38,280 nucleotides of DNA from Gemmatimonadota bacterium. Its GTDB lineage: Bacteria; JBHIER01; G020348925. Under the pieces are notes generated by a model. That model was not told where the DNA came from and ran no database searches. It worked only from the letters and a program-made list of their open reading frames with translations. The DNA lies in the NCBI GenBank assembly GCA_020348925.1, contig CP070758.1:2145408-2183687 (forward strand), written 5' to 3'. Shown piece by piece: positions 1-38,280 of this stretch (position 1 is the first letter of the stretch; each line of letters begins with the position of its first letter). The translations under genes and the position numbers were made by a program.

Positions 1-1
1 T

Positions 2-121
2 GATTCCTCGGGTGCCGTTTCTGAGTATTTTGAGATTGAATCTGCGGTTGTTATTCTGCGAAAAAATGGGTGGAAGTTTCTCAATGGCCAAACTTTTTTT
101 GCGCCTGTGCAATCGGAATAA
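2..121 (+). CDS. C-terminal fragment of an unknown protein (5' end outside window)
   Basis: A plus-strand frame is open from the window edge and gives 39 residues before a TAA stop at 119-121. The residues look protein-like, with alternating hydrophobics and a segment reading VVILRKNGWKFLNG. A second plus-strand frame is also open here but has a less protein-like composition. No function can be assigned from so short a tail. The sequence to the left would decide whether this is real. Confidence 0.4.
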   Translation, partial: DSSGAVSEYFEIESAVVILRKNGWKFLNGQTFFAPVQSE

Positions 122-441
122 TTTCTTTGGTTATCAGTTTTTGATGTTCAGACCTTAACGGCTCACAAAGCGGTTCAAGGGGACGAGAAGATGTCTAATG
201 TAGATTCAAAGATTTTAAAAGCTAATGTGTAAGATTTAAAGCTCGTCGCTTCTTTGCCGCTTCTGAGCTTTGTCGTTAGGTATTGTATAGATATCTTTTC
301 GTAATTTATGTGAATTTTGGGGAAATCAGGGAGTTTGGTTAAAATCCGGCACTGTAGAACATCTTTGATAACATTCACTTTGAGAGAGAGGATTAATTTA
401 GTATCCTCCAGGGAATAAGCGATAGATTTCTCCACGTGAAA
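122..441. other. AT-rich intergenic stretch with no convincing gene
   Basis: About 320 bases separate the left-edge fragment from the terminator at 442-470. An 86-codon minus-strand frame exists in it, but it would start with GTG directly after the terminator T-tract and has no ribosome-binding site. I see no RNA gene or strong repeat here. Confidence 0.5.
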
Positions 442-470
442 TAAAAAATGGCGGCCGGAAGGCCGCCTTT
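442..470 (-). terminator. Rho-independent terminator of the DUF4412-like gene
   Basis: On the minus strand a perfect 7-bp GC-only stem (GGCGGCC/GGCCGCC, arms 461-467 and 450-456) with a 4-base loop is followed by a run of six T residues. It lies about 30 bases past the stop codon of the minus-strand gene at 500-1327. Confidence 0.88.
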
Positions 471-499
471 GGAAGGATACGTGTGGCGGACAAAATCCT

Positions 500-1327
500 T
501 TACTCGGGTCTGATCATCATATTTTCATCTTTTTCCAATCGCAAGCCTTTGGGCAGCTCGAATTCACTATCTTTTAACGAAGTTTTTACTACCTCAGAAA
601 CCGTGGTAACGTTCCTCATCGTGCCCATGCCCATGTTTATGGTGAAGATGGTTTTCATGGGAAAACTTTTGAACGTGTTCATATCCTCACTGGGCTTGTA
701 TTTGAAAAGATTCATCTTCTCGTAGATCGTGAAGAGCTCGCCTCCCAGCTCGTACTCATCCGTCACCCACATCTCGACAAAAGGGTCATCATCAATGGTT
801 ACGACAACCTGCTGGCAATCATGGCCGCTTATCTTCTCCTTCTTTCCCGTGCGTTCCAGGATCAATTCCCCGGTTTCATCACCACCACCCAACATTTTGG
901 ACATCTGGCTGCCCATCATCTTTTCCACCATGGCCCGTTCTTCGGGAGACATGTCCTTCATCTGCTGCTCCATTTCCACCCGTGCCGCCGCCATCTGCTT
1001 TTTGCCCTCTTCGGACATCTTCTCCATCTGGGCAAAGGTCATTTCCGTGTACGTCGAGTCCTCGACACGAATGTCCCAGACCAATTCCTTATCCATTCGA
1101 ACAATCGTGATCTCATCCTCGCCAAGATCGACAATCTTGATCATACCGGGCTTGTAAAAAACCTTCTGCTTCGTTTTCTCAGAACTCTTTCCCGTCATTG
1201 ACATTTCAGACTCTGAAATCGTTGTCTGCAGCCAATACCCTTCAAATCCGGCATACCCAGGTGTGGCTAAAAACGAAGCAGCCACGAGCACAACAATACC
1301 GACCGCGAACCATCGAACAAAACGCAT
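500..1327 (-). CDS. Exported DUF4412-like protein
   Basis: The protein has 275 residues and an N-terminal hydrophobic segment (residues 5-25) typical of a signal peptide, so it is probably periplasmic or outer-membrane associated. The rest alternates beta-rich stretches with a helical, Met- and Glu-rich middle (about residues 95-150). The pattern of 'conversion of a modified solute plus an acidic helix' fits the DUF4412 family, whose role is unknown. The start at 1327 is chosen because AGGAGG lies 7 bases before its ATG; a longer frame from 1348 has no such site. It is a single-gene unit with its own promoter (1415-1443) and terminator (442-470). The family assignment is by pattern and moderate in confidence; the gene itself is secure. 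Confidence 0.85.
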   Translation of the reverse strand: MRFVRWFAVGIVVLVAASFLATPGYAGFEGYWLQTTISESEMSMTGKSSEKTKQKVFYKPGMIKIVDLGEDEITIVRMDKELVWDIRVEDSTYTEMTFAQMEKMSEEGKKQMAAARVEMEQQMKDMSPEERAMVEKMMGSQMSKMLGGGDETGELILERTGKKEKISGHDCQQVVVTIDDDPFVEMWVTDEYELGGELFTIYEKMNLFKYKPSEDMNTFKSFPMKTIFTINMGMGTMRNVTTVSEVVKTSLKDSEFELPKGLRLEKDENMMIRPE

Positions 1328-1414
1328 TGACAAACCTCCTTTGGACACAAGTAAAAACCCGCGTATCGTAGAAAAAAGATTTGAATACTCTTGATCATCA
1401 CAGCGCGCTCTTTA

Positions 1415-1443
1415 AGTATATGGAAAAACATGAAGAAAAACAA
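1415..1443 (-). promoter_or_regulatory. Candidate sigma-70 promoter for the DUF4412-like gene
   Basis: On the minus strand TTGTTT (1443-1438) and TATACT (1420-1415) are separated by 17 bases, close to the sigma-70 consensus. The site lies about 85 bases upstream of the ATG at 1327 and just past the terminator of the preceding gene, where a promoter is expected. Confidence 0.55.
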
Positions 1444-1476
1444 GAACTGTTTTTCAGTCATGAGATCGATCCAAGT

Positions 1477-1505
1477 ACAAAAGGGAGATCCGACCGATCT
1501 CCCTT
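1477..1505 (-). terminator. Rho-independent terminator of the HPF-like gene
   Basis: A perfect 10-bp inverted repeat (1481-1490 and 1496-1505) with a 5-base loop is followed on the minus strand by CTTTTG-type sequence. It sits 31 bases past the stop of the gene at 1536-1937. The T-tract is short, so termination efficiency is uncertain. Confidence 0.7.
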
Positions 1506-1535
1506 CGTAAACGTATGTATGTAATAAAAGCCTCT

Positions 1536-1937
1536 TTATGTCACATTGAACTCCTCCTCAAATTCCATCTCCTCTTCCGGAGCGGGTTCAGGGGGCGTTT
1601 TTATGGTTTGAGCGCGGCCCTTCTTCCAAAATTGTTCTCGCCGGAGCTGTGTTCTGTACTTTTCGAATTGCGTAGTGATATCATCAAAAGCCGTATCCAG
1701 TGACTCGAGGATCTTATACCCCTCGTTGGTCGTATGGAGGGTTTTCCTCGGCAGTCGAAGCGTCAGAGTGCATGATTTCAACTCCTTTCCGATGCGTGCC
1801 TCGATGACGCCGCTCAACTGAACACCATCCTCTGGAAAATGGTTCAACCGACGCTTCAGTTTTTTTACCTCACGGTCGAAACGCTGGCGAATCTCGTCGG
1901 TCGAGTCAACGTGCTTGAAGGTGAGTTCACTGAACAT
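1536..1937 (-). CDS. Short HPF/RaiA-like ribosome hibernation protein
   Basis: This 133-residue protein resembles the S30AE (HPF/YfiA/RaiA) family, which binds the 30S decoding region and stabilises inactive ribosomes in slow growth. Residues 1-95 give the expected beta-alpha pattern, with a basic helix (about 20-32, rich in Lys and Arg) and a second helix near residues 80-110. The last 25 residues form a Pro/Glu-rich acidic tail. There is no C-terminal dimerisation domain of the long HPF form, so it is a short type. The start at 1937 is chosen because AAGGAGG lies 5 bases upstream; an upstream in-frame start at 1997 lacks this. It stands alone, with its own terminator at 1477-1505. Confidence 0.75.
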   Translation of the reverse strand: MFSELTFKHVDSTDEIRQRFDREVKKLKRRLNHFPEDGVQLSGVIEARIGKELKSCTLTLRLPRKTLHTTNEGYKILESLDTAFDDITTQFEKYRTQLRREQFWKKGRAQTIKTPPEPAPEEEMEFEEEFNVT

Positions 1938-2082
1938 TGACACCTCCTTGTGAAAGTGAAATGAAACTGGGCCTCGCTGTGTATTTCTTATTTTCAATGT
2001 TCCAAAGAATTAAACGGAATAAACGGCATTTCGTTCCTCTTGAGTAATGACACGATCTTCTGTCAGGATGAATATCACGTTC

Positions 2083-2111
2083 TTGACTTAGGCGATCCAT
2101 CCTGGTAAGAT
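2083..2111 (+). promoter_or_regulatory. Candidate sigma-70 promoter
   Basis: TTGACT and TAAGAT are separated by exactly 17 bases on the plus strand. This is the best promoter match in the divergent region. It would give a long leader of about 270 bases to the gene at 2389. Confidence 0.45.
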
Positions 2112-2317
2112 CCAAATCCTAATGTAATCATTCCGAAAAAGGAATGCAAGAGAATTGTTGCGGAAATGGTACGAAAACGACCCCACCGCTTTCGTTTTAT
2201 AAGGCGTTACAGTACAATAAGTAAGATGGAAGAAGGGGGCACAATAAGGATTCTTTTAAAGAAACCTCAAAGGGGGAAAGGCTCATCGCAGCTTCAAAAT
2301 ATCTTGCCAGTATCTCC

Positions 2318-2346
2318 TTGACTTTCGTAGACTAATGACATTATTT
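2318..2346 (+). promoter_or_regulatory. Candidate proximal promoter of the TPR operon
   Basis: TTGACT and TTATTT are separated by 17 bases, about 43 bases before the ATG at 2389. The -10 element is poor, so this is a weaker alternative to the site at 2083-2111 but is better placed. Confidence 0.35.
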
Positions 2347-2388
2347 TGTTGCATGTCAGGAAGTTGTCCTTAAACGAAAGGGGTCACT

Positions 2389-3822
2389 ATGAAAAATATT
2401 GCCGTATATTTTGGGCTGTTTTTCTTCTTTGCAGCCCACACGATCTGCATGGCAGAACAATTCCAGGAAGCGGAAACGGCCCTGAAACAAAGAGACTTCG
2501 ATCAGGCGGCGGAGGGCTTCCTCGGCTTTGTCCGGAGCGAATCCGATCACGAAAATGCGCCTCTGGCTCTCTACACAGCCGCGCGTATTCGTGCCCTTGT
2601 CCAGGATCGTCTCGAGGAAGGGAAAGCCCTGTTTCGCGAACTCATCGATGGATATCCTGAGAACGAATGGGCTTTTTACGGGGCTATGAGGCTGGCTGAG
2701 TATGCCATCGAACAGGGGGATTCACTCCAGGCGGCGAAGGTCTATGAGGAGGTCGCGACTATCGGTGAGACCATCTTCCATCCTGTCACCGATGTCAGTG
2801 ATGCGCAATTTGGGGCCCTCAAGAAGTGCGGAGAAACCTACCTCAATCTCCGCCGGTATCATCAGGCCGAACCCTATTTCTCAAAACTCCTGGAAACGAA
2901 CATCAATGATCGCAGAACCATGCCCGACGTCTACGCCAAACTTGCCGCCTGCCTCGAAGGTGAGGGGGAAGGAGCCCGGGCCGCCGAAACCTATCTCAAG
3001 CTCATTGAAACGTACCCCACTGCCCGGGAGGCCTGCGGACTGTGCCAGACGAAGGAGAAGATCGATCCGTACGCGTCCTTTGACTGGGAGCCGTACGAAT
3101 ATTTTGTCGAAGGGTACACGGTCTTTCGAACCTGGCCTTCCAAGGCGGCGAAACATATGATCAATCTGGAAACCATGGGCGGATCACCGGACTTGGTCCA
3201 AACCGCGCTCAGACTTCTTCCCTGGGTCTATTACTATTCCTCCGATTTTAAAAAGGCACGGCAGGCCCATCAGAATTTTGTGAACAGATATCCTGATGAT
3301 ACTGACATCTATGTCCGGTACTTTCCCATGTATCTGGACTCTTATAAGGAGGAGTTTGAGTTCAAACAATTCCTGACATCTGTCTCCTTTCTTGTTGCCG
3401 AAGCCGATACGACGGCGTCCTCGACTCCGCAGGAGGAATATGTCTCCATCTCCAGAGCAGACGGCTGGAGAGAACTGGATTTAACGCCTCATTACGGTTA
3501 CTACAACCAACTCCTCTATGTGGATCGACCTCTGAATCCAACAGATCTGGCGTATATTCGGATTTTCGTGAAGTCTGACAGTGAGCGAAGGACAAATATG
3601 GAGGTCGGTAACGACGACCCCTGGATACTCTGGCACAACGGCAGTCTTCTCGGTGAATTCACAGGAAATCCGGGAAAAGCGCCCCTCGATTTCATCCCCG
3701 GGTGGAACGAGATCATGATCAAACTGACCCAGCGGGAGGGTGACATGACGGCTACTCTCCGCTTTGTAAATGATGAGGACGAATCCGAACAGGATCTCAC
3801 CTGCAGCGCAGTAAAGGATTGA
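2389..3822 (+). CDS. Exported TPR-repeat protein
   Basis: This 477-residue protein starts with a signal peptide (hydrophobic residues 4-18, likely cleavage after ICMA). Residues 25-330 are tetratricopeptide-like helical repeats, recognisable by A-G-Y/F spacing in segments such as DFDQAAEGF, DRLEEGKALF, SLQAAKVYEE and RYHQAEPYF. TPR arrays serve as protein-binding scaffolds. The last 140 residues (about 340-477) have no TPR signature and look beta-rich, with a WILWHNG segment, so they may be a ligand-binding or sandwich domain. AAAGGGG precedes the ATG. It is the first gene of a three-gene plus-strand unit; the next gene begins 27 bases after its stop. The specific function is unknown. Confidence 0.85.
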   Translation: MKNIAVYFGLFFFFAAHTICMAEQFQEAETALKQRDFDQAAEGFLGFVRSESDHENAPLALYTAARIRALVQDRLEEGKALFRELIDGYPENEWAFYGAMRLAEYAIEQGDSLQAAKVYEEVATIGETIFHPVTDVSDAQFGALKKCGETYLNLRRYHQAEPYFSKLLETNINDRRTMPDVYAKLAACLEGEGEGARAAETYLKLIETYPTAREACGLCQTKEKIDPYASFDWEPYEYFVEGYTVFRTWPSKAAKHMINLETMGGSPDLVQTALRLLPWVYYYSSDFKKARQAHQNFVNRYPDDTDIYVRYFPMYLDSYKEEFEFKQFLTSVSFLVAEADTTASSTPQEEYVSISRADGWRELDLTPHYGYYNQLLYVDRPLNPTDLAYIRIFVKSDSERRTNMEVGNDDPWILWHNGSLLGEFTGNPGKAPLDFIPGWNEIMIKLTQREGDMTATLRFVNDEDESEQDLTCSAVKD

Positions 3823-3849
3823 TATCAACGACACCGCAAGGAGAAAAGG

Positions 3850-4758
3850 ATGGAATTGAAAAATTTGAATCGCCGCCAATTTATTCAGACAGGCCTCATG
3901 ACGCTGGGGGCCGTCACCTCTGGTTTGGTAAGACCTCCATCAATACTCAGTCTATCACGCCCGGACTTGACGGTCGCCCACGGTTCCGATCCTTACAAGG
4001 CCACGGTCAAAGCCATCAATTTGCTCGGAGGGATCGAACGCTTCGTCACACCGGGAAAAAACGTCCTCCTGTTCCCCAATATCATCAGCCCCTCACCTCC
4101 AGAGTTCGCCATCAATACAAACCCGGATGTTGTCAAAGCTGTGGCCGAACTCTGCGTGAAGGCCGGCGGGAACGTTCAGGTCTACCATCACCACGATCCC
4201 GGGTACGCGAAGGTCCTTGGTATTCAGGACGGTGTCGCGTCCGTTGGCGCCAGGATGGTCCACATGCCTTCATCAGAGGAAGCGGCCGATCGCTATATCG
4301 AGGTCCCCGTACCCATGGGTCGAATCCTCAACAGGATTAAGGTCGCCGATCTTGTTCTGAAGGCCGATGTTTTTATCAATATGCCCATTGCCAAGCACCA
4401 CGCCGGTTCGGAACTGACCATGACCATGAAGAACCTCATGGGAGTGGTCAGCGACGCGAGATCCTACCATTATCTCGGACTTCACGACTGCATTGCCGAC
4501 GGGGCCACCGCCATTCGCTCCGATCTCGTGGTGATGGACGCCACGCGAATTCTCCTGAGCAACGGGCCCAGCGGTCCCGGGGAAACGAAGGTGGTGAATG
4601 AGGTCATCGCCTCCACCGACCCGGTGGCTGTTGATGCCTACGGCGCGTCTCTTTTCAAAAAAGACGTCCGCGACGTGCCCTTCATCACCCAGGCGTACAA
4701 GCAACGTCTCGGGGAAATGAGACTGAACCTCCTCACTGTCGAGAGGACCGATGCGTAG
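3850..4758 (+). CDS. DUF362 domain protein with Tat signal
   Basis: The 302-residue protein opens with a twin-arginine signal (NRRQFIQTG followed by a hydrophobic stretch to about residue 26), so it is exported folded, perhaps with a cofactor. The body matches the DUF362 family: an N-terminal 'kPN..' segment (LLFPNIISP), the motif KADVFINMPIAKHH near residues 173-186, a TMKNLMG motif near 194-200, and a C-terminal DPVAVDAYGA segment near 257-266. The family has no firmly established reaction. No ferredoxin-type CxxCxxC cluster is present, unlike some relatives. AAGGAG precedes the ATG. Its 3' end overlaps the next gene by 8 bases, indicating translational coupling. Confidence 0.88.
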   Translation: MELKNLNRRQFIQTGLMTLGAVTSGLVRPPSILSLSRPDLTVAHGSDPYKATVKAINLLGGIERFVTPGKNVLLFPNIISPSPPEFAINTNPDVVKAVAELCVKAGGNVQVYHHHDPGYAKVLGIQDGVASVGARMVHMPSSEEAADRYIEVPVPMGRILNRIKVADLVLKADVFINMPIAKHHAGSELTMTMKNLMGVVSDARSYHYLGLHDCIADGATAIRSDLVVMDATRILLSNGPSGPGETKVVNEVIASTDPVAVDAYGASLFKKDVRDVPFITQAYKQRLGEMRLNLLTVERTDA

Positions 4759-5629
4759 ACATTTGATCATACCGGTCCTGTGTCTCTCCTTTCTATGTGC
4801 AGCACACCCTCTCTGGTCCGATCTTCTGCCGGACACGTTGGGTGATTGGAAGCTGACGGAACGGAAGACCTATCCCGGACAAACCCTCTACGACTACATC
4901 AATGGCGGCGCCGATGTGTATTACGAATACGGATTTTCAACGGTCGATGTGGGATATTACTCCAAGAGTGAACGAGAGATTCTGGTAGAAGTATACACTA
5001 TGTCCAGCCCACAGGCAGCCGCCGGAATCTACTCCTTCTTCAGAAGGTATGACGCTCCTTCACTCCCCGAACCCTATACGGGTAAACTCTATGATTTTCA
5101 CGTAGAATGCTTAAACGGCAGTCAGTACATAAAACTGATCAATTACGACTCCCTCGGTGTCGACGAACGTTTGGCTCTTTTAAAGGATCTTACCCCCAAA
5201 CCGACGCAGGATTTGAATTCGCTTCGTTTTGATGCGCTCCCTGAGAAACGACTCCAAGGCAGCGAGGTCTATTTCAACGGATTTCTTGCCCTGAAGAATT
5301 TTGCGGGACTTGGAAGAAAAAACTTCTTCGGAACCGGTGAAAGAGCTGCGGCCTATGGTTGTCTCATTGAAATCGACGGGAAACAGTTCAAATGGGTCAC
5401 CATCTGCGGTGATTCCCTCCAAATCGCCCAAGACTCAGAGCGGTTTCTTGCTTTTCAACGGAGAAATGATTACACGATCGAGGATCATTCAGAATATAGA
5501 TTGTTGGCGGATCAACTAACAGGAAATTATGTGGGAATAATTCAAAGAGGAAATTGCCTCCACTTTGTGTTCGGGTTTCGCGACGAAGAGAAAGAAAAGA
5601 TCATCAACCTTATCACATCTCAAAAATAA
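4751..5629 (+). CDS. Exported DUF6599-like protein
   Basis: This 292-residue protein has a signal peptide (hydrophobic residues 5-20, likely cleavage near WSD). The motif YINGGADVYYEYGF near residues 46-59 and the following segment on cofactor-free beta structure resemble the DUF6599 family, which has no known biochemical role. The ATG lies inside the end of the DUF362 gene with an 8-base overlap, so the two are co-translated and probably act together. A convergent gene on the other strand ends 76 bases downstream. Family naming is by pattern and should be treated as likely rather than proven. Confidence 0.82.
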   Translation: MRRHLIIPVLCLSFLCAAHPLWSDLLPDTLGDWKLTERKTYPGQTLYDYINGGADVYYEYGFSTVDVGYYSKSEREILVEVYTMSSPQAAAGIYSFFRRYDAPSLPEPYTGKLYDFHVECLNGSQYIKLINYDSLGVDERLALLKDLTPKPTQDLNSLRFDALPEKRLQGSEVYFNGFLALKNFAGLGRKNFFGTGERAAAYGCLIEIDGKQFKWVTICGDSLQIAQDSERFLAFQRRNDYTIEDHSEYRLLADQLTGNYVGIIQRGNCLHFVFGFRDEEKEKIINLITSQK

Positions 5630-5639
5630 GAGCAGGACA

Positions 5640-5690
5640 ATACCCTCGCATTTGCCGCGGCACCTCATAATACGAGGATCGAGGGCAGGC
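5640..5690. terminator. Possible bidirectional terminator between convergent operons
   Basis: CCCTCG (5643-5648) pairs with CGAGGG (5680-5685), with an inner CCTC/GAGG pair and a GCCGCGGC palindrome between them. The structure lies between two convergent operons, which favours termination, but no real T-tract follows on either strand. Confidence 0.35.
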
Positions 5691-5704
5691 TCATCAACGA
5701 TTAT

Positions 5705-7801
5705 TTATGTCAACGTTTTTTCAATCGCGAGAACAAAATTGATCCTCTTTTTCTCTCTCGGACCTATCTTTACCCGCCAATGAGGGAGAAGAGATATGCC
5801 CTGATATGTTTTCTCAATGCCGGATTCCGACTGGGATATTGTCTGCACGGGAAAAATCCACATCTTCGCCTCTTGAGAAAATTGAAATCGTATCTTGAGT
5901 TCTTCGGCCTCCCCAGTAAGCTCGAATTGTGAAGACTTACGAAACGACCGTGGCCGTTTACTCAACTCCGAATGCCACAGTGAAAAGTTGCACTCGCCGC
6001 CGAATACGAACTCAATCTCCTTTCGGCTGGGATTTGTTATAGTATACGTCACTCCAATCTCAGGGCGTCTGGCATGCAGAAGGATGTTTTTTTCAACAGA
6101 AACAGTTCTCTTCGCAACATGACCTTTTCGCTGAAAGTACAAAATTGCTTCAGTCGGTTTTGACGTATCGATGTTTTTTAAAGTGTATGACTGATCTGTG
6201 AAATCTCCCAATTCCCTGTATTGACCGAGAGAAAATTTTTGAAGTGTGACGTCCTTCCCCAGGAAGTGATCGATCAACATTCCCCGCCGATACGAGTCAT
6301 ACACCAGGAGCTTCTCCAATCCCTTCTCCTTTGAAACCGTAATGTCATGAATGGATTGAATCTTCCCCTCGGAATGTTTTTTCGGTTCCGGGATTGAAAC
6401 AAGGTGGCGATGGTACGCTTCAGGCCGACGGGAAAGCGTATTGGCAAGATTCACGGATCGAGGCCTAAAGTCCCATTCTGTAATCATCCCACCATTGACA
6501 TCCAAGCAGAGACCGCTGTGAGGCGTTGAGACGAGTATCTCCTCCTGACCATCGCAATTAAAGTCGAGCCGCTCAACGTCCAACCACATCCTTCTCTTGT
6601 GAAGAATTTTATCGGCCAGGGTCTCGGCCTTGATAAGGTGTTCGTAAATGGCCGAACGGAGATGCCCCAGATAGAGCCCCCCAAAGACACCGTGCCAGTA
6701 TGCACAGTTGCACTGGGCTCGGAAAAGCTCCTGCTGTGCCTTTTTCACCTTGACTCCGGTTACTTTTTTACGAGATGCTTTACTGACCTTATCGCTGACG
6801 TAGATCATGCGCTTGTGCATATGATTGGACTCGGGATATTTTGTCAGAAAATTGCGCCAGTAACCGCCTCTCAGGAACGGTCCGTAGACATCCCCATTGC
6901 CCTTATCCTTCACTTCCGTGAGAATATCTTCAAAAAGGGCTCCCATTTTAGCCGGAAGCGCCCAACCCATCATCTCATCATAGGAGGCGGTCGGAAGATA
7001 GACTCTGTCTGCTGGGGGATATTTCGAAAGGTACTCCGAAGGGGTCACAAGATGAATCCAATCCCGATGTTGCACAAGAATATTGAAGAAACGTTTCAAC
7101 CACCCTTGACCGAAGACCCACTTATGCGTCTCCGGCCAGAGTCCAAACTTTTCGGCGTCATCCCCATAGACCAATAATCTATGCCCATCCCTTGTCGAAA
7201 CGCGCTTCAGAAAGTATACTGTCTCATCAACCTCCTGAAAAGGAATGAAGTACCTTAACCTTTTGCTCGAAGGAAATACTGCTATGGCTTTGCCCTGATC
7301 TTCCGTCATGAAATAACCGTACGTCTTTTCCTCCTCCACTCCGGCATATTTCAGGAAATTTTCATCAATAATCGTGTACGTGACTCCTTTCTCGCCCAAA
7401 ATGCTTGGAAGGTGAGGTTCCCAAATTCGCTCCGCGTTCCAAGCACCAACAGGATGAATACCGAAACGTGAGTGGATATATTCCGTCAGGAGAGCTACCT
7501 GATTGAGGGCATCGCGCCGAGGGATTTGAGTCAAAATGGGCTCGTAAAAACCACCGGTCAGGAGTTCAACCTGTCCTCTCGTTACCAGATGAGATATTCT
7601 CTCCAAGAGATCGGCACGATGTTCCTCCAGCCATTCCAGAAGGCAGCCGGTGAAATGGAGAGCCATTCTCACAGCAGGATAGTCCGACAACATTTTCAGA
7701 AAAGGGCCATAACACACGTTGCAGGCTTTTTCGAAAACGTAATCATAATTGCCCACCGGTTGATGGAAGTGAATAACCATCGAAAGATGTATTGATTTCA
7801 C
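5705..7801 (-). CDS. GH57 4-alpha-glucanotransferase (maltodextrin-type)
   Basis: The 698-residue protein has no signal peptide, so it is cytosolic. It carries the GH57 signature regions: HFHQP at 11-15, GQVELLTGG at 76-84, WNAERIWEP at 121-129 and YGDDAEKFG at 212-220. By comparison with Thermococcus litoralis 4-alpha-glucanotransferase, Glu124 is the likely nucleophile and Asp214 the acid/base. The C-terminal half matches the beta-sandwich layout (DUF1925/DUF1926) of that enzyme. It transfers alpha-1,4-glucan segments between chains, releasing glucose or rearranging maltodextrin. The GTG start at 7801 overlaps the glgA stop by four bases (GTGA) and has AAAGGAG seven bases upstream. An ATG at 7780 is a weaker alternative because it would begin just before the HFHQP motif. 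It is the last gene of the array. Confidence 0.92.
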   Translation of the reverse strand: MKSIHLSMVIHFHQPVGNYDYVFEKACNVCYGPFLKMLSDYPAVRMALHFTGCLLEWLEEHRADLLERISHLVTRGQVELLTGGFYEPILTQIPRRDALNQVALLTEYIHSRFGIHPVGAWNAERIWEPHLPSILGEKGVTYTIIDENFLKYAGVEEEKTYGYFMTEDQGKAIAVFPSSKRLRYFIPFQEVDETVYFLKRVSTRDGHRLLVYGDDAEKFGLWPETHKWVFGQGWLKRFFNILVQHRDWIHLVTPSEYLSKYPPADRVYLPTASYDEMMGWALPAKMGALFEDILTEVKDKGNGDVYGPFLRGGYWRNFLTKYPESNHMHKRMIYVSDKVSKASRKKVTGVKVKKAQQELFRAQCNCAYWHGVFGGLYLGHLRSAIYEHLIKAETLADKILHKRRMWLDVERLDFNCDGQEEILVSTPHSGLCLDVNGGMITEWDFRPRSVNLANTLSRRPEAYHRHLVSIPEPKKHSEGKIQSIHDITVSKEKGLEKLLVYDSYRRGMLIDHFLGKDVTLQKFSLGQYRELGDFTDQSYTLKNIDTSKPTEAILYFQRKGHVAKRTVSVEKNILLHARRPEIGVTYTITNPSRKEIEFVFGGECNFSLWHSELSKRPRSFRKSSQFELTGEAEELKIRFQFSQEAKMWIFPVQTISQSESGIEKTYQGISLLPHWRVKIGPREKKRINFVLAIEKTLT

Positions 7802-9282
7802 TGTGAAACTCCTTTCATCCGTTTTTCGATAGTGTTCTCATAAATTTCAAGATATCTCCGCGCAGATCTGGCCCATGAGAAATCAGTTTGCATAGCATTC
7901 CGCATGAGATGGCTCCAGGCCTCTCTGTCATGATAGAACTCAATCGCCTCTCTTATCTTCTTAAAAAGCTCATCTGCTGCATAATCGTAAAACTTGAACC
8001 CGTTGCCTCTGCCAGTCCTCGGATCATAGTGTTCGACGGTGTCATCCAAACCGCCCGTGGCTCTGACAAGCGGCACGGTGCCATATCTCAGACTGTACAT
8101 TTGGTTGAGACCGCAGGGTTCATACTTTGACGGCATCAGAAAGACATCACAACCAGCCTCTATTTTATGAGCCAATGCATTATCAAAAGCAATTCGAACA
8201 CCCATTTTCCCAGGATATCGCACGGCTATTTTTTGAAACATGTCTTGATATCGTTGGTCCCCGGTTCCCAGAAGGACAAGCCCCACATCCAGAGTCATCA
8301 GGTCGTCCATGATTTCTGCAAGCAAATCGAATCCCTTCTGATCGGCCAGCCTTGAAATAACACCGAAAAGAGGCGCCTTGCTCGAATCAATGTTCACCTT
8401 GAATGTTTCCAGAATGTCATCCTTACATTTCTTCTTCCCTGAAAGATCGTGCACACTATAATTCGCCTTTAGAAACCGATCGTTCTCTGGGTCCCAAACA
8501 TCCGTATCAATTCCATTCAGAATACCGAAGAGATCCTCGCTCCTCTCTCTCAGAACACTATCCAGTCCGTAACCGTACTCAGGTGTTTGAATTTCCCGGC
8601 TGTATTTCGGGCTGACGGTCGTAATGACATCCGAATAGTTGATGCCGGCTTTCATAAAATTGATCCTGCCCCAGAATTCCACACCAGCCGCAGTGAATTC
8701 CTCATCGGGCAAACCGATCAGGGCCATAACCTCCCGAGGAAAGAGCCCTTGATAGGCGAGATTGTGTATGGTATAACAACATGATGTGTTCGCAAAAAGG
8801 ATCTCATCACTCCATAGCGTTCTGACGTAGGAGGGAATAAGCCCTGTCTGCCAGTCGTGGCAGTGGATGATATCCGGTTTCAGATCAAGAGCATCGCACA
8901 CGGGCAGGAGTGACCGGCACAAGAAGGCAAACCGTTCCGCATTGTCGGGGTAATCTCCTTCTGGAGTTCCATACAGGTGGGCCCGATCAAAGTACGTATC
9001 CTGCCTCACACAGTAGACTTTCACATTACGATCGCTCTCAGCCTCGAACAGCTCTCCCTCTTTGATAGTCCCACTTATGGGAACTTCGAACTTCGATATC
9101 ACTTTTCGCACTTCGAAATTTCCCTCACCGACCACTCGGTAGAACGGGAGTATGACACGAACATCGTGGTCCAGAGAGGATTGAGCCGCCGGTAACGAAC
9201 CAACGACATCGGCCAAGCCACCGGTTTTGGCATACGGTGCGACCTCCGAGGATACGTGGAGAATGCTCAGTCTGTTTTTCAT
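7798..9282 (-). CDS. glgA: Glycogen synthase (GT5, ADP-glucose type)
   Basis: This 494-residue cytosolic protein matches bacterial glycogen synthase in length and motifs. KTGGLADVVG at residues 19-28 is the nucleotide-sugar binding loop. The C-terminal half contains FLMPSKYEPCGLNQ and RATGGLDDTV, the GT5 catalytic E-x7-E region. It extends alpha-1,4-glucan using ADP-glucose. GAGAG lies just upstream of the ATG. Its stop overlaps the start of the GH57 glucanotransferase gene in a GTGA junction, so synthesis and chain rearrangement are translationally coupled. Its place at the end of a degradation array suggests that imported glucan is restored as glycogen. No branching enzyme or ADP-glucose pyrophosphorylase is visible in the window. 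Confidence 0.96.
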   Translation of the reverse strand: MKNRLSILHVSSEVAPYAKTGGLADVVGSLPAAQSSLDHDVRVILPFYRVVGEGNFEVRKVISKFEVPISGTIKEGELFEAESDRNVKVYCVRQDTYFDRAHLYGTPEGDYPDNAERFAFLCRSLLPVCDALDLKPDIIHCHDWQTGLIPSYVRTLWSDEILFANTSCCYTIHNLAYQGLFPREVMALIGLPDEEFTAAGVEFWGRINFMKAGINYSDVITTVSPKYSREIQTPEYGYGLDSVLRERSEDLFGILNGIDTDVWDPENDRFLKANYSVHDLSGKKKCKDDILETFKVNIDSSKAPLFGVISRLADQKGFDLLAEIMDDLMTLDVGLVLLGTGDQRYQDMFQKIAVRYPGKMGVRIAFDNALAHKIEAGCDVFLMPSKYEPCGLNQMYSLRYGTVPLVRATGGLDDTVEHYDPRTGRGNGFKFYDYAADELFKKIREAIEFYHDREAWSHLMRNAMQTDFSWARSARRYLEIYENTIEKRMKGVSQ

Positions 9283-9321
9283 CGTTCTCTCTTTCTTTTA
9301 ATGAACACCTGCATGTTCATT

Positions 9322-11232
9322 TCACTCGATCTTTACGGTTGTCTGACCCGCACTCGCCATCCTTGCGTAGGTTCTCTCTCCGATTGTGACTTTGAGAAGA
9401 AATCCCTTTTCAGACTCTATGTCCAATCGTGCCGGGTCACTCGCTGATGAACGAGCTCTGCAAAGAAGTGTGATCCACTGATCCCCTAACCGAACATGTT
9501 CGACTCCATGGCGATCGAGCCGGCGAAGGCGCCATCGGACCGTGTTGCGGAGCCCATCCAGTTCGATACCCATGACCGTCTCTATCAGCATCGCAATGGG
9601 TCCCAAGCCGGACCATCCCACAAAATCCTGTCGGGAGTAAAAGGTATTGTCCCAGCGGGTCGCCGGCTCCGGATAGTCCGGGGAATAACACTCCCAAATG
9701 GTGTGATAGCCATCGCCGTACCGTTCCTCAAAAGCGATCTTGTCCTCATCGGGACTGAATTCACGGAGGATACGGTCCATCATTCCAATATGATTTTCAG
9801 CAATGTCAGCAGCCACATCTCGATATCCATACCCTTCAAGCCCCCTGACGACCATGTAGTTCGTCGGGGCCCAGACGCTGCCTCTCCAGTAGTGGCCCCT
9901 CGGATCATAATCCGGATGATCCGCCGATAACGTTGGCACCAGGTGCTGTCTCCAAAACTCAGCAGGATTTTGTAAGTGTTCCACCATGCGGATCGCGCGA
10001 GGTTCAGTCGCAACACCGGAGAGGAGTGTCCAGAATGCTCCGATGTGCTTCGACGAGCACAAGGTATCATGGCGCGTTCGATCAAAGTAGAACCTTCGAC
10101 TCGGATCCCAGCATAACCGATTGATATCTGCAGCAATACGAGTGAAGTGGTTTTCAAAGGCGTCACGGATTTCATCATCTCCGATGAGTTCTCCTAATCG
10201 CGCGATACTCCTGGCAGCCAGGGCTTGCTGAGCCGAAAAATCGATCCAGATCGCCTGATCGATATCGGGTCGAGGGGCATTGTCCATTCCGCACCCGAGG
10301 TCAGTAGTGTAATACAAACCATACCCGTGGCGATCACGGCAATTCCCATCGATCCAATCATAGTATTTGATGAGAACTGGTAGGATCGATCGGACCCTCG
10401 ATGTGTCGCCGCTTAAAAGAACATACCGCAATTCCGCCCAGGCGAAAAGGGGTGGATTGACAACAGGCTCCTCCGGAGTCGGCAGGTCGACTTCCTCGCC
10501 GTTCTCCTCATAATAGACTCGCTGTATATATCCGTCGTCGCGCTGCTTCCGGTAGAAATTGTCCAGAGAAGGCATGACCGGAAAGAGGTGCCGGGCGTAC
10601 ATACCGAACATGGTCATGAAGACCGTGTCCCACTGGAAAATCATCTCATTAAAACCCTCATCCATAAATCTGTCTACGAAACCGTTGTCCGGACTGCCAA
10701 AGGAGATCTTCTCCCAGGCCATCTGCCAGGCGGCATAATAGAGATCGACCCATTCGGGATTTCCATCGAGGACCGGTCTCGGGAGTTTTTCAACCGGTAA
10801 GGGTCCCAATTCACCCACTTTTCTCTCAGGAGTCGCTGGATCTCCAACCTTGAGGATCGAATTGAAGCCGTCTCCCCCGTCATTCACTCGAACCGGGTTG
10901 TCGGGATCAGGAATCCATTCACCATCAACGACGAACTTGTAATAATAGTATCCGGTCGAAAGCATGGCCGATACGCTCCACCTTCCATTTGGATCTTTTT
11001 CCATTCTGAGATCAGGAATCCATCCATTAAAGCTCCCGGCGACAAAAATGGAATCAGCTTCAGGATTGTCATAGGAGAAGACGATGTGGACTGCTTGCAC
11101 TTGGTCTCCGGGGCTGCTCTTTCCCCGGAGAAGGGAAACAGAGAGAATGAGTGCTATGATTATCAACGGCTTTTTACAGAAGGGAACTTTACGCACTCCG
11201 TTTTTCGTCTTCTTCATACCAGGGTATTCCAT
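9322..11232 (-). CDS. Exported CBM48 plus GH37/GH63-like (MGH1-type) glycoside hydrolase
   Basis: The 636-residue product has a hydrophobic N-terminal segment (residues 21-35) preceded by Lys-rich sequence, so it is probably exported. Residues 45-130 form a CBM48/AMPK-type glycogen-binding domain (VAGSFNGW, then YYYYKFVVDGEW). Residues 155-560 are an (alpha/alpha)6 barrel of the trehalase/GH63/MGH1-like group: QWDTVF at 200-205, GMDNAPR at 314-320 with Asp316 as candidate acid, WRGSVWAPTNY at 448-458, WECYSPD with Glu513 as candidate base, and FVGWSGLGP at 536-544. Substrate is uncertain; an alpha-glucoside fits the locus. The start at 11232 lies 10 bases after the upstream stop; ATG 11217 is also possible. 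Neither has a strong ribosome site, so translation may be coupled. Confidence 0.82.
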   Translation of the reverse strand: MEYPGMKKTKNGVRKVPFCKKPLIIIALILSVSLLRGKSSPGDQVQAVHIVFSYDNPEADSIFVAGSFNGWIPDLRMEKDPNGRWSVSAMLSTGYYYYKFVVDGEWIPDPDNPVRVNDGGDGFNSILKVGDPATPERKVGELGPLPVEKLPRPVLDGNPEWVDLYYAAWQMAWEKISFGSPDNGFVDRFMDEGFNEMIFQWDTVFMTMFGMYARHLFPVMPSLDNFYRKQRDDGYIQRVYYEENGEEVDLPTPEEPVVNPPLFAWAELRYVLLSGDTSRVRSILPVLIKYYDWIDGNCRDRHGYGLYYTTDLGCGMDNAPRPDIDQAIWIDFSAQQALAARSIARLGELIGDDEIRDAFENHFTRIAADINRLCWDPSRRFYFDRTRHDTLCSSKHIGAFWTLLSGVATEPRAIRMVEHLQNPAEFWRQHLVPTLSADHPDYDPRGHYWRGSVWAPTNYMVVRGLEGYGYRDVAADIAENHIGMMDRILREFSPDEDKIAFEERYGDGYHTIWECYSPDYPEPATRWDNTFYSRQDFVGWSGLGPIAMLIETVMGIELDGLRNTVRWRLRRLDRHGVEHVRLGDQWITLLCRARSSASDPARLDIESEKGFLLKVTIGERTYARMASAGQTTVKIE

Positions 11233-11242
11233 TGAATGTGTA

Positions 11243-13132
11243 TTACAGTGAAGTCCTGAACAAAAAAATCTTCCCCTCACTGTACTCAAAATCAACGTCC
11301 TCTTCAGACGCCGAACTGATCTCCAGGGTATCACGTTTCAAATACTCAATCCACATTCCTGGTTTGGGAAAGGGAAGGGAGACATTCTCATTACCCTCCC
11401 TGTCATCTCCAAAGTTCAGAGCCACGAGAACGTCGTCATCCGCGGCATCATTTTTCACCACCCCTCTTGAATAGACAAAAATATGATGCTCAGAATCATT
11501 TTTCAACACCGTCAGATCTTCCGAGCGCAGACTTTCATAATCCTTTCGCAGTGAGGCCAGCCTTGTATAGAATTGAAAAAGTGAATCGTTGGCCTCCTTG
11601 AGATCCCAATCCACGGGATCGTATTCCCAGGCGAGATCATCGTCCGCCCCAAACTCCTGTCCTTGAAAGAGCATGATAGGACCTGGCAGCGTAAAAAGGA
11701 GCACACCGCCCAGCCGGGATCGAGCAAGGCTGCCGTTAGAGAGCGTATCGGGCAGGATGTCATCCCCATTGATGTCCAGCCAGCCCTGAGGCCCTCCGCC
11801 ATGCTGGGCGAGGACAGTTCCCCTGGCAATTCTCGGTGTGTCGTGGCTCTCCAGGAAACGGACCATCGGCTTGTGCGGTCCCCACGGAGCGTAGACATAG
11901 CCGGTCAGGTTTTCCTCAAGTTTATCCTGGGAGTTGACCGTGGAGCCGACGAAACCGTCGAAGTATGAGTAAGCCTCCCGCAGGAGAATGGCCCCGCACC
12001 ACTCGGCGAAGAAAAAATCCCAGCAGGAATCAAAGTCCGTGTTCCGGACAATTTCTGGGGTCGGATTCTCGGCGATGAGAATGATATCCGGCTTTACTGA
12101 TCTCAGTTGCTCGGTGAACCAGGCCCACGTCCCTCCGGGATACCACTCCACAGCCTCATCCTTATACTGATCGATCCAGTCCATGCGGAAGCCATCGATA
12201 TTATACTCCTGAATCCACAGTTGCGCCGCATCGAGCATGTACGTTCGCGCACCTTCATGGGACATATCAAACTCAATCATCCCCCAGGGATTGTCGGCCC
12301 TCTTCAGCCAATCGGTGTGGATCTCTCCAATAATCTGTCCCGATCCGTGACCCATGGAAAAATCGAGAAGAACAGCGATCCCTTCCCTGTGAGCGGCTTC
12401 GACCAGTTGCCTCAGGTCCTCGGGAGTCCCAAAATCACCGTTCAGTCCGTACCAGGTGATACAATTATACCCCCAGGGATCGCGCTCGAAACCGTCCCTA
12501 TCATAGCTGGTCCAGGCTGAAGAAAAGATCGGCATGAGCTCGATGGCATTGACTCCGAGTTCGGTGAAATATCCCCTCTCAATGGTCCGCGTGATGTCCC
12601 GAAATACGATCCCGAGTGTCTGCGCATTTGGATCGGTGGAGACTTCTGCGAAAGGAACCTGAGGATCCACAAACTCCCTCGGATTTAGCTCGTATATGAT
12701 CAGATCGGGTATCGACGGAGGTTTGAAAGGAGTGAAGTTTTTCTTTTGTCTCTTCATAATAACCACCGAATTTCTATTTTGCGAAGCATCAATGAGTTGA
12801 GCTTTGGGATCAGTAAGGGACAGCCAGACGTTCTGATCCGACCTGTGGATCATGAATTTATACTTGTAGTAGGACTGGCCTGGTGAGAGAGACAGCGTCG
12901 TCGTCCAGAACTGACCGGTCGAATCTCGCTTCATACCGATGGGCTTATTACCCGGCCCTGTTACCTCACCGACAAGCTGCACACTATCAACGACACCCTG
13001 ATCAACATCCAATTGAAAGATAACTGTCCTATTCTCCGCTGTTCCTGCGGTCGTGGATCCATCATCTCCTCTTTCACCACATCCACAGAAAGCGGATAAA
13101 AAGAGATTCAGAACGATAAAGAATTTCCACAT
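11243..13132 (-). CDS. GH13 alpha-amylase-family lipoprotein
   Basis: The 629-residue protein begins with a lipoprotein-like signal (hydrophobic residues 4-15, then FCGCGE, Cys18 the likely lipid site though the lipobox is imperfect). Residues 35-125 form a CBM48/isoamylase-N-like beta sandwich (YYKYKFMI). Residues 140-560 are the GH13 barrel: GFRMDW with Asp318 as nucleophile, IAENP with Glu355 as acid/base, and FLESHD with His430-Asp431. Region I reads DFSMGH instead of the usual DxxxNH. The domain order recalls branching enzymes and maltogenic amylases, so the product specificity is open. The ATG at 13132 is one base after the upstream stop, which points to translational reinitiation. Confidence 0.87.
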   Translation of the reverse strand: MWKFFIVLNLFLSAFCGCGERGDDGSTTAGTAENRTVIFQLDVDQGVVDSVQLVGEVTGPGNKPIGMKRDSTGQFWTTTLSLSPGQSYYKYKFMIHRSDQNVWLSLTDPKAQLIDASQNRNSVVIMKRQKKNFTPFKPPSIPDLIIYELNPREFVDPQVPFAEVSTDPNAQTLGIVFRDITRTIERGYFTELGVNAIELMPIFSSAWTSYDRDGFERDPWGYNCITWYGLNGDFGTPEDLRQLVEAAHREGIAVLLDFSMGHGSGQIIGEIHTDWLKRADNPWGMIEFDMSHEGARTYMLDAAQLWIQEYNIDGFRMDWIDQYKDEAVEWYPGGTWAWFTEQLRSVKPDIILIAENPTPEIVRNTDFDSCWDFFFAEWCGAILLREAYSYFDGFVGSTVNSQDKLEENLTGYVYAPWGPHKPMVRFLESHDTPRIARGTVLAQHGGGPQGWLDINGDDILPDTLSNGSLARSRLGGVLLFTLPGPIMLFQGQEFGADDDLAWEYDPVDWDLKEANDSLFQFYTRLASLRKDYESLRSEDLTVLKNDSEHHIFVYSRGVVKNDAADDDVLVALNFGDDREGNENVSLPFPKPGMWIEYLKRDTLEISSASEEDVDFEYSEGKIFLFRTSL

Positions 13133-13133
13133 A

Positions 13134-15542
13134 TTACGCACGAGTTCGAGGCCCACAGTTTCCGATTCCCAGAATAACGTTCACAACGCTTACGGCATCC
13201 ACAGCATCCACCTCCCCATCACTATTGCAGTCGGCACACCAAAAACGGCTGCCCGTTAAGCTTTCGATCTCCAAAATGTGTCTCACGATAGCGATGACAT
13301 CCAGAACGTTCATGCTTCTGTCACCGTTCACGTCGCCCTTATCCGAAAGTGGTGCCGTGGTGAATTCAAAGACATCCTCGTGCGTAAACGGTTTCAGGGT
13401 TGCCAGCACAAATTCATCACCAAGTTCAGGCGGTGTGTACGAAGGATTGCCGGCAAAAAAAATCATCCACGTCAGGAATGGCCCACTCTGATCCTTCTCT
13501 TCGAGGATGTAAACCTCATCACGCGGGCTCAGCTCTCCGCTGCCATCCGCCTCGTTGAATACTATATCCACCTGACGATCCTCCGTCCTGTTCCAGACCG
13601 TGAAGAACATCGGCACGGCCAGGGCTCCTAAGAATGTGCTCGAGGTATCAACGATACGATCGTATATCTTCAGAACATAATCAGCCGGATAGGGGTATCC
13701 TCGAATAATCTCTGTTCCAAAGTCCAATTCGGGTAGCGAGATGGTGTGGGTCATGTTCGTCTGCCCGATCTCCCAACCTGTGCCAGCTTGATCGACCACA
13801 GCCCGCGGATAATCGAAGATGACCAATCGCAATCCATCGAAGGCGGGTCCTTCCGTAACGCCATCCATCTCTACAGCATTGCGCACGACGAACGTGTCCG
13901 CATCCAGATCATAAACACTGTAAGTCTTCTGCTCGGAGAGTGCGTCCTCAAACGTAATCCGATAGACGTGCCCGGTCAATTGTGATGCATCGATGATATT
14001 GCCGCCGACCGCACCACTCCCATCTCCCCCGATGTGAAGGAAAATGGACTCAGGAAGCCCGCTCCGCTCATTGTGAACGGTGAACGTCTGTGATGTATCC
14101 GCGACCTCAACGGATCCATCTGTGCAGCGGAGCCTCAAGCGATAAAACGGCGAATTCGGCATTCCTCTCGTGTCCCAAAGGTAAGAGCTATCATTCTGTT
14201 CATCGGTTACAATTGCTCTCCACGTAACTCCGTCATCACTGCTCACGTCGAGTGAAATAAGTAACGGATCACCGTCGGCATCGGCAGCGCTCCATCTGAT
14301 CTCGTATTCATCGTGCAGCAACTCGCCGCCCCGTGGATCATTCAGTTCGATCTCCGGAGGAGCATTTCCCGGATTATTGACAGTGAAGGGACCACTCGAC
14401 TCCGTCATACCGAAGCGTTCCTCTCCGAGGACTACGATGCGAAGCTTGTATTGAGTTCCATCGGGCACCGAAAGTGTGTTCCACGGATACGAATTGTTTT
14501 GTCTCTGACCGCTCCACAACTCATTCCAGCTCGCGCCGGCGTCATCGCTGACAAAGAGTGTCACGAACAGAGAATCCCCTGCATCTTCGAAGGTCCACGA
14601 GATATCGATCTGACCGGACACCTCATCACCAGCTAAGGGTGAGCGCAGACGGACATCCAAGGAAAGCAGGGTCGTCTCAAAGGTGCTGTACACGCCGATG
14701 TGATCCGAGGGATAGATTCCCCCAGAGCTCGGTCTGTTCAAAACCAATCGAGAATCAACCGCTCTGCTTTTGTCGCCATCTCTCAAAAAGACGTAATCGA
14801 TTCGGGCGTTCGGTGATTCGGCCGGGACAGTATACCCGGACCCTCCGGGATTGCTCTCGGCCCAACTGTCCAGGTAACGGATACCCTCCGCGTCGACCTC
14901 CGTCATGTTCCGAACCGGAGGAGCATCAGGAACCGCGTTGAAGTCACCACAGACAATATTCGCCGCAGGAACACCGTCAGCACTTTTCTCCTCAACATAC
15001 TCTTTGATCTGCCGCACCTGGGCCACGCGAACCTCCTCGTCCTGGGCGAGATGCGAGAGATGGGCATCAAAGAAGTTGACGATCCCTGCCGGGGTCAAGA
15101 TCCTGCAATACAATGCTTTTCTCTGAAAGACACCTACTGGTAAATCTCGCACACCTTCTTCAAGAATGATGTGTCGGGTCATGATCCCGAGACCCTCATC
15201 GTATCGCCCCCACCCTGTATGGGTCCGCTCAAAGATATACTCGTATCTGATTCCGGTCCTTCGATAGACCGAATCGGCGATCACCTTGGCGCTGTTGTCA
15301 CCACCTCCGGTCCCCGGTGTCTGAAGAACCTCCTGAAGGCCGATGAGATCCGGTTGAAGCTCCTCCAGCTCTTCAACAATCATACTCAATCGTGTCCCCC
15401 ACTCGATCTCCCAGCCGTGAAGGTTGAAGGTGAGAACAGTGAGTGAATCTCCGAGACTGCTCTGCACCTGTTGACCTTTACAGGGAATAATCCGGGCGAT
15501 GAGGAGAATACAGAGTATACCCCACAACAGTTTACTTTTCAT
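13134..15542 (-). CDS. Exported endonuclease/exonuclease/phosphatase-family protein with dockerin-like C terminus
   Basis: The 802-residue protein has a signal peptide (hydrophobic residues 4-18). Residues 34-290 are an EEP (DNase I-like) domain with all key motifs: TFNLHG (38-43), GLQE (Glu71), the His161-x-x-His164 region, GDFN (199-202) and PSDH (278-281). The family hydrolyses phosphoester bonds with a divalent metal. Two tandem Ig/Fn3-like domains follow (about 295-390 and 393-490), then a beta-rich unassigned region (500-730), then a dockerin-like pair of calcium loops (about 735-798, DVNGDRSMNVLD and ADCNSDGEVDAVD). GAGG lies about 10 bases before the ATG. Why an EEP enzyme sits among amylases is unclear; extracellular nuclease or removal of phosphate from glucan are possibilities, both unproven. 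Confidence 0.87.
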   Translation of the reverse strand: MKSKLLWGILCILLIARIIPCKGQQVQSSLGDSLTVLTFNLHGWEIEWGTRLSMIVEELEELQPDLIGLQEVLQTPGTGGGDNSAKVIADSVYRRTGIRYEYIFERTHTGWGRYDEGLGIMTRHIILEEGVRDLPVGVFQRKALYCRILTPAGIVNFFDAHLSHLAQDEEVRVAQVRQIKEYVEEKSADGVPAANIVCGDFNAVPDAPPVRNMTEVDAEGIRYLDSWAESNPGGSGYTVPAESPNARIDYVFLRDGDKSRAVDSRLVLNRPSSGGIYPSDHIGVYSTFETTLLSLDVRLRSPLAGDEVSGQIDISWTFEDAGDSLFVTLFVSDDAGASWNELWSGQRQNNSYPWNTLSVPDGTQYKLRIVVLGEERFGMTESSGPFTVNNPGNAPPEIELNDPRGGELLHDEYEIRWSAADADGDPLLISLDVSSDDGVTWRAIVTDEQNDSSYLWDTRGMPNSPFYRLRLRCTDGSVEVADTSQTFTVHNERSGLPESIFLHIGGDGSGAVGGNIIDASQLTGHVYRITFEDALSEQKTYSVYDLDADTFVVRNAVEMDGVTEGPAFDGLRLVIFDYPRAVVDQAGTGWEIGQTNMTHTISLPELDFGTEIIRGYPYPADYVLKIYDRIVDTSSTFLGALAVPMFFTVWNRTEDRQVDIVFNEADGSGELSPRDEVYILEEKDQSGPFLTWMIFFAGNPSYTPPELGDEFVLATLKPFTHEDVFEFTTAPLSDKGDVNGDRSMNVLDVIAIVRHILEIESLTGSRFWCADCNSDGEVDAVDAVSVVNVILGIGNCGPRTRA

Positions 15543-15583
15543 GAGCTCAATTCCTCGGGTATCACCATACAACCAGCACCTTT

Positions 15584-18214
15584 TCACGGACACTCCGGAA
15601 TAATACCCAGAACAACATTGACGATAGAAACGACGTCCGTAACATCCACCCGACCATTACCGTCACAGTCAGCCCGCCAAAGGGCGCTCCCCCCCAACAC
15701 CTGTATACCTAAAATATGCCTGATGACCGCAATCACGTCCAAAACATCGAGGTGCCCATCACCGTTCACGTCACCCTTGTCACCGACGAATGAGAGGTCC
15801 TGACCGTACAACACCAACGCATCCTGCGTCTCCGGCACGTTCTGTATCATTATCAGGACCACATCCTCATCCGAATGATACCACCAGCCTTCCCCCCCAC
15901 CCCAGAATTGACCGGCCGAGTCATACTCGGAGATCCTCCCTCCATTTTTCAGAAGGGAATCGGGCGGGGTCGGGACACGGTTGACGCGGCAGATGTACAC
16001 CCGGCCGGGACGTCTTCCGGAGAAGCCTCCCTGGGCCGGTCCAATATCGATCGTTATCTTTCCTGGGTGCACCTGACACGTATATTGTGTCGTATCCCAA
16101 TCGCCGGACTCGTAACCGCAGCTCTTTCCATCGTCCTCGTAGACTATGGCGGAGGAAAATCCGGAGGGATAGATATCCAGGGTCAACGTGTCCAGGGGTA
16201 TCTGATCCGAATAGTCCATTTCAGGGCCCATGGGGATGATGGCCCCTGCTTTGATAAAAAGCGGCATGACATCCAAAGGTGACGGAACAGTGTGGTATCC
16301 CTGCGTATATATGTCCTTGGTCCAGTAATCGATCCATTCGCCCCGGGGAAGATAGACCGTTTTTGAGGTTGCACCCTCCTCGGTAACAGGAGCGACCAGA
16401 ATATCGTCACCCCAGAGATATTCCCATCCGAGATTGACGACCTCGGGATCGTCGGGATATTCCAGCACGAGAGGCCGGGCCAAAGGTAAGCCCACGGACA
16501 TATTTCTGTAGGCCATTGTGTAAATATATGGCAGCAATCTGTACCTCAGTTTGATGTACTTCTTACAAATAGCTTCAACCTCAGGACCATAACCCCAGGG
16601 TTCCGTCGTATGGCCGACACCGTGGGGCCGGGTAATAGGACAGAAGGTGCCGAACTGCATCCAGCGTGCATACAGTTCACCGCTCGGTGTTCCCCAAAAT
16701 CCGCTTATGTCGGAATGTTGATACCCGACACCCGACAGACTCATGCCCAGCATGATGGGAATCTGGTTCCTCAAACCTTTGAAGGTACAGGAGACATCCC
16801 CGGACCAGGGCGCCGTACCGTAGCGCTGCATCCCGGCATATCCCGACCGTGTCACAATGAACACACGCTCATCCGGACGATAGGCGCGATACCCGTCGTA
16901 CAGCGTCTTACTCCACAGTAGATTCAGAATATTATGGGCCTTGGCTGCGGAGCCAAGGTGGTGAACCATATCCTCCGGATGGGTCTCCGGCTCTCCCAGA
17001 TCGGTCCACCACCCGGCAACACCTTGATCCAAGAACGGCTCGTGCTTCGACCACCACCACTGACGGGCTTCCGGGTTGGTAAAATCGATAAGCCCGGCGG
17101 GGCCGGCCCACATATTGACGATATAAGTGGCTCCGGAAGGGTCCATGCCGAAATAACCGTTCGACGAACCCTCACTGAAATTGGGCGTCCAGTCCCTGAC
17201 ATACGGCTCCTCGATGAGGATGGTCTTAATCCCCACATCCTGAAACTCCCCCAACATCCTTGTTGGATCGGGCCAGTTACTCAAATTCCAGGCAAAACGG
17301 CCCATATCTCCGGGATACCCGAACCAGTAGAGATCCAGGATGATGGCATCGATGGGGATATCTTTCTCCCACATGGTCGAGATCATAGCCTTGGCCTGAT
17401 TTTCGTTCTCATACCCGTACTTTGACTGGAGATATCCCAAGGCCCAGCGGGGCGGCAGCGGTGCTCGGCCCGTCAGCCACGTGTATCTTTCAAGTATCCT
17501 TTTCATATCAGGACCGTAAATCATGTAGTAGGTCATTTGGCCTCCGTCTGCCCGATAAAACCAGTAATCAGAACTCTCCTCCCCGAAGTCAAAATTGCCG
17601 GTATAGGTATTATCGAAATAGAGGCCGTATCCGGAATTCGTGCAGACAAAGGGAATATTTATGCCCATGGTTGGATGCTCATCATCTCCGGAGCCATGCC
17701 GGTTATAGGTGTCAAAGCTCCAGCCCTTTCGATCCAGGTCGATGGCTCGCATACCGAGGCCGTAAAAATGATCGTCTTGGGTTTGTGAGAAATAGACATA
17801 CTGATTTGGCCTCTCCCACCCCAGACCTCCTTCAGGACGCTCTTGCAGAAGTAATTGACCCGACCTATCGGAGAAAGAGAGGCGGAACGGATATTTCTGA
17901 CAATGGATGTCAAATGTCTGGGATAGGATATGAAGACTACTATCCTCGTCCTCAACTGTAAAACTCACGCCAGGCCAGGATGAGTGCATCACAACGAATG
18001 AGCTGTCTTCCAGTGGATTCCAGATAAAAGAGAGCATCACCTTTACGATATCTTCAGTGCAGAACTCGAGGGACACAAAAGCCGGCAAACATTCGAAGAC
18101 AATCTTGTTGCCATCAACTTCGTGAGATCCGTAATCTCCCACAAACTCGACAGCCTCGAGCCTCATGTTTAAGGCAACAACAAAAAACGCTGTAAATATT
18201 ATTTTCGCTCGCAT
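15584..18214 (-). CDS. Exported GH31 alpha-glucosidase-family enzyme with dockerin-like C terminus
   Basis: The 876-residue protein has a signal peptide (residues 1-21). Residues 25-235 form the GH31 N-terminal beta domain, and 250-600 the catalytic barrel with WTDLGEPE at 403-410 (Asp405 the nucleophile) and WSGD at 470-473 (Asp473 the acid/base). A beta-sandwich C-terminal region runs to about residue 800. Residues 812-876 are a dockerin-like pair (DVNGDGHLDVLD and ADCDGNGRVDVTD). GH31 members act on alpha-glucosides, alpha-xylosides or transfer glucosyl units; the surrounding genes favour an alpha-1,4/1,6-glucan product. GGAG lies 8 bases before the ATG, which is 12 bases after the upstream stop. 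It is the third of four consecutive dockerin genes. Confidence 0.93.
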   Translation of the reverse strand: MRAKIIFTAFFVVALNMRLEAVEFVGDYGSHEVDGNKIVFECLPAFVSLEFCTEDIVKVMLSFIWNPLEDSSFVVMHSSWPGVSFTVEDEDSSLHILSQTFDIHCQKYPFRLSFSDRSGQLLLQERPEGGLGWERPNQYVYFSQTQDDHFYGLGMRAIDLDRKGWSFDTYNRHGSGDDEHPTMGINIPFVCTNSGYGLYFDNTYTGNFDFGEESSDYWFYRADGGQMTYYMIYGPDMKRILERYTWLTGRAPLPPRWALGYLQSKYGYENENQAKAMISTMWEKDIPIDAIILDLYWFGYPGDMGRFAWNLSNWPDPTRMLGEFQDVGIKTILIEEPYVRDWTPNFSEGSSNGYFGMDPSGATYIVNMWAGPAGLIDFTNPEARQWWWSKHEPFLDQGVAGWWTDLGEPETHPEDMVHHLGSAAKAHNILNLLWSKTLYDGYRAYRPDERVFIVTRSGYAGMQRYGTAPWSGDVSCTFKGLRNQIPIMLGMSLSGVGYQHSDISGFWGTPSGELYARWMQFGTFCPITRPHGVGHTTEPWGYGPEVEAICKKYIKLRYRLLPYIYTMAYRNMSVGLPLARPLVLEYPDDPEVVNLGWEYLWGDDILVAPVTEEGATSKTVYLPRGEWIDYWTKDIYTQGYHTVPSPLDVMPLFIKAGAIIPMGPEMDYSDQIPLDTLTLDIYPSGFSSAIVYEDDGKSCGYESGDWDTTQYTCQVHPGKITIDIGPAQGGFSGRRPGRVYICRVNRVPTPPDSLLKNGGRISEYDSAGQFWGGGEGWWYHSDEDVVLIMIQNVPETQDALVLYGQDLSFVGDKGDVNGDGHLDVLDVIAVIRHILGIQVLGGSALWRADCDGNGRVDVTDVVSIVNVVLGIIPECP

Positions 18215-18226
18215 TTTTACTCTCCA

Positions 18227-20287
18227 CTACGGCCAACAAGAACCACGACCCGTTATCACACTCACAACGAGAAGAATATCTCCTACATCAATAGTACTAT
18301 TGGCATCACAATCCCCACGCCAGAGAGTGCATGCGTCGGGCTCAATGATCCCAAGCGAAAGCCTGACCGCTGTGACAATATCGAGCACATTGATCACTCC
18401 ATCATTCGTGACATCGCCCTTCTGACCACATTCGTTGGCAATACCTCCCTCTCTGTAGACGGCCAATCCACCACCGGCAGTCCCTATCCACATGTTCCCC
18501 AGAGAATCCTCAGTCAGTGCCCAGATCCAGTTACTCGGCAACCCTGAATTACCCGTCATGAACACCTGCCACTCGGAATCGTCGAACCGCACAAGCCCCC
18601 TGCTGGTCCCGAACCACTTGTCCCCGTGAGAATCTATCGTCATGACCCAGACATGATTGTCAGGCAGGATCGAGTTCATCGTATCGTAGACCGTCCAGCC
18701 ATCACCATCAAACCGCGCCACTCCGCCATACGTACCAATCCACCGGTTTCCGAGGCTGTCGATGGCGATGTCATTGATCCTGTTATCCGGAAGACCCGAA
18801 TTGTCGGCCTGATAGACCGTCCAATGGAGACCATCAATGACAGCCAGCCCATTGAACGTTCCGATCCAAAGATCACCGATCTCATCAAAGGCCAGTGCGA
18901 GAACATCATTATCAGGCAGGTCGGAGTTTTGAGTGTTGAAAACAGTCCAACTCGTCCAGTCAAATCTGGCCAGTCCTCCACCAATGGTTCCCACCCACAG
19001 GGCACCGGACCAGTCAACGACCAGCTCGTAGATTGCGCTCCTCGGCAGACCGGAGTTCTGGGCCGTAAACGAATACCACTGTCCGCCATCGTAGAGACCG
19101 AGCCCACCCGGTGTCCCGAACCACTTGCTCCCTGAAATGTCGAAGGCGGACACCCACACCAGGTTGTCGAGGGAAACGGTTTTCTTGAGGTCGTAGGCGG
19201 TCCATGTGAATCCATCGTATTCCGTCAGGCCGTTTTCGGTCCCAATCCATCCGTGCCCATGTTCATCGAAAGATACTGTAAAAACGTCCTCATGCGGTAA
19301 GCCCGAATTCGCCGCGCTATACTCCCTCCACCTTTCACCGTCAAACCGCACAAGTCCCTCGTCCGTGCCAACCCATAGCATCCCGTCGTCATCCTCATCT
19401 ATTGCCCTCACTTCGTTACTTTGCAATCCGGAGGTGGCGGTGTTATAGACAGTCCATTGCCGTCCGTCGAATCGAGCGAGCCCACCACCCAGCGTCCCCA
19501 TCCATTTGTCACCCCGACTGTCAACAAAAACAGTCCAAATCCAGTTATGAGGCAAGCCGGAGTTGGAGGTGCTGTATACCGTCCACGAAGCACCGTCAAA
19601 TCGGGCCAAACCGTCTCCCGTCCCAACCCAGATATGTTCCTCTTCATCGAAGGCTATCGAATAGACATAATCGTTCGGTAAACCGGAATTCAGAGTATTG
19701 TAGCTCCTCCAGGCAGATCCATCGAAATGCGCCAATCCTCCCTGAGTACCGATCCACACCTCAAAGGAGTCTCTGACGGCCAAGGACCTTATTTCATTAT
19801 TTGGTAAGCCTGAATTCGAGGTTGTATACTGGATCCAGTCTTCCCCATCGAATTGGATCAAGCCGTCCTGCGTCCCGATCCACACAGTATTATAAAAGTC
19901 AATGGCCAGAGCTCTCACTCTGTTGTCCGGTAAACCGGAGTTCGATGTGCTGAACGTTGACCAATGCGCACCATCAAATCTGGCCAATCCCCCGGACGTT
20001 CCAATCCAGACACTCCCTCTCGAATCGACGGCGACGGTCCTCACCCCATTTTCCGGAAGACCGGCATTTGCCCGGTTGTAATGAACGACCTCATCGGTTG
20101 ATGTGCCGAGCTGTGTCAATCCGCAGCCACCAACCCAGAGATATCCGTTCACCGCAACGAGAGCATTGACATTCGGTGCTGTGTAATTGATCCATTCCGG
20201 GTCGTGCGCCACAACCGAAGGTACCCAGATGAAAACGAACACTCCATACAATAGAAATTTACAATCCAGTTGTATTGAGGATTTCAT
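18227..20287 (-). CDS. Exported Reg_prop double beta-propeller protein with dockerin-like C terminus
   Basis: The 686-residue protein has a signal peptide (hydrophobic residues 11-25, cleavage near VVA). Residues 31-611 hold one degenerate and thirteen clear repeats of about 42 residues with the core GLPxNxVxxLAxDxxGxxWIGT and GLxRFDGxxW. These are two-component-regulator propeller (Reg_prop) blades; fourteen blades fit two seven-bladed propellers. In Bacteroidota such propellers form the sensor half of hybrid two-component systems, but no Y_Y_Y domain, membrane segment or kinase follows here. Instead residues 622-686 are a dockerin-like pair (DVTNDGVINVLD and GDCDANSTIDVGD). Its start lies 29 bases inside the preceding GH13 gene, so the two are translationally coupled. 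A glycan-binding or scaffold role is an inference. Confidence 0.9.
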   Translation of the reverse strand: MKSSIQLDCKFLLYGVFVFIWVPSVVAHDPEWINYTAPNVNALVAVNGYLWVGGCGLTQLGTSTDEVVHYNRANAGLPENGVRTVAVDSRGSVWIGTSGGLARFDGAHWSTFSTSNSGLPDNRVRALAIDFYNTVWIGTQDGLIQFDGEDWIQYTTSNSGLPNNEIRSLAVRDSFEVWIGTQGGLAHFDGSAWRSYNTLNSGLPNDYVYSIAFDEEEHIWVGTGDGLARFDGASWTVYSTSNSGLPHNWIWTVFVDSRGDKWMGTLGGGLARFDGRQWTVYNTATSGLQSNEVRAIDEDDDGMLWVGTDEGLVRFDGERWREYSAANSGLPHEDVFTVSFDEHGHGWIGTENGLTEYDGFTWTAYDLKKTVSLDNLVWVSAFDISGSKWFGTPGGLGLYDGGQWYSFTAQNSGLPRSAIYELVVDWSGALWVGTIGGGLARFDWTSWTVFNTQNSDLPDNDVLALAFDEIGDLWIGTFNGLAVIDGLHWTVYQADNSGLPDNRINDIAIDSLGNRWIGTYGGVARFDGDGWTVYDTMNSILPDNHVWVMTIDSHGDKWFGTSRGLVRFDDSEWQVFMTGNSGLPSNWIWALTEDSLGNMWIGTAGGGLAVYREGGIANECGQKGDVTNDGVINVLDIVTAVRLSLGIIEPDACTLWRGDCDANSTIDVGDILLVVSVITGRGSCWP
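18455..20062 (-). repeat. Thirteen tandem propeller-blade repeats (about 126 bases each)
   Basis: The coding sequence repeats about every 126 bases, with recurring minus-strand segments encoding SGLP, WIGT and RFDG. Units are 40 to 44 codons and diverged at DNA level, so this is an old protein repeat and not a fresh tandem duplication. One more degenerate unit precedes them (residues 31-75). The seventh and eighth units are atypical, with KKTVSLDN in place of the usual NSGLP link. Confidence 0.85.
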
Positions 20288-23200
20288 TCACCATCCCTAC
20301 GATGTCCAAAACGTTCACGGCCCCGTCGTCGTTGAAATCGGCGGCCCACAATTCATATTCTGTCGGGAGAGGGGGAAGTATCAGAATAATATTGACTGCC
20401 ATGACAACATCCACAACATCTATGGATCCGTCTCCATTCACGTCCCCTTTCAGTCCGAGATCAGTGTTGAGTGAGTCCCCTAAAACGAGAATCTGCGCCT
20501 GATACGGCTCAAGTTGGAAGTGGATCGTGTCAAGATTGGCCCCTCTGTACGGATACTGATGGTCGGCCAACACATCAGTCAGATAATACTGTTTCCCCGG
20601 ATCGACACTCCAATCCTCAAGGGGCAGGATCACATCGGCCGTCCGTACCTCATCGGCAAAATTGAGATTGACGACAACGGTCTCATCCCCTTCACGCCGG
20701 AAGAAGGAGTAGACGAAATTGCTGTTCCCGTTACTGAGCCGATCGATGGTCTGGTTGCGCATGGATGGGTACGTTTTCCGAACGAAGATGAGCTTCTGAT
20801 AGTAGGGTCGCAGCTCGTTGGGATCGCTCCAGTTAATGAGACCGCGCTGGCTGCTTTCCCCCACTTCCTGCCCGGCGTAGATGAGGGGTATCCCGGGGAT
20901 CGTCAGATTGAGAGCAGTCAGTATCTTCGCCTGGGGGACAGTATACTCGGACATGAGGCGCTGCTCATCGTGGTTCTCCAGAAAACGCAGGGGGTATGCA
21001 TTGTCCGGGAACCCGTACACGATCCCGTTGAACTCGTTGATGATCTTCTCATGCAGCCATCCCACGTCTCCACCGGAAAGAATGTTCCCGAATCCGTCCC
21101 AGAAGAGGGGCCAGTCGTAGGCCGAATCGAAACGCCGGTCGAAGAGTGTAAAATCAGTGGCACCGGCTTCGGCCAGGCACAGGATATCCGGCCTGGTCGT
21201 CTTCAACGCCTGCCGCCATTCAAGCCAGTAATCGGGATACCGGTCCTGGATGCCCCAGGCCACGTCGCACCTGAAGCCGTCAATCCCGAGGGAATCCGTG
21301 TAAAATTTGGCCATGTTGATGAAGTAATCCCGGGCATCCTCATCGCTCTGATTCAAATTGGGCAGGCTTGTCCAGTCATAGTAATAGGTGTAGAGACCGT
21401 TGGGGCTCAGCGTCCCTCCCAGCTCCTCCCTTCGCTCGTAGAAATCGTAATAAAAGGAATGCTGGCGGAACCTGGCCATATCCTGGAAGAAGGCATGATC
21501 GATGGAGGAATGGTTGACCACGTGATCGATGATGACGCGCAGGCCCAGGTCATGCGCCGTTTCGATAAATGCCACAAAATCATCCATGGTGCCGTAATCG
21601 GCCTCGATGGCCAGGTAATCATTGACCGCATAGCCGTGATCCGACGGTCCCTCGTTGATGGGCATGAGCCAGATGGCCGTTGCGCCCAAATCGGCGACAT
21701 CCCCAAGCCGTGCCGTCGCCCCGGCGAAATCCCTGCTGGAGCTGAAGGACCGGATGTAGATCTCGTAGAGTATGGCATCCTTGACCCACTGGGGGCTGTC
21801 GTTCATGCTGCCCCCCCAGGCACTGTCGGACGTCACGGAAACAAAGGTCCGCCCGTAAGACTCCTCACTGTCAATATCACTGGCGATGAGATCGAAATAG
21901 TATTCCCCCTCAACCTCGGGCTTGGGGAAAGAGGGCGTGGCCGACGTCGGATCGTCCAACACCACCAGCGACGGATTGTCCGAATCGACCAGCCACTGGT
22001 GAAACACTTTGGGACCGTTGGGATCATTACTCAGACTGGCATCAAGGCTGATCGTACTGTTGCTGAATATGGCCGGCGAAAATACGATGTTCGGCCGGGT
22101 ATAAAATTTTCTGAAGAAGATTAGATTCGCGGAGTAAATGGAATCGCCATCGCTGACGACCAGGGCGCGGAAAACGTTCTCCCCTGTTGTCAGAAAAGCC
22201 GCGTAGGCGAATTCATTCTCTATCACAGGAACGATAACGGGTGCTTCGTTGTGAAAAAGCGTTACCTCCACCACCGAACCACCCTCGACACTGCCGACGA
22301 TCTCGACGTTTTTCTTCAGCGTGGTTCCCCCTCTGGTCAGAAAGGACACGACGATATCCGATGCCTTCAGACTGCTGTCGATATCGCTGGGGCTGATGCC
22401 GACATATCCGCGTCCCTCATAATCAAGGGCCGCCTGGCGACTGCTGGTGAAGTTGTTGAACAAGCGAGTCTGGAGCTCGGGTGAATCACAGAACATGGCG
22501 TCAAATACATCCGCCTCACCCTCCTCAGCCACGCCACCCATATTCTCATCAACCTCCGTGACCATCCCCCCTGTTCCCGTCACATACGAATAGATGCAAC
22601 AGTACCACTTGTCCGTGAACGTCCCCAGCAGACCCGTCAAATCCGACAAAGAAAGCGAGAAGGCAAAGGTATCGGACGCAACCGCACCCGGGGGCATAGA
22701 AACCCGAAGATCCCCGATGAGTGGGTCTCTGGTCGTGTAGAGTATATTATGCATCTCCCCATCGCAGTGGGGAGACTCAGGAGATACAATGGGAACATAG
22801 ATACCGACACCGGTCCACTCAAGGTGACTCAATTCCGTACTGATAATATCCCCGACCAGGCCGGCATCGATGGAATTGGTCAGAATAAAGGAAAGGGCCG
22901 TATATTCCGTAATATCTGCCAGACCGATCCGAAAGTGCAATGAATCTTCAGCCCCCGTCAGCCTGATGTGCATACTGAGAAGATCAGCCGAACCATCCGG
23001 GACGCCTTCGGGATAGGTGTAGGTCCCGGTACCGGCATCGTCACCGTAGCTGTCAAGATAATGATATCCGGACTCCGACGGATAGACGCCGAAGACACTC
23101 GTTTTCCGGGGCGCGGCCCGACCCTCATTATCCGAAACGTCAAAGGTGAGAAGATGATCCCCCGGGGAGAGATCCGAAACGGAACCGGACAGCACTGACC

Positions 23201-24113
23201 AGAAAGGATCGTACGAGAAACCGAGGGGTTCGCTGTCCAAGGTGAGGGACAGGGTCGATTCGTCAATTCCGTCATCGTAATCCCCATCGATGACGGCCGC
23301 TGCAATTTCCGTCCCCGTAATATCAACCAGGATAGCCCCATCCTCGGGCACCGTGACCACGAAGGACGGCAGTGTATCGGCCACAACGATGATGATCGAA
23401 TTGTTGTACTCCGACGGATTCGTCTTCGGGTTGTCGGGATCCGAGAACCACTCCTCGTGATTGATCACGAACTTGTACTCGTAGTAGCCCTCCTCCAGAA
23501 TTTTCGTCATCGTATAGACGCCACTCTCATCTGGACCGTTCATGGTGTCGGAGTACCGGCTCCAGCTGTTGAAGGTCCCCGCCAGATTGGCCGTATTGAT
23601 CAACGACGGGCTGTAGCCGAACTGGGCGCTGCGGGTGTCCAACACGAATTCAACGTCAGCTGCCAACTGCTCCGGTTGCTCGACAAGCTGGATGTCCCAG
23701 TTGGCGTTATTGTTGTTATCCCACTGGGTACCGTTCGTGACGACGTAGTGCAGGGTTTGGGTTTCACTCTCCGTCTGGATCGAAATTCGCCACAAGCCGG
23801 GATTTGTCTTCGTCATAGGTGACTGGACGGCCAAATTGTCACTGTGCGGAACCGTCCCCTCTGGCCACATACTCTCCGGGGCTTTCTGCCAGGCCCCATG
23901 GGCCGTCTCATTGATACCCCAGTGGAGCTTCACACCGGTACCATCGTCAGGCAACGTGCCGGGAATATCGTTGTAATAGATCGTGAGCAGATCACCGGGA
24001 TTCGGGCTTTCGGGCTCCCACCAACTAACCTGTCCCCGGCCGCCCGATGCACTCACGAGAAGAACAACAAGAACGAATACACCCCGTCGTGTTGTTTTCA
24101 AGAATTTTTCCAT
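20259..24113 (-). CDS. Large multimodular exported GH13 alpha-amylase-family enzyme with dockerin-like C terminus
   Basis: The 1284-residue protein has a signal peptide (residues 8-27). Modules in order: a starch-binding-like beta domain (about 28-150, CBM25/53-like, LHWGIN and YVVTNGTQWD); a CBM48-like domain (155-245, LAGTFNSW and YYEYKFVI); an Ig-like linker (250-345); a DOMON-like module resembling the glucodextranase C-terminal binding module (350-540, GDDAGTGTYTYPEG); a further Ig/PKD-like stretch (590-765); and the GH13 barrel (780-1130). Catalytic regions are intact: DHVVNH at 863-868, GFRCD with Asp950, Glu982, and NHD at 1047-1049. Residues 1225-1284 are a dockerin-like pair lacking the cysteines seen in its neighbours. 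AAAGGTG precedes the ATG at 24113; the longer frame from 24188 adds no signal feature. Confidence 0.93.
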   Translation of the reverse strand: MEKFLKTTRRGVFVLVVLLVSASGGRGQVSWWEPESPNPGDLLTIYYNDIPGTLPDDGTGVKLHWGINETAHGAWQKAPESMWPEGTVPHSDNLAVQSPMTKTNPGLWRISIQTESETQTLHYVVTNGTQWDNNNNANWDIQLVEQPEQLAADVEFVLDTRSAQFGYSPSLINTANLAGTFNSWSRYSDTMNGPDESGVYTMTKILEEGYYEYKFVINHEEWFSDPDNPKTNPSEYNNSIIIVVADTLPSFVVTVPEDGAILVDITGTEIAAAVIDGDYDDGIDESTLSLTLDSEPLGFSYDPFWSVLSGSVSDLSPGDHLLTFDVSDNEGRAAPRKTSVFGVYPSESGYHYLDSYGDDAGTGTYTYPEGVPDGSADLLSMHIRLTGAEDSLHFRIGLADITEYTALSFILTNSIDAGLVGDIISTELSHLEWTGVGIYVPIVSPESPHCDGEMHNILYTTRDPLIGDLRVSMPPGAVASDTFAFSLSLSDLTGLLGTFTDKWYCCIYSYVTGTGGMVTEVDENMGGVAEEGEADVFDAMFCDSPELQTRLFNNFTSSRQAALDYEGRGYVGISPSDIDSSLKASDIVVSFLTRGGTTLKKNVEIVGSVEGGSVVEVTLFHNEAPVIVPVIENEFAYAAFLTTGENVFRALVVSDGDSIYSANLIFFRKFYTRPNIVFSPAIFSNSTISLDASLSNDPNGPKVFHQWLVDSDNPSLVVLDDPTSATPSFPKPEVEGEYYFDLIASDIDSEESYGRTFVSVTSDSAWGGSMNDSPQWVKDAILYEIYIRSFSSSRDFAGATARLGDVADLGATAIWLMPINEGPSDHGYAVNDYLAIEADYGTMDDFVAFIETAHDLGLRVIIDHVVNHSSIDHAFFQDMARFRQHSFYYDFYERREELGGTLSPNGLYTYYYDWTSLPNLNQSDEDARDYFINMAKFYTDSLGIDGFRCDVAWGIQDRYPDYWLEWRQALKTTRPDILCLAEAGATDFTLFDRRFDSAYDWPLFWDGFGNILSGGDVGWLHEKIINEFNGIVYGFPDNAYPLRFLENHDEQRLMSEYTVPQAKILTALNLTIPGIPLIYAGQEVGESSQRGLINWSDPNELRPYYQKLIFVRKTYPSMRNQTIDRLSNGNSNFVYSFFRREGDETVVVNLNFADEVRTADVILPLEDWSVDPGKQYYLTDVLADHQYPYRGANLDTIHFQLEPYQAQILVLGDSLNTDLGLKGDVNGDGSIDVVDVVMAVNIILILPPLPTEYELWAADFNDDGAVNVLDIVGMVNEILNTTGL

Positions 24114-24205
24114 TTGACACACCTTTCTTCTGAGAGTGAAAAACTTTCGCACTCCTTGTCTTGAAATCATGAATAATCGTCTCCTCATTCACCCTCGGTC
24201 CGACT

Positions 24206-25633
24206 TCATTCTGAGAGAAAAACCATTGACTCATAAGGTTTCAAAGCTATTTGATGGGTCGGCTTTGATAAGAGCTGAACGGGCTTCTCTTTGCCTCGGA
24301 TGAATTTCTCGCCGTCCCGCCCACTTCTCAATTCTTCGGGGAACTGAAGTGTCGCAGTCATCTCCCTGTCGGAAAAATTGAGAGCAACGACAGCCGTGCG
24401 GTCACCTGTCATTCGAGCGTAGGCCACAATTTCGGAGGGACGATCCGTAGGGATCTTCATCGTCTCTCCATGGACGAATACTGTATGGTCCTTTCGCAAA
24501 CGAATCAGTTGTTTATAAAAACGTCTGACTGCGTAATCGGCATCTCCCCAATGGACTTCAACCTTATCGAAGAGCGCCGGCTTGACCGTATCGGCCACTT
24601 CCTGGCCGGCGTACAGCATGGGCAGACCCCTGAGGGTGAAAACGAACGTCGCATACGGCTCGAATCCCGGAACGCCAAACACTTTTGCCGCCCGTTGCTC
24701 GTCATGATTCTCAAGAAACCGCAGCCTGAGTGCGCCTTTGGGGAATTCCCTCTCCTTTTTCAGGACAAGATCGATCGCCTCCTCGGCTTTCGCCTCTCCC
24801 CTACGAATCTCTTTCAAAGTATGATAAAGGCTCCAATCGTACGTCGCATCGAACTGATTGATGTGCATTTTGGGATCTTCCCACTCAGCCAGCAGAAAGA
24901 AGGTGGGCTTCATTTTACGCAATTGCGCCCGCACATCCACCCAGAAATCCCCCGGAACCATGCCGGCGACGTCGCAGCGATACCCATCAATATTGAAATC
25001 TCTGATCCAGTACTGGAGAGCGTTATGCATATAGCTACGCATCTCGCGGTTATGGTAATCGAAATCAGTTACATCCCACCAGTCATCGACTTCACGGGTA
25101 AAATTTCCCTTTCTGTCCCGGACAAACCAGTCCGGATGTCTGCCCATCTCAATATGATCATTGGCCGAGTGATTGGCCACCCAGTCCAGGATGACTTTCA
25201 TTCCCAACTCGTGGGCCGTAATCACGAGTTGCCGCAGGTCGGTCCCCCGTCCAAACTCGGGATTGATGGCCCGATAGTCTCTGACTGCGTAGGGACTGCC
25301 CAAGGTTCCTTTTCGCCCGACTGTGCCGATCGGATAGATAGGCATCAACCAGACGGTTTCAACACCCAACTCCTTGAGTTCCGGCAATCTCTCCGTCACC
25401 TTCTGGAACGTGCCCTCCGGACTGAACGCTCGGACGAACACTTCGTATACGATGGTTCCGGGAACCCATGAGGGACTCGTGACGCTGTGAAACGTGCCGA
25501 AGTCTTGAGGCTCTTCTTGCTCCGGAGCCCGTTGACAACCCCAGGGGAATATCAAGAGCGTGCTGGCGAAAAGAACCAGCAGCGTCACGGCGATAGAGAT
25601 ACGAAACCTTTTCATAAGAACGCTCACTTTCAT
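24206..25633 (-). CDS. GH13 alpha-amylase-family lipoprotein
   Basis: The 475-residue protein has a lipoprotein signal (hydrophobic residues 11-30, then FPWGC with Cys33), so it is probably anchored to a membrane. The rest is a compact GH13 enzyme with intact regions: DWVANH at 150-155, GYRCD with nucleophile Asp221, AEWE with acid/base Glu250, and FLENHD ending at Asp311. A C-terminal beta domain completes it; there is no binding module. An alpha-amylase or neopullulanase-like action on alpha-1,4 links is expected. Its ATG overlaps the stop of the GH57 gene by four bases (ATGA), implying coupled translation; an in-frame ATG at 25615 is an alternative and leaves the signal intact. Confidence 0.92.
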   Translation of the reverse strand: MKVSVLMKRFRISIAVTLLVLFASTLLIFPWGCQRAPEQEEPQDFGTFHSVTSPSWVPGTIVYEVFVRAFSPEGTFQKVTERLPELKELGVETVWLMPIYPIGTVGRKGTLGSPYAVRDYRAINPEFGRGTDLRQLVITAHELGMKVILDWVANHSANDHIEMGRHPDWFVRDRKGNFTREVDDWWDVTDFDYHNREMRSYMHNALQYWIRDFNIDGYRCDVAGMVPGDFWVDVRAQLRKMKPTFFLLAEWEDPKMHINQFDATYDWSLYHTLKEIRRGEAKAEEAIDLVLKKEREFPKGALRLRFLENHDEQRAAKVFGVPGFEPYATFVFTLRGLPMLYAGQEVADTVKPALFDKVEVHWGDADYAVRRFYKQLIRLRKDHTVFVHGETMKIPTDRPSEIVAYARMTGDRTAVVALNFSDREMTATLQFPEELRSGRDGEKFIRGKEKPVQLLSKPTHQIALKPYESMVFLSE

Positions 25634-27621
25634 TTTGAAATGATTGGATCGAACCGGGGAATTTCCATTTGAGCACCCGCTAAATTGGCATATCTGTAAA
25701 CATTGGTCAGGTGAAGTCTGAAGTTTTCGTCGAACAGCAGATCGCCTCCGCCTCCGGCTGTTTCATCTGCTCCATACCACCAGAACCAATCGGATCCCTC
25801 CGCAGCGTACATCTCCTCCCAGGCCTGATACGTGTACCACGCTTTCGAGTACCTCTCCCCAGGTTCGTCAACCTCAGGGTCCGGCGGTGTCAGTCCGCTC
25901 TTCTCCAGATCCCTCCTCGTTCTCAACAGGAGCTCCCAGCCTGCATTTTCCTCGTCTTCACCGATCCAGTTGGAAAAGTGCGGCAGAAACCAGGAGGCCG
26001 GATACAGGGGATCGATTCTGGTGGCCTGTGCAACAGGATGAGGCTTCACCCCCCTCTCGGGATTGCCGTCAATAAATTCGGAAGGCGTTACGCTTATGAT
26101 CCGACCCTCCTCATATCTTTTTTCCAACTCCGCATACAGTTTATGAAAAAACTTCGAACCGTCGTTATCCTTCTCAAAATACTCCCAGGCATTTTCACCG
26201 TCCAAGAGAATTGTCAACAACCGGTCGCCCTCTCCGGGCGCAGGCAAATACTCCTCCACGGCTTGAAAGAAGTGTCCCACATTCTCCTCGGCCGTCCGTC
26301 TCGAGTAATCGAATGCGATCTGGTCCGATATTCCTAAATCACGAAAGACAATGGCCAGTTTCTCACCACTCTGGCCATCAACGGAATACATTCTGGCCAG
26401 TTCTTCTTTCGTGAGATCCTCAGGTCCATCCTTGCCCAAGGATTTTGCTAAAACGTGTGGTCCGGTGGCGATCCAACGGACACCACTGTTGAGAAAAAGA
26501 GGAACGACCTCCTCTGCCACAGAACCCTCGGCCGGCCACATACCGTTGGGAGGTTCCCCGAATATCCGTTCAAACATCGTGACACCTTTACGGACTTGAT
26601 TCTCGGCATCAAAAGGATAGGAATAGCGCTCGGGAAGCGGGTCCTGGGGTTGGCATTTCAATGCAATATCACTATCATAGATCAGTGGAAGGATAGGATG
26701 ATAGAAGGGCGTCGTGATGAGCTCGATTTGTCCCAGCCTGGTCTCCGGATGATACATCAATTTCTTGTGAATCGGGATCACATTGGCCATCACTTTGTAC
26801 GCTTCGGCCACGAGTCGCTGGCAATCCTCCTCGGTCACATCCCGTTTCAAGATGAAACTGTCATCGGAATCGTCCTCCGGGGAACCGGCGGCATCGTACA
26901 GAACCAGATCGGAAAGGTCAACAACCATCGGAGAACCATCGGGATTCTGCAGCGGGAGTGTCACAGGGCCTTTCAAAAAGGATGGATCGAACAGGGCCAG
27001 GAAGAAAAAAGTCTTGATCCGGATTTTCTGCTGCAGCGTGTACGATTCCCAGGGTTTTCTCCCTTGAAAAGACCCCACATTTCTTCCTATAGGAAGGAGC
27101 GTGTTGTACTGGGGAAAACGTCGAATAATCTGCTCGGTGAGGGAGAAACACGACCAAGCCTGGTCTCCGCTTTTATTGAATAAATAATCCAAATCCCGGC
27201 TATTGAAATTGCGCGTATCCATCAGCATGAGGTCAATCCAGGGATCGGTCTTGCCTCGCCATTCCGACAGAAAACCTTCGGCATCAATCCGATTTGCTCC
27301 CGTATCAACATACGGACCGAGCCGATCCACATAATACTCCTGCAACTGCCGCAGGAGCACTGAGGTGAGATCTATGGTCAGATGCACTTTCGGATACTTC
27401 TCCAGAACGGCGGCCATGTCATAATAATCCTTAGTGGAATGCGTTCTCACCCACGGACCGATGAGCTGATCCTTTGTGGCATCGAGATACGATGGCTGGT
27501 GCTGATGCCAGATGATATTCAGGTACAACTTTCCGGGTTCCTTGGGCCCACAGGATACGATTAGAAGAAGCAACAGAAGACCAATCCCCAAAAATCGAGA
27601 TCGTTTTTTATATTTTTTCAT
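25630..27621 (-). CDS. GH57 amylopullulanase-like lipoprotein
   Basis: The 663-residue protein has a lipoprotein signal (residues 9-23 hydrophobic, LIVSC with Cys24). GH57 regions are clear: HQHQP at 39-43, GQIELITTPFYHP at 298-309, MWPAEGSV with candidate nucleophile Glu365, and LLDGENAWE with candidate acid/base Asp474. A C-terminal segment WFLPHFSNWIGEDEENAGW near residues 555-575 matches the fifth region of amylopullulanase-type GH57 enzymes. Such enzymes cleave alpha-1,4 and often alpha-1,6 links. GAGGAG lies 6 bases before the ATG at 27621. It would act at the cell surface or in the periplasm, next to the transport genes upstream. Confidence 0.91.
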   Translation of the reverse strand: MKKYKKRSRFLGIGLLLLLLIVSCGPKEPGKLYLNIIWHQHQPSYLDATKDQLIGPWVRTHSTKDYYDMAAVLEKYPKVHLTIDLTSVLLRQLQEYYVDRLGPYVDTGANRIDAEGFLSEWRGKTDPWIDLMLMDTRNFNSRDLDYLFNKSGDQAWSCFSLTEQIIRRFPQYNTLLPIGRNVGSFQGRKPWESYTLQQKIRIKTFFFLALFDPSFLKGPVTLPLQNPDGSPMVVDLSDLVLYDAAGSPEDDSDDSFILKRDVTEEDCQRLVAEAYKVMANVIPIHKKLMYHPETRLGQIELITTPFYHPILPLIYDSDIALKCQPQDPLPERYSYPFDAENQVRKGVTMFERIFGEPPNGMWPAEGSVAEEVVPLFLNSGVRWIATGPHVLAKSLGKDGPEDLTKEELARMYSVDGQSGEKLAIVFRDLGISDQIAFDYSRRTAEENVGHFFQAVEEYLPAPGEGDRLLTILLDGENAWEYFEKDNDGSKFFHKLYAELEKRYEEGRIISVTPSEFIDGNPERGVKPHPVAQATRIDPLYPASWFLPHFSNWIGEDEENAGWELLLRTRRDLEKSGLTPPDPEVDEPGERYSKAWYTYQAWEEMYAAEGSDWFWWYGADETAGGGGDLLFDENFRLHLTNVYRYANLAGAQMEIPRFDPIISK

Positions 27622-27664
27622 GGTGTTCTCCTCGAGCACCCTTCGTCACAGAGAGAAAGTTTTC

Positions 27665-27738
27665 CGTTTTGGATATTGAATTTTGGATCTTTCATTTTCC
27701 TGCTTTGATTTTGCAGTTTTCATTTTGAATTTCACATT
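27665..27738. repeat. Degenerate TTTTGxAT-type repeat in the permease-GH57 spacer
   Basis: The spacer is made of loose repeats of an 8-base TTTTG-AT/AG pattern on the plus strand (TTTTGGAT, TTTTGGAT, TTTTGCAG, TTTTGAAT). Such runs occur as dispersed intergenic low-complexity repeats in several bacterial groups. It separates the permease stop from the GH57 ribosome site. No terminator hairpin is visible in it. Confidence 0.55.
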
Positions 27739-28581
27739 CTATCCCTTCACACTTCCCAGTGTCAGTCCTGAGACGAGCCACCGACTCAGAAACAGAAAAA
27801 GAGCGACAACAGGGATGCTGACAACAACAGCCCCGGCCGAGTACAATCCCCAGGAGACCTCCATATTCGACTGAAACATCTTGAGGCCGAGAGGGAGCGT
27901 AAAGAGGTTCTGGTCCTGAATGAGAACGGCGGCCACCAAATACTCCGACCAGGCCGTCATGAATGAAAACAGAGCCGTAATCACAAGCGCCGGTGCGGCC
28001 AAGGGGAGGACAATGCGCCAGAATATGCCGATTTGCGAACACCCGTCGATGGCTGCCGCCTCCTCGAGACTGTAGGGAATCGTATCGTAATACCCTTTCA
28101 TCTGCCACACAATGAAGGGCAAGGCCGTGGCAGAATAGGCGATGATGAGGGCAAAGTACGAATCATACGCCTTGAGTTTGATCAGCACAATAAACAAGGG
28201 CAGCAGAAGCATGGTCAGTGGAAACATCTGTGTCGTAATGAGACCGATCATGGCCGTATCACGCCCTCTGAACTTGTATCGGGAAAAACCGTATCCGGCC
28301 GTTGCGGCCAGGGCCACACCAAACAATGTGACGGCCGCGGAGACGATGATGCTATTTCCCAGCCATCTCAGAAAGGGCTCTTCCAGAAAGAGACGGACGT
28401 AGGTGTTCAACGTGGCATCCGGAGGAATAACGGCCAGTGATTTATCCAGAAGTCGATCCCCCGGCCGAAGGGAAATAGCCCGTACCCGCAAGATCGGATA
28501 CGCGGCGAAGAGGGTGAATATCGTTACAATTACATAGCTGGCGATTCGCGCCGGTGATGAAAGTGTTCTCGGTCCTCTCAT
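27739..28581 (-). CDS. ABC sugar transporter permease, MalG type
   Basis: The 280-residue membrane protein has about six transmembrane helices and the cytoplasmic EAA loop motif (EEAAAIDGCSQIGIFWRI, about residues 182-199) that contacts the ATPase. It matches the MalG-like permeases of carbohydrate-uptake type 1 ABC transporters. GAGGAG lies 5 bases before the ATG at 28581; a longer frame from 28665 would overlap the upstream permease gene. It follows the MalF-type gene by 16 bases and the two should form the membrane channel with a separate MalK-type ATPase, which is not in the window. Confidence 0.93.
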   Translation of the reverse strand: MRGPRTLSSPARIASYVIVTIFTLFAAYPILRVRAISLRPGDRLLDKSLAVIPPDATLNTYVRLFLEEPFLRWLGNSIIVSAAVTLFGVALAATAGYGFSRYKFRGRDTAMIGLITTQMFPLTMLLLPLFIVLIKLKAYDSYFALIIAYSATALPFIVWQMKGYYDTIPYSLEEAAAIDGCSQIGIFWRIVLPLAAPALVITALFSFMTAWSEYLVAAVLIQDQNLFTLPLGLKMFQSNMEVSWGLYSAGAVVVSIPVVALFLFLSRWLVSGLTLGSVKG

Positions 28582-28597
28582 GTGTCTCCTCGACAGA

Positions 28598-29527
28598 TCA
28601 ATACACAGCCTGTGTCGCCTGCGTCCTTTTGATGAAGTTCCAGCTGAAAACGAGCAAGATGGCAAAAATAATCATGGAAAAGGCCGCCGCATACCCGGTC
28701 CGGAAATAGGTGAAGCCGACCTTGTACACCCAGGAAACGAGAATATGCGTCTTATCGGATGGCTCACCTCCGTTGCTGACGAGCCAGACCACATTGAAAT
28801 TGTTGAATGTCCAGATGATTCCCAGTGTGATAGCCGGAATCATGACAGGTTTCAGTAAGGGAATGGTGATGTTTTTCAGCTTCTGATACCACGAAGCGCC
28901 GTCGATGTCCGCAGCCTCATAGAGCTCGTCCGGAATGCTCTGCAGTCCCCCCAGGGCAATAATCATCATAAAGGGAAATCCCAGCCAGATGTTCGTGATC
29001 AGGCAGGCGGTGAAGGCCCCCCACTCAGTGGTCAGCCATGGTACCTGGAGTCCGAGAAATCTATCCAGGATGATGCTGATGGCCCCGTATTCGGAGTTGA
29101 ACATGCCCCGCCACGTCAGGGCCGTGATATACTGCGGTACGGCCCACGGGAGTATGAGCAGGGTCCGGAAGAAAGTCTTGCCCTTGAGGTCTTTGTTCAA
29201 GATGATGGCCAAAAAGACACCGATGGTGACATGAAAAAAGACGTTGATGACGGTCCACAGAATCGTCTTCACGAAGAAATACCAGAAATCGGGAACTTCG
29301 ATGCCGAGTAATTTCAAATTCATCGTAGTATCGGTCAAAACGGTCCAGAAGTTGCCCGGCCCAATGAGGCGCCAATCACGGAAGTGGGTCAAGTTCATGT
29401 TCGAAAGGGAAAGTATGATATTGTAGATGAAAGGATATACGATCACCAGGGCCATAATCATAAGAGCGGGCATGGTGTACACGTACGCCAATCGATTATC
29501 TCTTCTTTCTCCGATTCCTACTGCCAT
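28598..29527 (-). CDS. ABC sugar transporter permease, MalF type
   Basis: The 309-residue membrane protein has about six transmembrane helices and an EAA loop (ELYEAADIDGASWYQKLKNI, about residues 199-218). It matches MalF/UgpA-type permeases but has no large periplasmic P2 domain like that of Escherichia coli MalF. AAGGAAAGGAA precedes the ATG. It lies between the solute-binding protein and the MalG-type gene, the usual order for a carbohydrate-uptake type 1 transporter. The likely substrate is maltodextrin, from context. Confidence 0.93.
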   Translation of the reverse strand: MAVGIGERRDNRLAYVYTMPALMIMALVIVYPFIYNIILSLSNMNLTHFRDWRLIGPGNFWTVLTDTTMNLKLLGIEVPDFWYFFVKTILWTVINVFFHVTIGVFLAIILNKDLKGKTFFRTLLILPWAVPQYITALTWRGMFNSEYGAISIILDRFLGLQVPWLTTEWGAFTACLITNIWLGFPFMMIIALGGLQSIPDELYEAADIDGASWYQKLKNITIPLLKPVMIPAITLGIIWTFNNFNVVWLVSNGGEPSDKTHILVSWVYKVGFTYFRTGYAAAFSMIIFAILLVFSWNFIKRTQATQAVY

Positions 29528-29544
29528 TTCCTTTCCTTAGAGGA

Positions 29545-29572
29545 TATTTCGAATTCCTGAAGATTTCGGAAG
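29545..29572 (-). repeat. Spacer stem-loop similar to that at 30906-30930
   Basis: On the minus strand TTCCGAAATCT is followed by TTCGAAA, giving an imperfect inverted repeat. The same TTCCGAAATCT word begins the perfect stem-loop before the solute-binding gene, in the same orientation. It could be a processing or mRNA-stability element setting expression between the binding protein and the permeases, but this is inference. Confidence 0.4.
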
Positions 29573-29583
29573 TCCCGTTATTC

Positions 29584-30903
29584 CTACTCCCTGTTCTCCT
29601 CGATCAATTTTAAGGCCAGGCGTTGCATACTCTCCGCCGCCTGCTCCGGTGTCTTCTCCCCAGTAAATATGGCCTGATAGCTCGGTCTCATGGCATCCCA
29701 GATCCAGCGCAGCTCGGTCACGACCGGCATTGTCTTTCCGACCATCAGCTGGTAAACAGACTGCTGAAGGAGCTCATTATCCTTCACAATGGAACTCCGA
29801 AAGGCCTCTTTTCTCGAAGGAATGGAAGCCGTCGCCCGTGTAAATATCAACTCAACCTCGGGAGAAGTGAGGAATTGCATCAATGCAACCGCCACCCTCA
29901 ACCGCTCACCCCTGACGTTGACGTTCAGTGAATAGCCCAGGGGAGAAATCATCGGCGAGGGCCACAGGTCGGTCTCATCTATTTTCGGAATCCGGGTGAT
30001 GCCGATATCGATATTGTTCTCAATGTACGTTCCCCACGACCAGGGTCCGTTGATAATCATGGCTGAATACCCATCCTTAAACAGAGCGTTGGCTATCTCG
30101 TAATCGCATTCACGGGGAATGATCCGATGGGTATTGGCCAGATCGTAAATCAGTTGCGCAGCGTCTACTACGGCGTCAGTGTCCAGGGTAGGTCGACTCT
30201 CTGCGTCCATGATCCATCCGCCGAAACCTCCGATAAAGGGTATGGCGAAAAAAGGCTCCGTATAGTTCCAGGCCAAGGCGTAGCGATCCGGTTTGCCGTC
30301 CCCGTTTGTATCCTTGGTCAACGCAACGCCCATCTCAATGAGCTCATTCATGGTTTCAGGAGGTTCGGGGACCATATCCTTGTTATAGACAAGACAGAGA
30401 TGATTCCCCACGCGGTCGGCGATCTGATAGAGATGATCCTGAAACCAGGTGTTGGCCTCTATCGGATCGGTTAAGAAGCTGTCAAGGTAAGCTTGGTTCA
30501 CATGGGGCTCGATAGGCTGGATGACCTGCAATTCCACGAGCGGGCCAATATTGTCGCTGGCACCCCACAAGAGTGCAGGGCCGCTTCCTCCCAGGGCGGA
30601 GATGATAAAGTTCGTGCGAGCCGTCTCAGGAGCGTAAAACAGCTCCCCAAACTCCCACTCGGGATGTTGTTTCCCGAATTCCTTGAGCTGCTCCCGAAGA
30701 ATCTCTCGCTCAATCGGCCGCAAGGAGTGCCAGACCATGATGCGTTTTTCGTTGTGGGAACAGCTTAAAATACTGAGAGCAAAGAATACGAATACCACAA
30801 GGTACTTGACCTTCAAGATCTTCGAATCCCACAATAGGTTTTGCCTCAGTGGAGCACCGTGTGTTGTTTTCGTTTCAAATCTTGAAACCATAGTCTTAAC
30901 CAT
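29584..30903 (-). CDS. ABC transporter sugar-binding lipoprotein, MalE type
   Basis: The product is an extracellular solute-binding protein of the maltose/oligosaccharide type, up to 439 residues. A lipoprotein signal ends at ALSILSC (Cys48 in this numbering). Family traits include IMVWHSL after the signal, KDTNGDGKPDRYALAW near 196-211, a MIINGPWSWG segment near 282-291 and a C-terminal PEQAAESMQRLA helix. The signal core begins only around residue 35, so the true start may be a TTG near 30816 rather than the ATG at 30903; neither has a strong ribosome site. It delivers ligand to the two permeases encoded next. The acidic, Trp-rich body fits maltodextrin binding, but the ligand is inferred from context. 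Confidence 0.88.
   Translation of the reverse strand: MVKTMVSRFETKTTHGAPLRQNLLWDSKILKVKYLVVFVFFALSILSCSHNEKRIMVWHSLRPIEREILREQLKEFGKQHPEWEFGELFYAPETARTNFIISALGGSGPALLWGASDNIGPLVELQVIQPIEPHVNQAYLDSFLTDPIEANTWFQDHLYQIADRVGNHLCLVYNKDMVPEPPETMNELIEMGVALTKDTNGDGKPDRYALAWNYTEPFFAIPFIGGFGGWIMDAESRPTLDTDAVVDAAQLIYDLANTHRIIPRECDYEIANALFKDGYSAMIINGPWSWGTYIENNIDIGITRIPKIDETDLWPSPMISPLGYSLNVNVRGERLRVAVALMQFLTSPEVELIFTRATASIPSRKEAFRSSIVKDNELLQQSVYQLMVGKTMPVVTELRWIWDAMRPSYQAIFTGEKTPEQAAESMQRLALKLIEENRE
30872..30888. promoter_or_regulatory. Perfect inverted repeat, possible operator
   Basis: GTTTCAA, three bases, then TTGAAAC form a perfect 7-bp dyad. It falls within the doubtful 5' end of the solute-binding gene. 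If that gene really starts near 30816, the dyad would be in its leader, where a sugar-responsive repressor could bind. The size fits a dimeric regulator site. No regulator gene is in the window. Confidence 0.35.
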
Positions 30904-30905
30904 AC

Positions 30906-30930
30906 TTCCGAAGTCTTAGAGATTTCGGAA
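30906..30930 (-). repeat. Stem-loop in the symporter to solute-binding spacer
   Basis: Perfect 7-bp arms (TTCCGAA and TTCGGAA) enclose 11 bases in the 37-base gap between the symporter stop and the ATG at 30903. On the minus strand no T-tract follows, so it is not a standard terminator. Confidence 0.5.
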
Positions 30931-30940
30931 TTCTTCTCAC

Positions 30941-32776
30941 TCACACTATTTTCTCATCCCCCACGGCTTCAACCTTCACCTCCGATGAGAGATGCCTGAA
31001 CCAGGTAAAATAGAGACCGGTTGAAAGGGCGATTAGTATGACAAAAAGAACGCTGACGGTATCCCATCGTTTCATGATAACCATCATGAAGGTCAGAAAG
31101 AGGATGACCTGCCACGGCACGGCAAAGAAAGTCGATACGATATCACGCTTGTTCTCTTTGTTGACTTCCTCCATAACGTTTTGCGGGATCTGCCTCCGGA
31201 TATGCCCCCAGAATCCGAAAGGCCGGGTCCTTTTGTAAAACTCAAAAAGGACGGCATCGTTCGTCGGTTTGGTGGCAAAGGTTCCCACCAGCATGGCAAC
31301 AAAGGAGATGCCGCTGGCAAAGGAGAACGCCACATACTCCGGGACGTTCGGGAACAGGAGCCGCTGCAGGATGGCGGCCATCATGCCGGCTCCGGTGCCG
31401 ATGGCAAAACCATACCCGTTCAACCGCCACCAGTACCAGCGCACCAGTGTGGGAATAATCATGCCCGCTCCGATGCTCATGGTGATCCAGCCCCATATTT
31501 CATTGATGTTGGTGATGGCCAATGTAAAGAGCAAACCAAGAATGACCATAATAATGCTGGCCATGCGACTGTGCAGCATCAATTGCTTCTCCGTGGCCTT
31601 CGGATTGATGTACGCCTGATAAATATCTTTGACCCAGTAGGAGGCTCCGGCATTGACCGTCGAATCGAAGGTGGACATGGCGGCGGCCATCAATCCCGCG
31701 ATGAGAAATCCTTTGATGCCAATAGGGACCAGCTCGTTGACGACCACGGGGAGGACGGTTTCAGGATCGTTGATCACCCCTCGGCTGGCTCCCATGGCAA
31801 CCCCCATCAGGGCGATGGCGGCGATGAAGGGCCAGCGAAAGGAGAGCAGAAAGGTCCAGAAGAGGGACAGCAGTCCCGCCTCCCGGTCGCTCCGCGCCGC
31901 GAAATAGCGCTGGATCATGTAGCCGCTGGTTCCGCCACTGCCTTCAATCGTCACCTTGATGAGATAGAAGAGGATGGCTATTCCGAAGAGGTTGTATATC
32001 GAATAGGAGGACCCTGCCGGCATGTTCAATTTCCACTGGGGAAGAACGCTGGTCCAGGCCTCCTTCGTGGTTTGAATGGCTTGAAAGGTCCCGTCCCTCA
32101 TGGGAACGGAAATGGAAAACACATCGGGGATGTTGAACTTGGTGAGGGCCATAATACAGATGAAGAGAATGGTCCCGAAAATGAGAACCCCCTGAAAGAC
32201 ATCGGTCCAGACCACACCGTACAGCCCGCTGGCCACGGTGTAGATCATGGCCAGAACAATCATGAGGGTGGCTGCCCAGAATTGGCCGGACAAACCCATG
32301 AACGACGGGATGCCGAGAAACTCGGCCACGAACTTTCCGGACCCGATGGCAAAGTAGGTGATCATGGCAATGGTCACCACCATGATGGAGACGGCCGCCA
32401 GCAGGCGGGCGACATCACCCTCCCTGTCTTTGCCGAAGCGAAAGCGCATCCACTCGGCCATCGTCATCACCTGCGCCCGCCGGTTCCATTTTCCCATGAA
32501 GATCATGAGAAAGGCCATGATGAGGGTCACACCGCCGCGGATTTCGATGAAAAATCCCATGGCCCCCAGGGCGAAGATCCAGGCCGTATTGATCATGGTG
32601 CCGCTCACATCGAGGTTTGAAGCCATCCCGGAGGCACCCAACACCCACCAGGGAAGTTTCCGATTGCCCAGGAAATAGGAGTCTATCCCAGCCGATGCCC
32701 TTCGCTGCATGAGCAGACCGATGGTCACAATTCCGGTGAGATAGAGAACAACAATGACATAATCAATCCAGCCCAT
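30941..32776 (-). CDS. Sodium:solute symporter (SSS family)
   Basis: The 611-residue membrane protein has 13 to 14 hydrophobic segments and matches the sodium:solute symporter (SLC5-like) fold. Recognisable features are YFLGNRKLPWWVLGASGMASNLD near residues 34-56, split here over the first and second helices, and GLMAAAMSTFDSTVNAGAS near 345-363, the conserved SSS segment ending in the sodium-site serine and threonine residues. It would import a sugar or related solute with sodium. AAGGAGGG lies just before the ATG. It sits between the debranching enzyme and the ABC solute-binding gene, so the array carries two different uptake systems. A perfect TATAAT at 32788-32793 is too close to the ribosome site to be a convincing promoter. 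Confidence 0.94.
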   Translation of the reverse strand: MGWIDYVIVVLYLTGIVTIGLLMQRRASAGIDSYFLGNRKLPWWVLGASGMASNLDVSGTMINTAWIFALGAMGFFIEIRGGVTLIMAFLMIFMGKWNRRAQVMTMAEWMRFRFGKDREGDVARLLAAVSIMVVTIAMITYFAIGSGKFVAEFLGIPSFMGLSGQFWAATLMIVLAMIYTVASGLYGVVWTDVFQGVLIFGTILFICIMALTKFNIPDVFSISVPMRDGTFQAIQTTKEAWTSVLPQWKLNMPAGSSYSIYNLFGIAILFYLIKVTIEGSGGTSGYMIQRYFAARSDREAGLLSLFWTFLLSFRWPFIAAIALMGVAMGASRGVINDPETVLPVVVNELVPIGIKGFLIAGLMAAAMSTFDSTVNAGASYWVKDIYQAYINPKATEKQLMLHSRMASIIMVILGLLFTLAITNINEIWGWITMSIGAGMIIPTLVRWYWWRLNGYGFAIGTGAGMMAAILQRLLFPNVPEYVAFSFASGISFVAMLVGTFATKPTNDAVLFEFYKRTRPFGFWGHIRRQIPQNVMEEVNKENKRDIVSTFFAVPWQVILFLTFMMVIMKRWDTVSVLFVILIALSTGLYFTWFRHLSSEVKVEAVGDEKIV

Positions 32777-32796
32777 AATCCCTCCTTATTATACCT

Positions 32797-32826
32797 GCCA
32801 TTGCGAGTGATAACGAAGCAATCACA
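32797..32826. repeat. Remnant of a dispersed CATTGCGAG/GAAGCAATC repeat
   Basis: The segment reads CCATTGCGAG, a short middle, then CGAAGCAATC. This is the core of a short palindromic intergenic repeat widespread in bacterial genomes. It lies in the 127-base gap before the symporter gene. The copy appears shortened. Confidence 0.5.
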
Positions 32827-32903
32827 TGCCCAAGGGACATTATTCCCTAAGGGAGTCAGGAATCCTCCTCATTGTGCGCGCCTCGCCATGACTTGAAAAA
32901 CGA

Positions 32904-35276
32904 TTATTTAAACTCTCTCTTTCTCCAGTCCCTTCTCAATTTCGTCTCAAGAAAATCCTTTATCATCAGGCATTGTACGTTTTCAGGCACCTCGGTCTCG
33001 GCCAGCATACTCGCTCCTTCGGGCTCAAGTACCATTTCAGGGAAAGACAAGGTCAATATACCATCAGGCTCCAAAATGTACTCCGTGTCATAAAACACAA
33101 CAGGAAGCGCTTCCGTCAGATCGGAGGCAGCCACAAGCGCTTTTCCATCATCGAAGTCATACCTCATCTGTATACGACCCAACTTTGTCAGGATGACAAA
33201 CTGAAGTGTCCGGTAATACTTTAAAACAGCCGATGGTTGAAGTCGGAGACCATACCTGTCAAAGAACGGAGAGACACCGAGGAAATCCTGATAGAAATTT
33301 CGCACATATTCCGCCAGACTCCAGGCCTGGGTAAAGGTGCCGGTCACTTCCGGCTCAGTGTGATCGGGCTTCGGGGCCGCATCAACCAGCTCAGCAATTG
33401 TCCCCACAGCCCCTCTATTCAGTATCTGTTCGGTGAGTGCGTCGAAGAGAACATGGGGTACGAACGTCCGCCCACGACGACAGAATGCGGTGACAACCGG
33501 CCCGCTGTTCCACGTCCAGATGATGCCGTTGTGATAGGACGCATCGTAGTGGTAGTTGGGATGGTGGTGATAGGGATGATAATTGACCTCTTCCTTCCAC
33601 AACGATCCAACGCCGAAAGGATAGACCAGTCGCTCAGCGAACAGATCAAGATCGACACGACCGAGACCGCCGTTCAGACCGGCATACAGGCTCCCTTTCG
33701 GAAACGGGTCTGTAAAGGGAACCGTCAGGCAGAACACCTGATTGGGCCGGTACTGTAAATCCGGCGTTCCGTCCGGATCGAGGTGGTCGTAAATTCCCGA
33801 ACGGTCGGTTGTAATAAAATGGGTTGAAAAGTTCTGGCGAATCCTCTCTGCGACATTGAGCCATCTCTCCATCACATCTGTTCTCTCCGCTGCAAGTTCC
33901 CCCAGCTTCACCCCGGCAATCAGCTGCGTATACCACAGGGCCTGGATGTCGCAGGCCCGATCCCCGCGTGAGGACCAGGGGACGGTTCCTTCGATCTTGG
34001 CATCCATCCACGTATCAGCACCATCGTGCACCAGAAATCCGTTCTCATCAAGCCGATACCGGATCGTCCCTTCAATGGACCGTTTGACCACCGGAAAGAT
34101 CTGTGAGGCGAAGGCCGTATCTCCTGAGTAGAGAACATACTCGTACGCCCCCCTCACAAACCACGGCGTTCCATCGGCCGTGTTGTAAATCACCTCGTCG
34201 GGACGAACCCGATTCGGAATCCGTCCGTCCAGGAAATCGGTATCATCGGTCATTTGGTAGGTGCCGAAATCCAGGAGAATCTCTCGTGCCCGTTCAAACT
34301 GACCTGTAACGAGCAAGGCGCCCGGTAGCGAGATAAAGGTATCACGACCCCAGTAATCGTTGAACCAGGGCAACCCGGCGAAGATGCCTCTTTTATCCTG
34401 ATTCATGACCAGGGCGTCCAGGGAAATCTTGGCCCAGGAGAGGGCCGTGTTGAGATCCTCATTATTTGTATGAATGTAAGTCTCACGCAGAAGGTTTTCG
34501 AGGCGCGCGCTCTTTGTATCGACGCCGATATTCGGCGATTGAAGAGTTTCTTGTATCAAACGGGCAACCGTATTCTTATCATGATCGGCCGCGAAAATAA
34601 TATGAGCTTTCCCGTGAGATTGCACACTGAGACTTCCCAGGGTCTGAAGGTTATGAGGGACATACTCCGGCACACCAGGTTCGAATACACCCGACGCACC
34701 TGTGGATATGCCCAGCCATCGCGGCCTGCCGGGCTCATCCGGCAGAGTGAGCCAATCATCTTGTGTGACAAAGAGGACACCCTGTTCATCATCCCACTCG
34801 GCATTGCATTGGGCTTCACCCCTCGGAAAAACCGGCGTCAGTTTGAGCCCGCTGCCCCCTTCTACCTCGACGAGCAAAACCGTCCTATCATCAAGCAATG
34901 TCACCCTCTCTGTAATCTCACCATAATCCCTCACCAACTGGTGGAAACAGACCGATGCATTGGCTTCGGATCGAGGGAGGAGACGATCATCAACGGATAG
35001 ATAGTAATCATCAAGGAGTTTCACCCTGTAATCGGTCAGACCTTGAAAAAAGTGATCGTTATAACCGTTCGTATTGCCGTAATAAAAAGCGGCTTGTTTG
35101 TTGGTGTACGAGAACTCCCGGTTGTTGCCAGGGTGAACCTCTATCTTCATGGACTCCGTCAATTGACGGCCCTCAGGGATTTCAAAAAGCACGGCTTTGG
35201 TCGCTCCTCTCCATGAAGTAAGAATTAGGATACAAAAACTCAAACGTAGTATTGAGGTAGAAAATCCTGCTCTCAC
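32904..35276 (-). CDS. Exported GH133-type glycogen debranching enzyme (amylo-alpha-1,6-glucosidase)
   Basis: The 790-residue protein matches the archaeal/bacterial-type glycogen debranching family. Key signs are AGLPWFNDYWGRDTFI at 300-315, GRIPNRV and NTADGTPWFV shortly after, and the C-terminal GTFTQAWSLAEYVRNF segment. An N-terminal beta domain (about 30-255) precedes the (alpha/alpha)6 barrel. It hydrolyses alpha-1,6 branch points. Residues 9-28 form a signal-like hydrophobic segment ending ATKA, which suggests export; most relatives are cytosolic. A GTG start at 35276 is preferred because GGGAG lies 7 bases upstream; an in-frame TTG at 35309 has no such site. It is the first gene of the 30-kb minus-strand array. 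Confidence 0.88.
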   Translation of the reverse strand: MRAGFSTSILRLSFCILILTSWRGATKAVLFEIPEGRQLTESMKIEVHPGNNREFSYTNKQAAFYYGNTNGYNDHFFQGLTDYRVKLLDDYYLSVDDRLLPRSEANASVCFHQLVRDYGEITERVTLLDDRTVLLVEVEGGSGLKLTPVFPRGEAQCNAEWDDEQGVLFVTQDDWLTLPDEPGRPRWLGISTGASGVFEPGVPEYVPHNLQTLGSLSVQSHGKAHIIFAADHDKNTVARLIQETLQSPNIGVDTKSARLENLLRETYIHTNNEDLNTALSWAKISLDALVMNQDKRGIFAGLPWFNDYWGRDTFISLPGALLVTGQFERAREILLDFGTYQMTDDTDFLDGRIPNRVRPDEVIYNTADGTPWFVRGAYEYVLYSGDTAFASQIFPVVKRSIEGTIRYRLDENGFLVHDGADTWMDAKIEGTVPWSSRGDRACDIQALWYTQLIAGVKLGELAAERTDVMERWLNVAERIRQNFSTHFITTDRSGIYDHLDPDGTPDLQYRPNQVFCLTVPFTDPFPKGSLYAGLNGGLGRVDLDLFAERLVYPFGVGSLWKEEVNYHPYHHHPNYHYDASYHNGIIWTWNSGPVVTAFCRRGRTFVPHVLFDALTEQILNRGAVGTIAELVDAAPKPDHTEPEVTGTFTQAWSLAEYVRNFYQDFLGVSPFFDRYGLRLQPSAVLKYYRTLQFVILTKLGRIQMRYDFDDGKALVAASDLTEALPVVFYDTEYILEPDGILTLSFPEMVLEPEGASMLAETEVPENVQCLMIKDFLETKLRRDWRKREFK

Positions 35277-35320
35277 ATTAATGCTCCCACCCTGCCAGCC
35301 TCTCGCCAAGGCTTCTGCAT

Positions 35321-35447
35321 GTCATTCCGGCTTCAGTGATGTCATTCCGGTCGGAGTACCGGAATCTCCTCAATATAAAGGAACGTCTCATCTCTCTCCA
35401 CTGCTGTCATTGTCGGTCGGAGATTCCTGGACAAGCCAGGAATGACA
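35321..35447. repeat. Cluster of GTCATTCC/GGAATCTCC palindromic repeats
   Basis: GTCATTCCGG occurs at 35321-35330 and again at 35341-35350, the second followed by a matching CCGGAATCTCC arm. A third copy lies in reverse orientation at 35419-35447 (GGAGATTCCTGG, short loop, CCAGGAATGACA). These are short REP-like elements that often mark intergenic junctions. They give the region strong potential for stem-loops in RNA. Confidence 0.65.
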
Positions 35448-35489
35448 GGCACAATTAAAAATGACTCAACGTAGTGATTAAAACCCCTT

Positions 35490-35530
35490 GCAAAGAAGGG
35501 AGGAGGTCCTTTCAAACCTCCTCCCTCCTT
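35490..35530 (-). terminator. Likely terminator of the dockerin/sorting-tail gene
   Basis: A perfect 11-bp stem (AGGGAGGAGGT at 35497-35507 with ACCTCCTCCCT at 35516-35526) encloses an 8-base loop, and TTCTTTG follows on the minus strand. It lies about 80 bases past the stop at 35608 and separates that gene from the array downstream. The T-tract is interrupted, so strength is uncertain. Confidence 0.65.
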
Positions 35531-35607
35531 CCGTTCGACTCAGGGCCGAGTCTCGAAATGAGGCACGTATGTCAACCGAGACATAGCTTGCCCCGTTCGA
35601 TACCGTT

Positions 35608-37947
35608 CTACTTCATCAGCACCATCTTTCTGGTCATAACAGAGTTGTCAGTTTGGAGCCGATAGAAGTAGATGCCACTGGCCATGTCACTTCCATCAAA
35701 GGTCACACTGTGAAAACCGGCTTCCATCTGGCTGTCAACCAGAACCTTCACCTCCTGACCCAGGACGTTGAAGACGCTCAACTTCACTTTGCCTGAGAGA
35801 GGCAAGGCGTACGCAATCGACGTCTCCGGGTTGAAGGGATTGGGATAGTTCTGGGCCAGGCTGTACTCCCCCGGCATCCCTATTTCGGCCTTGACGAGCG
35901 CCATGAACCTGGAGAAATCCTCCGGAGCCATATAGTCAGCCAGGGATTGCAGGAATTTCATAGCTTCCGCAGACACCTCAAGCTTCGCCGCGGCAGGCGG
36001 GCACGTGCCAATACCCAGGACAACGTTGACGATGCCCAGAGCATCCAACACATCCCAGGCCCCGTCTTCGTTGCAGTCCGCAGTCCATATACCGGGAAGA
36101 GTCGTCGGGTCAGGCTCCGTGGCCAGGATAATATTCACGACATGAAGCACATCCAGGATGTCGACAGCGTGATCGAGATTGGCATCGCCCTTCAGCCAGG
36201 GCCGCTTCGCGTTGAAATCCCAGGTCCAGTACTGGGGCGGAGCGATATCTCCAAACTGGGCGTCAACTTGAGATTCCGCCTGACTGTCGTTGATATTCTC
36301 GATGTGGTTGTTCCCGTAACCACCCTCGTTATCACCACCGTTGACGCCGAACTTGAACTCCTGACCGACCACGTCGGAACTGTCCACAAAATATGACTCG
36401 ATACGGGTGTAGATACTGTCGCCGGCTGTCTCGTCCCCGTTGGTCCCGTCATCCACCATCCGCTTGTAGTCCAGGGTCATGAGATGGGCGCCCCAATCGG
36501 AGAACCCCTCGCCGTTGGACCATCCAAACTCCGTCGCCGGCCCGTTCATGGCCACACCATAGGCAATAACATCATCCGGATTGCTGATATCCAGCGATCC
36601 CTGGATGTCGTAGAGGGTACTGCCCACGGCCACCTGGTAGATGGCCGGCCTGACGTCGCAGGTGAAGGTCACCCTCACATCCATGGCAATCACCGACGTG
36701 TTACGGAACAGGGGCATGCGGTGAACGTCATCCTCGCTGTCCACGATATCCTGAATGACGATGTTATTCCCCTCGACAGGATCATACACCCGCCGCTCCG
36801 CCTCACCGGCTGTCAAGCCAGTATAGTAGAAGTTGTAGTATATCTCGCGGTAGTCGATATCATTCACGTTCTTGTAGTACTGGTAGTCCAGGAACTCGCC
36901 GATCGTCGTCATGATGGTGTCCGTGGCCGCGTAGATGTTGGTGAAGCCCTGACGCGTCATCGTCGCCGCATAAACCTCAGACGCCGTCCCGTAGTACCCA
37001 CAGTTGACCACCAGAGGCTGGCCGTGGGCAAAACCATTGTTGGCAATGGCGTTGGACATGTCCGCCTCAAACCGGACGATAACCTCGTCCTCATGGATGG
37101 CGGTCACCGGACGGAGATTGTCGAACCAGAACCAGTGCAGGGTCGTGTCGGCACCGGTCAAGTCAATACGAAGCTGCTGCTGACTGGGATTGTAGACCAT
37201 GTCGCCCCAGTCCTCCTCACAGGGGGCCCCAGCATTGTGCACCACCACCTTGAATTCGATCCCTGCACCAGCGTACGTATCAGGCACATGGATCGCGCCG
37301 CTGTAAAGGAATCGACCCGAATACTGCTGGCTGCCGCCGTTGACATGATCCGGCTCCGGACTGAGCCAGTGGGTGCAGCCCCAGCTGAGCTCGCCGGTCT
37401 GGCCCCAGTCGACGTAGTTGGAGCCCCGGATACCCACCTGATGAGTCGGCGAGAGATCCTCCCAACCCTGCATGTTCACCCGAACCCAGACCGCAAAGGT
37501 GCCTTCCACATCCTCCCAGGGCGTCGCCTCCGGATCACCAGAAAAAGTACCGTACACGAACTGCAGGGGAAGAACCGTGGCATCATCGGGAACGGTCAGT
37601 GTCCTGTTCGGATCGCCTTCCCAGCCCTGGTGTTCCCACTCCGCTCCCCCATAGACAGTGTCGTGGGAGGCGTTGGTGAAAAATTTGTACTGGATATTAC
37701 TTCCTGCGGCGAAGTCCCACGAACCTTCCCAGTAATCCCCGCCGACATTGTGCAGAAAAACCTCGGACGTCCCGTCCCACTCCAAGCCCCCGGCCACACC
37801 ATCATCACCACGCATCTGAACGACGGAGTTCGGTCCCATGGTATCAGGCACCGTGGCCGTATTCCCCACAAACGTAATCTGAACCGCACTGGCGGCCGTA
37901 AAAGCGGCCAACACGGTGAAAACTGCAAACAAAGAAACCTTTCTCAT
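35608..37947 (-). CDS. Secreted carbohydrate-binding-like protein with internal dockerin and T9SS-type sorting tail
   Basis: The 779-residue protein has a signal peptide (hydrophobic residues 4-20, cleavage near ASA). Residues 22-580 form several beta-rich, Trp/Tyr-rich segments with no catalytic motif; the first (22-130, GDYWEGSWDF, QYKFFTN, DPNRTLTVPDD) resembles starch-binding modules. Residues 586-649 are a dockerin-like pair (DANLDHAVDILD and ADCNEDGAWDVLD). After a 44-residue linker, residues 694-779 are a FlgD-like/T9SS type A sorting domain (NYPNPFNPET, LGQEVKVL, SGIYFYRL, KMVLMK). A surface glucan-binding role is inferred from the neighbouring operon. The start at 37947 is chosen for its signal peptide and GAGGGG site; a GTG at 38040 would add 31 uncharacteristic residues. 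Confidence 0.88.
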   Translation of the reverse strand: MRKVSLFAVFTVLAAFTAASAVQITFVGNTATVPDTMGPNSVVQMRGDDGVAGGLEWDGTSEVFLHNVGGDYWEGSWDFAAGSNIQYKFFTNASHDTVYGGAEWEHQGWEGDPNRTLTVPDDATVLPLQFVYGTFSGDPEATPWEDVEGTFAVWVRVNMQGWEDLSPTHQVGIRGSNYVDWGQTGELSWGCTHWLSPEPDHVNGGSQQYSGRFLYSGAIHVPDTYAGAGIEFKVVVHNAGAPCEEDWGDMVYNPSQQQLRIDLTGADTTLHWFWFDNLRPVTAIHEDEVIVRFEADMSNAIANNGFAHGQPLVVNCGYYGTASEVYAATMTRQGFTNIYAATDTIMTTIGEFLDYQYYKNVNDIDYREIYYNFYYTGLTAGEAERRVYDPVEGNNIVIQDIVDSEDDVHRMPLFRNTSVIAMDVRVTFTCDVRPAIYQVAVGSTLYDIQGSLDISNPDDVIAYGVAMNGPATEFGWSNGEGFSDWGAHLMTLDYKRMVDDGTNGDETAGDSIYTRIESYFVDSSDVVGQEFKFGVNGGDNEGGYGNNHIENINDSQAESQVDAQFGDIAPPQYWTWDFNAKRPWLKGDANLDHAVDILDVLHVVNIILATEPDPTTLPGIWTADCNEDGAWDVLDALGIVNVVLGIGTCPPAAAKLEVSAEAMKFLQSLADYMAPEDFSRFMALVKAEIGMPGEYSLAQNYPNPFNPETSIAYALPLSGKVKLSVFNVLGQEVKVLVDSQMEAGFHSVTFDGSDMASGIYFYRLQTDNSVMTRKMVLMK

Positions 37948-38019
37948 CGCTTTGTCCCCCTCAACATCTGAAGATTGAAAAAATAATTGGATGAACAAAG
38001 AAACCTCACCGTTTTGATC

Positions 38020-38085
38020 TGTGACCTCACCTCCTTTCACATATAATGTAAACCCTGAGTCTCTATCGCGGCATCACCTCCTTAG
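38020..38085 (-). promoter_or_regulatory. Leader with two strong ribosome-site-like sequences lacking genes
   Basis: The minus-strand leader has AAGGAGGTGA twice (around 38083-38074 and 38036-38027). The first is followed after 2 bases by an ATG and a four-codon frame (38063-38074, Met-Pro-Arg-stop). The second has no suitable start nearby and lies about 80 bases before the real ATG at 37947. They may be leader or standby sites, or parts of an RNA structure. Confidence 0.3.
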
Positions 38086-38101
38086 CACGTGTTCCTTTCG
38101 C

Positions 38102-38280
38102 TTACTTAAAGAACACCAATTTTTTAAGATCCTTAAAATTTACAGTCTCCAGCTGACACCAATAGACTCCCGACGGCAGGTGGGATGGTGCTTCCCATTC
38201 GAACAGGTACTGGCCGGAGGCCAACTCTCCTTCGAAGAGCGTCTCGATCTCCTGACCCAGGAGATTGTAGATTTTCAAAG
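38102..38280 (-). CDS. 3' end of a gene with a FlgD-like/T9SS-type sorting tail (5' part outside window)
   Basis: A minus-strand frame enters from the right edge and encodes the last 58 residues of a protein before a TAA at 38102-38104. It reads IYNLLGQEIETLFEGEL, then LASGQYLFEW, LPSGVYWCQLE and ends KKLVFFK. This matches the C-terminal half of the sorting domain seen in the next gene. The protein is therefore probably secreted; the rest of it is not in the window. It lies 154 bases upstream of the dockerin/sorting-tail gene and on the same strand. Confidence 0.8.
   Translation of the reverse strand, partial: LKIYNLLGQEIETLFEGELASGQYLFEWEAPSHLPSGVYWCQLETVNFKDLKKLVFFK

Follow-up and report, generated by a model that had tools for sequence, protein, structure and literature searches.

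Dockerin-bearing proteins of an alpha-glucan operon as predicted clients of a general, T9SS-based cohesin-dockerin docking system in a Gemmatimonadota genome

The analysis of a 38,280-nucleotide stretch of DNA (hereafter, the window) and of the genome containing it, a single contig of 5.04 Mb, outlined a cohesin-dockerin assembly system that is general rather than dedicated to starch, and in which binding is predicted. Four neighbouring dockerin-bearing proteins encoded in the window are probably clients of this genome-wide system, which would dock proteins at the cell surface and is built on type IX secretion (T9SS). The initial annotation had placed these proteins in an alpha-glucan operon of an FCB-type bacterium, a description that agrees with the presence of T9SS in the genome, and had suggested that they form a possible amylosome. 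The features identified in the window are as follows.

13134..15593, minus strand: secreted endonuclease/exonuclease/phosphatase-fold (EEP) protein with C-terminal dockerin (Pfam: Exo_endo_phos 8.6e-18, Dockerin_1 8.8e-10)
13173..13340, minus strand: dockerin of the EEP protein, HR subclass (Pfam, subclass assignment)
15584..18214, minus strand: secreted GH31 protein with C-terminal dockerin (Pfam: GH31 1.2e-97, Dockerin_1 4.8e-9)
15617..15778, minus strand: dockerin of the GH31 protein, HR subclass, structure-modelled (Pfam, subclass, model)
18227..20287, minus strand: secreted double beta-propeller (Reg_prop) protein with C-terminal dockerin (Pfam: Reg_prop 4.2e-48; Dockerin_1 18.1 bits, sub-threshold)
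18245..18427, minus strand: dockerin of the propeller protein, divergent, HR-like (genome-specific profile, 54 bits)
20259..24188, minus strand: secreted GH13 protein, Ig_N_CWD1-like, CBM48-like, PKD and GH13 followed by a C-terminal dockerin (Pfam: Alpha-amylase 1.6e-46, Dockerin_1 4.1e-9)
20280..20450, minus strand: dockerin of the GH13 protein, IA subclass (Pfam, subclass assignment)
24206..25633, minus strand: dockerin-free GH13 enzyme next to the dockerin set, with a lipoprotein-like N-terminus (ORF, translation, Pfam)
25630..27639, minus strand: GH57 enzyme without dockerin, lipoprotein-like N-terminus (ORF, Pfam, translation)
27739..30903, minus strand: ABC sugar importer (two permeases and solute-binding protein)
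27739-28665, minus strand: ABC importer permease (read from translation)
28598-29527, minus strand: ABC importer permease (Pfam)
29584-30903, minus strand: ABC importer solute-binding protein (Pfam)
32904..35309, minus strand: amylo-alpha-1,6-glucosidase (GDE_C) protein without dockerin (Pfam: GDE_C 6e-64)
35608..38040, minus strand: fifth protein, secreted, starch-binding-like (CBM20-like), dockerin internal, T9SS sorting domain at the C-terminus (Pfam: Por_Secre_tail 4.2e-10, Dockerin_1 1.1e-5, CBM_20 6.3e-5, just below cut-off)
35620..35847, minus strand: T9SS sorting domain of the fifth protein (Pfam)
36010..36198, minus strand: dockerin of the fifth protein, IA subclass (Pfam, genome-specific profile, subclass)

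In the ORF list the four neighbouring dockerin genes all lie on the minus strand and overlap or almost abut. The end at 24113 given earlier for the GH13 gene corresponds to an internal ATG (MEKF...) directly before the signal peptide, and is plausibly the true start of the protein. Among starch-type enzymes of the window, identified with Pfam and with their substrate predicted, the GH13 and GH31 proteins carry the dockerin.

The dockerins of the window proteins are confirmed as real, bearing out their initial description in the four neighbours and, internally, in the fifth protein. Against the Pfam cut-off for Dockerin_1 (PF00404) of 22.9 bits, the EEP, GH13, GH31 and fifth proteins score 39.1, 36.9, 36.7 and 25.9 bits, respectively, and the propeller protein, which falls below it, is clearly detected by a profile made from this genome's own dockerins. 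In the four neighbours the dockerin is C-terminal, with 3-9 residues remaining after it, and in the fifth protein a spacer of 55 residues separates it from the sorting domain downstream. The model of the GH31 dockerin (pLDDT 93) presents only dockerins as its best PDB matches, and the dockerin profile matches the solved chains of Ruminococcus bromii Amy10, Amy12 and Amy16. Dockerins encoded elsewhere in this genome reach 65-67% identity with that of the GH13 protein. Two dockerin subclasses are represented among the four neighbours (IA in the GH13 protein; HR in the GH31 and EEP proteins, with the propeller HR-like), so that the four proteins may have different partners.

The genome searches called for in the initial annotation, for further carriers of the same dockerin and for cohesins, returned both in abundance. 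At least 187 dockerins were found, a lower bound, given that 150 of 525 candidates were scored with Pfam and that the analysis of dockerins and sorting domains covered about 1 Mb of stretches around matches, and both calcium loops (F-hand) keep their Asp/Asn positions across these 187. More than 100 secreted proteins bear the dockerin; they are mostly unrelated to each other and mostly not connected with starch, and include peptidases, propellers, adhesin-like and phosphatase proteins. As called by a simple rule, signal peptides are present in 69 of 85 scorable dockerin-only ORFs and in 90 of 219 background ORFs. Pfam assignments for 95 dockerin-only proteins, analysed in two halves, show a prevalence of peptidases, propellers, FG-GAP and LRR, with no glycosidase family among the 25 commonest of either half. 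Plant-cell-wall glycosidases, the mark of a cellulosome proper, hence do not predominate among these 95 proteins, nor do their mixed families make up the starch-dedicated set expected of an amylosome; the comparison of subclasses among the genome's dockerins likewise found no amylosome-specific subtype. Given these mixed carriers and the lack of glycosidases among the most frequent families, the term amylosome is too narrow, the starch set being one small client of a general docking system.

The cohesin search yielded 81 matches, 73 of them above the Pfam cut-off and located in 50 ORFs, and places the number of cohesin ORFs in the genome at 50-77. The cohesin profile matches PDB cohesins at 4e-15, and the top PDB matches of a cohesin model (pLDDT 97) are all cohesins, with TM up to about 0.88. 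Fifteen ORFs contain two or more Pfam-passing cohesins. At genome positions 4337235-4341008, a protein with six cohesins and a T9SS sorting tail adjoins two adaptors, each presenting three cohesins and a dockerin, and the sequences indicate that some of the cohesin proteins are true scaffoldins. The genome-wide Pfam search identified no cohesin gene within the window, the nearest Pfam-passing cohesins lying at least 30 kb outside it and a weak one at 18 kb. The initial observation that no cohesin is visible thus stands for the window and fails for the genome; of the two possibilities then offered, a partner encoded elsewhere is in line with these results, and a partner of unknown class loses its appeal given the abundance of classical cohesins. 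It had also been reasoned that a generic domain would be indicated if dockerins ran into the hundreds on unrelated proteins, with neither a cohesin nor a binding partner. The dockerins do approach 200, but many cohesins accompany them, which argues for an assembly system, albeit a general one.

The genome encodes the T9SS pore protein SprA (E 1.1e-44) and at least about 150 T9SS sorting-domain matches (150 of 245 candidates scored). T9SS tails are present in 40 of the 50 cohesin ORFs versus 45 of 152 dockerin ORFs that lack a cohesin (Fisher p 5e-10) and are thus absent from 107 of the latter, suggesting that the surface anchor of the scaffoldins is the sorting domain. After leaving out six cases with runs of N, among them protein 2665180, rejected as dockerin-only because its tail is lost to such a run, the dockerin lies within 30 residues of the protein end in 95 of 101 clean dockerin-only proteins. 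Frameshifts were discarded as the reason for the absent tails (frameshifted downstream tail in 0 of 96). Among 24 homologues of the window GH13 protein, 18 carry a T9SS tail, six no tag and none a dockerin, with tailed homologues occurring in two other phyla. A scan of genome contigs with the GH13 protein gave matches of 25-35% at most, in Bacteroidota, Chloroflexota, Paenibacillus and others. Of the three complete homologues closest to the GH31 protein, two also carry a T9SS tail, and the propeller protein has a paralogue in the same genome with a T9SS tail at the dockerin's place. The dockerin thus apparently occupies the position that the T9SS tail has in related proteins. Type II secretion (T2SS) was considered as an export route and set aside; no secretin scored above the curated cut-off, the only match being sub-threshold and containing an in-frame stop, which argues weakly against this route. 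As a separate observation, the 45 dockerin proteins with a T9SS tail of their own should not need docking for anchoring, a counterpoint to docking in that role.

In the general docking system proposed here, Sec would export the dockerin proteins, whose C-terminal dockerin would bind cohesin modules. These modules belong to scaffoldin and carrier proteins, and the T9SS sorting domain that ends most of those proteins would fix them to the outer surface. The dockerin would hence do indirectly what the T9SS tail does directly in related proteins, placing an enzyme on the cell surface. For the operon, the predicted outcome is a patch on the cell surface where alpha-glucan is bound and cut, and from which oligosaccharides would pass to the adjacently encoded ABC importer and GH13 and GH57 enzymes with lipoprotein-like N-termini. 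Docking could conceivably precede passage through the outer membrane, with the dockerin serving as a borrowed T9SS ticket: folded dockerin-only proteins would bind tail-bearing cohesin proteins in the periplasm and cross the SprA pore as a complex. We consider this order of events unlikely; if true, one sorting tail would export many enzymes, and it would explain the dockerin at the relatives' tail position on about 100 Sec-exported, tail-less proteins.

It is improbable that the dockerin-like module is instead a generic, calcium-stabilised C-terminal domain that binds no cohesin, with the cohesins acting as structural beta-sandwich stems. Its very high copy number on unrelated proteins, and the constant spacing with which dockerin and T9SS tail are combined in one chain in the 45 proteins above, would fit such a role. 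So would the many cohesin-like domains directly before a T9SS tail, which form separate clades and could serve as structural stems, so that there may be fewer functional cohesins than counted. However, neither the cohesin repeats of proteins that show few further functions nor the cohesin-plus-dockerin adaptors beside the six-cohesin anchor have an obvious use without docking, cohesins and dockerins have both expanded in number, and both folds, as modelled, match docking-competent PDB pairs.

We regard as about equally improbable a scenario in which dockerin-only proteins remain in the periplasm, docked to periplasmic cohesin proteins, and alpha-glucan is cut after import across the outer membrane. 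The Sec signal peptides and missing T9SS tails of these proteins, and the lack of a T2SS secretin above the cut-off, are consistent with it, but a T9SS tail is found on most cohesin proteins, which are therefore expected outside the cell, and large polymer-acting homologues in other phyla bear this tail as well. The least probable reading is a dedicated amylosome, with the four neighbours assembling on a starch-specific scaffoldin of their own: dockerins do occur on adjacent genes of a single alpha-glucan locus, and the fifth protein combines its CBM20-like module with both a dockerin and a surface tail, but the locus has no cohesin gene, its four dockerins are split over two subclasses that recur on the more than 100 mostly unrelated carriers, and the GH13 dockerin has the close relatives noted above.

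The closest precedent for the general docking system is the cellulosome-like system of Candidatus Stygibacter (Cloacimonadota; PMC8542988), likewise from an uncultured FCB-type bacterium with signal-peptide enzymes bearing C-terminal dockerins. Its dockerin enzymes, of which four types were described, include starch-type GH57 and peptidases, and its large multi-cohesin scaffoldin of 3755 residues has a conserved C-terminal surface-attachment domain, for which T9SS was cited (PMC8542988). The combination of a T9SS-tailed cohesin scaffoldin and Sec-signal dockerin enzymes is also found here, whereas the dockerin and cohesin ORF counts, the adaptor scaffoldins, the two dockerin subclasses and the direct, sequence-based evidence of an apparent exchange of T9SS tail for dockerin set this genome apart. 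The R. bromii amylosome (PMC9112005, PMC5814915) also involves starch-acting proteins with dockerins, but R. bromii specialises in starch, and in the T9SS-bearing bacterium studied here such proteins make up a minor share of a large and mixed set. Adaptor and anchoring scaffoldins and more than one dockerin type are shared with the Pseudobacteroides cellulosolvens cellulosome (PMC5590126), which is clostridial and cellulolytic, in contrast to the T9SS anchoring and mostly non-glycosidase clients seen here. Large non-cellulosomal repertoires occur, with different envelopes, in ANME archaea (PMC9012536) and, as cited in PMC8542988, in the planctomycete 'planctosome' (PMC6461901). Archaea with these domains had been reported without large multi-cohesin scaffoldins (PMC9012536), which are present here.

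The dockerin count in this genome is close to that of the record known cellulosome, and the genome adds a large new collection of predicted cohesin-dockerin pairs, spread over two subclasses of dockerin. The usual textbook setting of cellulosome logic is the Gram-positive cellulose degrader; here the same logic appears in a T9SS-bearing bacterium, at near-record scale and serving a mixed secretome. The exchange of tail for dockerin poses the question of how tail-less proteins cross the outer membrane to reach T9SS-anchored cohesins, and supplies matched protein pairs with which this crossing can be studied.

The coupled gene set seen in the initial annotation is real, on the minus strand at 13134-24188, and all four of its proteins (GH13, Reg_prop double propeller, GH31 and EEP, the last with an endonuclease/exonuclease/phosphatase fold) carry the predicted dockerin at the extreme C-terminus. 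Three of these dockerins exceeded the Pfam Dockerin_1 cut-off (22.9 bits); that of the propeller fell below it, but scored 54 bits with a profile trained on the Pfam dockerin matches of this same genome. The dockerin anticipated in a fifth, starch-binding-like protein was also recovered.

Window dockerin proteins (Pfam)
EEP protein: Dockerin_1, 39.1 bits
GH31 protein: Dockerin_1, 36.7 bits
GH13 protein: Dockerin_1, 36.9 bits
Double propeller: Dockerin_1, 18.1 bits, below the cut-off
35608-38040, fifth protein: CBM20-like module, dockerin (25.9 bits) and type IX secretion (T9SS) sorting domain

The calcium positions are near-invariant over 187 dockerins of the genome, with Asp at first-loop residue 1 in 157/160 and at position 12 in all 160, and a model of the GH31 dockerin (pLDDT 93.4) had only dockerins as best PDB matches. 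The operon neighbours comprise lipoprotein-like GH13 and GH57 proteins, an ABC importer, a symporter and a debranching-type enzyme, a predicted content consistent with alpha-glucan cutting at the surface followed by uptake. Downstream of the four dockerin genes lies a glycogen-type gene set without dockerins (window 5705-13156), encoding GH13, CBM48-bearing GH63/trehalase-like, glycogen-synthase-like and GH57 glucanotransferase-like proteins.

As previously noted, no cohesin is present in the window, and the possibility raised there that the partner lies elsewhere was supported by a genome-wide search, which returned 81 cohesin matches (73 above the Pfam cut-off) in 50 ORFs. The genome cohesin profile, like that for dockerins trained on this genome's own Pfam matches, hit solved cohesins (best match 3.7e-15), and one modelled cohesin (pLDDT 97.1) had only cohesins as top PDB matches. 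The predicted architectures obey scaffoldin logic.

Representative cohesin ORFs
4337235-4341008, minus strand: scaffoldin-type, six cohesins and a T9SS tail
Next two genes: adaptors, each with three cohesins and one dockerin
2629164-2634290, plus strand: scaffoldin-type, four cohesins and a T9SS tail

The longest of the cohesin proteins have more than 3,000 residues, and cohesins adjoining a T9SS tail may be structural. Three giant cohesin proteins with T9SS tails span 2830-3697 residues (L121, 2320577-2331667; L120, 2311364-2320549; L117, 2100769-2109258), and two of their genes adjoin each other.

The genome encodes at least 187 dockerins in approximately 1 Mb of sequence around matches, a lower bound because Pfam scoring covered 150 of 525 candidates. 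Pseudobacteroides cellulosolvens, whose cellulosome has been called the most intricate, encodes 78 cohesins, and its dockerin ORFs number more than 200 (PMC5590126). Cohesins were present in 27 of 145 widely spread genomes, and first-look candidates numbered 116-141 here versus 26 in the next richest. The trait is common, though smaller, in the phylum of another genome, G045, given that cohesins occur in 59/81 genomes of that phylum, none of which has more than 33 candidates. Multi-cohesin ORFs of about 2,200-2,300 residues recur in many of these genomes (G151:C179, G150:C25, G187:C656 and others), apparently as a conserved scaffoldin.

Among 95 proteins with a dockerin and no T9SS tail (dockerin-only), Pfam identified peptidases (M28, M14, M20, M1, S41, C25), propellers (LVIVD, FG-GAP, Reg_prop), LRR, TSP3 and PKD domains and phosphoesterases, with no glycosidase among the commonest families. 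Starch proteins are a small share of the clients, which speaks against a dedicated amylosome. A few ORFs have an N-terminal rather than a C-terminal dockerin (L151, 555455-556594; L111, 1257817-1259616; L194, 3681601-3683370).

SprA, which forms the pore of the T9SS, is encoded in the genome (E 1.1e-44), and there are at least about 150 sorting-domain matches. A sorting domain is present in 40/50 cohesin ORFs versus 45/152 cohesin-free dockerin ORFs (Fisher p 5e-10). In 95 of 101 clean dockerin-only proteins the chain ends within 30 residues of the dockerin. A frameshift concealing a downstream tail was rejected (0/96 dockerin-only proteins). Of 24 proteins homologous to the window GH13, all from two other phyla, 18 have a terminal sorting domain, six neither tag and none a terminal dockerin; the eight longest matches all carry the tail. 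The closest GH31 homologue (54%) is truncated by the end of its contig. Of the complete ones that follow, those at 44% and 42% have a tail and the one at 43% has none; more distant homologues (37% or less) lack a tag. Within this genome, the only tag of a propeller paralogue (78085-80487; 35% over 645 residues) is a T9SS tail, and an EEP paralogue (42%) has both a tail and a dockerin. The dockerin and the tail are thus, as judged from these comparisons, alternatives at one place, their co-occurrence being a third state. In 45/46 proteins with both, 51-56 residues separate them (window example, 35620-36198). This spacer has a conserved motif that looks helical, TPEV..F..SL..YLS.EDF.RFM.LVK; it is as if the whole, from dockerin to tail, moved as a single cassette.

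Signal peptides were predicted by a simple rule in 69/85 scorable dockerin-only ORFs versus 90/219 background ORFs, and only two dockerin-only ORFs were lipoprotein-like. The best reading of this genomic evidence, from one genome of its phylum, is that dockerin proteins would be exported by Sec and then dock on cohesin proteins held at the surface by T9SS. A dockerin protein might also be exported in complex with a cohesin protein that has a T9SS tail. In the literature searched, no paper on T9SS export of dockerin proteins was found, which is not proof of absence. The genome search returned no T2SS secretin above its cut-off. The sole T2SS-like secretin match (L250/L251, 4469627-4470763) falls short of the curated cut-off, and its reading frame has an internal TAG.

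Ca. Stygibacter, likewise an FCB-type bacterium, has surface-anchored cohesin scaffoldins and dockerin enzymes, one of starch type (PMC8542988), and is a direct precedent. What is new here is the scale, the adaptor tier, the evidence for dockerin-for-tail replacement and the existence of two dockerin subclasses.

These subclasses (82 His-type, 78 Ile-type) are defined by position 22 (His/Ile), which co-varies with positions 29 (Leu/Pro), 33 and 36 (Arg/Ala). The Ile type accounts for all nine dockerins that could be classified on tail-less cohesin adaptors, and the His type for 34/42 of those classifiable ahead of a T9SS tail in proteins without cohesin; dockerin-only proteins are mixed. In the window, EEP and GH31 are His-type, and GH13 and the fifth protein Ile-type; the propeller dockerin was placed in the His-type group by its Arg alone. 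Our guess is that subclass mirrors binding specificity, in which case the four neighbours would not share one common socket. Dockerin neighbours up to 6 kb apart have the same subclass in 71% of cases, versus 50% with shuffled labels (0/2000).
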